The position numbers and the translations under genes were made by a program. From Amphibalanus amphitrite (taxonomy: Eukaryota > Arthropoda > Thecostraca > Balanomorpha > Balanidae): DNA of 64,000 nt. Below, piece after piece: positions 1 through 64,000 of the stretch (the stretch's first letter is position 1; the number at the start of each line of letters is the position of its first letter). Location of the stretch: assembly GCF_019059575.1 (NCBI RefSeq), contig NW_024883420.1:23105-87104 (forward strand). The letters are read 5' to 3'. The notes beneath the pieces are model-generated. The model saw nothing but the letters and a program-made list of their open reading frames with translations, searched no databases and was not told the DNA's origin.

Positions 1-183
1 CAAGTTGTTTTCGTGTTCTGGTGCACCCGTAGTAGGTCCTCTCATCTACCTCCTGTGTTCCTGAAGTCCTATGTGACTGCTCCCTAAGGGCCTAGTGGCA
101 TGTGTGCCACGATCACTGACCAAATGATCTCGCATCCTATACCAAGTCCGTCCGTCCGCGATCAACCTAGAAGGCGCGTGCGC

Positions 184-1310
<1,127 letters not shown>

Positions 1311-1314
1311 GTGG

Positions 1315-1590
1315 TGTCTCCAGCTCCGACTGCGGGGTCCCTCTAGCTCTGACCACGGTCCGGTCCCCCCCCCACTCTGACAGCGGTCCCCCAGCTCTAT
1401 CTGCGGTCCCCACAGCTCTGACCACGGTCCCCCCAGCTCCCACCGGGCCGCGGTCCGGTCCCTTCAGCTCCGACGGCGGTCCACCAACTCTGACAGCGGT
1501 TTCCCATGGCTCCGACCGTGGTCCCCCTAGCTCTGAACACGGCCCGGTCCCTCAGCTCCCGGTCTCCCAGCTCCGACCGCGGTCCCTTCA
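1315..1590. repeat. Degenerate minisatellite, about 20-bp unit
   Basis: Variants of CCCCAGCTCTGACCACGGT recur more than ten times with many substitutions and small indels. The short reading frames on both strands come from this repeat and are not annotated as genes. Confidence 0.75.
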
Positions 1591-1680
1591 ACCCAAATCA
1601 AAGCGCAGCTGCTACAGTCCCATACGGTCAAAACCAGTCCCTCCAGCCCCTATACCTCCAGGACTCCGTGTGTATATATC

Positions 1681-2503
1681 CAGGGATGCGGAGCCGTGGA
1701 AATTTCAGACGGCTCCGGCTCCGGCTCCGGCTCCGGGTGAAATGTTATGGCGGCTCCGGCTCCGGCTCCGGCTCCGAGTAAAGTGGTCCGGCTCCGGCGG
1801 CTCCGGCTCCGGCGGCTCCGGCTCCGACTCAGTACATCCCCTACGCAATCAATTAAATACGGGTGGAAGAAAAATTGGATTGGTTATACGCGTTACTCTT
1901 TGCCATGACCGGCTCACCGCGTCCCCGCGCAAACGCACCTCGGAGAGAACTGGCAGAACAAAGGGCTAGGAAGCGATGGCATTGGAAACGCAGTCGCCGC
2001 GAATCGGAGTTCAGTGAACCATCGTAAGCTGACACCCGTCTCGGCTGCATTGGGGGGTGAGGGGTGGGGGGTGTGTGGGATGAGACGGTGCTGGGAGTCG
2101 CAGTCCACGGCACTGGTTTGAAAACAATGGCCGTCACCTGATGACTGGTCCTCATGTTCTGGGGATGCAGTAGACGTGGGGGGGGGGGGAGAGCAAACAG
2201 GAAGTTGTTTGCGTACTGTGGGATACTGGGGATATTCGGATTTTTTCATTCACTTGATGGCCCATGACGTAAGTACCATATGTTTTACTGCCTTGTACTG
2301 TCAAACCGAACTAGGTCAATTATTTTTTTTCCTCTTCAAAAAATAAAAAGGAGCCGGAGTCGCCCCCTTTTTTGGCGGCTCCGGCTCCGGCTCCGGCTCC
2401 GGGCTATATTGTTTCACGGCTCCGGCTCCGGCTCCGGCTCCGGGCAAAATATGCCGGCTCCGGCGGCTCCGGCTCCGACTCCGGCTCCGGCTCCGCATCC
2501 CTA
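1681..2503 (+). mobile_element. Non-autonomous hAT-like element, GGCTCC-rich family, copy 1
   Basis: The copy starts with CAGGGATGCGGAGCCG and ends with the inverted form, whose last base has changed from G to A. Both ends carry arrays of GGCTCC hexamers (about 1711-1830 and 2376-2497). The family is set by copy 2 (6730-7787), which lies in the opposite orientation and has an exact 8-bp duplication. Here the 8 bases on either side (1673-1680 and 2504-2511) differ at four positions, so the duplication is eroded or absent. The core shares blocks with copy 2, such as the AT-rich stretch near 2310-2350. No transposase frame is present; the Gly-Ser, Pro-Ala and Arg-Ser repeat frames are hexamer artefacts. 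Confidence 0.88.
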
Positions 2504-2972
2504 TACACACTACCCCTATTTTAAACCTCTCAAATAGCAGCCTTGTCGCTCCTGTTTCTCGAGCCCGGTCTCTCCTGTTCATATCTCTTCGACTACCAGC
2601 CCTAAAGTCACGTCCATTTACCTTATTCGCTTCGGCCGGTCCAAATTACGTAAAGATGAGGCGTCAGCTTCTGCACCATCTGTTTCGAGAAGTGCCGCCC
2701 TGTTTTCTTATGTAAGACGGAGCATTCGACGTGCATGGGAACGAGAGGTTCCTGGCAAATCCGTCGAAATTTAATGTTAACTGCATGGGCGGCGCCACCG
2801 GGGGGGACGGGGGGGACAGGTCCCCCGCTATCGAAAGTTAGGGGGGTACAGTACCCCCCTATCGGCGAGGCCCGTTCAATAATTGATAATAATGCATTGT
2901 AGAGTTATCCGTCGCATTTAATGCATCGTTGGTTAATCAAGGCAGGTTCTGAATAAAGATTGCTGTTGTGAT

Positions 2973-3996
2973 CGGTGCGAGCGACTTTAGCGAGTGTCAT
3001 TTGAGCGAACGTCATTTGAGCGAAACATTTTCAGCGACTAGCAACTTAGCGAATATCAAATTGAGCGATTATCAAATATAGTGATTATCAATTTAAGCGA
3101 AAGCTATGTTTCAGCGACATCTTTTTCGTCGACCACAGTTTGAGCGACTGTCATTTCAGCGAAACACTTCATCGTCCCGTAACGGTGTGTTTTTTTTTTG
3201 CGAGCGTACGCACAACGAATGTTTCCGGAACTTTTCATGGTTATCCGGAACTGGATGGCGGATGTCACGTTCAAAGTTCAGATATCAAGCTCCAAATTTA
3301 ATGCCACATTTCTAAAAAATTCCAGCGGTTCGATTTCATCCCCCCCCCCCCTGCTCTTTGCCAATAATGATGACCAAACGTTTGTTCAGAGATTCATATT
3401 GCTTGTGCTGTTTTTCGCGAAATTCCCCCGCTTGAATTTGGATCAGTCCCCATGTTGTAAAATTTGTTCTTGCCCCAAGCAACGTACGAATTTCCAGATA
3501 TTTGGGTGAGGTCCCTGAAACATAGACTGGATACCCCTGTGCCATCCCTCGAGTTTATTATTGGTCCTTGGCATTCCTTCCATCGTCCTATCTCTCACGT
3601 TCCACATTTCCAGATCAAGGTTGCAGAATGAGGCCATATTTTTGTGGTTTCCAAGCAAAAAGCAAATTTTTAATTTGCCGCGCGCAGCTTGAAGCATGAC
3701 ACATAACAGCGGGTATTCCAATGGCAAGAATTCCCGAAAAGTAGCAAATGATGGACTTCCGTCGCGTTCGGTTTCGCTGTAACTGTGTTCGCTCAATTGG
3801 TCCCCCATTGACCTCCATATATTCGCTCAATCTGGTTTCGCTGATTCTGGTCTTCGCTTAAGTTGATAATCGCTGTGATTGAATTCGCCGACTTGGCAAT
3901 CGCTGAAAAAGTCAATCTCTTAAATTGATAATCGCTGAAAAGGCTTCGCTCAAATGTCGTTCGCTGAAATGACGCTCGCTCAGGTGTCGCAGAACC
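2973..3996 (-). mobile_element. Nested MULE-like element with AGCGA-rich terminal inverted repeats
   Basis: Copy B of the host hAT runs straight across this point, so this 1-kb block is an insertion. Both ends are made of spaced AGCGA or TCGCT motifs (for example TTTGAGCGAA near 3000-3020, and its complement near 3945-3985), forming inverted repeats of roughly 150 bp. The interior has a minus-strand relic of a Mutator-like transposase. A clear 8-11 bp duplication could not be read; the flanks of the inserted block do not match cleanly. Confidence 0.75.
3339..3640 (-). pseudogene. Mutator-like (MULE) transposase C-terminal fragment, frameshifted
   Basis: In minus-strand translation, about 3630 to 3445 reads a block with EMWNV, then PRTNNKLEGWH, then HPNIWKF. 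This is the recognisable C-terminal signature of MULE/FLYWCH-associated transposases in invertebrates, where PRTNN..EGWH and HPNIW recur. After about 3450 the homologous reading moves to another frame, with KQYESLNKR and further basic residues. A frameshift and a stop therefore break it. The catalytic DDE part is missing, so this is a dead fragment of the original transposase. It sits inside the AGCGA-rich inverted repeats and identifies that element's superfamily. Assignment is from motif memory; a search of the translation against MULE profiles would settle it. Confidence 0.7.
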
Positions 3997-5231
3997 GTAT
4001 CGCAGGAGGTCCTGGCCATCTGCAAAAGGTGTGGAGCTGTGATGCCTGTAGTTATAAGGTGATCGGCAGGGCCTCGGGGATCGTGCCCCCCCCCCCTTTT
4101 TGGGGCGCCAGGCAGGGTTATTACCTCCCCATCCCACTGCCAGACCCCATTGCCGACAAAACCAAGTTTACTGAAATTCCATAGATTTCCGCTACTATAT
4201 GGATATTTTCCATTCCTAATTAGTCGAATTCAAGCATGGCAGTTCTACCACAGGAACCATTTGAAATCTATGCCATTTAACCCCAGCACTTGTGGGGAGA
4301 AGTGTTCGGATAGATCACAGGCAGGACCAAAAAAAGCACGCAGTAGCCCAAGACCTTATAATTGGGTAGCATCGGCTCCCTCTCGTCAAGGGGTTCGATA
4401 GCACTCGTTTTTTTTCTGCAAAACTAAGTTCGGTCGGCGGCCGAACGGCTGGGAGTCTAATCGAGCCAACCCCCCACTCCCCTTCTTACGTCAGCGGCTG
4501 TGAAAATCGGAATCCTACCCTGGGGCATTTCACCTGCAGAGGTCGCCGGACCTGAGACCCTTTCACTCATTTTTTTTTTCAACGATGCATGCGCTCGTTT
4601 TTCCCGCGAAGCTCTTGGTAAGTAAAATCCATCAGAAAGTGTGATCAAATAATGGCTGGTGACCTTCCATGACCTAGCATGACCTTTTGAGTGACCACCG
4701 ATGACATGACCACTGACGGCTAGCCATTAGCTGCACCCTGCCCGTTGCATATGGATCAGGTGGTGGTGGTGATGTCATGATTCTGAAATTATATTGCAGT
4801 TTTGGCGCACTTGTCAGAGCAGAAGACATTCCCACTTTTCCTCCATGACTATATGATGGTGAAGCCATGAAGCTGACCAGACGTAAGATTGAAAATTTGA
4901 AAGTACGAAACGTAAGAATGGTTGGCACTGCTACTCATCATACCTAAGTAATTCGCAGCTTGTAGGAAACCAGCTTTGAGTTGGCAAGACTGCAAATTTT
5001 GATTTAGAGGCAAGGATGCTTGAAAAGGTGATCGATCTTAGGTGTCCTAGGATAAGTTTGGAAACGGGATGCACCATTCGATGTGTTTTGGGCTTTACCA
5101 AGTTTCGCGGCGTTACGTGCCTCGTTTTTTTTTGCATACACGATCAGTATCTACCTACTTTTGGAATTTTCGGTCAGGCAGGTCCCCGTCCCCCCCTATC
5201 GAAAACCCGTGGCGCCGCCCCTGGTTAACTG

Positions 5232-6721
5232 GGATTTGTGGTAGGAGAGAATACATTTCTAGCGCCATAGATTTATCGTAAGCCTGGTAGTTTGGTTATT
5301 ACATTACAGGACGCTTAGGTATATTTGTATAGTCTTCCGGCAACACTGCACGCTCTGATCTGAACGTGCTTCTCATAGGAGCTTCATGAGTGGTATGCAC
5401 TATGCAGTGTCTTTTTAGGAAGAAATCTTTGAGCTGCGAGTAGTAGGTATTATTCATTATAATCTACATACAAAGAATGATAAAAATTAAAGATCGAGAG
5501 AGTGTATGGGGAGAGTGCAAAGGTCCGTGCAGCAGTCAATCCGTAGACTTATCATGCGATCCTCACCATAAACATGATGAAAATAATAAAAGCACGGCGC
5601 ATTGAAGTGTCAGGGTCACTACATTGGTTGGATTGCACTGATATCACGTTTCTCTGCAGTTCGTAACCCGCTGACGGCATTACCGGCAGTACCGTCCGTC
5701 GCATATCGCTAGGAACACCCCCTCGGCGGCAGCCCTCGACTGCAGCGTCATGAGGCGGCTGACTCGACAGTTGGCGCCGTTACCGGGCAGATACGATGTC
5801 GTCGCGGGCCGTTAACTGTGCTCCGCTGTCCGGCGACGCGTCCGACGTGGCCGTTACCAGTGGCCCGGCGCCGCCCGAGGCCAGATAGCGGCCGTTCGCG
5901 GGCTGCATACCACCACCCCGGCGACACACACATCCGCTGCGACGGTTATATATGCATAACGAGAAAATGATTCCAGCAAAAGGCTAGAAATGTGTCAGTG
6001 TCGTTGGCTTTAGGGCCAATGATATGGCCACAGCCGGTGTTCGGGCGTATCAGCGTCTCTGGCAAAGTGGATGCCTCTGCTCAGAGCTAACCACTATCGT
6101 TATGAAGCCAGCCACCCGGTGGTTTGGCTGAAGCTGATAGCAGCACTGCCGTCGGTGTCACACACGACACCGGACAGCCGGGTATTGATTATCGGACCAA
6201 TTTTATTCCGCCGTTGTGATGTACTGACTTACGGTGCCGCCATGGCTTGAACGCGTCATTTACTCTGATCATGGTCACCGGATGGACCGTCGCGCCATAC
6301 AAAAGCAAGCTTACACACTGAATTTTCCCACCATATTTACATCAATCAAGTTTAATCGTTTCTCATTTGCATTGCTCAAGGACGACATATATGTGCCTAA
6401 AAGTCGCTAAAAAGGAAAACTTTGAAAATAAATGAATTTTGCTAGACGTTCACCTAAGACCAAACCTCCAGGTCACATGGTTTAAAATGTCACGCTCCTG
6501 ACCCGTTCACCGTCTACGGTCCCATTCGCTCCAGACTATGCTACAGGGCCTGACCAATATGCATGTTTCCCATTCATTAGTCCTCGTCTCTCGGTTTGGG
6601 ACGAGGCCAACAACACTCAAATTGCCACAATAAAAAAGACATTAGCTGGGATTGCGAAAAGGCTATGTCGAACGGAAGAGATGAATGAAACGTTTACTCC
6701 AAGGTATATGTATGTACACAC
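5232..6721. other. No gene seen
   Basis: Mixed-composition sequence between two hAT copies. There is a GC-rich patch at about 5640-5930 and an ATAATAAAA stretch near 5583. No domain, splice-bordered exon or transposon terminus was recognised. Confidence 0.4.
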
Positions 6722-6729
6722 ATTACGAC

Positions 6730-7787
6730 CAGGGATGCGGAGCCGGAGCCGGAGTCGGAGCCGGAGCCGCCGGAGCCGGCATATTTTGCCCGGAGCCGGA
6801 GCCGGAGCCGGAGCCGTGAAACAATATAGCCCGGAGCCGGAGCCGGAGCCGGAGCCGCCAAAAAAGGGGGCGACTCCGGCTCCTTTTTATTTTTTGAAGA
6901 GGAAAAAATAATTGACCTAGTTCGGTTTGACAGTACAAGGCAGTAAAACATATCGTACTATTGGTCTCAATATAAGTGCCCAGGCGACCTGTAGTTTTGA
7001 TGCGGTGAATACCCTCACCCTCGCCACAATGCGAGTGGGGGTGGCGCTGGCTGGGAGGAGGGGTGCACTCGGCCCGAGTTGTGGCGAGGGTAAGGGTATT
7101 CACCGCATCAAAACTACAGGTCGCCTGGGCCCTTATCTTGAGACCAATAGTACGTCATGGGCCATCAATTGAATGAAAAGCCGAATATCCCCAGTATCCC
7201 ACAGTACGCATTCAGCTTCCTGTCTGCTCCTCCCCCCTCACGTCTACTGCATCCCCAGAACATGAGGACCGGTCATCAGGTGACGGCCATTGTTTTGAAG
7301 CCAGTGCAGTGGACTGCGACTCCCAGCGCCGTCTCTTCCCACCCACCCCCCACCCCCACCCCCACCCCCACCCCTCACCCCCACCCCCCCAATGCAGCCG
7401 AGATGGGTGTCAGCTTACGATGGTTCAGTGAACTCCGATTCGCGGCGACTGCGTTTCCAATGCCATCGCTTCCTAGTCCTTTGTTCTGCCAGTGCTCTCC
7501 GAGGTGCGTTTGCGCGGGGAGTGCGGTGAGCCGGTCATGGCAAGAGTAGGTAACGCGTATAACCAATCCAATTTTTCTTCCACCCGTATTTAATTGATTG
7601 CATAGGGGATGTACTAAGTCGGAGCCGGAGCCGCCGGAGCCGGACCATTTTACTCGGAGCCGGAGCCGGAGCCGGAGCCGCCATAACATTTCACCCGGAG
7701 CCGGAGCCGGAGCCGGAGCCGATTTTTTTCTCCGGAGCCGGAGCCGGAGCCGGAGCCGTTTGAAATTTCCACGGCTCCGCATCCCTG
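6730..7787 (-). mobile_element. Non-autonomous hAT-like element, GGCTCC-rich family, copy 2
   Basis: Perfect ends: CAGGGATGCGGAGCCG at 6730 and CGGCTCCGCATCCCTG ending at 7787. An exact 8-bp target duplication, attacgac, lies at 6722-6729 and 7788-7795. Hexamer arrays (GGAGCC)n occupy about 6738-6858 and 7618-7775, split into blocks of four or five units by short unique spacers. The orientation is opposite to copy 1. It carries a 193-bp nested MITE at 6958-7150 and otherwise follows copy 1, with an added CCCCAC-rich tract at about 7340-7390. It has no coding capacity. Confidence 0.96.
6958..7150. mobile_element. 193-bp foldback MITE with TA target, nested in hAT copy 2
   Basis: CTATTGGTCTCA at the left and its complement at the right begin inverted repeats of about 70 bp. 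These almost meet around a 50-bp GC-rich centre. TA dinucleotides flank both sides (6956-6957, 7151-7152), as expected of a Tc1/mariner-type target. Copy 1 of the host lacks it: its sequence runs through this point without interruption. Confidence 0.9.
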
Positions 7788-7795
7788 ATTACGAC

Positions 7796-9180
7796 ACATC
7801 ATCAAAATGCCGAGGATTGAACACAATGCTTGGATTAGCTCGATCCAAGAGTGTAGTGGCACGATCGTCGATTTCTGTTTTACTAGCCTTTGTTTTAAAT
7901 GTAACTTTTTCTGTTGTAAAGGCGACTGTCCCGTGGGTTATGAGACAACAAAGAACAAACCATTCTCGGACTCAGCCGTCTGGAATATCCACGTAATCGA
8001 CTGGGTCAGACTCGGCACTTCTTCGGTACCAAGGCGAACAGCCTGACATACGCCCCTGATCGATTTCATACGACATTGATTTCATACGTTTCGATTCTAC
8101 TTACGGTAATTGAAAGAAATAAGATATAAAGTATAATATTCTTAACACTTTTCTCTTTAATGTGTAGGATAACTGACATCCAAAGGCAATAGTTTATGCA
8201 TGAAGCATATGCTGAAAAATCAGACCTGTTGTTATTCTCTCGGACCAGTAAATGTCGAATAATCTAACTAGTGCGCAACAAATACCCCCCGGGCCGCCCC
8301 CCCCCCCCCCCCAGAGCTAGGCGACCGTGCCCTGCCGGCTGGCAGACGACCACATGGGTCCCCTTCACGTTCCTGATGACCCGCCGGCAAGCATCGCTCC
8401 CGTCCCTAGCGGCTCGCAGACGAGGCAAGGCACACGATCGGTGTGAATGAGCCGCCACATGTTTTTGGGTGAGATCAGGTACTGATACCGTTAGGGCGTC
8501 AGTCGCCTGGCCCTTAGTCGGCTTACAGTTGTGTCAGCGGCTCTCCGATGGACTCGCAGAACTTAAGAATTCAAAAGTTTTACTGCTTACTGAAAGTCTT
8601 GACCTGCACTTTATCATTGCATCCACCAAACGATTAGTCATATATGTGATGCTCTTTTTATTTATAGTTTATGTTAAATATGAGTTCGTGCTTAGGGCAC
8701 AAAGGAATGCTTATGGATGACTGCAGGATGTTCAGTGTTTCCTTTTTCGTCCATCGTAAAATACTCAACTATATGTTTATAAGATATACAACAACATGTT
8801 GCTGATTTGTACATCCAATTTCGATTCCTCCTTCCTGCTTCCAGCCCTCTCCTTTTCCCGTTACAGGTCGCTTCCCGATGCGTTCGATATAGAGCTCGAT
8901 TTTATGGTCATATTTCATCCTAAAACTTTCAAATCAGTGGGACGTGCATCGAGTTCGCAGCAATCTTGAAGATTGAATGTGATGCCGAAGTAATTTTCCA
9001 ATGTTCATTTTATATCTGCGGGGTCAAAGTACTCAACTACATCAATTCAATTTTCACTTGCTAATATCGTTAACATTAATTCGTTTCTTCTCTTCAAAAA
9101 TCATCGAAAGTGTCAATTTTATGTTAGAACATATTTTAACATGTTGAACATATTTAACATTCTAACATCGAATGTTAGAA
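7796..9180. other. No gene seen; poly-C tract at 8288-8312
   Basis: Mostly AT-rich unique sequence. A run of about 17 C follows GGGCCG near 8297. Several short repeats of AACAT and TTAACAT occur at 9120-9180, next to the foldback that follows. No gene is supported. Confidence 0.4.
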
Positions 9181-9402
9181 CATTCGATGTCAATTTACAT
9201 CGAACATTTATTTCAACTGCGCAATATATTTAGCTTGCTTCATTGCACCTTATAGATGTATAGGTTAAGTGCATTCCGCAAAATTACCAGAACTGGTAAT
9301 TTTGCGGAATGCACTTAACCTATACATACATAAGGTGCAATGATGCAAGCTAAACATACTGCGCTGAAATAAATGTCCGATGTAAATTGACATCGAATGC
9401 AC
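9181..9402. repeat. Long inverted repeat (foldback MITE), arms about 108 bp
   Basis: The arms start at CATTCGATGTCAATTTACAT and meet at CCAG-AA-CTGG (centre 9291.5) with only scattered mismatches. There is no loop to speak of, so the whole unit would fold into a hairpin. The sequence just left of it repeats the same tip motif (CATCGAATG at 9167-9175). It is likely a foldback-type or MITE insertion; no long target duplication is apparent. Confidence 0.9.
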
Positions 9403-10557
9403 GTTTAAAAATCCCCTTCTCCATTGGTGTCACCCTTTATGTATTTTGCATATCAATTGAATACCAAACAGAGTTGCTGTCAGAGTGCGCGGTGGGACCC
9501 GTTATTTGTGGTCGATGAAATGCCAACTGCCGAGGCCACTCTCTCGGTGAAAAATTCGCTCGGGAATCCCGATGGTGCTCAGCCAATCTGAAAGCAATCG
9601 TGTTCGGTGCGCCGAGCGATTCGTGTTCCCTGAGCCGAGCGACGGCCAATGTGGATAGGGGCGCCAAACGAACCGGGCATCTGCAGGCCAATAGGTCGAC
9701 TAAACACCGCAGCTGATGCGATCACCGGCCGCCAAATGACCACCGCGAGCCAAACAGGATATACTCCGCCGCCCGGCTGACCTGCATCCAGCCCATCTCT
9801 GCTTACCGAGAAAACAGAGGTGCCCGCAAGTAGCCGTGATTGAAGAAACCCAAACACTGAGATTGTCGAACATGCAAATACCAAAAGGCGAGAGTGCTGT
9901 TCACTGAAAGTTTTTCTCGTCAATGGGGCTTATTTTTATCCCTGTTATCGGATCGTTCCAAGAGCTGAGCGTGTTTGCGCACTGCGTCTCCATTGCAGAC
10001 TGGCTCACAACAGCTTTCATTAGTGATGTCGATACAACATTGTAAAGGACGACGTGGCGACACTCTGAGGTAGCAAAAAAGGCACTATCTCCAACGAAAA
10101 AAAAAACGGATGGAACGATGTTGCTCGTTTTTGGAATGAAGGGAACACGGACGACATATCACGGTAAACATCAGCCAATGCAAGTGCATGCTAAGAAAAC
10201 AGCGATAGATGTGGGTTAGGAATCATAACTGACTTCGGCCAATGTTCGGCCAGTGTGATCGGCCCTCTGTCGAACAGTCCGACTATCCGTTCTTCGGCTG
10301 TCTGTCTGGCTGCCCGGTTGTCCGATTGTCTGCCTATCTGACAGGCTGTTCAGAAGTATGGTGGTCTGATGCTCCAGCCATGGTCCGGTGCACTCTGTGT
10401 AGGGTCTTTGTTTTGTTGGGTTAGGCCCTTTCGGTCCAATTAGACCATTTCAGAGCCGGGAGGATGATAGGATGTAGGGGGAGACATTGGTCTGGGCAGG
10501 CACCCTAGTGAGTCGCCGGGGCTGAGCCCGTCCATAGGACAGGCCACCCAGCCCCAA
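9403..10557. other. No gene seen
   Basis: Short reading frames only. A CTGTCTGGCTG-type degenerate repeat lies at 10260-10360. Nothing was recognised on either strand. Confidence 0.4.
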
Positions 10558-11944
10558 CACTCAGAAAACACTTTGAGAACATTTTTGAATAAGGGCTCAT
10601 ATGAGTGCCAAAACAGGGCTCAAGTCTGTATGATTTTAAAATCGGGATCAGTTAGGCGCCCTTTTCGGGCTCAAAGTACATTAGCCCCGAAAGCGGCATC
10701 AGTTCGTCTTCCTTTTCGGGCTCAATTCGAGCTGCGTTTTAGGGCTCCATACGACATTCCGCCATTCCGTCTTTTGCTGTTTTCAGTGCCATGTGTTGGT
10801 GTACCTACCGCCGTGATTTCAAAATGAATGGTAAGTTATTAGTTATCAGTTATCGCTATCTTTTAGAAAAAATCAAGATGTTGATGCTCATGCCATTTTA
10901 ATCCCTTATCAATTAAAATTGTGGTGGCATTTGTTCAGAAAAGGTCTGATCTACAATTGTGGCGCCGTTGATACGAATACGCACGGGTTTGATTATTCGT
11001 TTTTCTTGTATTTGCGCCACATGAAAGCATCATATCTGGATTCAGGATGTCAAATAGTGTAAGAATGTGCAAAATTTTTGTCTGGTTCTTCGTGATGATG
11101 TGATTGAAGCAATACTTTCAAGGGTAGGTAAGGATTTTGTTACTTGTTCGTAATGGTTATCTTGATGCTCAACTAAAATTAATCCTAACCTTGCCTACTA
11201 ACCTATTAAGTTAAACTTAGTACCAATACCTACCAACCTACAACCTATTTGGATCTTTCATATACTTATAACATGCTGCTGCTTCTGCTAACATGCTGCG
11301 GAATGCTGGTTGACATGATGGAATGCTGGTATGACAGTGTTCCATGTTTCAGAATTTTAGGTGAATAACCACACATGATGGGGAAAATATTTTCATCCTA
11401 AAAATATGACAAGTGGCTTTATTTCATCTTTGCTAAAAAAATATGTCAAAAGTTTGATACAACAGCCAGCTGCCAGGTTACGCATGACTTGACAGTTGAT
11501 GCATCTACTCTACATCATTTCATTTCAGATCCTTTGAAGGTTCTGACAAAATCTGAGGTAAAAAATGGCATTATGCAGTTTTGCGGAAAGGCTAAATCTA
11601 TCTCATTTTGTCTTCAGATTTTTTTTTTATTGGGACACCCAATTGAAATCCAATTTTAGAACACTGTGACACCATGCCTGTGTGCCAAGTAAGAGGAAGG
11701 GTCTACAAGTATACATCAAGATAACCAATTATGGACAAGTTGAGACTTGAGTCATGAGCTCTTATTTGTGGTTACAATACCTTCAACTGCATGATTTTGC
11801 ACAACTTCCATACAGGCATCCAGACTGGAAAAGGTTCAAGTCCATACTTATTCTGGTGCTTGAATATGGCAGTTCAAAGATGGAAGGCATATGATGCTAC
11901 AAAATGAAAAAAGTAATTCAACTTACAAAAAATAGGTATTCATA

Positions 11945-12060
11945 TCTATCCTAAACTAAACTAACCTAAACTTACCTAACCTAATCCAACCCAACCCAAC
12001 CACCCCAACCAGCCCAGCCCAGCCCAGCCCAACCCAACCCAAAACCTACAGTCTAAAACC
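11945..12060. repeat. Degenerate CCTAA/CCCAA tract (telomere-like)
   Basis: About 110 bases of CTAAACTAACCTAAAC, CCTAACC, CCCAACC and CCCAGCC units run in one orientation. The core resembles arthropod (TTAGG)n on the complementary strand, but it is interrupted and grades into CCCAG and CCCAA. It may be an interstitial telomeric relic or a simple-repeat drift product. Confidence 0.55.
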
Positions 12061-12529
12061 TAGAGCTAAAACCTGCAGCCCAAACTGGAAAACATCCATA
12101 TGGTACGCCGGACGCCCGTGAAGCCGTCATGCGCCGAAGTTCGGCGCAAGCTATTTTGCAATTTGCGCTGAAATTTCTGCATTATTTGCGCCGAAGGTTA
12201 GTGCCCTTTTGCGTCAAAATTAAGCCACTTATACAAAAAGCACGTTTACATCTGCTGGCCAAGGTTTTATAAACCAGACAGAACGCTCTGGGCCTTAACC
12301 ACTCCTGACTCCCATGTTTGAGCGTCCAAATTAGTTGATGTTTCCATGGAAGCTGAATACCACAATACGTGTAGCGCACTGTAGCATCGTGCCGTGAAAT
12401 AAGGCTCGGGACGGAAGTTCCGGGGTCACAAAAATTGGTGTGGCGGTGTTGTCGCGGCTGGCGGGCGCCAGCAAGGGGTTTAAGTTTACGACACCACTCT
12501 TGTTTCAGGAGAGGTGTCAGCGATTCGAG

Positions 12530-13330
12530 ACTACTTGGGCATGCGGGCAGCGGGGTCGGCGTGGCTGCCTGCGGCTGCGGCCACACATCTTGGCGTCCTG
12601 GAGGCGGAGATGCTGATGGTGGCATGAGTCATCACTGGCTGCCCGATTTCCATGCTCCAAGACTCGCCGTGAGGGCCGAGGCGGGCGTCGTGCCGATGGA
12701 GAGATGAGGAGGGATGCGCTGGCATCGCGCCTACTGGCGAAGGCGCTCTCCCTCCCGTCGGAGGACCCGCTGCGTCGTGGCGGAAGCCCCCCCCCCAACC
12801 GTGACTGAAGTCAGTGACCGGCTGGAGAGAGCGCGGGGGAGCGGTGTGGGACCACTGGAGTGGCGCTGCCCGCCGAGGCGCGCTTATCCACGAGACTGCC
12901 CCCGTAGACGCCAACAGACGGCGTCACGGTCCACCTGGACCTGCTGCCGATCGGGGCGTCCGCGACAGCGAGGAGGAGTGCTGCGGAGGCGTGCCTGGGA
13001 GCGCTCCCGCAGCGTGCGACGTGGGCCTGGGTCGACGGGTCTGCGACCGGGGGAGTAATAGGAAGGCGGCGCTGGGGTCCTCACCGAGCACCCAGACAGT
13101 ACAACATTGGTACTGCGGGAGGCGGCGGGGAGGATTTGCTCCATTTACCGATCTGAGATGGTGGCGCTCAAGACGGCAAAGCAACATCTCCTGAAGCACC
13201 CGTCCTTCGAGGAAGACCCCATAATCATTTGCTCCGACTCGCAGGCGTCGCTGGCGACGCCACGAGGTGGACAAGTGGCCCAGACACCCCCCCCCCCCTC
13301 ATCCCCTAGGTGCCGCCATCTGGGAGTATA
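12530..13330 (+). pseudogene. R1/Jockey-type LINE ORF2 fragment: RT tail and RNase H, broken
   Basis: Translation gives the region after a reverse transcriptase (about 12690-12790, with LLAKALSLPSEDPLR) and then an RNase H domain. The RNase H has WVDGSATGG near 13030, IYRSEMVALKTAKQHL near 13142-13190 and IICSDSQASLA near 13225-13257. The three acidic catalytic residues (D in VDGS, E in SEMVAL, D in SDSQ) are all visible. WVDGSA and the rest lie in different frames, so at least one frameshift separates them, and stops interrupt the part upstream. The piece is truncated at both ends and not functional. It lies inside the candidate CACTS element, so it was either inserted there or carried along. 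GC content is high, unlike the AT-rich LINE at 20-26 kb, which belongs to another clade and lacks this RNase H. Confidence 0.75.
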
Positions 13331-13598
13331 TGATGGCCCTAGTGGCTGTAGGGGGCCGAAGAATCCACCATAGAAGGAGGGCGGCGATAGCCCGATTAAG
13401 CTGGGCGTCCAGTGGAGCCTCGGCTCTATCATGGGCATTGGGCAAGGACTCTGCGAGCACCCCCGTCTCCTCCATCTTCGACGGCACTCCAGTCAGAAAG
13501 CTGTCCCCAACCGAGTTTCCCAGCAGCATGGGCCACATGAAACCGAACAGCGCCGAGCCGCTCGACGCTGAGGACCAGGCGAGAGTAACAGTGAAAAG

Positions 13599-14506
13599 GT
13601 GAAACGCTCGAAACGGCGCGCGCCGCCGGCCGAGGGCGCCGAGCCGGCCCAGGCCGGCTGCGGGTCAAACAGAAGCCGTCTCCGCGGCGGCCGCCCAGTG
13701 ACAGCGACTCGGACTGACGTCGAGGCACCGCTGCCGCCTCCGCCGACCAACCCGCCGCCCAGCAAGGGCAGTTTGAAGGCGGCTGCGCCGGTGAAGGTGG
13801 CGCGGCCTGGCAGGGGCCGCGGCCGGCCCACTCCCAGCTACCCGTCCCGCGAGGTGCTCAGTACCACCGACTCGTCCGATTCTGAGGCAGCGCCGTCGGC
13901 GGGCCGCCGCCAGCAGTGACGACGACCGGCTGGCGGCGTTCGCGCGGGACTTGTCCGACTCCTGGTACTCGGACTTGCCGCCCAAACTGGACGCCGGCGG
14001 CGTGAGCACCAGCAACGCCAATAAAAAGTCCACCTTCATCCGGCTCTTCTCGCACCGTGTCAAAAGGACTACGCCGCGCGGCCGGCCGGCCAACTCGAAT
14101 GAGCGCAGCGAAGGGCACACGTCCCCGACGGCGGCACTGGCGCCTCCCGCCGCGCCGCTGCCGGCGTTGCTGGCAACGCCGATCCAGGCCCATCGATTTC
14201 TACTGTTTTGTTGCCTACGTGCCGCTGCCGCCGCTCAGCCAGCACAATGGCGTGCCGGTGTTGCGCTGTCGGATCGAAAAGCGGCTCGTGCAGCGGACGG
14301 ACGGGTGCGGCCCGCGCGATGAGCCGCCGCCGCACACCGAGCTGCGCCGCGCGGACGTGAAGGTGGAGCTGGCAGCGGCCTGCTCAGTCTTGGCTCAGTC
14401 CCCTCAACGGCGTCGACCGGCTCTCCGGCGATTTGCGGTCAGAAACGCCGCCGCTTCTGGGACCAAGGTGTCAGAGCGCGGCGCTGCCCGTGAGACGTTA
14501 AGTTAG
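13599..14506 (+). pseudogene. GC-rich coding relic in three frames, unidentified
   Basis: Three consecutive stretches look protein-like, each in a different plus frame. From 13599 to 13919 there is a basic, proline-rich segment with GRGRGRP (AT-hook-like) and TTDSSDSEAAPS. From about 13910 to 14180 there is SDDDRLAAFARDLSDSWYSD followed by KKSTFIRLFSHRVKR. From about 14190 to 14380 there is PIDFYCFVAYVPLPPLSQHN followed by RCRIEKRLVQR. No GT/AG pair joins them convincingly, so either single-base indels broke one gene or they are exon pieces fused by capture. The low-complexity Ser-Asp and basic content suggests a nuclear host protein, but I do not recognise it. It sits within the candidate CACTS element downstream of a LINE fragment, which would fit transduplicated host DNA. 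Confidence 0.4.
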
Positions 14507-15541
14507 CACAGGCAATGTCGTCTGCACTCCTTGCAGTTCATGTTGAATACACAACCATGTTGCGAAGTAATAGGCGCCGGGTTTTTCAGTTCATAGAACT
14601 TTTTCCCTGGCTATTACACCCCACAACCGAACACTGACACCTTGCACAAGTATGACTGTGTGTATGAATGTTAATAAATACATGAACCAATGTTGTGTTT
14701 TCGGTTCCAGTACCTTCTTTGGGCACCTCGGCAACAAGTAAGTAATCCGTTAGCTTTGCCACACCTAAGATAGGCTCCCACGTTGTTATTTGCTCCCGGG
14801 TTAACATAAACCGGTTTAACGTAACTTTTGCATCCCGGCCAAAATTGCCGGGTTAACTGTCCCACCGCTCGAGACTGGCGCTAGGCTGGCCGAGCAAAAA
14901 AAAAGTTTGTCCGCGGCTTCGTCTTATTCGCAGCTGCTGGACACGGGGGAGGGGGGAGGAGGGGCTGCATCGGACGAAAAGCGGCCTCTGGTATTAACTG
15001 GATTTTTTTGCCAGCTGGCGCCGTATGGTGGCGCTAGCAGAGCTTCTTACATATCAATGCTAGATATAAAAGAATAAATATTTACCAATCAATTTTTCAT
15101 TTAAAGCCATTTGAAATATTTATGTCCATCCTACTACCGCGCTTAGGTATATCTAAAATTAAATACCTTTCGTGCGTCGCCAGCTGGCCAGCCAGCTGAC
15201 GCAATCCAGCTTTTACCAAAGCCCCGAAAAGCGATGACGTGAGCCCTAATATTGGCTTCACCACACAATTTGAGCCCTCAAACTGGAATCAGGTGAGCTC
15301 GAAAATGGGGATCAGGCTGAAAACTGGTATCATAGTGAGACTAGTTTTAGAGCTTGACACCGATAATGGGTACTGACTGAGCACTGTTTCTGCGATCAAT
15401 GATACTGATTTAAGGGATCGTATGAGCCCATGTGGCGTTGCTCAGAAAGTATTCTCGAAATGTGCTGTCTGTTTTGAATATGGTACATTAGCCCGAAAAC
15501 TGGTCTCTGAGCCCGAAAATCGGGACACTGTTTTCTCAGTG

Positions 15542-15953
15542 AAGGCACTCACTGCACCCGGCTACGGGGTGCGCTCCCTCGGGAGCAGCGGTGCGTGCCG
15601 CTCCAAGGGAGCAGCCCGCATGAGATAAAGTTGCCTGTCCAGCCCGGAGGGGTAGCGGCGTGGAGGAGAAGGATTTCAGTTTCCTGAGGACAGAAGCACG
15701 GAACGGTGTGTATAGGGTCTCCGATACAGAGGTCATATGGAGGTGCACAGAAGTCTATGGTTCTCCGATCCAAAGGTACAGCTCGGCAGTCCAGCCATGT
15801 GAGGTCGTCGGTCAGTGCCCCGACCGCGACAGAAACTCGACAATGGAGGGTGACACGAACACGACCGACCGACACTGGTCGTCGGTCACCGCACCGATTT
15901 AGCACCGCCCGTTCTGGTCAGACCTGTGTGCCATATGTATAGTCAGTCACGTA
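15542..15953. other. No gene seen between two elements
   Basis: GC-balanced sequence with a small palindromic motif (GGTGCGCTCC.. GGAGCAGC..) near 15570-15615. No gene or transposon end was recognised. Confidence 0.35.
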
Positions 15954-15961
15954 GCTACAGC

Positions 15962-17799
15962 CAGGGGCGGCGCCACGGGTTTTCGATAGGGGGGGACGGG
16001 GACCGAAAATCGAAAATCCCAAAAGTAGATACTGATCGTGTATGCAAAAAAAAAAAAAACGAGGCACGTAACGCCGCGAAACTTGGCAAGGCCCAAAACA
16101 CATCGAATGGTGCATCCCGTTTCCAAACTTATCCTAGGACACCTAAGATCGATCACCTTTTCAAGCATCCTTGCCTCTAAATCAAAATTTGCAGTCTTGC
16201 CAACTCAAAGCTGGTTTCCTATACAAGCTGCGAATTGCTTAGGTATGAATAGCAGTGCCAGCTATTCTTACGTTTCGTACTTTCAAATTTTCGATCTTAC
16301 GTCTGGTCAGCTTCAGGGCTTCACCATCATATAGTCATGGAGGAAAAGTGGGAATGTCTTCTGCTCTGACAAGTGCGCCAAAACTGCAATATAATTTCAG
16401 AATCATGACATCACCACCTGATCCATATGCAACGGGCAAGGTGCAGCTAATGGCTAGCCGTCAGTGGTCATGTCATCGGTGGTCACTCAAAAGGCCATGC
16501 TAGGTCATGGAAGGTCACCAGCCGTTATTTGATCACACTTTCTGATGGATTTTACTTGCCAAGAGCTTTGCGGGAAAAACGAGCGCATGCATCGTTGAAA
16601 AAAAAAATGAGTGAAAGGGTCTCAGGTCCGGCGACCTCTGCAGGTGAAATGCCCCAGGGTAGGATTCCGGTCCTTGTTGATTAACTTCTTCAAAAATGGC
16701 AGTAGAGCTGTGATGTCGGCACCATTGTGTTCGTCATGATCGAGCTGGCACGACCTGCATCGTTCTCATATTCACCCTCCAATCGTAACAACTACAGCAG
16801 GGATTGGCAAATGGCGGGGCACCTCCTTTGGGAGGTAATGAAGGTCTCTGGAAACCTCATCCCACATCTCTTTAGCATTAGTGGTTCTCCTTATGGAACA
16901 GGTTTCTTGACTGGTCTGTTTCACCCCAGAATTCAAAGACTAGTCAAGGTAAAACCGAGCGCACCACAGTGAGCACAATTTGATAAGCTGGTGTGTCTCA
17001 ATTTTCATGTAGGACCTTTCACGTATCACGGACCTAAAACCCTTTCGTGCACTCATGCAAAAGCAACTGCCATGTTTCAACAGCTGGTAATGGCATTTTC
17101 ACAGCCGCTGACGTAAGAAGGGGAGGGATGGGGGGCTCGATTAGACCCCCAGCCGTTCGGCCGCCGACCGAACTTAGTTTTGCAGAAAAACGAGTGCTAT
17201 CGAACCCCTTGACGAGAGGGAGCCGATGCTATATCCAATTATAAGGTCTTGGGCTACTGCGTGCTTTTTTGGTCCTGCCTGTGATCTATCCGAACACTTC
17301 TCCCCACAAGTGCTGGGGTTAAATGGCATAGATTTCAAATGGTTCCTGTGGTAGAACTGCCATGCTTGAATTTGACTAATTAGGAATGGAAAATTTTCAT
17401 ATAGTAACGGAAATTTATGGAATTTCAGTGAACTTGGTTTTATCGGCAATGGGGTCTGGCAGTGGGGTGGGAAGGTAATAAATAATAACCCTGCCTGGCG
17501 CCCCAAAAAGGGGGCACGATCCCCGAGGCCCTGCCGATCACCTTATAACTACGGGCATCACAGCTCCACACCTTTTGCAGATGGCCAGGGCCTAGGACCC
17601 CCTGCGATGCATCCCAACAGCAATCTTTATTCAGAACCTGCCTTTGTTAACCAACGATGCATTAAATGCGACGGATAGCTCTATAATGCATTATTATCAA
17701 CTATTGAACGGGCCTCGCCGATAGGGGGGTACTGTACCCCCCTAACTTTCGATAGCGGGGGACCTGTCCCCCCCGTCCCCCCCGGTGGCGCCGCCCATG
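15962..17799 (-). mobile_element. hAT-like element, GGGCGGCGCCAC family, copy B
   Basis: The ends are CAGGGGCGGCGCCACGG at 15962 and GGTGGCGCCGCCCATG ending at 17799. An exact 8-bp target duplication, gctacagc, lies at 15954-15961 and 17800-17807. It is the reverse complement of copy A over most of its length. A 430-bp segment (about 16667-17098) is absent from A. This segment holds short open stretches on both strands that I cannot assign, and it may be a remnant of the internal region lost from A. Copy B lacks the MULE insertion and so shows the empty site. Confidence 0.94.
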
Positions 17800-17807
17800 G
17801 CTACAGC

Positions 17808-18290
17808 CTCGCTACAACCATTGATTCATGTGTTGGAATTTCTACGAACTTGATAGGAAATCGGTACATGGAATGGCATACATGATGCAGTGCGTGATAC
17901 CTGGGTCCTCTCAATATGCGCTATTGCACTGTGTGCTAGACATTTTCAATCACGGGAAAATTAATTTTGGATGCATTCAAAATATGCATGGGTACTATTG
18001 GTAACGTCTATAAAGGAAGAAACTCTTGAGTAAACAGAGTAGGTAACTGTCAAAAGGGCAGCAAGAGCTATTTTTAGAACCAGATTCGTGAAAGTAGAAT
18101 ATTCAATCTACTATATATTTGATAACTATTTCTAAGAATCGCATAAGCATGCCCACTCTAGGAAGCTATTTGCGCAAATTTTCATGAGAATGTAGACGGT
18201 TCGCAGATGGTTCGTCTGACCCTTTGGTGATTCAGTCGTTCCAGTTCAACTGCTGTTCCAATCCTCGATTTGCCATCTGACCTTCTTGGA
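17808..18290. other. No gene seen
   Basis: AT-rich unique sequence with no reading frame of note and no transposon end recognised. Confidence 0.35.
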
Positions 18291-18294
18291 TTCA

Positions 18295-18450
18295 GTCTGA
18301 CGTTGTGCTTGACTGATCCGACCCTCTGGTGTGCCTAGCCGACCCTCTGGTGCCTCTAGCCGCCACTCCTTTGATCCTGTCTGACCCTCCTTTGATCCTG
18401 TCTGACCCTCCTTTGATCCTGTCCTATCCTCCGCTGTTCCTGACCGGCCC
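18295..18450. repeat. 21-bp minisatellite (about 6-7 units)
   Basis: The unit CTTTGATCCTGTCTGACCCTC is perfect for two to three copies at about 18368-18430, with diverged copies on either side (CCGACCCTCTGGTG type). The 176-residue minus-strand frame across it (18246-18776) reads a Gly-Ser-Lys-Glu-Gly repeat. It is explained by the 21-base period and not called a gene. Confidence 0.8.
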
Positions 18451-18470
18451 TCTGGTGACCCGAGCCGACG

Positions 18471-19915
18471 GCGGCGGTCGCTCCGCCGGGAATCCTCGCG
18501 CTCCACCGTTTGTCGATCCAGAACCTGAGAAGTCAGCTCGCTTTTCAGGAAAGGTCCCGTGAGGGGTGCCTGTGCGCAGTTCAGCAGCAATGAATCGTAC
18601 ACACAGCGGCAATAAACGTCACTGGCCGTCGACAGTAGCCTCAGGGCTTCCACGAACAACACTGTAAGTTCGCTCGCGCCGCCAGCTGCTGGTCTAATTA
18701 AACTATATGACCCATAAGTCTTCAGTTGTGTGTCTAATCTCAAAAGATTCTTTGAAATAATTTGTGGTTGGAACATAGGGATTCATTCAAACAAAATGCA
18801 TCCATTTAGGTTTCTTCCATTTTGCTGATTACTTTTCTAGCCTCACGTGTGTTGGTGCGGCAGAGCTATGTTACGACGTGGCGCTGCGGGCGGACATTCA
18901 TTGCCCGACGGAATTTATTGGCTAGCAGGGGTGAAACAACGACATAGAGATGAAGAATCATTCATCCAGACCTTCCTCCTGATGAATGCCAGCCACGGAT
19001 TGCCTCGGTTTGCAATTTTAATAGTTTCTGCCCACTCGGGCCACTCGGTAAAGCGAAGCTTGGTCAGCTCAAAATTCTTACGGTTAGCTCGCCTGTAAAA
19101 TAATGGCGTTGAACAAATAGCTTTGGGCCTTAGTGCAGCATTGGTTGGTCAGGCTTGTACATTTTGAAGCAGCGAAGCAACGAAGCAAACCACATGAAGC
19201 AAAGAAGTATCAAAGCAAAATATCTAGCAGCGTTCACAAACACACTGCTTGTTTGGCTTGCGGTCCGGTCGGACAGGTCGACGGCTCCGTTTGCCCGCGG
19301 CACCAGTCCGGTGTCGGTGAGGGCCGCCATCACTCCGTATCGCCCCCACAGAACGACCGGCCGCCGGGCGCCGGCAAAGGTCGCGGTCTCCACCCGCCGC
19401 GACTGAGCCGAACAGAACACCCTGCAGCCGCTGAGGGTGACCGATGTCCGACCGCCGCGCCGTCTGTCCAGCCGACACTCAGCCGACATTCGCGCTACTG
19501 ACGGCAAGTCAGAATAAGGCTGGCTTTCTCGGAACTGCAAATACTAATAATGCTGCGCACCTTTCTGTGACCTTTCTTAATTCAAAATCATTTGAATTTT
19601 TATTATTCGCACCTGCTGACCTCTTTTGAAGCATTATGTGGTGATGTATATTGACTATTAATAGCTAAATTAGCTACGAATTCACATATTCTCCCTTAGA
19701 ATGACATATAACTTGGTAAATATTAACTTTCTTTCGGTAAAAGTGAACTATTTCGGATAGCCATTGCACAAAGATGCTTGTTTAATTGTCCTTAACCAAC
19801 CCTGTCCTTGGACTCTAACTTCTCACTTTCCTGTAAAGAAGGCATTAATTGATGATTCGACATCCACAGATAAAGGAAACCAAATACAACTTAATTTTAG
19901 GTTCTGTTCCAGAAG
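18471..19915. other. No gene seen; upstream flank of the LINE
   Basis: A GC-rich island at about 19250-19480 has overlapping frames on both strands without recognised domains. AT-rich sequence follows from 19560 to 19915. Confidence 0.35.
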
Positions 19916-20096
19916 GCTGTTCAGTTCGGCCTTGACCTCCGCCCGGGTCGGGTCGCTTGCGCTGTGCTCCGCTGTGCCGCTCCTTGCCTGTGACCGACCG
20001 CGCCGCCGTGCCGTGCCGTACACGACCCACGGCGAGTTGCGAGTGAGAGAGTGATTGTCGACGGCGGCCCAGCGGCCCTGATCGCACTGAGGAGCC

Positions 20097-20957
20097 ATGA
20101 CCATCGATCGCCAGGAGTTAAAGGAGGCGTTCATGTCCTGTCTCGAGGATGACGCTATTTTCGACCGCCTGTGTAACAGACTAGCTGAGCGCATCGAGGC
20201 TTCGGTCAACTTCGCAGTGGCAGAGGCGGTCGCAGAGAAGGACAGAGAAATACAGGAGCTGAAGCAGGAGCTACAGGAGACTGCTAACCAGGTAAACGAG
20301 CTAGAACAATACTCTAGAAAGCAGTTCATCAACATTAACGGTGTCCCCGAAACACAGGGAGAAGCCGTAACCCAGAAAGTGTTTGAGATCGCCCGAGCTG
20401 CAGGCGCGGAGCTGGCTCCTGGCGACCTGGATGTCGCCCATCGTGTAGGCAGGCCCAGAGACGGCAAAAACCGAACCATCATTGCAAGGTTTGCAAGCTT
20501 CACGGCTCGTCAGAGGGTCTATGAAAAGCGACGCGAGCTCCGCAACGCAACCACCGTGGCTGGGTCCTCGCTAACGACCGCTCAACTGCGAGAGATCTAC
20601 ATCTCAGACAGCCTCACAAAGCGAAACGAAGAAACGATGTACATCGCTAGACAAATGAAGAAAAACGGCAGCGTCTGGGCTGCATGGACCGATAACGGAA
20701 AAATGAAGATCAAGATAGAGAAGAACGGGCCTACAAAGACCATCCAGTCGACGAAAGATCTACGGGAGCTGGTCGGTGACGGGCCGAGTCCCGCCCCACC
20801 GGCTGGTGGGCCTGGAGCCGCCGCTGGAACGACCGGACCGGGAAGCGCTGGCGTGCCGCGCGGTGACGAGGCGTCTGCCCGCGGGCGCCGCCAGCCGTCC
20901 CGCCAAGCGGCGCGGGCCCGCCGGGCCGACGACCGGTCACCAGCACCTGTCAGCTGA
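20097..20957 (+). CDS. LINE ORF1 protein, coiled coil plus RNA-binding domain (286 aa)
   Basis: The intact frame begins at a good context (gagccATGa) just after the GC-rich leader. Residues about 40-75 form a charged heptad-rich coiled coil (EKDREIQELKQELQETANQV). Residues about 75-160 have the fold signature of L1-like ORF1 RNA-binding domains (transposase_22/RRM): QFININGVPE, then DLDVAHRVGRPRDGKNRTII, then RQRVYEKRREL. The C-terminus is Pro/Gly/Arg-rich and basic. Proteins of this kind trimerise, coat the element's RNA and act as nucleic-acid chaperones during target-primed reverse transcription. The following ORF2 is 1.1 kb away, longer than usual, so the two are not translationally overlapping. 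No stop or frameshift is seen, so this ORF could still be expressed. Confidence 0.85.
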   Translation: MTIDRQELKEAFMSCLEDDAIFDRLCNRLAERIEASVNFAVAEAVAEKDREIQELKQELQETANQVNELEQYSRKQFININGVPETQGEAVTQKVFEIARAAGAELAPGDLDVAHRVGRPRDGKNRTIIARFASFTARQRVYEKRRELRNATTVAGSSLTTAQLREIYISDSLTKRNEETMYIARQMKKNGSVWAAWTDNGKMKIKIEKNGPTKTIQSTKDLRELVGDGPSPAPPAGGPGAAAGTTGPGSAGVPRGDEASARGRRQPSRQAARARRADDRSPAPVS

Positions 20958-22094
20958 GAGGCCTGGATCACATCAAACTGCCAGCGACCGGCAAGGCCCA
21001 TGCCACGAACAAGGTACGAATCTACGTGACGCATACACGTCCCCCTCCCCCTTAGCCCCGCCCGGCTGACAAGACGCGGCCCTTCGAGGGGTCGGCTGAC
21101 GGGCCGGCCGGCCGGCCGGGCGCGCGGCTCGCCGGTGTATCGGGTTGACAGGTAGCGCGCCAGCTGGTGGCCTGTGGCACCACTTCGGCGGAGCTGGCCG
21201 TGCCAGTTTTTTTTTTTTGCGGGGTGATGCGTGCGGGGACCACTTGAGTGCTGGACGCTGTGTCTTAAAGTATTCAAAATCATTCTGTTAATTGTGTCTA
21301 ATGATATTTATTAATAAAATGGTTCGAGGTCATACTGGCCAACCCGTATCCTGGTAGAGTGTGGCCGACCGGGATCTGCGGTGTCGTTGGAAAGTGCCCA
21401 TCTGGCCCTCGGCGCGTACCAGCGAGGTGAGCCCCGCTGGTCCCATGTTGTGAACCTGCTGATCCATGGTGTTGCGACGGGACGGCACAATCCACGATGC
21501 GTATCGGAGGGTGTAACGGGTCCAGCACTGGCGCGTTCCGGGGGGGGGGGGGGGGCACTATCGAGTATCGAGGTACCTTACCGATTAAATACCAGACAGA
21601 CGCTGCCCCGGTTGGCTAGTGTGCAGGCTGACCTGTTGAGTGTCTCGGCGGGATGCGCCTGTCAACCCTCGTTGTGTCTGGGTGGGACGGACTGACCCGC
21701 GGTGTGCCCCGGTGGTGGGGTGTGCTCAGCCGATCCATGGTATACACCAGCTGGACAGGCCCTACCCTCGGCCGACCTATGGTGTGTCCGACTGGGCGTG
21801 TCAGACGGATCTCTGATGTTGATCATAGAGTGCACTAGTGAGATACTGGTCCGTGGCGATATATCTTGATTGTGTCATGGCGCATGTCGATTATATGTGT
21901 TCCCTGGTTTACAAGTGTATGTTTTTGTTTGGTCACGATTAGTTATTCTGCATTACTCAGTGCATTAGTATTGATGTTTCAATCGAGTTTTTGGGGTCGC
22001 CGAGCCGCTGTCGTATCGTGCTAGCGCCGTTCCCATAAGCCCACTCGCGTGGTCGTCTGCCGCTGCCGCCACCGGGATCGTCTGCTTACCTAAG
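20958..22094 (+). other. Long GC-rich spacer between LINE ORF1 and ORF2
   Basis: There are no recognisable domains. It includes GGCC-rich runs (21100-21130), a 10-T run near 21210, an AATAAA near 21314 and a 15-G run near 21541. From 21340 to 21830 it has loosely repeated GGTGTG/CCGACC motifs. It may hold a translation-reinitiation leader for ORF2 or an unrecognised insertion. Confidence 0.45.
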
Positions 22095-25000
22095 ATGCTG
22101 CCCCTGGGACATTTACCTACTAAGCCACAGCCAGTCGGTGACTGGAAGCCTGGTCTGGTTCCGGCTGCCTATCAGGCCGGCCCGCTTCACTTCTCTGTTT
22201 TCTCTCGAGCTGCCACCCGGTCGCCACCGCCCGCCACCCTTCCACCACCCAGTCCACCCATCCTTCCACCCCAGGTGGGGGGAGGGGTTCCCAACACCCG
22301 CCTTCGCCAACAGTTCCCCATCCCCTACCTATCCTTAAGTTTAAGTTTTGATTTCCCGAGCCGCCACCGTCATTCATACATCCACACACATCTATACACG
22401 TCCATAAACCACACAACACACCGGCAATGGGCACTGCTCAACTTGTACAAAGATCTTCAACAGCTTTTACTCATAGCAGGTCTAGAACTAAATCCTGGCC
22501 CCGGCAGACAAGCATGCTATCCCAAACTATCACTCGCACATGTTAATATCAATTCAATAACTGCCCCTAACAGGCTAGACGAATTGCAACAATTTGTAGA
22601 CTATAACAACATTCATATCTTAGCACTTAGCGAAGTCAAAACTGATTCCTCGATTCACCCTAGTCTGTACACATTGGACGATTTCCACTCACCACTCATC
22701 AAACACAGAACACGTCACGGAGGAGGCACGGCAATTTACGCCAAGTCATCCTTACCTATAATACGTCTGCATCAACTTGAAATAGGAGATGAGGAATGGA
22801 TCTGGTGCAAGATCACTTGCGAAAAAAGTACACTCATTATTTGCTGCCTCTATCTACCACCAAATTTAGCGTCAGACCGGCTAGAACTTTTTTTGGACAG
22901 ACTTACGGAAAGCGTAAGTATGGCTCAACTTTTAAATCCAACTGCTATTTTAATCACTGGGGATTTCAATGCGGGAAACATATACATTAACACCGGATTC
23001 CGGAACAGCGGTACAACTCCATTCGACAAAAAACTAAAAGACACAGCACTTACTCTTGACTTGCACCAAATCATCGACAAACCTACAAGGCTTACGGACA
23101 CGACGGCAAATTTACGCGACTTGATTTTCACCAACAACGAAAACATTGTTATCGACAGTGGAGCATTGTCTCCTTTTTCCACATTAGATCATTTCCCTAT
23201 ATACGCCACATTTGACCTTAACACTAAAACCACTCCACCTCGCTTCGAAAAGATATGGAACTACAACAGGCTAGATGCTGATAAATTTACTAGGCTTCTC
23301 ATGAACACTGACTGGCAACAAATACTTGAAACAGACATCAACACTGCTACTTCAAACTTCACTTTGGCAATTATATCTGCAGCTGAACAAGCGATACCAA
23401 CGAAAATAATACGCATTCGACAAAATGACAAACCATGGTTCACCAGCGATCTCAAAAGACAGATTAGGAAACGTGATAGACTTTTTCGGACTGCCAAACA
23501 CAAGGGGACAGACAATCAGGCATGGGACAGATGGCGAGCTCAACGGAACCTGGTCACTGACCTCAATAGGCGACTCAAACAGAACCATCTCAACAATCAG
23601 ATTCATAAGCTTTTAGAACAGAAACATGACCCATACAAATATCACCAGACTCTGCGAAACATAACAGGACGCAACCGACACGAAATCATACCACCTCTGA
23701 TGACAACGGACGGGCGAACACTGACCAACGACGAAGACAAAGCGACTTTATTTAACGACCATTTTGCAGCCCAATCACTTCTCACTATCCCACCTAACCA
23801 TATGCCTCCTGTGTCATACAACAGAGGCCAGGTACCCACTCTCAATACCATTGTCACTACGCCAAACGAAGTACTCAAAATTATAAATTCCCTTGACCCC
23901 AACAAATCATGTGGCCCAGACCAACTTCCTGCCAAAATAATCAAACTCTCAGCCATAATAATCGCCGAACCTCTTTCAATACTATTCAACAAATCATTTC
24001 GCTGTGGAATCTTCCCAGACATGTGGAAAGAGGCAAATATACACCCTATTTTCAAAAAGAAAGGCTCACAATCAGACCCAACAAACTACCGTCCGATCTC
24101 TATTCTTCCAACTTTATCCAAGGTGATGGAAAAAATCGTATTCAAAAACATATACAGTCATCTTTCGGAACATCAGCTATTGTCAGAAAAACAGAGTGGG
24201 TACAGGCCGAAACATAGCACACAGCTTCAACTTACCTATCTCTGCCACAATCTGTATAAGTCTCTCGATTCAGGAAACGACTTCACAGCTATATTTCTCG
24301 ATATCTCAAAATATTTTGATAAAATTTGGCACCAAGGACTAATTCTACAAATGCGAAAACGAATTTGGAATTACAGGATCGCTTTTGGCTTGGATCAAAT
24401 CTTACCTCCAAAATCGTAAGCATCGCGTCAAAATATCCTCGTCATTTTCTAACTTTCGAACAATAAATGGTGGCTGCCCCCAAGGGTCAGTCCTCGGGCC
24501 GCTTCTTGCAATTCTTTATCTTAATGAACTATCAAAAATAACGGAGAACAACACCCAATTTTTTGCCGACGACACTTCTTTGCACGCATCTCATACATCC
24601 ACTAGCATAGTTAACGTTCAAAAATCACTCCAGAACGACCTGAACAAAATACAGCAATACGGCCAGAAATGGATAATAGCATTTAATCCTGAAAAGACTA
24701 TCCAAATCACACTCTCAAACTCTTCAAATCCGGCAACATCACCACATCTTCTCTTTAGCGGAAAACCAATTCCAATATCCCTTTCCCATAAGCATCTCGG
24801 TATTACCCTTTCTCAAGATTTGCGTTTTCATCAACATGTAAATGATATCATTTTGAAAGTCAATAGATCCTTAAGCCCTATCTACCCTATATCAGCACTT
24901 TTACCAAGACATGTGCTCGATCTCATTTACCGCATATACATCCGACCCTACTTTGACTATTGCGACATTATTTATGACGGAAGTATCACACTGACTGACT

Positions 25001-25764
25001 CCTTACGACTGGAAAGACTTCAAAACAGGGTAGCTAGACTAGTGACAGGAACTCTACGCAGGACATCAACTGACAAACTGAGACAGGAATTAGGATGGAC
25101 CACCCTCAAAACGAGACGGAACGTTCACAAACTCACGATGTACTATGCACTCAGACAACCACAATCACAACTTCCTACATACATCACTTCCATCATTCCT
25201 AACACTCGATCACAAGACACCGGCAGACTCCTAAGAAATTCCAACACCCAGACATTGCCCAAGAACAGGATAACGTTATTTCAAAACTCATTTGTGCCAT
25301 CAACCACCAAGCTATGGAACACACTTCCTAATTACATCCGCAGTGAAACATCCATTAAACGTTTCAAAAAGGATCTTATTAAGCACTTGGGAACCCCTCC
25401 CCCTCCTCACTATTTCTCCTACGGTACCAAATTTGGGAACAGGGTTCACACTAGGCTTAGGGTCGGGATGTCTCAGCTCAACGCTCACCTTTTCCCCCTA
25501 CAGCTTTCTGATTCCCCTCAATGTCAATGCGGGTCACCCAGTGAAACTGTTCGTCACTTTCTTTTAGACTGTCCTCTTTACCGAAATGTTCGTGATCGCC
25601 TATTTAGAGCCTTGAGTATCCATCTAGAAATTAACGTTCCTGTTCTCCGCTCCTCTGAGTTGCTGACTTTGTTATTAAATGGACCCAGTCCTGCGGGAGG
25701 TGGCGACCGAGTGGTGGCCCAGCTCTTTCAAAAATTCTTATCCGATACAGGACGGTTCAGGTAG
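22095..25764 (+). pseudogene. LINE ORF2: 2A-like motif, AP endonuclease, reverse transcriptase, CCHC-like tail; one frameshift
   Basis: Frame one (22095-24419) starts with a Pro-rich leader and a hydrophobic stretch ending in GLELNPGP (residues 129-136), a 2A-like motif. An APE endonuclease follows: LAHVNINSI, LSEVK, GGGTAIYAK, ITGDFNA and the terminal SPFSTLDHFPIY. Reverse transcriptase begins near residue 600 (SCGPDQLPAKII), with FKKKGSQSDPTNYRPIS, and motif A reads FLDISKYFD (Tyr where Ala is usual). Near 24355-24370 the frame shifts by one base, and the rest continues in a second frame to 25764. That part has PQGSVLGPL (24478 on), FADD (24562-24573), and a C-terminal CQC..H..C zinc-like cluster near 25522-25570. 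The conserved catalytic aspartates are present. Because of the shift, a complete product would need frameshifting, so I list it as a pseudogene. The clade (L2/CR1-like) is inferred from the NPGP leader and the repeat tail. Confidence 0.87.
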
Positions 25765-26013
25765 TCTATCGGGTTGGCGGACTGGCCCCTCGGGCCTGGC
25801 CGGAGCCGGAGTGGTCGGGCGGGTCGGCGGCGGTGGCGGCGGCGTGGCGGCGGTCGCTGCGGGTGCGGCGCGGGCGTGCGTGCAGTGGTGAGGTGATCCG
25901 ACTCGGGCGATAGCACGTAAGAGCCGAAAGGTGCTGCGATTTAAGCAATTTTGCTTTTGCACCAATTGGCAAGCATTGTTTTGTACGTGTTCTGATTAAT
26001 GTAATAAATTTAT

Positions 26014-26030
26014 TCTATCTATCTATCTAA
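26014..26030 (+). repeat. (CTAT)n LINE 3' tail
   Basis: Four CTAT/TCTA units directly follow an AATAAA-containing AT-rich end (taataaatttatt). They mark the 3' terminus of the LINE. Confidence 0.85.
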
Positions 26031-26082
26031 GGCAGCACAAGCAGAAAATAATGAGCTGTTAAATGTAACCAACTCGTCTTAA

Positions 26083-26942
26083 AGGTAGTGTGCCACCTTT
26101 GAAAGATTTCCCATTTTATTTTTCCTAGGATAAGAAGCTTCTGTTTTTACCTAAAATCGCAAAAAAAATCAAAAATGGGCCTGGAATAGTGCCTTTTTCG
26201 CCTAAAAGTTTTTCGGTTTTTAGATATGTATAACAACTGTAGTGGGCTCACCTGCAAACAGGCGTCGGGCAACAATCGCGAATGCGGCGCACTTGTGACA
26301 ATAAGCAAAGGTCATTATAGTGTTACGACCATACGACGTACGGGAATGAGTTATCAGCTGTCTAATCGTAGACAACACAATGTCGAGCCTTAAACTGTAA
26401 GCCCGTATTGGTATTGTTTCTTTTATTTGGCTGTCGAACATTATTTATGGTTTGAAATATGATTTTATGTAAAATAATTGATATGAAAAAGCCGTCTTAT
26501 AAGTTATGACCCCATTTCACCACACGCAAGTGGCAGAAATGACAATGATCAGCTGACGCATTTTTCTTGGCCGAAGTCAGAGCGCGCGGCCCGACGCACC
26601 ACGCGTATTTGGAAATTCCGACCTCGACGAGCATCAGAAGCCACCTAACAGGCGTGTTCGAAACCGCAGGAGATGATGATGAACGGGTTTATCGAAACTT
26701 GATTGGATGAGCATATCGGTAATAGCGATTTCAGTGTGTGCATTTATTGTTCATAGTGGTGTGAAATGTGGTTGGGGTACGACCGACAACCCGTCGGGGC
26801 GAATTTCGCACTGGGGTACTCAAAATTTGAAGAATTTAAGACGTTTCCATGAGTTTTGAAGGTATGGATAAGTTCTAAAAATCCGGTTCTCCTTATCTGG
26901 GCCATTAACTCCATACGGTCCAAGAAAGCTGGCACACTACCT
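26083..26942. mobile_element. TTAA-target MITE, AGGTAGTGTGCC family
   Basis: AGGTAGTGTGCCA at the left and its complement at the right are flanked by TTAA on both sides (26079-26082, 26943-26946). That is the signature of piggyBac/Kolobok-type insertion. The 860-bp interior is non-coding; the 87-residue minus frame over the right end is not a gene. Confidence 0.9.
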
Positions 26943-26946
26943 TTAA

Positions 26947-29900
26947 AGTTGCTTTTAACTCTGCTATTGTTTTCTTGAGTGATTATAACACTTGTCTTGC
27001 TTAGCACACTTGCTTTCCCTCATGTAGGAACCAGGCCGGTCATCATTGAAGTGCAATTTCCTACATCCTGTTTCCCCAGCATTGTTTTGACCGAGTGGTA
27101 AGCTGTTATGGCCTGCCTAGGATCGCCCAGCTACTATTTCCAGTCGGTGATTGGGCATTGTTGGACAATCATTTCAGGTCATTTAGTGCGTCCAACGAGC
27201 TTTTTGCATGACTGCCGCAGTGGTTATGTTGGCGAGAGATCGTTTTACTCATATTAGATTCATAGGGATGCATTAACGAAATATTTAGTTACTATTAATT
27301 GTTAGTGAGTGTAAGAAGGAACAGTGAAATACAAGCATATCGGTCATAATGATTTTGATGGGAGAGGAAGAAGATTATACTGTCCAGCCAGTAGTAGGTA
27401 ATGTTTTCCGAAATCCCGATTACCTAGTTTTAATATTGATCGGTAAGTAGATAGGTATCTATATTGTCCGAGTTTTTATCTGTAAAATATAGACGATCTA
27501 ACACACATTACTAGCAGCCTTACCCGAAAGTTTGAAGTAAGAGCGCCAATCAATGCATGGTTATTGGTTACCTACGTCGCTGAGGGCCACGTATTTAACT
27601 AGCGTCGTGTCCGGCCGCATGGATACCGCGGAGTGACGCGAACATTACTCCGGAACGTCCATAATTCAGCCACTGTGATGGAATCAATGCAGACCATGCC
27701 AGCTATGTCACATCGAAATGAGTCACATTGATTAACAAAGGAATATTACAACATCACGCGGACATGATGGGTACCGGTCGGGTCTTAAGGGCATCGTTGG
27801 TTGCTGGACAAAACGCTCACTGGAAGCGGTATGTTATAACAGATTCATAACCGCTTTCCAAATTAATTTGGATCAGCATCAGGCGTCGTGAGCACTAGGC
27901 ACAAATACCTACATATGGCAAGCAGCTGAACTTCGCACAGTCTGTCCAGCACTGTTCCATCTCCCTCTATAGTGTTCTTCCATTAGTCATCAAGTTCAAA
28001 TCATTCATCTCAGATTATGTAACCCCCTTTCATATTTGCATAATTCTTTCTTCCCTTTTCCTCGACGTCTCTCCTCTCCTCTCGCCGTCGCCACTCTGCC
28101 TCTCCTTCTCTCTCCACTCTGCCCGACTCCACGGATCGGACCGCGACGACATTGGCCCGGAGCTGATCACCGCGCCGGATTATATAGCCGAGCTCGGTTG
28201 GAGCAGCCGCCCGCAGCAACGGGAGCGCATTCCACTGCAGGATTTAGACATGATTGGAACCTAAATGAGAGCTCGTTTTGATGTTCTCTTGCTTAGTTAC
28301 AGAAGCTTTTGCTAATCAGCTGTTAATCAGCTATTGTGGCTCTGCAGGGTAAGTGAAGTTTTGTCAAAGAGGCTTGGAGCCAAATGAGAAAAAATCTGAG
28401 GAATGTTTTGCAGATCCTGACATAGGTATGCTACTGGTTTTGAGCGATTCGTTTTTTGATAAAGCGTTGCTCTCTGTGTTTATTGGTTCATATGACATCG
28501 ACATCAGTCAGTCCATCCGACATAACCAGCTGTCAATTCGTCAATCAATCGGACACCGGCGACCGATCGGCCCACGCGCCAGTCGTCCCTGGGGCGTCCC
28601 TGGACGGGAAGTGCGCCGAGCAGGTGGTAGGGGGCGGCGGCGTGGGCGGGGGCAGGGGCGGTCGCCGGGCTGATGCGACTCCCACCAGCGCCGGCGGCGC
28701 CATGTGACCTTGGCGACGTTCGTGACTCTGCCGCCGGCTTCCTGTGTCCCAGAGTCTGTCGCTCGTCAGACATCGATTTCAGCCGAGTTTTCAGCCAGCG
28801 TCGTTCTCGTCTGAGCCTCCACTCGAGCCCACCGCTCCCACCAAATACCATCACCCGAGCTTCTCCTCCCTTGGGCTTGGAGTCGTACTCCCCATATGCC
28901 CTTGTTCTTAGTTCCATGCGGTTTCCTTATATCTGTGATCCTACTCTTACTAAGCATTTCCACCTCTACCTTTCCTTCAAGCCCCGCTCCGCCTGTTATT
29001 GCCATTTTTCGTTCTCATTTGTTAATTTACTGCAACATCTACATAGCCGTTTCAGTGTGTTCCAGCGTAGAATCTAACTGAGCCCCTGTACACTTTTTTA
29101 CACTTATTTTGGTATGCAAGGGTTCGAGCTGCATCTGCAACTGTCTTCAATCTCAGCGGGAACTATAAACGAAAATACGTTCCTTATTCGCAAAGAAACA
29201 GTTCCTAGTCCAAATTATAACTTTCTGTAATAAAATCCATACCCATGCCCTTAACAACAAAACAGCCTGTGCACTGCCAAAATCTGCACAACTGATGCTC
29301 AAACCTGCACCGTATTGACCAGCTGCCTGCGCCAGCCATCGACCCGTATAGACAGTGGTATCGCCGACATCGCCGTACTGGGCTACATAAGAATGTTGTA
29401 AACTGAATATAAAACGACATTTACTTCGAATACCGCGCAGGAGCCCGACGCTCGACATACGAGCGTATGTCGAGCGTCTCGTATATGTGATATTGAGCGC
29501 ATTGATTAAATGTTTAAGGATCAATGTTAGGTACATGGGGTTGGAATTAGGCTCTTTCGATATGACACATGTCGAACACGGCTAGTATAATATAATTAGA
29601 AATGCAAATTCAAAATACAATTTTATGCCCGAACAATTGATATTCAACAAATTATCGTCCCACGCACTTATGCCTTGTATCTAAGCATCGAAACAAGTAA
29701 ACAACTGAAAATATTAGTGCAAGGCAATCTAAAATGATCTTCCTGAATTCTTCATTTTTTTACCATTAGACTTACCTTTGCGCGGCTTGACAACAGGATT
29801 TTTGCTCTGTTTAGTCATGACGACTCACGTGTGGTCCAGTGAACTAGTCCCATGCGGCTAAAATGGGAACGTTTTCTTGACGCTAGGTGAGGACATAACA

Positions 29901-30071
29901 GACAACGAACTCGTTGCCGGCTTCGTATTTTATGTTCGCACTACCGTTGCCCGCAGAGTCTCCGTTGTTTGTAGACAGTTCCGATTGTTCACTGATTGGA
30001 TTTATGTAACGTATTTCTTTTTAACAAAATAATTCATCATTGAAGACAATTTATAGTCAAAGACTTACAAT
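26947..30071. other. 3.1 kb without a supported gene
   Basis: A TATATAG box (28181-28187) sits in a GC-rich context with CT-rich sequence just upstream (28050-28120) and could be a core promoter, but no coding exon follows that I can support. The GC-rich block at 28560-28900 has open frames on both strands without recognised domains. The rest is AT-rich and featureless except for the hairpin at 29447. Confidence 0.35.
29447..29478. repeat. 14-bp stem, 4-nt loop hairpin
   Basis: GACGCTCGACATAC is followed by GAGC and then the exact complement, giving a perfect 14-bp stem. It is isolated. It may be a foldback relic or a structured element; no function is inferred. Confidence 0.8.
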
Positions 30072-30075
30072 TTAA

Positions 30076-31071
30076 CCCGCGCACCGACGGGGGTCTGCGC
30101 CAACTTAGTACCGACGGGGGGGGGGGGCGGATGACCGCCCCCCCCTGAGATCTCGAGAACGAAGCAAGATAGCGACAAGCGGTAAACGGCATCGGATACA
30201 CACGGACAAGGTCTACAATTTTTACTAAGGTCATTTTCAGGTCAGGTCAAAGATGACGTCACAGGGGTCGAAAAAGTCAAAATGGCGGCGCTAGATATGG
30301 AGAGGGTTTTTTCTCGAATAACTTTCGAAGTAGTGAAGATAGGAACAAACTAAGGGCATCATCGTGATCCTCTCGTCAATCCGCATCGAATGATATATAT
30401 GTTGACCTCGAAAGGTCAAGGTCAAAGGTTGACCTCAGGTCACGTGACCTCGAGGTCATCATGTATATCATTCGATGCGTCTTGACGAGCTGAACACAAT
30501 GAGACCATCCGCGCGGCTGTATCTTGTTCCTGTAAGGAGTTATTGGCAAAAAACCTTTGGTGACCTTTGATGACGTCACATGACCTTACAGCTGCCCAAC
30601 AGCAAAACAGACCTCAAGGTAGTGAAGGTTGATCGTATGTGAAGTCATGTATGGTATATGGGGCCATTCTGACCCGTTTTAGTGGTAAAAACAGGGAGTT
30701 GATTTTTCCCCCATTGACTTATAATGGGGAGGTCGCGAAATTGACCTGGTCACCGACATCAAAATTCCGAGATATACAAATTGTAGCTACTAATGACCTA
30801 ATAACATCCTGCGACTTTCAAAGGCCTCCGACATCTACTGTAGCTCTGGCACGGTGACAAAGTTGCAAAAAGTGAGTTGAGGTTGGGTCATTCAAAGTGA
30901 CCTGGTGACCTGACCTTAAAAGTTAGGAAGTTCAAACTTGCACACCATGTGTAAAATTGATGAGAGAATAGTCATACCAAATTTAGCGGCGCTACGCGCC
31001 GCGGTTTTCCCGCTATCTGCGAAAAACCTCAGGGGGGGGCGGATATCCGCCCCCCCCCGTCGGTGCGCGGG
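30076..31071 (+). mobile_element. TTAA-target MITE with TGACCT arrays, copy 1
   Basis: The ends are CCCGCGCACCGACGGGGG and its complement, with TTAA on both sides (30072-30075, 31072-31075). Next to each end is a G-run/C-run mini-palindrome. The body holds a dozen or more AGGTCA/TGACCT hexamers, including AGGTCACGTGACCT at 30437-30450. An internal hairpin of about 100 bp (30380-30482) has GCATCGAATGATATA at its tips. Near the right end, GCGGCGCTACGCGCCGC and GAAAAACCTCAGGGGG recur in copy 4 (41682-42628), which places both in one family. No coding capacity. Confidence 0.9.
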
Positions 31072-31075
31072 TTAA

Positions 31076-31971
31076 AGTCAAAGACAAAAGGTTTGCCAGG
31101 TTCTCGTGGAATGCGGAGCATTTCTTCCAAGCGGAGGAGAGAGTGGAGGAAGAACAGCAGTGGGAGAGGGGAAAGGGTGGAGTTATGGCTGACCTTGGCC
31201 GTTCCGCCGACGGCAGAGGTCGTGCAGTCTGAGACAAACCGGCCAGCTCCACACCACGCGGGGCCGCACGGGTTGCTGGGTAATCACACCAAGGCCATAT
31301 AAATCACACCACGGCCCACGCACATAACACACATACAAACATCTTATTCGGTGCTAGTCAGACATGCTACCGATTTATCGGCATTGTTTTAACGGCATTG
31401 CTTTTCTGATAAATATAGCAGAATAGATATGTAAACATGTGAGACTAAAATGTAGATAGTGAGAGGCAAGTAAGTGCGAGCGGTTGAAAGTCATCGATAT
31501 CGACCTTGTTGGCCCAGACGGATGCAAAGCGGCTGCAGCAGTTCTGCCTCTTGTCGCTAGATGGCAGCGCTGGTGCGCGCCTGAACGCAGGCTGTGCCGC
31601 ATAACTCGCCCGAACCGCCCGGCGCCCGCGCTGTGCCGCGCTGTCTTCCCGTTCACTGTAAGTGGTAATGGATTGCAATGCTGATCTGTGAGTGGAAATA
31701 GGGCGCTTGGTATATTTGCAAAGATTAATTCTACTTAACAAATAAATTTGTCAATTTCTTATGTCCTACCCCATCCCAAATAAAACGTCAGCCAACTGCT
31801 GCTTCCGTTTTCGTCACAGACCATGCGTTGGGCCGTGTCCCCATGTATATTACGTGCCTTGTCGTACTCTGTCACATGCATATGCAGATGAGTGCCATCA
31901 CGGGCCGGGTCACGGGTGGCCCTGCAGAGCGGCCGACCCGCTGCTGTCGTCGGCACTCTGTTGATGTCGTG
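31076..31971. other. No gene seen between two elements
   Basis: GC-rich patches (31190-31330, 31500-31640) have short frames on both strands. An AATAAA lies near 31740. No exon is supported. Confidence 0.35.
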
Positions 31972-32359
31972 CACTGAAAACAAATCTACTCGTATATGGA
32001 GAGTAAACGTCATTTTACCAGCCGCTAATGAGTTTCAACCGCTGGTTTACTCGTGTATGAAGCATTCCAAGCCCTGAGTTCTGGTTTACTCATTACAAAA
32101 ACTCATACAAAGAAATCAATGACCTGCCATCCATGAGTAAGGCGGCCCCGAACGCATGAAATAATGCTTGTGTGTCAGGAAATGCGAGTTTCTTGACTCA
32201 TGTATTGCGCGTAATTATCGTACTCACGAATCATGCATTCACTAAATCTGTAGAAAGCGAGTTCTGGAAATGAGTTATGAGTAAATACAATCACAAATCG
32301 TGCGTAAAAAGCGTACTCACAGCCGACCGGTTATCAAACTCGTTTTTGACGTGTTTCTT

Positions 32360-32445
32360 TACCGATGGATCATAGGCCGCCTCGCCGCCATTTTTGTTCC
32401 GGCCGGATCCGTGTGTGCAGGGGGAGTCGCGTGCTGCAAGTTAAG
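32360..32445 (+). promoter_or_regulatory. Candidate first exon/promoter with YY1-type motif and splice donor
   Basis: GCCGCCATTTT at 32384-32394 matches the YY1-type element found at transcription starts of housekeeping genes. The GC-rich stretch ends in CAAGTTAAG|GTGAGT, a strong splice donor at 32446. An ATG at 32365 would give 27 codons in phase 0, compatible with the exon at 34475. However, the overlap with the YY1-like site suggests this is mainly 5' untranslated. The transcription start is not defined. Confidence 0.4.
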
Positions 32446-33203
32446 GTGAGTAAAATACCAGATATTTTGCTTTATCAAGTGTATTGTGCGTGGAAAATAC
32501 CGGAGAATTAAACGACAGCTCTCTTTGCTAACCTACATGCAGGCCTGGGACATTAATATACAGAAAAGGGGCCAGGAAGTTCACATGTGTGGCCCCGCGT
32601 CCACGTCATACTGCAGTTTAGGTATCAGACTGCCTTTCAAGCAGCATATAATGAATTTATAGACCACTGTACATCCATATCCAGGGTCACAGGCAGAATA
32701 GCTTATATTATTAATATGCACATAGCCAGGGTCATGCTTGTAGTGGCAAAATTGCATGCCAAAAGCTTCAGTGCATGTCCAGCGTAACATTTATAATCTA
32801 TGTGCGCTAAATTAGAAAATGCATCAGGTTTTCAGACTTCAGAGCCTTAAAATTCAGGGTAAAAAAATAAAATTTTGACCTTTATTGATGGTTTATCACT
32901 GCTAAAGACAAAAAATGCCAGTATACCATCCAAAAGCTATCTGTGACATGCCTATCAGAGGAATACCAAAATGTAAATAGCAAACAAATGACAAAATATG
33001 CAAGCTCACAGGTGCCCAGCTAAAAATTGATTCAGGTCGAAGGTGGATAGGTTGGAATGCTGTGCTTGGTGTCTGGTGAAAAATGATTTTGAAATTGCTT
33101 ATGAGCTGTTCTCAGATGAAATTTCACCACAAATATTCCTTGTGCAAATGACTCGCAGGCTGGCAAGTGTCCATGCCACACTGCAGTTTCCCATGGACGT
33201 TAA

Positions 33204-34226
33204 CCCTCGCCCTGGCAGGGGGGGGGTCGATGCGACCCCCCTAAGGTTTTTCGAAGATAGCGTAAAAACGGCGGAGCAGCCAAATTTAGCACAGCCTATG
33301 GGGCAGCCTTGTTACATATGACCTGAAAATTTCAGGTCCGGTTGACGTTGGGTCAGGTCAAGATTACTTTACTACTCACTAGGTCAGTCACTAGGTCACT
33401 AGGTCAGAAAAACTGGTACAAGGTCATGGTCAAATTTCAATTTTCTTTTTGCACCTGTCCAACTCACAGTTTTGGACTGATTTCCTTCAAACTTTCAGGA
33501 TGTGCTAAGTTCACCGAGTTGTATAACATATTGTTCGGGTTTTTTGATGTCACTGACCTGAGGTCAGTTAGAGGTCATTACGTCGTAATGTTAAGCCTAT
33601 GGGAAAATACTAAATTCGGAAAATACTGGAGATATCCGCTTCGTTCTATCACTTTTGTGCTTTCAAACCACAGTACTTAACAGCAAGTCACTTGGAGCTT
33701 CTTTGTTTGGTGTACATATCCATGGGTCAGGTCAAATGAGGTCAACTGAGGTCAAATGACGTTTTTGTCAATAACTTGGCACACAATGACGCTAGAGCTT
33801 AAAAAAATGGTGTGATTGTGTTCCTGGTGATCAGCCGAATCGAATTATATGCGATATGATGCAATTTGGTTAACTGGAGCTTAATTAATTAATTAAATTT
33901 ACTTAATAATTAAGAAAAAATTAAGTACACTGAAGCAAGCAAAAAGTATATCATTCGACGCCCCTTGACGTGCTGAGTTCACTGGTGTTTTTATTTTTGC
34001 TCTATCTTAATAAGATCAAAAGTGATAAGCGAAAACTTTTGACCTGTTTTTAGCGAAATTTTTGCATGTATACCCCCCAAACCCTAAATATTGACCTAGA
34101 GCAACCAAATTTACACAGGGGCGAGAACTCCAGAGGGCCCACCTACCTACCAAATTTGGTGTTTCTAGGTGCCATAGGAGCCAATCGCGAGGGGGGTCGC
34201 ATCGACCCCCCCCCCACCCTGCCAGG
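33204..34226 (-). mobile_element. TTAA-target MITE with TGACCT arrays, copy 2, right end lost
   Basis: The left end is TTAA|CCCTCGCCCTGGCAGGGGG (33200 on) followed by a G-run/C-run mini-palindrome. The right mini-palindrome and CCCTGCCAGG are present at 34187-34226, but the final GCGAGGG and TTAA are replaced by unrelated sequence. AGGTTTTTCG near the left end mirrors the right end of copies 1 and 4, giving reverse orientation. The insertion lies in the intron of the gene inside the CACTG element. Confidence 0.8.
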
Positions 34227-34474
34227 CCGTGCTATGAAAAATGCCCTGTTACGTAGACAAACATGTTTTAAATTTTAATGCCCGCTTTTTAAACAAACCA
34301 GTAGAACGTATTGCAGCAAAATTAAACATTAAAAGTTGCAAAATCAGATGACATTTTCTCCCAGCACCGGTGCATTAGTTTGCTCTCAGGAAACTCTGTT
34401 CAAAATAGAATGGCTGACCGTAGCTGTGTATTGTTGTGGCGTACATTAATAACATCCATTTGTTTGTTATTCAG

Positions 34475-34589
34475 AGTCCCAGCACCTCTGTCGATGCGGA
34501 GGTCACGGCCGCCACCGCCGACCCCGACGAGGGCACCAGCGCGAGCGGGCCGCCGGCGATGGACATTGAGGAGAGCTGGCTCGTTATCG
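34475..34589 (+). CDS. Internal coding exon of a small spliced gene, product unknown
   Basis: It is bordered by a pyrimidine-rich acceptor (ttgttattcag) and a strong donor (CG|GTGAGTAT). The open frame encodes an acidic, Ser/Thr/Ala-rich stretch and then MDIEESWLVI, with the split codon G|AC completed by the next exon. Codon use is GC-rich, unlike the AT-rich surroundings, which supports real coding. ESWLVI preceded by acidic residues resembles an LC3-interacting (W-x-x-I) motif; that is inference only. The frame upstream is closed by a stop (TAG, 51 bases before the exon), so the exon must be spliced. The start is either the ATG in the upstream exon (32365) or the internal ATG at 34559. I do not recognise the family. 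Confidence 0.6.
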
Positions 34590-35039
34590 GTGAGTATAGA
34601 GAGTGAATGTTCATTTGAATGACTATGGCTTCGCTCCGCTGAATAATATGTTGCCCTGCCCGTCGTCAAGGATGTTGTCCGGCCCTCTGCTAAATCTTAT
34701 TTATTTAGCAGCATTTATGGACTTTGTGAACATTTTTTAGCGTTGCATGTTTGGAAATGAACTTGCCCTAGGGCTGGCAATTTAATTATATAACCTCATA
34801 TTTTATCGAAATACCTCGGGTCTGATGACCCTCGGAACTTCGGCAAAAACTCGGTGACATAATTAAATTGTTCCCAGCCCCGGGTGTGTATATTTTCTTT
34901 TCGGCTGTTTTTTTTTCACCTGACGGCTCGGAATAAAACCGTTACATCACTCGAGAGTAAAATATGCGTTGATCGACCCGAGGCAACTTGCTCGGGATAT
35001 AACCATTAATAATATCGAAAATATTTGTTCTCGTTGCAG

Positions 35040-35173
35040 ACGATGCAGTCGACCACCTGCTGCACCGCGCTGCAGTGAGCACGGAGCTGTGTTTCAGCCA
35101 TCCCCAGTACCCATGGCCGCAAGTTCGAGCTGGCATACTCTACGTGGAGAATGAGACGGTTGTCGAGTTCTAA
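35040..35173 (+). CDS. Terminal coding exon of the same gene, product unknown
   Basis: The acceptor is tcgttgcag|AC. The frame continues the G left by the previous exon and reads DDAVDHLLHRAAVSTELCF, then SHPQYPWPQVRAGILYVEN, ending in VVEF and a TAA stop at 35171-35173. The predicted protein is about 56-109 residues depending on the start. It has no signal peptide or membrane segment and looks like a small soluble adaptor, but I can give no function. A TTAA MITE starts 18 bases after the stop, so the 3' UTR has been replaced or extended by a transposon. An AATAAA at 35691-35696 inside that MITE could supply the polyadenylation signal. The intron is 450 bp. Location inside a CACTG-ended element raises the question of gene capture. 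Confidence 0.62.
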
Positions 35174-35191
35174 CCTCGGCGGTCGACTTAA

Positions 35192-35739
35192 AGGAAATAG
35201 TTCACTTTTTAACATGGGTTTTGAACTGGAATAGCAGTTCCGTAGCTTGGGCTGAGACGAGCATAAATCAGGAGCTTTTACAGCCCAACGATCACCCTAG
35301 GCAAAGATATTCTATTTCTCGTCCCGAAAAAGGTGTCTTGCGTTGAGGATGTGTGCCTTGCATATATTTCCATCCAGTATGAAAAGAGCATGGGTCCCGA
35401 AAATTCTTCAGAAACTAGAGAAATTATCTACGAGAGCTCTAGAGAAATTCTCGTACTGATCAATTAGGACATTCAGGGGAACATTATCAGATCGAGCAGA
35501 TCGCCCAAATGCCGGTGGCTGCGATAATTTCTCTGTTTCTGAAGAATTTTCGGGACCCATGCTCTTTTCATACTGGATCGCTTGTGCCTTACAGAAACTG
35601 AAAAGTTCTTCCTATATCAAAATATAGAAAAAAATATTTTGTTATAAAAAGGTTTTATTTTCTTTGCTGATTATTTTGAACATAAAAAATAATAAATCGT
35701 TGCAAAAAAAAATAATTTCGTGAAAGTGAACTATTTCCT
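35192..35739. mobile_element. TTAA-target MITE, AGGAAATAGTTCACTTT family
   Basis: The ends AGGAAATAGTTCACTTT and its complement are flanked by TTAA at 35188-35191 and 35740-35743. The right third is A/T-rich. A near-perfect 200-bp hairpin is embedded at 35374-35577. It lies immediately downstream of a stop codon. Confidence 0.88.
35374..35577. repeat. Hairpin inside the TTAA MITE, arms about 60-90 bp
   Basis: TCCAGTATGAAAAGAGCATG at 35374 is repeated inverted, ending at 35577. The arms continue through GGGTCCCGAAAATTCTTCAG with few mismatches. It may be a second, nested foldback insertion or the family's own core. Confidence 0.85.
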
Positions 35740-36680
35740 TTAAGTGACCAGCTGCCGGGACAGAGACTGACCGGCAGAGTTCTGTTGATGCCTCATACTT
35801 TTCTCTGTTTGTTTCTGTTTTCTGTTACCCAAGTTTTTGTCATTATAACTAGTTGCAGTTAAATTAGCTTGTTGCAGTTCGTTTATATTTTGCTGCAGGG
35901 TGTCCCTTAAGTCTCAACAGTAGAGACGTGAAACGTTGGACGCTAATGAATGAGATACAAGGCACTTTGATGTAAAGCACAGACAGAGCTTTGGAGTCGG
36001 AAATGTATCAGTTAACCAAACCATTGAAACTGTGTTTGCGTATGACTATTGAAACTGCGTCTTTCACATGCTGGTTGCACGACCTTTCTATAGAATACGA
36101 AATAACATAATCGCACATAAGACTGTGAAATAGAAAGCTGCTTGGTATAATAGGTCCGTGTCCTCCTTATGATGGGTTCCTATAGCTGGTCTGGTCTTGC
36201 AAACAGCTATAATTATTGAGCGTTACCGTCCACAATAGGTTGTCCAGCTTGCTTGTTCGTATGTGCATGAAATACAGATTTAACTTTGCTGTTCTCTTGA
36301 CTTGTCATTCGTTCTAAACAGTACAAAATGAGCGCAGGGTTATTATTTTGTCAATTTTATGTCGCCCATGGCATGACAATAGGTATCCACGCACTTGTCG
36401 TTTTACAAATCATTCGATATCTTAAGTTGATTGTTCCTATAAAACGACCACGTTTCTGTGTTCGGTGTCATTGCTCGGTGTTAGTATTGCGGATAGTGTA
36501 ACTATGGTCTTGTTGGATGTTTTTCCTCGTCTTGCATGCTATTTTGCACACGAAATAACACGCAAGATGGGAATGAAAATCTGATAAGTCGCGTTATCCG
36601 TAATATTAACAGCGGAATATCTACTCATCTCCTGCCGGTCAACCTTACCTATGACTGATAAGTAGGTTGACTGGTAAGAG

Positions 36681-37105
36681 GTGAGTAGATTGACCGGTCG
36701 CTGGCGCAGTCAAATAGGTGGTGTCCATAAAACCGCCCATCCATTAGTAAATTAACTCACAGAATGAGAGTAACTGAAATGAGTAACCAGCGATACATGA
36801 GTTTTCACAATGAGTAAGGTGAGTAGATTGACCGGTCGCTGGCGCAGTCAAATAGGTGGTGTCCATAAAACCGCCCATCCATGAGTAAATTAACTCACAG
36901 AATGAGAGTAACGGAAATGAGTAACCAGCGATGCATGAGTTTTCACAATGAGTTAACTCATCGAGCGTGGGTAAATATGCATGAGTAAACGCACGCTTCA
37001 TCGGAAAGTTGACCGGCAAGTGGTGAGTTGATTAACCGGTCGCTGGGGCCGTCAAATAGGTGGTGTCCATATAACCGTTCTTCCGTGAGTTTACTCACGA
37101 GAGAA
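36681..37105. repeat. 138-bp subterminal tandem repeat of the CACTG element
   Basis: The unit starting GTGAGTAGATTGACCGGTCG repeats at 36681 and 36819 with few differences. A diverged partial third copy starts at 37023. Each holds several GAGTAA motifs. Such repeats next to a terminus are typical transposase-binding regions in CACTA-like elements. Confidence 0.85.
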
Positions 37106-37354
37106 GAGTAGATTTGTTTTCAGTGTGCAGCTATTTAGGGTATCGCGTCACAGCATCTGTACTGGTACTGGAAAGGAAACAGCTACCCGCGCGAGGACCG
37201 CTTATCTGGAAATACATCTATGAGAGTGCGGTCTGTGTTCCATAGTGCCCGCAATGCGGCAGGATGACGAATATACAACCACGAAGCTGGTGGATAGGAT
37301 ACACGATAAACGGCGATAGCTATTAGTGGCTAAAAATAAAATAAGGCTAGTTAA

Positions 37355-37842
37355 AGGGACCCTCCCATCTTCAAAAAAGTTAATGAATTGGCATGAAAGT
37401 GATGTCCCTTGGTTCAGAAAGAGGAAAACGAATATCTACCAAATTTCACCGAAAAATATTCACTGGTTTTCAAGATATTAGGCTTTTACTTTTGTTTACT
37501 TTTTGGGATTCCCCCTGTTACTAGCGACTTTATTTGGAAGCAATAATTTGGCAGCCTTTAAGTGCGGCAGACGTTGCGCGCAAAGCAGCGTATACCACCA
37601 CGTGTTAACGATGGTTTTAGTCTAAGATTTAAAAATCGTTAGATCTCCGCTGACGTCACAAATTCTAAGGGGGCATTCCAATGCATTAGCCCCTTAGAAT
37701 CCGAAAACTGCAAGTTTGAAATTCCATATCTTCGAATTAAAGCATTTTTCGATGTTGTGAGTGCCCAAACCGGTATTTGCAGGCCATGGCCACCAATTTG
37801 GCTATCTCAACTCAAAACTAATGTTAAGGTGGGAGTGTCCCT
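37355..37842 (+). mobile_element. TTAA-target MITE, AGGGACCCTCCC family, copy 1
   Basis: The ends AGGGACCCTCCC and GGGAGTGTCCCT are flanked by TTAA at 37351-37354 and 37843-37846. The interior shares nearly all its sequence with 41053-41519, including an internal palindrome around TTCTAAGGGGGCATTCCAAT. About 488 bp, non-coding. Confidence 0.94.
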
Positions 37843-37846
37843 TTAA

Positions 37847-39711
37847 AGGTGATTTAAAAGGTATCTATTCCAGCTAAGTTTTCAGTTTATTTTTAACTAC
37901 AGTTAGACATATTTAAGCACTTAACTAGCATATGAAATGATTAGGAAAATCAAGAGTACTTACCTATAGCTCAGCCAGACATATGACAGTGACATGAATT
38001 ACATATAATATATCCCGAAAAGGAATCACCTCAGTTTGTTTTTCAATAGAAAAAACACAATTCTTAAAAATAATGTTTGTCTAATGAAGAAACAACCTTC
38101 GGGTATTACGCTAAGAACGGCCCTTGTGCTTTCAGTGAAATTGAAGAAAACTTGTACCTTATACTAGAACCCGGAGCTGAGGTAAAAAGCATGACTTAAA
38201 TTTCCCTTTTACAAATACCTCAACTACAAATTAAGCAGTTATGCGTAAGGTGATACCAACAAAGCACTCAGCTAATCTCATCTCTTTGTGTTCTGAAGTG
38301 AAACATGGGTGGACCCAGCGTGTAACTGCGGCCTTGCACTTCCTGGCCATTAATAGCGCTGTCAGCGGAGCGCGGCAGTGCACTGTTCGACCGGCCTGCA
38401 GCCGTTCCGCGCCGGCGGCCTTGGACTGACGGACGCACGTGGAAGCCCCACTGCACCATGGACGAGTGCAGCCGCCGGCGCGGGCTGTCTGTGGCACCCG
38501 TCACCCCCACCGCCGGCCGCCTCACACCGCTCATGAAAATGAAAACAGCCCGACGGCCCAGATCGGTCGTCCAAGGACGTCGTGACGGCTAAATGTGAGA
38601 AGCGGCATGCATGCTGCATGTGAAATGACCACACAGAGAGGAGTGAATGTGTGGGATGGTGCTACGTGAATTATGAAAAGAATAGAAATTATGTTTTTAA
38701 ACTACTTGATTCGCTAACTTTAGTTTCTTTAATTTTCTCATTCGAGTAGACACGTGAAACATACCCATTTAAAGAAAAATATCAATCACACTTTAAAATT
38801 TCAAATGTTTTGTTCAATTCAAACAGTGCACACTAAAACACTAATACCTATGCACGAAGCGCGATTTCATATTACCGCAAACGAATGTACCTACCTAAGC
38901 GCTGACGGTTATTTCTATTGGCTACTTATGTAAGGCTTTAGGCCCTTATCAGACAATGATTCATTAAATAGTTAAAAATCACTGATTTTTAGACCATATT
39001 GCTTTGCCACATGCCATCATATGACAGAGAATACGGGGTAATTTTGTGAATAAAGAGCACGTCGACTTGCACTATCTGCCTTTCAGCGTGCCGTGAAGAA
39101 GCTCCCAATCACCCGAATGCCTTTTGGGCGGGCGGCTGTCAGCGGGTCGACCGGGAGGCGCCGGTTTATTCTGCAGGCCGGCTGAATATTGATTATGTCG
39201 TGTTGAGTGGAGCCCGTTATGAGACAGGGCCCGTGCCGTCGAGGCGCCGGCCGTGAAGGCGACTGGAGAGACACGTCCCGTCGGCGCGGCGACAGGCCGG
39301 GTCGCGCCGGGTCAAGGACGGGACATCACAGGGCTCCGGCGCCGGACACCGAATTCAATAGATCAAAAAGGCGGGCGGGCAGACGGATAGACGGGCAGAC
39401 GGATAGCTTGGATGGACACTGATTACGTCAGTGGAAGGTTCTCACGACAACCAATCAAGTAATCCCTTTTACCTGCCATCTGTCAACGTTACTTAACTGC
39501 CATCAAATCAACAGCCTGACACCGTATCGTTTGGTCTCCTTCCCCTAAAACAGCTTAAAATACTAGGCATTTTTAGAAATATAAAACAATTAAAAACTAT
39601 TTTCAATTATGCTTGTAATAAAGGATATTATTACTTACAAGGATGTCAGTAGGCTCATATTCAGCTTGTAAACATCATCCTCACACCGCGCAGTTTCTAC
39701 ATTAACCCTCG
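37847..39711. other. No gene seen
   Basis: GC-rich islands at 38330-38600 and 39090-39400 lie in AT-rich sequence. The second has a small (GGGCAGACGGATA)n duplication at 39375-39405. Frames exist on both strands but none has a recognisable domain or exon borders. Confidence 0.35.
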
Positions 39712-39715
39712 CATG

Positions 39716-40588
39716 TGTAGGGGGGGTCGGATGGACCCCCCCATGGTTTTTCGCGAATAACTCGCGTAAAAAGCGGCCGATCGCGACGAAACTTTCAGTA
39801 CCCTCGCATTGATCAATTTTACACCTACCCTGAAAATTTCATGACCCTGACCCCAATGACCTTTGACCTGTGACCTCTTTTCCGAGACCATGTTTGGCCG
39901 GAATCGCGATTCCGCGTATGTCGGCTCGCATTAGTCGCGCGTTTGCAAGCTTTTCGTGGTTTCAAACGTTCAAACATGTGATTTGATGTTGCTCCCATGC
40001 ATTAGGGTGGGTGTCAAGGTCACCTGAAGGTCAGGTCAGGTCATTGACCTTTGGTGACCTCGGTTCACTTTTTCGAGTTTTGCATGTTTCTAGGCTAGTT
40101 TTTGGAGCTGAATTCGAATTTAGCAACCATTTGAACATTTACGAAGTAGTTTTGGTGACTTCGTAACATGTTACGAAGATGTCAGAGGCGGTTGACACGT
40201 AATACTAATACCCGTCACGACGCCTACTGGTTGACCTGACCTGACCTGACCCGACCTGGTCTAAATGCTTAAAGACATCATCTGTGATCAAAACTAACAC
40301 GATATTCGTGATCAGCACCCCGAAAAACCCCTTAGCAGCCACACTTTACGACTTTCTAACAGGTCCCGATTTTCCCGACCTTGGGTCATTGACCTGACCT
40401 GGAAGGTCAACCAATGACCTAGGACCTTAAAATTGGGTATCATCGGCTTCCTCTCGTCACGGGCAACACGCTCGTTTTTTCCGCGAAGCTTTAGCTCGAT
40501 CAGGGGCCAAACGGCAAGGGGGGGGGGGTCCAACCGACCCCCCCCCCCTACACATTAGAAGCTGGAAAACGCCGCACACATGCGAGGG
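39716..40588 (-). mobile_element. TTAA-target MITE with TGACCT arrays, copy 3
   Basis: The ends CCCTCGCATGTGTAG and its near complement (CACATGCGAGGG) have TTAA at 39712-39715 and 40589-40592. G-run/C-run mini-palindromes lie next to both ends. The body has many TGACCT/AGGTCA hexamers. The ATGGTTTTTCGCG motif near the left end places it in the same family as copies 1, 2 and 4. Confidence 0.92.
40038..40050. promoter_or_regulatory. Perfect IR-1 nuclear-receptor site (AGGTCA T TGACCT)
   Basis: Two AGGTCA half-sites are inverted around one base, the consensus arrangement bound by the arthropod ecdysone receptor EcR/USP. It lies in a TTAA MITE that holds further half-sites in direct and inverted order. 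Binding in vivo is inference. Confidence 0.55.
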
Positions 40589-41052
40589 TTAAGTTCCCAA
40601 CTCACCCAGCCGCAGGGTCCGAAAGAAGGCGCAATGAGCGCCGCCGGCTTCTGCAGGCTTCGCCGCCCGGGACGTGCACCGTCTGCAGGCTTATTTGTTC
40701 TCGGCCAGTTTGGAGCTCATTACCCTATCGGTCTTCGGAGGTCCAATCGCGCAGCCGGTCGATGGTGGCTCGTTCATATTGCCAAGGGTCGAAGGCGGCC
40801 CGCTCGTCGAAGGGCAGTACACTCCGCCGGCCGGGTCATGACCTCTGTGCGGAGACAGGCAGGGAGTTGGAGGGGCTATAGCCGCTTAGCAGGTCAGTCC
40901 ATTGATGGTGATAGTCAGGTTTCTGTGTGGGACAGTCGAGGGAAATGATAGCACGACCTCTGTAAAGGAATAGGGATAGGACTTATCTTCGGACGGTGTC
41001 TGGCAGGGGTCCGCCAGGGGTGGAAAAGCCTAATCCCGCATGGAGTACTTAA

Positions 41053-41519
41053 AGGGACCCTCCCACCTTCAAAAAAGTTAATGAATTGGCACGAAAGTGA
41101 TGTCACTCGGTTCAGAAAGAGCGAAAACGAATATCTACCAAATTTCATCGAAAAATATTCACCGGTTTTCAAGATATTAGACTTTTACTTTTGTTTACTT
41201 TTTGGGATCTCCGCTGTTCCTAGCGACTTTATTTGAAAGTGCGGCATTTGTTGCGCGCAAAGCAGCATATACCACCGCGTGCTACCAAACGTTTTAGTAA
41301 AATATTTAAAAATCGTTAGATCTCCGCTGACGTCACAAATTCTAAGGGGGCATACCAATGCACTAGCCCCTTAGAATCCGAAAACTGCAAGTTTGAAATT
41401 CCATATCTCCGAATTAAAGCATTTGTCGATGTTGTGAGTGCCCAAACCGGTATTTGCAGGCCATGGCCACCAATTTGGCTATCTCAACTCAAAACTAATG
41501 TTAAGGTGGGAGTGTCCCT
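41053..41519 (+). mobile_element. TTAA-target MITE, AGGGACCCTCCC family, copy 2
   Basis: TTAA flanks at 41049-41052 and 41520-41523. It is nearly identical to copy 1 but about 20 bp shorter, with a small deletion near 41236. Same orientation as copy 1, so the two form a direct pair 3.7 kb apart. Confidence 0.95.
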
Positions 41520-41587
41520 TTAAGGCTTTTACTGAAGCTGTTGCTACGCAGTTCGACTGTGGACTAGGACTACAGTGCTATTCACTG

Positions 41588-42693
41588 CAGAGGCGGATCC
41601 AGCTCAGAGGTTTGGGGGGGGGGGGCAAACCATGAAAATTTATCGATTCTTTCCATGCATCGTCCATAGGCGTAATGTTAACCCTCGCCCGTAAACGGCG
41701 ATCTGCCACCTTCGCCCATGCAGGGGGGGGGGTTGGTGCGACCCCCCCCCCCCTTGGCGTTTGAAAACGGAGCGTCGTAGAGCTTAGCGGAAAAGACCAA
41801 CGGATTGCTCTCAACGAGATCTCGCGATTGGTGGTATATTTTTTGGTCCTAGGTCAACATTTGACCTACTTTTGACCGGTCAAAGGTCAAATTTTCGGAA
41901 AAATAGACTTTTTCAAATTTTCCGCGGCGATTGCGGCAAAACGGTGGGAGATATCGACTTGAAACCTTCACTATCGTGTTCCTTGATCAATTTTCTATCG
42001 TTTGGTATGTATTTCGTTTCCCTGGCTCTAAAAATGGCGCGTTGGGAGCGCCGGAAGTCGGCAAGGTCACAGTCGGCGGCAGAAATTCGAAAAATCAAAA
42101 TTTAAATTTTTGAAATCTGATTGTGTTTTTGGATTTGGGATGTCCATTTGCTCCCTATAGAAGCTAATATTGCTGCATATTCCCATTGAGGTGACAAGAA
42201 TTAGCAAAATAGTGGTTCGGGCGCTTTTCAAAAATAGTACCGGACGCTGTTCCTCTTGTGACGTCATAGCTCCGTGACCTGACCTGACCCGGTCAAGTTT
42301 CTTATACCATATGATAGCCAATACTTGCCCCAACATGCATGGGAAGTTTCATCACGATCCATCAACCGATGTCCGTACCACCGGCAGGAAACCTCGGGCG
42401 TTGGCACTCAGTTTGTGAAAATCCGGCCGGAGGCTGTTCCCTTTGTGACGTCATAACTCCGTGACCTGACATGACCCGGTCAAATTTTTTTTATCAAAAG
42501 ATGCGCAAGGTTTGCCCCATAAGGTACCCAAAATTTGGCGGCGCTGCGCGCCGCCGTTTTTGCACTATTTCCGAAAAACCTCAGGGGGGGGGGGGGTTGC
42601 ACCAACCCCCCCCCTACATGGGCGAGGGTTAAAATCATGCCGTTTGGGGGGGCAAATGCCCATTTTGCCCCCCCCCCCCTGGATCCGCCACTG
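41588..42693. mobile_element. Small hAT-like MITE, CAGAGGCGGATCCAG family, split by a TTAA MITE
   Basis: The ends CAGAGGCGGATCCAG and CTGGATCCGCCACTG are inverted repeats with an exact 8-bp duplication, attcactg, at 41580-41587 and 42694-42701. Without the nested element at 41682-42628, it would be only about 155 bp, carrying G- and C-runs. No coding sequence. Confidence 0.95.
41682..42628 (+). mobile_element. TTAA-target MITE with TGACCT arrays, copy 4, nested in hAT
   Basis: The ends CCCTCGCCC and GGGCGAGGG are flanked by TTAA at 41678-41681 and 42629-42632. G-run/C-run palindromes, TGACCT repeats and the GCGGCGCTGCGCGCCGCC block near the right end match copy 1. It was inserted into the hAT MITE after that element had landed. 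Confidence 0.94.
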
Positions 42694-43011
42694 ATTCACT
42701 GTAAATGTCGCGACTGATAAATGCCACCGAGACTTTTGTAGCTTTAGATGATATATAGCGGAACATTGAGGAACTAAATCAAAATTTGAGTCGAAAGTTC
42801 GGAGTTATCACAACTCAAACTGTTGCTGGGACATTAAGAATCCCCGTTTGAGTAAGATCCGAACATCTTGTTGCTATGCAATATGCACTTCACATTCGCA
42901 TGCATGGCTTATTTGGTATCGATGTGAAATTCAACTGACTAACTGGAGCTCAAGTATTCAGCTACTTAGTGATTCCGCGACATGAATATAATTGTTTTTA
43001 TTATCATTTAC

Positions 43012-45170
43012 GGGGCATTCCATGTCAACCGGGACAGCCAAAATCGGTCACCTCTGCGATTTTGTTCAAACTTGGTATGCTTATTGCCTATTGGGTGAAA
43101 CCTCTGAGGGTGAAAGGATTTTGTCACTTGCCCTCGGGCTACAGAGATACAAACCGCTAAACTTCTGCTTTTTTAGCAGAATTGGACGTGTAGTGCAATC
43201 TTGAAAGATCTATAGCTTCAACATTTTTGAAGCTATTAATTTCAAACAAAGTGGAACATATACATAAGGAGTTATACTAGCAAAATTTGGCAGTTTTTAC
43301 ATATTTTGAAAATTTTGAATTTATTTTATTTTGAATTTATTTCTTAAAATATTATTTGTGAAAAATGGGTACCCTTCGATTTTGCTCAAATTTAGATATT
43401 GTCTTCCACTACACGTAAGGCACACGTGCTGAGAAAATTAGAGTGGGCCAACGATAACTTTGGATGATATAGCAACAAGAAGTGCAACGTACACGCGCAG
43501 CGGAAGGGGGCGGATTTCGCCAACTTCACCTGTTTTTCGCCATTAACTCACGCCGTATTCAAAATATTAACGTCAAATTTCCAATACCTGTCCACAATCA
43601 AATGCAAATCTTCTCGTGCAAGCAATAGGTAAATCGGTCCACAACTTTTCTAGTACCTAATAGCGGTGCAAAGTCAAACATCCTGCCGGGGCGGCGCGGC
43701 GGCCGGCGCCGGCCGATACTCGCCACCTGAATGGTAGACTGTGCCGGCGCGGGACGGTTCCATCTTTGCACTGCGTTTCTTACCGCTGATTATGATCGAT
43801 TCGCGTCAAATCTTGTGTGAAGGCTTAGAAATGTACAGGCAATCTTATGGTAAAAAAAACGAAAATAAATTTGTAAAAAGTTGAATTATTAGGGTGCAAA
43901 CACAATATTGTGACTGAAACGTTTCCCGCATCGGCCGACCCACGACTCTGCCGGCGACAGAGCACTCTTAGCAGGCCACTAACTGCCAAATTTATGGTCA
44001 GATTAACTAGAGATTCTCCTAACATGCTAGAAACATCGAATACTAAGAAAAAAAGGAAAATCGGCCGGTCACTCTTAGAGCTATGGGTGCATAAACGCAA
44101 AATAGTCACTATGATAAATTTGATCACGTTCAACCTCACTTGAGCTTGAATGTATTTATCTAGGGTCATGAAATTAGCACACGATAAAGTTCCCCACCGC
44201 CCCACCAACAAATCAAATTCGTTTTTTATGCTTCTTTTGGCTAAACCGGGCCTTTCTCCCCTAGCGCTGGGAGAGTCAGACGTATTTCCTTTTTGCAACC
44301 GAAGAGAGGCGCTGCCCGGATAATGCCCCATGGCCCATTGCATCATTAAAAACTGGCTTACAGCTCAGCGATGACCAGCTATCTTCGTGGCTTAGTAGTA
44401 AGTGTGCCGAGTGTACCCACCTCGTAATCTATAGGTCGCTGGCTCGCGGGCGGTCAGCCTCAAATGTTTTAACACGCATCTGGCCGGCCGGCAACTGTCG
44501 TGAGGGCTAGTGTTCGTATCTAATTAGCATTTGGCCAGCCCAGCCGGCAACTGCCGTGAAGGCTATACATATTTACGCGTGTTAGATTAGGTCAGGACAG
44601 GTCAGGTTAGGTTTGCTTTGGTTTGATTAAGGTAGAAAGAGCCATCTCCGGGTAGCGCCTCTCCTTGGTTGCTAAAACGAAACGCACGACTGCCAGACAT
44701 TACGAAGTCCAAAAGACAGTTACGTAGACGTCGGCCCATTCTGATTTTTATATATGATGTAGCTAATGTATGGGAGAATAAAATATGAAAAAATCAGCAA
44801 AATCGAAGGGTACCTATTTTTCAGAAATTCAAACTTTATTTTTTGAATTTTAATTATGCTCACTAATTAGTTAATGACGTCAATATTGTTATCCTCAAAT
44901 TAAAGCCTGATCGATTCCCTCCATTTCAAATTTTGTCGCATGGTGATATGTCTAAAACTTTAAAAGTTATGACGCTTTTAAGATGATTATGTGCCTTGCC
45001 TAAGTCAATGTTTGATGACGTGTATCTCGGAAACGTGACGTCATATCTTGACCAAAAAATGTCTCCTTTCTTTTCACATATAGATGAGTAGTTTCACAAA
45101 GTTTCGCAAAAATCGGAGGAGGTGAGGTTCAAAATCGTCATTTTTTGTCCCACTTGACGTGGAATGCCCC
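43012..45170. mobile_element. 2.16-kb TIR element with GGGGCATTCC ends and 4-bp duplication
   Basis: GGGGCATTCCATGTCAA at 43012 and the complement ending at 45170 form inverted ends (about 25 bp with GGGACA). The flanks are ttac on both sides (43008-43011, 45171-45174). Subterminal AAATTTTGAATTT-rich stretches near both ends add symmetry. The GC-rich and repeat-rich centre (about 43490-44720) may be a nested insertion. No transposase is recognised and the superfamily is unassigned. Confidence 0.8.
44385..44470 (+). other. Possible tRNA-derived SINE head, degraded
   Basis: TGGCTTAGTAGTAAG resembles an A box and GGTCGCTGGCTCGCG a weak B box at tRNA-like spacing. Two diverged copies of a CCGGCAACTG..GTGA..GGCTA motif follow. 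The B box departs from GGTTCGA, so the call is weak. Confidence 0.3.
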
Positions 45171-45174
45171 TTAC

Positions 45175-47450
45175 ATTACATTATACATACGAGTGTGCAC
45201 GCCATGCTGGAGGTTTAAGAACTATGTTGTCCTGCTGTATTGTCGAAGTCGTGTTGCTTGGCATAATATTAGTTTGAATATTTCCCGACAGTTTTCGCAT
45301 ACCTATGCTCAGTTTTTTTTTTTTTTTTAGTTCCGTGCCGCTTCGCAGTGCTACTTGGCATGCTCGATGCTTGGTGATGCGTGGTGCATTGCATCATGGT
45401 GTTACCAAAGTTCCTCTGTTCCATTCTATGGCAGTCAACTGCACCGCAGCACCATCTGCCTCAGTCTGTGTTGTTTAGCGATCAATGGTCCATCATCCAT
45501 CGTCATTGAGCAGTCTCTGGACCAAATACCGGCTGCCCACCTTCCCCCGCACTATCTGCAGCGCGGGAGCTCGGTCAATGGGCAGCCCGAGGCCCGGCTG
45601 CCCAGCCGATGGAAAGGGGAGGAGGGCGGGGAGGGCGGACGCCTGTTGCAGAAATGCTCCGATGACCACCGCCGAACAATATGGGGCCAAGCGCCGTGTT
45701 TGCCACACAATGTCTGGTCGTGCCTCAAGGCCGAACTCGCGGGACTCTTTTGTCGAAAGTGTTTTAGAACGACGGTAGTTTCGCGTGGCGACGAAGTTGA
45801 CGCCCCGGACAAACTGCTGGCCTTCCCCCGCGGGTCTGTTTGCTCCCAGAGTTCCGTTCATCGCAGCCACCAATAGGTCTGGGCGACAGGCGACGACGAT
45901 GTATGGATGTGTGTTGATTCAACAGCGCCGGTTCTGTGTATAGCGGTATCATATACACACAGCCTCATGCACGCCTCATTAAACATACACCAGTTTGATT
46001 GCCGTAAGCTGTGACTTATAGCCACTCTTCAAGCCATTTAAATACAGGGACCACTTCAGTCAAGTGACAGCCAAGTGTTTGAGGGTATATTTATGTTTCG
46101 CTGGTGTGCAAAGGCTAGGGAGGGGGTAATGCAAGTGTGAATTTATTTTCAGAATGCATCAAGAGCCACTACTCACTTTTTGGCCAAAGTTTTTTTTTAT
46201 GAACCGAACATAGGTATTTGGAAATATTCTGCCAAAATCTGAAAAAATACCACAATGCAGTTGGATCTCATGGATATATATAATGCACTCAATAAAGTAA
46301 GTTTTACGTTGACGGTATCATAAGTTTTCGACTTATCGAGATTATCGTTGAATAGGGCAGACAGGCGTGAAGCTCACCCTTACCTAATTCTGAAGCGAGC
46401 TAAGTTTTTTTAGAGAGACATTTTGCCAGGCTTATGTATAAACACATTGCAAATTTGATAGAGATGCCATTAAACGAACTCATGTAAATATAACTTTATT
46501 CGAAATGCCTCACACAGAGTACATATACATGCATATATACTCATCGAAGAGCATGTTTTGTACTTATACGTATACATAATTCTGGGAGCTGCAAAAAAAT
46601 GGTGCGTCCAACGGGCGGTTACTGTTGTCATAACAGCTGAATGCTGTTTTACATGCGTGCATTATGCATGCTAAGTGACCATTGATGTGTGACCTCCACA
46701 CCAGTCCAGCGACGTAACTTGAAATAAAGCATTGATAATGAGCGACTGTGACGAGCTGAGGTCATAGTGACTTGGACATCAGTAACATACCAGTTCAATG
46801 CGATCGGAGGGAAGGGACTGGGAGGCTCAGCGGTGATTGGCATCAGCAAGAGCACCAAACAGAGGTTCTCTAACAGAGGTTTGAAACCAGAGGTCCTTGA
46901 TCAGCGGTCACCAGCACAGATTCCGGACCAGACTAGAGCCCCCCCCCCCGTGTTTCCCAATCAAAGGTCAATACCGCATGTTCACCAAAGGAAGTCTGGC
47001 TCTCAGAAGCTCTCGATTAGAAGTGACCTTCACCATTGACCCCTGATCACCTTCACCATTGATCCTCGATCAGAGGCGGTCCCGGGATCTTTAGGTACCA
47101 AAGGTCTCAGGCCGGAGTGTGCAGGAAACGAGGCAGGCCGCCTTTGCCGGTTTCTTTGTAATCAATCCGAAAGCCTGCAATTTGTCTAAGGATTGTTTAG
47201 GTTGTATAGTGCGTTGCTACATACACGTATTTCCGGGTAATAAATAGGTAACGTCTTTTCGCGAAATTAGTGGATTAGAGGAACGAGGAACAATTTATTC
47301 CATTCGGGATTAGTATTAAGTTGGGCTTCCTAGCAGCAAGTCGCTGAATGTTTCGCAGCAGTAGACAGGCAGCGTTCCGGTCCGTTGTGAAGCGTTGTTA
47401 CTTGTTACCACCCAGTGTGCAGCGAGTTATTGCCGCAGATGAGCGGCGCC
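45175..47450. other. No gene supported; GC-rich island at 45490-45880
   Basis: The island has overlapping frames of 126-173 codons on both strands with no known domain and no clear exon borders. An 18-T run ending in TAG lies at 45317-45336. The block at 46860-47080 has loose repeats around GATCAGAGGTC. Confidence 0.35.
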
Positions 47451-47458
47451 ACTGCCGT

Positions 47459-47790
47459 CCGGTGTGCTGTGTTGTTAACTTCCGGTATGTTGTGTTGTTA
47501 CCACCCGGTGTGCTGCATTGTCACCGCCCGGTGTGCTGTGTTGTTAGCTTTCAGTGTGCTGCATTGTCACCGCCCGGTGTGCTGTGTTGTTAACTTCCAG
47601 TGTGCTGCATTGCTAACTTCCGGTGTGTTGTGTTGCTACCACCCGGTGTGCTGTGTTGTCACCGCCCGGTGTGCTGTATTGTCGCTGCCCGGTGTGCTGT
47701 GCTGTTACCGCCCAGTGTGCTGTGTTGTTACCGCCCGGTGGTCAGTGCTGTTACCACCCGGTGGTCAGTGCTGTTACCAGCAGATGGCCG
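47459..47790. repeat. 23-bp minisatellite (about 14 units)
   Basis: The unit CGGTGTGCTGTGTTGTTACC plus a 3-base variable end repeats from about 47459 with point variation. The Cys/Val/Leu-rich reading frames across it in three plus-strand frames are period-23 artefacts. Confidence 0.9.
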
Positions 47791-48464
47791 GCGCTGTTGC
47801 CGTTGGATGTCAGCGTTACCGTACAGGTCAGTGCGCTAACTGGCGCGCAGATCGATCTGTTGTTGGCCGCCGACCACCTCTGGAAGCAGCTCCGGGCGTG
47901 CCCCCTCACATCGATAATATTGGCAGCCTGCCCTGACAGATCGGCCGGCAGTAACCACATCTGCACAATGACCAAAACCAGACTGATCTGACATCAGCGA
48001 CATAGGATGCAGCTGAATTATATGAAATGATGGTCATATACTTTCTTTCTCGTTCAGAGAGGGGAGATGCTCTACTGGAAACCTGGAAATGTTTTTCCCA
48101 TTTATAGAAGCAAATAAGATAGAAAAAAAAACGTTCATCTCTGTCTAACACACGGTTTTGGACATGAACATAATCTCATTGCATTTAGGTATATGTATAG
48201 GCATAACGGAAAAGCGAAAAGGGAATACGGTATGAATGCCCATGAACAAGGCATCAGGAGAATCATTTTGGTTTTCAGTGTACATATATTAAATCGTACC
48301 GATTAAGAAAAATGCACGCACCTACCTACGTGATAAGTTAGCAAAGCGGTCAGCGATACGACGATCGGCATAAGACCAATCCGACCCCGCCGGTGTCTCT
48401 TGCTGCGTTCGTCGCTGATCAGGTGGTCCTGGTGCGCCGCCCTTCCTGTAGCTCCGTGTCAGAG

Positions 48465-49622
48465 ATGAATTCTCTCGCCGGGGTCATTCACCGTCGTGCC
48501 CGGCTCGGCCGCGCGGTGCCGCAGGCGGCGGCCGCAGCATCCAAGGCCGGCCGGCCGCCGCGGCCCTCGCTCAGTCCGCAGACCGGGCGCGGCCGGTCGG
48601 GGCGGGGAGCGCCGGCCCGCGAGTGTGATGCCGTGACGGGAATGTGGAACGCAGGCCGGTGGCGGCAGCTCATCGTGGCAGCCGCCGTGACGGTGGTTCT
48701 GTGTCTGGTGCTCACTCACCGTCTGTCGTCGGGGTCGGCCCGGCCGGCTGATAGGGCAGTGCCGCCACCCGGCCCGGTGGCCTGCAGTGCGCTCTCGATA
48801 GTGTGCGCGGCGGACGGTCCTGCGCAGATCCCTGGCGCAGGTGACTCTCAGGAGGCGGTACTGGAGGCGCTGCGCTCCTCCCATCAGCACGTGGTGCTGG
48901 CCGGCCACTCGCGGATGCGCCAGGTATTCGAGGAGCTGCCTGCGGTGCTGGGAGCTGAGCTGCGCACCCGCGCCGACCGGCCGCCGCCGCTGCCCGACAG
49001 TGACGACCCGCGCGCGCCGGCGCTGGCCACAAACGACACCTGTCTGGCAGCGCTACCCAAGACTGGCTGGCAGCCGAGTAACTTCTGGTGCTCGTTAGCG
49101 GCCGACTGGGAGCGCGTGCTCTTCGATTTCCGCTGGCGACACCTGACCAGAGCGCTGGCCGAGCTGCTGGAGCGTCTAGCCGCGCGGCCGCCCCACAGAC
49201 TCGTCATCGCCCACGGCCTGTACCAGGACGGCTCAACGAATTCGACCGTGCAGCTGCGCGCCGATCTCCGACCGCTGATGGCACAGCTGCGGCAGCTGCA
49301 GCGGCGCGGCACCTCGGTGGCCTGGATGCTGGAAGCCGCCAAGAACGGCTACACGCGGTATTTGGGCCCCGCATCCGGTCACGGCCTGGTGGTGACGAAC
49401 GCCCTGCTCGCGGAGACGGTGCTGGAGGCCGGCGTGCCGCTGTGGTCGTCCCACCTGCCAGTGGTGCAGCACTGGCTCCTGAGCCGCTGCCGCCGCCCGC
49501 AACCCGGCGCAGACAACTCGGTCTGCGAGCAGCAGCAGCTGCACACCGACCCCGCCACCAATGCGCTGATGGTGAGCCAGCTTCTAGAGGCTCTCACTGA
49601 GCGCGAGTGGAGCGTCTCTTGA
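48465..49622 (+). CDS. Membrane-anchored SGNH/PC-esterase-like protein
   Basis: An intact single-exon frame of 385 codons ends at TGA 49620-49622. A hydrophobic segment (IVAAAVTVVLCLVLTH, about residues 69-86) after a basic N-terminus predicts a type II membrane protein of the Golgi or secretory path. The lumenal part has GHSRMRQVF (Ser 149), matching the block I GDSRxRQ of PC-esterase/CASD1-like SGNH proteins, which are acyl-transferases or esterases acting on glycans. N-glycosylation sites NDT and NST and two conserved-looking Cys are present. The C-terminal block reads QLHTDPATNALM, so the usual D-x-x-H order is altered and activity is uncertain. The start could also be the ATG at 48642, which would leave a short tail before the membrane segment and suit a type II protein. 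An AATAAA lies at 49832. Family assignment is moderate; a profile search with the SGNH/PC-esterase models would decide it. Confidence 0.72.
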   Translation: MNSLAGVIHRRARLGRAVPQAAAAASKAGRPPRPSLSPQTGRGRSGRGAPARECDAVTGMWNAGRWRQLIVAAAVTVVLCLVLTHRLSSGSARPADRAVPPPGPVACSALSIVCAADGPAQIPGAGDSQEAVLEALRSSHQHVVLAGHSRMRQVFEELPAVLGAELRTRADRPPPLPDSDDPRAPALATNDTCLAALPKTGWQPSNFWCSLAADWERVLFDFRWRHLTRALAELLERLAARPPHRLVIAHGLYQDGSTNSTVQLRADLRPLMAQLRQLQRRGTSVAWMLEAAKNGYTRYLGPASGHGLVVTNALLAETVLEAGVPLWSSHLPVVQHWLLSRCRRPQPGADNSVCEQQQLHTDPATNALMVSQLLEALTEREWSVS

Positions 49623-49831
49623 CGGCGCTGACCGGGGACTGCGACCAGGCGGAATGTCTCCGGTCAACGACATGGTAGTTCGGGTGGAGCTGCTGACTCG
49701 GCAGCCCAGAGAACTCAGAGAGGCACTGGTCGGCTCAGCTGCAGAGACTTATCACAGGTTTCTTGCTGTAACGTTTGTGATCAACATCAACATGTGAAAA
49801 ATACTCGGATAATCCATTTTAAGTGTTTCCA

Positions 49832-49837
49832 AATAAA
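49832..49837 (+). terminator. Polyadenylation signal AATAAA
   Basis: The canonical hexamer lies 210 bases after the stop of the SGNH-like gene and is followed by a GT-rich stretch (tgttgttagc). It is the likely 3' end of that transcript. Confidence 0.65.
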
Positions 49838-50350
49838 TGTTGTTAGCTTAAGTCGATTTTCCGCGCCGTGCACATCCCATGATTGTAATTAGTGCAATGC
49901 CACATTATCATCGCACAACTTATCTCTACCCAATATGCCTTCCAAAATTCCCATGACAGCTCAGCTAATACCCAATCATCATTCCCAGAGATGTCCGCGC
50001 CAGAGTGACACCTCCCCGGAGCAGACAGTATTCAGAACATCCATCCCCTGCCGCGCTGGCTACACGCCAGAGGTGCACCTGACGTCCTATGACGTCACAT
50101 TCATCCTACACAGAATACCTACCTGGGAATAAGCAGCACCACGTGGGAGCGACCACACTGTCCGTGGCAATATAACCTGCTTGTCGGAATGGACCACCTG
50201 TTGTTGTTTTTTTTTTCTAGGCGGCTAAATCAGTATCAGTGCTGTGCCGCCCGGGCCGCCATTCAATGAATAGCCATTGAACGGCATCTTCTATTACATT
50301 TCCACTGCGAGGACAACTAGACTGAGGCTGCGAGCGTCACCGCCCGTCTC

Positions 50351-50390
50351 GACCATAGAGATCTTATAATATTATAAGATCTCTATGGTC
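50351..50390. repeat. Perfect 40-bp palindrome
   Basis: GACCATAGAGATCTTATAAT meets its exact complement with no spacer (centre 50370.5). It contains AGATCT on both sides and an AT-rich core. It is too short to be a known MITE by itself. Confidence 0.95.
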
Positions 50391-50519
50391 TCGACAGGTT
50401 ATAGTGAGTGCGTCACTGGTAAACACCGCGGTCACTGACAAACTGCTCACATACGGCGCTCCACCTAGGCACAATCTTGTCACCCACTCAGACTGGTGCC
50501 TGTGATTACCGCGCTGCAG

Positions 50520-50790
50520 CGTCCGAAGCCGATGGCGATCCAGCGTCATCGGTCATCTGTGTAGCCAGACGCCATCGGTCGAGTGTTCAACCCAGCTCCA
50601 TCGGTCGTCTGTTCGACCCAGTGCCATCGTTAACCAGTTTGATCCGGAGCTATGCCATCGGTCACCAATTTTATCCAGCGACATCGGTCACAGGTGTGAC
50701 CCAGAACAGCGCTAGCGATCGTTGTTCCGGCGTCATCGGTCGCCTCCGGTCACGTCTGCCGCTGATGACGCCTGCCGCTGATGACGGCCT
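50520..50790. repeat. Degenerate minisatellite, about 30-bp unit (CATCGGTC)
   Basis: CCATCGGTC or CATCGGTCA recurs about eight times with variable spacers (GTCTGTTCGACCCAG type). The 171-codon frame across it is not called a gene. Confidence 0.65.
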
Positions 50791-50799
50791 GCCGCGCCG

Positions 50800-53361
50800 C
50801 TCAACTCATCAGCCGGAGCTGCGACGGGCTGTATGTGTGCTGATCACCCCACTGTCAGCTCAGACGGCCTGCGGAAGCGGCCACGATACCTCCTCAGAGC
50901 CGATTCTGGGCTCTAATGGCGCCATTTCAATGCTAGAACTGTCAGTCTTTTTGGAACGAATCGGGTCAGGGTCAAGACCCAGCTGTCGGTAACACGTACG
51001 AGTGTTTCGCCCATGACATTTATATCAATCCCTGAGAAAGGTTTAATGGTGGTGTTGATTCCGTTTTATGGCTTATTTTAAGAATATACTTTATTTTTAA
51101 CGAAGCTAGTTTAATGATGCTGGTTTTCGGACTCTCCTCCCCGTCTTGAGTTGAAATGCTATGCTATCGCTTTCTGGGATTTAAGCCTTTTTCATGCGGC
51201 ACCGCTTTTTGTAACTTTCACAAAACAGCTGACGATTTTATTAGGTTTTTGATTGAGGGAATGTTTCCCTTAGTCCGAACATCGGCTTTGTCGATATTCT
51301 TGATCTGTGTTGTAGCAATTCGTTTTGCTAAAGTGGACGAATGTTATGGGAAATGTTTCATTGGCATGCACGTTTGCAGAGAACGCCAACATTGCTGCTA
51401 ACCATAGTTTACGAGCATTGACGCTGTAACTTCCGCAATGACTGCCATGCCATGTTCATTCAATGTCCCAGCGCGGCGGTGAAACCAGGCTGGTTTTGTA
51501 AGTACCTACCAGTGCTCAGCTATCTGCTCTTGCCACCCGGGACACGTAGCCTTCGCTCCAACGCATTTGAGGACCGCCGAGAGCCCTACAGCTGGCCGGT
51601 AAAGTTTGGCCAGGCAACTGGCGTCGTCCTTGAGTGAACGAATGAGTGAACTTTCGAGGCGGAGCACCAATCTTTGACTCACGCTAGCCAGAACGCTGGC
51701 TTGTTGTATGGTCTTCGACGAGTAGACTCGTGTCAGTGTGAAAGCTGGTGTTTACTCGGACAATAGGTATTTTTGGTCAGTAATTCTATCTATGCCTTTG
51801 AGTTATTTGATTTTTCATTTTCCCACAACTTGTCATAAATAATCAGATGCTTCTAAAAACTCACGTGAGTCACATACATACAAGCCTATCCAATTTAGAT
51901 GGGCTGCTGAGCGCCCTGACTGATCTAGACACTGCCTTGGTCTGATGGGGCCCGCGAGCATACGGATCAAAGGTGATGGAGCATTCCATGACCCTACTCA
52001 AGAGAGCGAGCACAGTCCTGAAAATGTCCGCCACCTTAGGTCTGGCCTCGGACAGAATGAGCTCACCGTGGGTTATTTTGAAAGGGGCCAATCGATTGGG
52101 GAGTGAGTCTGGAGACTTACGGTTCTGCGCCACAGTCGACGACCCATAGGTGACCTCTGACTTTAACAAATGCGTGACAGAAAAATCTGGTCCCTGTCGT
52201 GTTACCGCTAATCTGCCTGTTTCGTTTATAATTAGTGGCCAGTCGTCAGTGCCTATTATAGGCACGGGCGACCGGTCAATTATTAACGGGGAGGATCTGT
52301 TTCAAAAATAAAACTCAATTCATAGTAGCAATATTTACGGCTCAGTGACTGATTGATTGAATATAGGCTGTCAAATTAGTGTTTATCTTGAGGTTCGCAC
52401 TAGACAGTGAGCATGTGTGCTATTGTTGGTGTGCGATTTATCCGTAGCTAGCGTCAATTGAATGTCGGTCAGTTATATAATGGCGTTATGTGCCGAATGG
52501 CCGTTGGCGATTTCTTTAGATTGCAGTTACGTGAGAGCCCATTTATCAAGCCCTGTCATTTAGAACACCCAAGCACTGCATCAAACTATTCTACGAATTT
52601 TCCATTCAGATTAAAATGCCCCATTTGCAGCTAGATGTGATGCATTTAGTGTTTGACGAGAATTTTAAATGATGCATTATGGAACGCGTGATTATTCGGC
52701 ACGCTGCTCTCAGAGGCTTCACTGCAAGCCATATAGCACGGTGCACATTTAAGGAATTTGATTAATATACGTCCCAGAGCTCAAACCACAAACATTTTTA
52801 TGTTCATGGAGAGGGGCATCATGTATCGTGCATGCATTGGACATCCGCACTGGTTGACGACCGAATTGACATGTAAAGGCGCAAATGGCGTGTGCACTTT
52901 GCAGTGTGCACAATATTTATCTGGCACGAACTTCAAGGAGTGCTTCCAGAAGCACTTCGTGCAGATAAACTAAACTCATCAGCGTTAGCTGAGGTATCCA
53001 ACCATATTTCGTGGTAGTGCGAGAGGCGACCAGCATGACTCTCTTCATGGAAAACGGGAAAATGGAAAACGTAGATACTTACCTACCTCTATAAAATACC
53101 ATACACATATATGCACTGTGAAGGTGGGATATGTCAAGGAAGTCAGTTATACCTACAGATAAATACCCGCGTAACCGTGGCCTGTGGAGAAGTCACATAC
53201 AGAACCCCCAAAAGGCCGTGATAGAACTGTGAAAGCCGACGTCCTCCTTCGCCCATCCTTCAATCTTCATGCTTTCAGTCGAGTGTTTCCAAAGCTCGGC
53301 TTTACCCGGCTCAGCGGTCCGAGTCAACTGGCTTTCGACTCATGTTAGAGTGGGTGAGAGA

Positions 53362-53399
<38 letters not shown>

Positions 53400-54250
53400 T
53401 AGAGTGAGGGTTAGAGAGAGGAACTGTCTGCTACAGGGACAAAAAACTCATAAGTCATACCATTGTCTCAAAGCGGAACGGTGAGGTATCATTCCACGTC
53501 CAGGCTGTTAGATTCATCAGGTTACAATGCGAGACATCAAAGTCAAACACAGCCTTATACCTAAACTTTAATGGTTTGGACTTCACCGTTCTTTTGGCAC
53601 AGTGCCTGGAATTGGTCTCAGCTTGAGTAGCCACCAAACGTTCTCTCTCTAATTAATCTGGCCTAGCGCTAATTAATGCAGCCTGAAGAAGAAGCTGCAC
53701 AAAGCGTCACAGGGTCCAGCCGTCCGAGAGGCGCTGCTGAGCACGGCCCACTAATTTGACGGCAGTCTGATATGCGCCACAATCCAGTTCCGGCTCCAAA
53801 TTAACGACCGGAAAAGCGCAGCGTCAACACAGAGCACAGGCTCCGCTCCTTGAAGACTGAACGTTGATCACGAAAGGTAGGACCGAACGTCCTTGCTGTG
53901 CGGAATTGAGCAAGGACGTAGAAGTACCACAGTACTGTGGATGTGTGTAAAATGTAGGAATGTGTGTTTGTGCTGGTGTTGGCCTTGCTGGTGTTTACTT
54001 ACGGGTGTTGTGTTTGTGCCTTCACTCCACATCAGCACATCTTCAAACAGCGGCGTCGGATGATACCCGCTCCGTCCCGCCGCACTGCCGGCTGCAGGGG
54101 AGAGCAATATCTCCGCTATCGGCACGTTAGTGTCGTTTGCCGGAATGGCCGTGCTCCACTCGGCTGCCCGGGGGCGATTACGGCTCGCAGTCACGCGCCC
54201 AACGGCCGGCGCCGGGCCTCGGCGCCGATTGTCACCAGGTAACTGCGACT
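50800..54250. other. No gene seen
   Basis: Mixed unique sequence. Short frames only. A GA microsatellite lies at 53355-53397. No exon or transposon terminus is supported. Confidence 0.35.
53355..53397. repeat. (GA)n microsatellite
   Basis: About 20 GA units with one GGG interruption, bounded by two GGTTAGAG motifs. Confidence 0.95.
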
Positions 54251-54252
54251 GC

Positions 54253-54560
54253 GGCGCCCACTGTGAGACCCCAGCACGGCGCCCACTGTGAGACGTTAGC
54301 TCGGCGCCCATTGTGAAACCCCAGCTCGGCGCCCGCTGTTAGACCTCAGCACGGTGCCCCCTGTGAGACCCCAGCACGGCGCCCACTGTGAGACCTTAGC
54401 TCACCCTGCGGCGCCCAATGTGAGACCTTAGCACGGCGCCCCCTGTGAGACCCCAGCACAGCGCCCGCTGTGAGACCTCAGCGCACCGTGCGGCGCCCGC
54501 TGTGAGACCTCAGCTCACCCCGCGGCGCCCGCCATGTGAGACCTCAGCACGGTGCCCACT
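54253..54560. repeat. 25-bp minisatellite (GCGCCCACTGTGAGACC)
   Basis: The unit GGCGCCCACTGTGAGACCCC followed by AGCAC repeats about eleven times with variants (CCCGCTGTTAGACCTCAGC and others). Neighbouring units differ by CpG-type changes. No coding interpretation is supported. Confidence 0.9.
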
Positions 54561-54752
54561 GTGGGAGCGCTCACACTCCGTCGACCGGCGCACTGGGAGC
54601 GGTGATGACGCTGGCACTGCTCCCACCGGCGCCGAAAAACGGCACACACAACAGTAAACCGACGATGAACGGCGGACGAAATGACGTGGAGAGCAAGCGA
54701 GTTGGCTGGAAAGGACTAAACTGAGAGCAAACAGGAACACTATTTAAACGCA

Positions 54753-55581
54753 ACGTTATTGAACTTTCGTCTTGAAGTCTGAGTGCCTCAATGAAACTAT
54801 TTCCTATCTATGCTTTTGTTTATTTTCAAGCGTTCATCATTTCACTAGTGAGCGTGTATTGGCACACTTAATTGTGAAACGTTTATTTCATTATTTGGTT
54901 GGGCATTCAATTGTGTTACGTTTTTTACTGTCTCTCAAGCGGTCATTGTCCCGTTTTAGGGTAGCCTTCAGCGTTATGAGACTCTTGTCATAATTCAATG
55001 TTCTTAAAGTTCTTGCATAGATAACCTGTGATGGTAGTAGCTTATGCAATTTATGCCTATGTTTTATCTACGCCTTTAATTTCTAGTAAATAATGATTAA
55101 TTTAATTTCTAGTAAATGTATTAGATATTTTATATGACTTATTAAATGTTGAGCTGTTATGCATAGCTTAAATGTTAAATGTTATGATCCAATGTTACGA
55201 TTAATAAAGTAATGCCTAATGAACAATGATCACGGTTCAGTTAAAATGCAAAAAAGAAACACAACATAATGCGTACCTTTATTGCAAGCAGATGTTTGGA
55301 ATGTTTTTTTTTTAAAGGTACATTGATTTTAATGGAAGGTACGAGCAATTTCTTTATCATTTTTAGGACGTGATGAAAATTTCACCTCGCCGCTCAACAC
55401 TACTGTGTATTGACAAACTAAATTAGCCTTATTTTTCATCATACAGATGCTTGTACAATGTAGGTACATATACCTATGGTTTGAATTGATCCCGGATTCC
55501 AAATCTGATCCCGGATCAGGAAAGAAGATGACTGGCAGTCATTTTTTTCCAGTATCAAAGGTCATGGGCCTCAGATAACAG
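54753..55581. other. No gene seen
   Basis: AT-rich sequence with repeated TAAATGTT and TTTCTAGTAAAT motifs at 55070-55190 and an AATAAA near 55203. No gene. Confidence 0.35.
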
Positions 55582-55709
55582 GTCTGGCCTGACATCATGA
55601 TGTCAGGATGTCAGGACATCATGATGTCAGGCCAGACAGTAGGCTGTGCCGCACGACTTGAAGCTCACTGCAGTCGCAGTGAGCTTCAAGTCGTGCGGCA
55701 CAGCCTACT
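55582..55709. repeat. Two abutting near-perfect palindromes (56 bp and 72 bp)
   Basis: The first (55582-55637) runs GTCTGGCCTGACATCATGAT to its complement. The second (55638-55709) begins AGTAGGCTGTGCCGCACGAC and ends with the complement around a CTGCAGTCGCAG centre. They touch without spacer. Confidence 0.95.
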
Positions 55710-55850
55710 TCCAGGCGTTCCGAGTTAAAGCCATCTAGCGGCGCCAGTGGAACTACATAGGTAGCGCCAGTGAACGATGTTTGTGTGGTTGACATCTTAT
55801 AACAGGTGTCCTTTATGCAATTTATTGGTAAGGCTATAAGCAACGGTTAA

Positions 55851-56328
55851 AGGGACCCTCCCACCTTAACATTAGATTTGAGTTGAGATAGCCAAAATGG
55901 GGTCCCTGGCTCACAATTACCGGTTTCGGCACTCACAACATCGAGAAATGCCTTAAATCGGAAATATTGAATTTCAAAATTGCAGCATTTTGATTCAGAG
56001 GGGCTAATGCTTAGGAATACCCCTCTGAATGTGTGACGTCAGCGCAGATATCTAACGATTTTTAAATGTTTGACTAAAACGTTTTGTAGCACGCGGTGGT
56101 ATATGCTATTTGCGCGCAACATCTGCCGCAAACGCCGCACTTCTAAAATAAAGTCGCTAGAAACAGCAGAGTTCCCAAAAAAGTAAACAAAAGTAAAAGT
56201 ATAATATCTTGAAAACCGGTGAATATTTTTCGGTGAAATTTGGTAGATATTCGTTTTCGCTCTTTCTGAACCGAGCGACATCACTTTCATGCCAATTCAT
56301 AAACTTTTTTGAAGGTGGGAGGGTCCCT
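55851..56328 (-). mobile_element. TTAA-target MITE, AGGGACCCTCCC family, copy 3
   Basis: TTAA flanks at 55847-55850 and 56329-56332. It is the reverse complement of the copies at 37355 and 41053, with more substitutions and altered bases in the central palindrome, so it is probably older or from another subfamily. Confidence 0.94.
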
Positions 56329-56332
56329 TTAA

Positions 56333-57552
56333 TCTTAGGATATCAAAGCCGCTGTTACTATGCAACGCCATATGAGTTGCCTTAATCGTTGGTAGGGCTC
56401 GGATCCTAACAGGCCGACAAACGGCATCCTCAAACGATCTTTTTATTTAGTAGGTACGTAACGATGTGTATTTATCTTTTGGGCTCACGCGTACATACAA
56501 TACGTGAGCATCGTGCAGATGAGTAAGACACATGCACGCAAAAAAAAACACACACACACACATGGACCGTAGACAGTAGATACGCAAACATACCTCACGT
56601 TCAGTTCTTTTGTTGCAGCAATCGACAATGGCTCATTCTGACAGCCATAGACCCAATACTCAGTACAATATGAGTGCGGTACCATCTCCCAGTGGCCGCC
56701 AAAACCATTCATACGCACTGCACCTGACTTATTCAGCCAATGCACTCAATCGCTCGCGTTAATTGATATCCCAGGCACGCAGCTGACCTAGACGAGAAAT
56801 AACGGAGGAGAAAACATGGAATAATATCTGAGACAAAGCATTCTAAAAACGACCCCAAGTGAAACAGTCACTGAAAAATGGCAGGATTGGTTGATATGTT
56901 GTCAAGCTGAGCCGCTTGATAGGTAGGTAACTGTAACTCTTAACTGAATGACATTTAGCTTGGTCATGGTAAGGTAAGTTCGTTCTTAGTCGGTGTTCGC
57001 GACTCCTTTACATATCGTGATCACTGATCCATGTTAAAAAACAGTTATCTTGTCATCGCAAAACATGTCATGGAGTGCGAAAAAGTGCAAGGTCGAGTGG
57101 GGTGCAAACGCCGCGAAAACGAGGCGGTTTCAACGCTGGAATTATGGAAAGTTCGCTGGCAACAAGCGAAATTTCGAATTCTCTCATTGATTAAGGACAT
57201 AAAACCCTAGCTGGGTCTCACTGGATAGAATACTGTTGCTTATTGCTTACCGGGTGCACAGCGTATACTGCACGTGCCCACTACAAATACAAACATATTC
57301 AACCCTTCTCATGCTATCCCTGAGAGATGCCATTCCTCGCGCCCTATTCGGGCTTTTCACACGCACAAACGTAGTCAACTGTTCCGCCGCTTTACATTTT
57401 GCATGTGTGAGTTTCATCTGCGTCTGTCCTAGCTACATCACCGAGACCGATGACGACTGGACGCTTTCCTCGACTGAGGCCACGATGACAGACCTCAACA
57501 CCGTCTGGCGCACGCTGACAGAACTTGAGCCTCTTCTCTCCGCCACCAGAGC
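56333..57552. other. No gene seen; 3' flank of the LPMO-like gene
   Basis: The minus-strand 3' UTR of the neighbouring gene should lie in the last few hundred bases, but no clear AATAAA in that orientation was found. The plus-strand frame at 57236-57676 has no domain and overlaps the real gene. Confidence 0.35.
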
Positions 57553-58590
57553 TCAGTGCGTTACGACATCGGGCATCGGGTCGGGCACCACGGAGACACC
57601 GTTAACGGTCACCTGGGTGGGCCGGCTGATGTGCAAGTGCGCTCCCGCCCGCCGCGGATCCTGTTCCAGCTCCTGAGCCGACTCCTGTGCCGGCTTCTCT
57701 CCGGCCGGAGATCGGGCAGTCCGTTTCCTGCGCGGCGCCACCGGCGGCTCGGGCGACTGGTCGTCGGCGGCGAACTGCAGCGGTGCGCCGCCTCCGCGCG
57801 AGCCCGTGCTGCCGTCACTGGACGACACCTCCAAGATGGCGCTGGTGTCGCCCGGTGCGCCCACCGGCCCGGACGGCGACACGGCCGCCGTCGGCTTGGA
57901 CAGCTTCCCGTTGCGCGTCAGCGTCGGGTTGGAGATGAGGAAGATCTGGCGGCCGAACGTCACGCCGCGTTTCTTCTTGTTGTTGCGCGTGCCGCGGCGC
58001 CGCGCCAGCGCCCAGCAGCAGACACCGACAAAGAAGGCGAGCGCGCCGAGCACTCCGAGGACCACTGCGGCGATGGTCTCCGCCACGAGCGCCTGCCGTT
58101 CGTCCGAGGGCGGCACCGTGCCTCCCAGCTCACCGTCCGCCCAGTCGTAGCGCGTCTCGTCAAACTCGCCGGCCTCGTCGACGATCCTGACATCGGCACA
58201 GGCTCGGAACTCCTCCTGCGGCCCGCAGCCGATGCCCTCGGTGCCGTTCCCGCAGGTGCCCCAGTTGTTGCCGGCCACGTAGCGCCACTGGAACACGCAC
58301 TGGCGGCAGGTGAGGTCGGCGGGCAGCCGGTAGCGCAGCTGGATCTTGCCGTTCCAGGCCGGCTGCGGGTAGTAGCGCACGCCGCCGCCGTCCGAGAGCT
58401 GCAGCTTGTAGCGGTCCAGGCAGCGTTGGGTGGCTGGACGCGCGTTGCTGTTCACCGGGCAGACGCGCATCTCGAAGTAGCCCTTGTGGTTGGCAGTGAG
58501 TTCGACGCCTACGGGGATTGATGAGCCGGCGGCGTAAGTGCGCACGATCTCGCCGCGGCCGTACATCCCGCCAGCCTCGTTCGGTCGGGG
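57553..58590 (-). CDS. Terminal exon of a membrane-anchored AA15 LPMO-like (chitin-binding type 4) protein
   Basis: The minus-strand exon starts after a strong acceptor (tgtctgtgttccag) in phase 0 and ends at TGA 57555-57553, giving 345 residues. Residues about 12-135 match the second half of an AA15 lytic polysaccharide monooxygenase. LTANHKGYFEMRVCP carries the internal copper-binding His (about 35), followed by QCVFQWRYVAGNNWG and a series of Cys (about 44, 57, 94, 97, 112, 121, 130) suited to disulfides. Such enzymes oxidatively cut chitin or cellulose. An acidic linker, a transmembrane helix (about 167-195, AAVVLGVLGALAFFVGVCCW), a basic stop-transfer RRR and a 150-residue Ser/Pro-rich tail follow. 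The N-terminal part with signal peptide and His1 is not seen in the 5.4 kb upstream, so it lies beyond the window or in short exons I missed. Membrane anchoring is unusual for a secreted enzyme class. Confidence 0.82.
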   Translation of the reverse strand, partial: PRPNEAGGMYGRGEIVRTYAAGSSIPVGVELTANHKGYFEMRVCPVNSNARPATQRCLDRYKLQLSDGGGVRYYPQPAWNGKIQLRYRLPADLTCRQCVFQWRYVAGNNWGTCGNGTEGIGCGPQEEFRACADVRIVDEAGEFDETRYDWADGELGGTVPPSDERQALVAETIAAVVLGVLGALAFFVGVCCWALARRRGTRNNKKKRGVTFGRQIFLISNPTLTRNGKLSKPTAAVSPSGPVGAPGDTSAILEVSSSDGSTGSRGGGAPLQFAADDQSPEPPVAPRRKRTARSPAGEKPAQESAQELEQDPRRAGAHLHISRPTQVTVNGVSVVPDPMPDVVTH

Positions 58591-58710
58591 CTGGAACACA
58601 GACAAGGGCAGGTCAGGTCAGGTCAAGTCAGGTTAGGTCAAACTCTCTCGCTCAGATGGGGCTGGAACACAGACACGGCGAGGGTCAGGCGACACCAGGT
58701 CAGGTCAGAT
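58587..58710 (-). repeat. Duplicated splice-acceptor region and TGACC repeat in the intron
   Basis: GGGGCTGGAACACAGACA occurs at 58587-58604, covering the real acceptor, and again at 58658-58675. AGGTCA-type (GGTCAGGTCAG) repeats lie between and after. The distal copy keeps the AG but would lead into a stop within eight codons. Confidence 0.8.
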
Positions 58711-60363
<1,653 letters not shown>

Positions 60364-60797
60364 ATCGCCGCGCTCGCCCCAGGTGGGCGGTAAGTGATAG
60401 GAGAGAAGGCCCATATTTAGCCGCCGCTATACACAGCTCACAGCTACAGAAAACACCTGTGGTGGCCGCGCATGAACGATCAATCTCGGAACGGGGCAGC
60501 GCCACTGACCACGGCTGCGCTCTGTTTTCCAACAGATGGCTGGTGAAAACTATCCGGTGATCTTGCTCTCGCCCCAACTGTTGCATTTCTTTTCATCTTT
60601 GTGGCCCTCTCATCCTTCGGACAGACAGCCATTACGGGCGTTCATTTCTGCCCAATTCCATTCGGTTTCGTCCGTTTCGCATTATTCGCTCCATATATGC
60701 ATTAGTTTTAATGTCTTTCTGCATCCGAGCACAACAGTCTTTCATTCGTCAGCTTGGCATGATTTTGTATCCGCGCTCATCACCCTTTGAAGCCATG

Positions 60798-60930
<133 letters not shown>

Positions 60931-61570
60931 TTTTCTCTCTTTTTCTCTCTCCCTCCACCCGTCTCTTTATGTCGTCTTGCGGTCCGTCTAAAATTAGTCT
61001 GAAGCCTGGCGTCGCCGGTAGGTCTGCTGCCTGAGATAGAGTCAGATCAGCTAAGGAAGTGGAATAGAAAGTCAACGCTGATCAGTCGGTCAGATGGGCA
61101 GATAGTCCCGACCAGAGATGACCAGTTAGACTGGTAGTGAGAGTTGTGTGACTGCGGTGAGTGACAAGACTGCAAAACTGCTTCCGTGCATTGAGTTATG
61201 TAATGCTATAGCTTTGAAGAGCCGTCAAGCCTTAGCGAGTGAAGCGATGGAGAAGAACGTTATATGTATATTTGCATTGGTCCGAGGTCGGTGCTAGACG
61301 GCAAAGCTCATGGGTGTGTCTTTGTCTCAGTGGGTGGTGGATGGCACGCGTCATCCAGTACAACCGTCACCGTTCCCGACTGGAGGGTATTGGAGGGAGG
61401 AGCGTGACCGGACGCACCCCGTGTGCAGTGGAGCGTAACGAGACGTCAGTGACCGGTCCGGTACCGGTGCTGACTTTTATAGTACCGGCATCAGCACCCA
61501 CAGATAGATATCAGATATCAGCAACATCAGCGCCTACATGGATAGACATGAGACAGCAGCAGCAGCACCA

Positions 61571-61771
61571 GACCAGAGGCTAGTTTTACCAACAGAAAAA
61601 TAGCCGCCTGCTGGAATTTTTTGCCAAAAGACCGCTTCTCATACGGAGCGTAAACACGATGGGTACGTAAGTGGATAGGGCTTTACCATTTACGCTCCAT
61701 ATGTGAAGTGGTCTTAAGGCAAAAAATTTCGCGGGCGGCTATTTTTCTGTTGGTAAAACTGGCCTCTGGTC
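61571..61771. repeat. 201-bp foldback MITE
   Basis: GACCAGAGGCTAGTTTTACC at 61571 is mirrored by its complement ending at 61771. The arms of about 80 bp pass through AACAGAAAAATAGCCGCC and meet around a 35-bp centre. Mismatches are few. Unique sequence with no other feature lies on either side. Confidence 0.9.
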
Positions 61772-62149
61772 CAGTACCCTGCACTATCAACTCTCCAAAC
61801 CTCCAGCTGTGGTCTGTTGATACCGAACGACATGTGGTAGAAATCGGTGACGACGCGCCTGACACCGCTGTCCGATTGCTTCCCATTGTCAGTGGTCGCT
61901 GGTTCACATTCGACATGTCAGCAGTACATGCAAACTGCAGTGTCATCGGTCTTATTCACGTGCCACCTACATATGAAAGACAATTGGAAATCGTCGTGAC
62001 GATCGTCATGTTGACACCAATAGTCAACATAGCAATCGAGCCAGCACAGACGAGTAATGTCATAATGTGGAGAGAGGTCAGATGGGCGACTGAGTGCAGA
62101 ATATAAGGTATCGGTGAAGGTACGGTGCGCTGTGCAGGAGGGGACGATG

Positions 62150-62330
62150 AGCTCGTGAAGTGGCTGGGCTGGATCGGTGAGCTGTCCAGCTGAGTTCAGT
62201 GAGTTTCCAGCTGAGCTAGAGTGAGCTGTACAGCTGAGCTATCAGCTGAGCCGATTGAGCTATCGGCCAGGCTCAGTGCGCTGTCCTGCTGAGGTCATTT
62301 AGCCAAGCTCAGCCTCAGTGAGCTGATCAT
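62150..62330. repeat. Degenerate GAGCTGTCCAGCTGAG repeat
   Basis: AGCTGAGCT and AGTGAGCTG variants recur about ten times at 15-25 base spacing and include many CAGCTG E-box-like sites. No period is strict. Confidence 0.6.
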
Positions 62331-62334
62331 TTAC

Positions 62335-63870
62335 CGGCGGTCGGTACCGTCGGTACCGTCGGTTTGAGTCTGATCTGGGTCGGTCCGTGGCATGTTTCCC
62401 ATTCGCCCGGCAGTCGGACGGGTGGTTTACCCAAACAGCGCCTCCGCCGCTGTGGGAAAACGGTCAGCCAGCGCCGGCGGCAGCCGCCGCCCACGCCACT
62501 GTCGGCTGCCGCCGCCGCAGTTTTTGTACCCAAACCGACACCAGTTAGTCCAGCAGAGCACCGACTGGTTCCAGCCGCGAGTGGAGGCGTTATTTTCCAT
62601 TTCGCGGTTTGAAGCAGATCGTCTTATCGTGTTAACTTTTCAGCTTGGATTCGTATCGGTTTCTTCTGATTTCAAGCGCTAGCTCGAAGAAGGTATAGGT
62701 ATTCGTGCATAGCTCGCGACCAGTCGTCTCACGCATTTCAGCACCTTGCCTGCACTTCAAATATTATCATCAAATTAGTTACATGCTATTGTACCAATGC
62801 TTGCACTTCTTATCCTCGCACTTCCGTGGTTCTGGTGGTTGATAGCATCGCACTGCCAAGCGATTAATAATAATTAATAAGTAAGTAGTGGTTGCCTTGT
62901 AAACCGTTGTAACACAGTTATGTAAATCGACGAAATAATTCCTGCCTCCATCGCAGTCGCGCATGCAGAACGTGGCTATAATTCACCATCAGTATGTGTC
63001 GGCACATCCATCAGCAGTCATGTATATCTGAGACGGTAGAGCGGAGCGGCTGGCTGCCCCGTCCACCGACCCTCCTTCCCCAGACCGTGGGTACGGGGAG
63101 GGGTAGGAGGGAGGGGAGGGGCGGTCACCCACCGTGACGTCATTATGCCCAGTGGTGCCGCCCGGGGGTGGTGACTGCCGGGCGCCTCCGGCCACTCCCA
63201 GGCCTGTCGACTTCCTTGGCACTCAGCGAGTCCAATACGGGTGACGTCTGCACGTGCCACGGCAGGGGTTGAACGCTGCACTCGAAAGTGCATAGTACAT
63301 CGGACACTACTGCACAGTGGATATAAGTCTGTATAGCAGAGCACGCCGACGACATGAAGTATCGCACAATGCAAGCTTTGTCTGCAGCCTGCAGCTTCGG
63401 TTGGTATAGAGTGAAGGCGGAGTTACCCCTTTTCTTCGGGATGTTACAAAACTTCTTATATTTTCGTGACAACTGTTGCGCACCTACCGTCATTATTACG
63501 ATAGCTAATGATGGGAAGCCATTCCATTGTGTGGTCAGGGCTCTGTCGCTGTCATATCGTCGCGCTATTTAATGTCCGTGAGTCTATGCTATTTCACGTC
63601 TGGTCATCGTTTACGGCGGCCGACCGTGAAATGGTCCCAATAAATCCGCCCTGCGCCGTGGGATTCGCCACGCCGACGCGCGCCGCTGATCGACGAACGC
63701 CGTCGGTGCCGACAGCTGAGGCGGCGCGTCGGGGAGCGGACCCGCTCGCTCGGCTGCGGTCACCGACGCTCTCGGCGGACCGACGGCGTCGAGGGCCGTG
63801 TTTGGGGCGAGCTGGAGCGCTGTTGCTGACCGGGACGGCATGACAGCGCGAACGCTCCGCGGTCAGGGGA
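62335..63870. other. No gene seen
   Basis: GC-rich patches at 62340-62600 (GGTACCGTC triplication at 62341-62362), 63040-63250 and 63650-63840 have frames on both strands without domains. Confidence 0.35.
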
Positions 63871-63871
63871 G

Positions 63872-63910
63872 ATGAGGCAACAAGAGAGGCAGCAGAAGGA
63901 TAGCGAAGAC
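63872..63910 (+). CDS. Possible short first coding exon with splice donor
   Basis: An ATG followed by 13 codons of Gln/Arg/Glu-rich sequence (MRQQERQQKDSED) ends at GAC|GTGAGTTAG, a good donor. It sits downstream of a CpG-rich block (63640-63840) that could be a promoter. The rest of the gene would lie outside the window. The evidence is only the donor and the composition. Confidence 0.2.
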
Positions 63911-64000
63911 GTGAGTTAGAAATAAAACATCGTAATTCAGCAGCCTTTCTGTGCTTATATAAGATTTGCCGATGTATATTACCATACCCATTTATAGCTT

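Follow-up and report, generated by a model that had tools for sequence, protein, structure and literature searches.

The element and its ends

The window analysed here is a 64,000-nucleotide stretch of the barnacle Amphibalanus amphitrite genome (assembly GCF_019059575.1, contig NW_024883420.1, positions 23,105-87,104, forward strand). It contains a transposon unit of 5,154 bp (31972-37125), in which inverted ends and subterminal repeat arrays enclose a YY1-type promoter-like region, three predicted exons and two nested inserts (Table 1).

Table 1. Features of the element, in window coordinates
Feature	Position	Strand	Basis or remark
Left target-site duplication TG	31970..31971		Matching 2-bp flanks at 18/19 two-ended distinct loci
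Left terminal inverted repeat, 20 bp	31972..31991	+	CACTGAAAACAAATCTACTC; same end at other copies
Left subterminal GAGT[A/T] repeat array	31992..32350		About ten-fold enrichment in left 489 bp; pi 0.024
Exon 1, predicted	32365..32445	+	Donor 32446; 5' end set by ATG, may differ
YY1-type core CGCCATTTT, promoter-like region	32386..32394	+	Recurs in family and sister copies
Nested piggyBac-like TTAA / CCCTCGC element, intron 1	33204..34229		Right end degraded, end approximate
Exon 2, predicted	34475..34589	+	Donor in 24/24 assembled copies; acceptor in 23/24 by narrow pattern
Exon 3, predicted, frame of the sequence-only reading	35040..35173	+	Window-specific stop; acceptor in 21/24 assembled copies
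Nested TTAA MITE, AGGAAATAGTTCAC ends	35192..35739		TTAA at 35188 and 35740
Right subterminal repeat array with 138-bp tandem duplication	36619..37105		Repeat comparison and GAGT[A/T] counts
Right terminal inverted repeat, 20 bp	37106..37125	-	Exact reverse complement of CACTGAAAACAAATCTACTC
Right target-site duplication TG	37126..37127		Same flank comparison over two-ended loci

An earlier sequence-only reading of this DNA had described perfect 20-bp inverted ends with TG outside each, and both are confirmed in the window. The inverted repeat continues past 20 bp to 37 bp at 86%, and no further match to the 20-bp end (three or fewer mismatches) occurs in the window or in 100 shuffles. The GAGTAA-rich repeats reported on both sides are likewise borne out: GAGT[A/T], counted in either direction, occurs 16 times in the left 489 bp (1000 shuffles: mean 1.6, largest 7) and 20 times in the right 526 bp (shuffle mean 2.5, largest 9), an eight- to ten-fold excess over shuffles in the two arms, as against 12 times in the 4,139-bp middle, where the shuffle mean is 13.3. 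Short subterminal repeats in both orientations are also a feature of CACTA/EnSpm (CMC) transposons. Chance repeats as the source of the ends and arms are ruled out by shuffles of the end matches and of GAGT[A/T]. The 138-bp duplication of the right array is present in the other aligned copies as well, except C35, which has lost its right end.

A family of 22 loci and its sister group

The unit belongs to a non-autonomous CACTG family for which 22 loci (24 assembled copies) were found in the 808-Mb genome. The common core of the copies corresponds to element bases 1-1230, 2276-3220 and 3769-5154, with local losses and with other DNA between these parts. A search with the left arm, which ignores very common words, returned 24 matches; all 24 candidates were scored, and every one belongs to the family. 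The haplotype copies C793 and C683 are left out of all locus counts, C361 is left out of counts requiring the left arm, and C921, C205 and C961, in which exon 3 is cut short, are left out of the exon-3 count.

At each of the 19 loci with both ends available, CACTG is found at both, in keeping with the CACT[A/G] ends of CACTA/EnSpm (CMC) elements. Eighteen of these loci have a 2-bp target duplication, in line with the 2-3 bp duplications of CMC elements (the exception, C961, retains both ends), 15 of the 18 duplications are YR dinucleotides, and none of the 19 loci has a flank match at 3, 4, 5 or 8 bp. Were the unit instead two short elements flanking unrelated DNA by chance, each terminus should have its own partner close by. 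The idea is supported only by the presence of a separate array at each end, but the 19 loci pair the same two ends around a similar interior, 18 of them carry target duplications, and the window holds no close partner for either end. The idea is thus refuted, with a probability near zero, and the single transposon-like unit that had been proposed stands.

Genome-wide, the 20-bp end pattern has 547 matches with up to three mismatches, compared with 79 for the reversed pattern; the larger group among TIR-bearing loci has ends CACTGAAAACAAATCGACAC. Exact 20-bp ends outside the family number 17 and are assigned to a sister group; the three read have the 20-bp end in common with the family and a different arm sequence. 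The two groups also have a common layout of repeat array, YY1-type motif and donor, together with a third-exon homologue in the one sister element followed. An exon-3 homologue lies inward of 16 of the 17 exact ends, always on the matching strand, at less than 10 kb from 15 ends and at 17 kb in C590; C837 has none. In the sister element, neither blastn nor tblastn detected exon 2. Scans for the TIR gave no match in viral contigs, and three single matches in metagenome bins among bacterial and archaeal contigs are regarded as chance.

A promoter-like region and predicted splice sites

The sequence-only reading had placed a YY1-type promoter-like exon with a donor inside the element, and motif and donor do recur in nearly all copies. 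Of the 23 other assembled copies, 21 have CGCCATNT and 20 the strict form CGCCATNTT; the window has four occurrences of CGCCATNTT on its two strands. The copies without the core are C212, whose arm is split by an insert, and C361, whose arm is cut by a contig end. Core and donor occur together in 21/23 other assembled copies and in the three sister copies read, all three with the motif in the same orientation. The donor sits 57-77 bp past the motif, and distances from the element end are nearly fixed in both groups. We know of no YY1-type promoter at a fixed arm position in the CACTA/CMC group. Donor 32446 overlaps one subterminal repeat unit, but the sister group tells against its being a mere repeat unit: there the donor is at offset 563-565, far past the last GAGTW at 375.

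With untrained scoring weights, donors 32446 and 34590 rank 3 and 34 among 3671 plus-strand GT sites, and acceptors 34475 and 35040 rank 35 and 17 among 3613 AG sites. The single exception to the exon-2 acceptor pattern, C35, still has CAG, and the exon-3 acceptor is missing in C921, C205 and C961. Nearly all copies have the promoter-like exon with its donor and the borders of the inner exons, which are therefore part of the element. The left arm holds a candidate transcription unit, in which the YY1-type region would serve as promoter for a spliced mRNA of an element-resident gene. The ATG at 32365 precedes the YY1 core, and translation may start elsewhere.

In the spliced frame, 109 codons from this ATG are free of stops. 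Inside the element, a two-exon chain that is open and has comparable splice sites occurs once, and such a chain occurs in 2 of 400 interior shuffles, a flattering figure because the thresholds were derived from the tested chain; one further such chain lies in the window, outside the element and on the other strand.

Apparent decay of the reading frame

Two coding exons with clean borders and matched phase had been proposed. Their borders recur, but the exact C-terminus is private to the window locus (one of the 19 loci at which exons 2 and 3 were both parsed), where it is the product of a private 2-bp gain and a 7-bp loss in exon 3; C17 and C1174 enter the YVENETVVEF frame of the window locus by way of different indels. 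The frame between the ATG and DDAVDHLL is intact in 13 and broken in five of the 18 loci where all three exons were parsed. Exon-3 frame and stop vary across the 19 loci, many copies have frame-breaking indels, and no reading frame is kept across copies in the manner of a functional accessory gene. Exon 2 has a pi of 0.027, 0.049 and 0.018 at the three codon positions (18 first-batch loci), and hence no codon-position constraint. For exon 3, pi is 0.022, as against 0.056 and 0.033 for two intron-1 segments and 0.048 for intron 2, and this lower diversity leaves room for constraint. Codon scoring, with two ORFs of the window as training set, is negative for exon 1 and positive for exons 2 and 3, each of which is outscored by another frame, and does not single out the proposed frame. 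Downstream of the stop on the plus strand, AATAAA or ATTAAA occurs only at 35691, inside the nested MITE. The private C-terminus, the exon-3 indels and the unconstrained exon 2 argue against a maintained protein as originally drawn.

Relatives of the exons elsewhere in the genome

Homologues of exon 2 form in-frame tandem exons at C862, C715 and C1313. They comprise 25 units outside the family, every one of them open, with matching borders and a length divisible by three, and the homology extends through about 200 bp of upstream intron at C715 and through less flank at C862 and C1313. At E up to 1, exon 3 gives 80 matches (pieces), in sister loci and in dozens of places elsewhere; together with about 130 bp of intron it is 85% alike at two places on C428 and at C379, and its frame is open at three of five places outside the family. 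The sister-element exon-3 protein has frames about 40% identical elsewhere, clustered on C264, C556, C1335, C428 and C1010. A putative C-terminal domain of the product would follow the rough pattern DDA.DHLL...VF...VE...v.FKEL...LLTWGAAFTVFAQ. Searches of Pfam and PDB with exon, sister and host-like peptides gave nothing above noise. By eye, frames adjoining exon 3 on C428 and on C379 resemble pieces of BEL/Pao-type retroelements.

If the exons were chance open frames in noncoding DNA, a private C-terminus, an unconstrained exon 2 and codon scores favouring other frames would be expected. However, the open outside homologues with the same borders, the 40% identical exon-3 frames and the rarity of the chain in shuffles make this very unlikely.

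Search for a transposase

Neither the copies nor the one sister element traced to its end showed a transposase; the longest stop-free frame of the latter is 119 amino acids. Pfam found no transposase among 10 element ORFs and, among 10 ORFs of large inserts present in some copies, only a LINE reverse transcriptase in C212. A search for PF02992 had no match in the genome and none in 14 controls either, and is hence uninformative. A P-element-like frame guessed by eye in C361 received no support from Pfam. Since no transposase was seen, the superfamily is assigned from ends, arms and target-site duplication only. A transposase encoded elsewhere would recognise the ends and arms and cut at CACTG, with insertion mainly at pyrimidine-purine steps.

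Origin of the gene

We put at roughly 0.7 the probability that this is a CACTA/CMC-like non-autonomous family with an old, element-resident and now decayed gene, kin to a larger genomic gene family, as the sequence comparisons suggest. The sequence-only reading had offered both a Pack-CACTA-like carrier and an accessory gene of the element. The former, a recent capture of host gene exons followed by amplification, would account for the exon-2 homology, upstream intron included, to 25 open tandem units, and for the 85% likeness of exon 3 and its intron at C428 and C379; it also accords with dN/dS values of 0.24-0.81 among four representative exon-2 units outside versus 0.63-3.8 from these to the element, although few sites are involved. 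However, in the sister loci exon 3 is already present and points the same way relative to the end, so any capture must predate the split of the groups. Moreover, none of nine outside stretches, read over 9-10 kb each, contained exons 2 and 3 together, and on C1313 their matches, on one strand, are 47 kb apart. We consider a recent capture improbable, though a serious alternative. A gene of the element's own fits better than a fresh capture, because the third exon is also present in sister loci that share the TIR.

The exons might also be a remnant of the transposase gene, or of a second gene, of an autonomous element whose middle was lost by deletion. The promoter-like region and first exon lie near the left end and the last exons towards the right, as such a derivative would have them, and the two groups have this layout in common. 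On the other hand, no exon or homologue tried has a notable Pfam or PDB relation, and the clustered 40% identical homologues suggest a gene family more than a transposase, although a minority of these places was read and other transposons may be among the rest. We think this origin unlikely.

Under the preferred reading of an old resident gene, membership of the exons in a larger genomic family makes an ancestral exchange between host and element probable. The gene was probably taken from the host by an ancestor of both element families, or passed in the reverse direction; the exon homologues outside the elements, together with exon 3 in the sister group, would fit either course. The coding part would since have decayed in the CACTG family, the window's 109-codon frame hinging on locus-private changes, and most likely the gene is a passenger in transposition with no fixed protein today. 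Only tentatively do we suggest, from sequence comparison, a resident gene under the left-arm YY1-type promoter, product of host-transposon exchange, that may encode an accessory or regulatory protein in sister copies with open frames. Equally tentative is the component of this suggestion that places the C-terminal domain in a large gene family of the genome, one that has no Pfam match and also includes tandem arrays of in-frame exons.

Comparison with known systems

In maize En/Spm, the promoter and first exon lie within subterminal repeats and are followed by a long first intron, and the spliced product is small. The CACTG element is similar in promoter and first-exon placement, long first intron and small (predicted) spliced product, and no relation of its exons to TnpA or TnpD is demonstrable. 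CACT-type ends, 2-bp duplications, short subterminal repeats and a spliced internal gene are likewise found in CACTA/EnSpm members of the CMC group, such as animal TRC elements. PMC1636069 describes several spliced transcripts for SmTRC1 and, at 7 of 14 copies, direct repeats of 2 bp, and proposes CCC ends for animal TRC elements, in contrast to CACTG in the barnacle family. CMCT ends are given as CA..TG, with 2-5 bp TSDs, in PMC12730594. The CACTA/CMC group has a DDE transposase, encoded by the element or by a partner with the same ends; none was seen in the CACTG family.

TIR transposons that carry genes are familiar from plants and less common in animals. The barnacle family resembles Pack-TIR and Pack-CACTA elements in being a TIR transposon with exons homologous to other genomic loci. 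Unlike in Pack-TIRs, its gene is common to two element groups and is preceded by a promoter-like region at a fixed position of the left arm, and it therefore looks resident and old. An animal gene carrier is of a kind already published: PMC8277862 reports 370 young Pack-TIRs, of which 323 are hAT or TcMariner, none is in birds or insects and few are multicopy, and Turmoil-1 of C. elegans is a further animal case (PMC2572040). The present family contributes 22 loci in one animal genome, a promoter-like start and first exon that hold their place as the arms diverge between the two groups, and a gene that has many genomic relatives. It permits a direct test of whether animal transposons move promoter-bearing spliced genes, and bears on the direction of gene passage between host families and elements.

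Nested inserts

The two nested inserts, which we take to be Kolobok- and piggyBac-like TTAA MITEs, naming them by TTAA and end letters, are later passengers outside the family core. The C793 copy, on the other assembled haplotype, has near-identical flanks and is without the MITE after exon 3. TTAA-flanked relatives of the intron-1 insert lie elsewhere in the window at 30076-31071, 39706-40588 and 41682-42628. In C212 the insert is bordered on each side by a copy of element bases 158-172.

A family of CACTG-ended elements

The 5,154-bp CACTG-ended element belongs to a dispersed family in the Amphibalanus amphitrite genome. Pooled searches of the 808-Mb assembly with the whole element and with its left arm yielded 24 assembled copies, distributed over 22 loci. 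The left-arm search gave 24 matches in 23 copies, all candidates being scored, and every one belongs to the window family; on contig C212 the arm is split by an insert and hence matches twice, and the copy on C361, cut by the contig end, is without a left arm. C793 represents the other haplotype of the window locus (99.7-100% alike, flanks included) and is without the 548-bp TTAA MITE nested in the window copy, and C1277 and C683 form a second haplotype pair, 99.99% alike.

Both ends are in hand at 19 loci, and matching 2-bp flanks are found at 18 of them (TA at 5, TG at 5, AA at 3, CA at 3 and CG at 2), with a 3-bp match at none. YR steps make up 15 of the 18 target dinucleotides, versus 25% of dinucleotides in the window (P 3e-7). 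On C961 the two ends are present and their flanks are without a match; on C35 the right end is missing, and the stretch of C45 examined stops before the right end.

The features that had marked the window element as one unit were borne out. Its 20-bp ends are perfect inverted copies occurring nowhere else in the window, TG flanks it on each side, and GAGT[A/T], counted in both directions, occurs 16 times in the left arm and 20 times in the right, versus 1.6 and 2.5 in shuffled sequence; the middle of the element holds 12, versus 13.3 in shuffles. A CMC-type transposase acting in trans most likely moves these elements through their ends and arm repeats. No transposase frame was seen in any copy, among the frames of the copies or by Pfam on element and insert ORFs.

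Features of the window
Feature	Position	Remarks
CACTG-ended element	31972-37125	
Exon 1	32365-32445	ATG 32365; YY1-type core 32386; donor 32446
Exon 2	34475-34589	
Exon 3	35040-35173	
Nested TTAA MITE	35192-35739	directly after the predicted stop; one haplotype only
piggyBac-like MITE family	30076-31071, 33204-34229, 39706-40588, 41682-42628	TTAA; CCCTCGC or CCCGCGC ends; G-rich palindromes close to ends
Another repeat, three copies	37348-37846, 41046-41523, 55847-56332	TTAA and AGGGACCCTCCCA-like ends
Long inverted copies	4007-5224 and 15961-17799	93-97% alike, ~12 kb apart
Non-LTR retrotransposon	21975-25761	two overlapping frames encode endonuclease and reverse transcriptase
LPMO_10 domain gene	57556-58617, minus strand	Pfam 4.7e-14

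Interior and gene of the element

Comparison of interiors shows that element positions 1-1230, 2276-3220 and 3769-5154 are common to the copies, local losses apart, with nested elements in between. An extra intron block of ~870 bp is complete or almost complete in C310, C100, C45, C921 and C215, fragmentary in C216, C1174, C205 and C961, and absent from the window copy. The C212 insert lies between repeated element bases 158-172 and carries a 796-codon frame with reverse transcriptase (RVT_1, 4e-37).

The sequence-only reading proposed an intron-containing gene with clean borders, and those borders recur in nearly all copies. The YY1-type core and donor are present in 21 of the 23 assembled copies other than the window's, at offsets 392-415 and 450-474 (in C822 the last base of the core differs); in the remaining two, the arm is split or cut. 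The exon-2 donor is found in 24/24 copies, the exon-2 acceptor in 23/24 by a narrow pattern, and the exon-3 acceptor in 21/24. The left arm holds the promoter-like start of a spliced gene resident in the element, a layout that is observed and whose activity is presumed.

The proposed reading frame did not hold in the same way and is private to the window locus, whose exon 3 shows a 2-bp gain and a 7-bp loss relative to other loci. The frame from the ATG to the DDAVDHLL peptide is kept at 13 of 18 loci, with varying ends beyond it; the exact C-terminus of the window occurs at 1 of 19 loci, and C17 and C1174 enter part of that C-terminal frame via other indels. Because the exon-3 frame is private, the ends vary, and diversity within exon 2 peaks at codon position 2 (18 loci), nothing points to a protein being maintained across copies, though exon 3 shows less diversity than the introns do. 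The gene is most likely decaying in the window family. Within the element, the nested MITE supplies the sole plus-strand AATAAA or ATTAAA beyond the stop.

Relatives outside the family

The TIR occurs with 0 mismatches at 17 further places, which belong to a sister group; three of these places were read in part. The three copies are 96-98% alike. Over the first 600 bp they hold 18-19 GAGTW motifs; a YY1-type core, with its orientation unchanged, sits at offset 488 and a donor, GGTGAGT, at 563-565. Apart from these features, their arms differ in sequence from that of the window family. The only sister traced as far as its right end (C120:938284-943750) spans 5,467 bp, with TA on both sides and 3 mismatches in that right end. 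It carries an exon-3 homologue behind the same acceptor; exon 2 was not found in this element.

The C120 exon-3 peptide has 80 genome matches at E up to 1, some being pieces of one place. An inward match on the matching strand accompanies 16 of the 17 exact ends, 15 within 10 kb and one at 17 kb (C590), and C837 has none. Further close matches are on C557, C792, C1196, C1271, C1619, C1845 and C438, all except C792 with a one-mismatch TIR end (27 kb from the match on C557, 11 kb on C1271). The remaining matches are ~40% identical and cluster on C264, C556, C1335, C428, C1010 and others; one distant member read has the common pattern VEGV...QF......LTWGAAFTVFAQ. The element gene shares ancestry with a larger genomic family. 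A larger group of genome ends, CACTGAAAACAAATCGACAC, probably represents a further family within this transposon lineage.

Exon-2 relatives occur as tandem units of 108, 114 or 129 nt on C862 (16), C715 (8) and C1313 (1); all 25 units found by BLAST are open and bounded by AG and GT. C862 has a second array 99.95% identical to the first, an 8.6-kb stretch of array being present twice. Exon 3 matches at five places (three on C428, and C379 and C567), four of which include part of the upstream intron. Three of the five keep DDAVDHLLYREYGAVFPVIPRAWPHLPDGTLYVENEAVVKFKELTSAVC, or something close to it, as an open frame; this frame is broken at C428:196115, and C567 departs after the first half.

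Gene-carrying TIR elements in animals are already known, as PMC8277862 shows; the literature examined also included PMC12730594, PMC4298943 and PMC1636069, and PMC2572040 concerns Turmoil-1 of C. elegans. Word searches of open-licence literature found nothing closer to an animal CACTA gene carrier. On C428 and C379, the repeat units that contain the exon-3 homologue also hold retroelement-like frames, BEL/Pao-like by eye.
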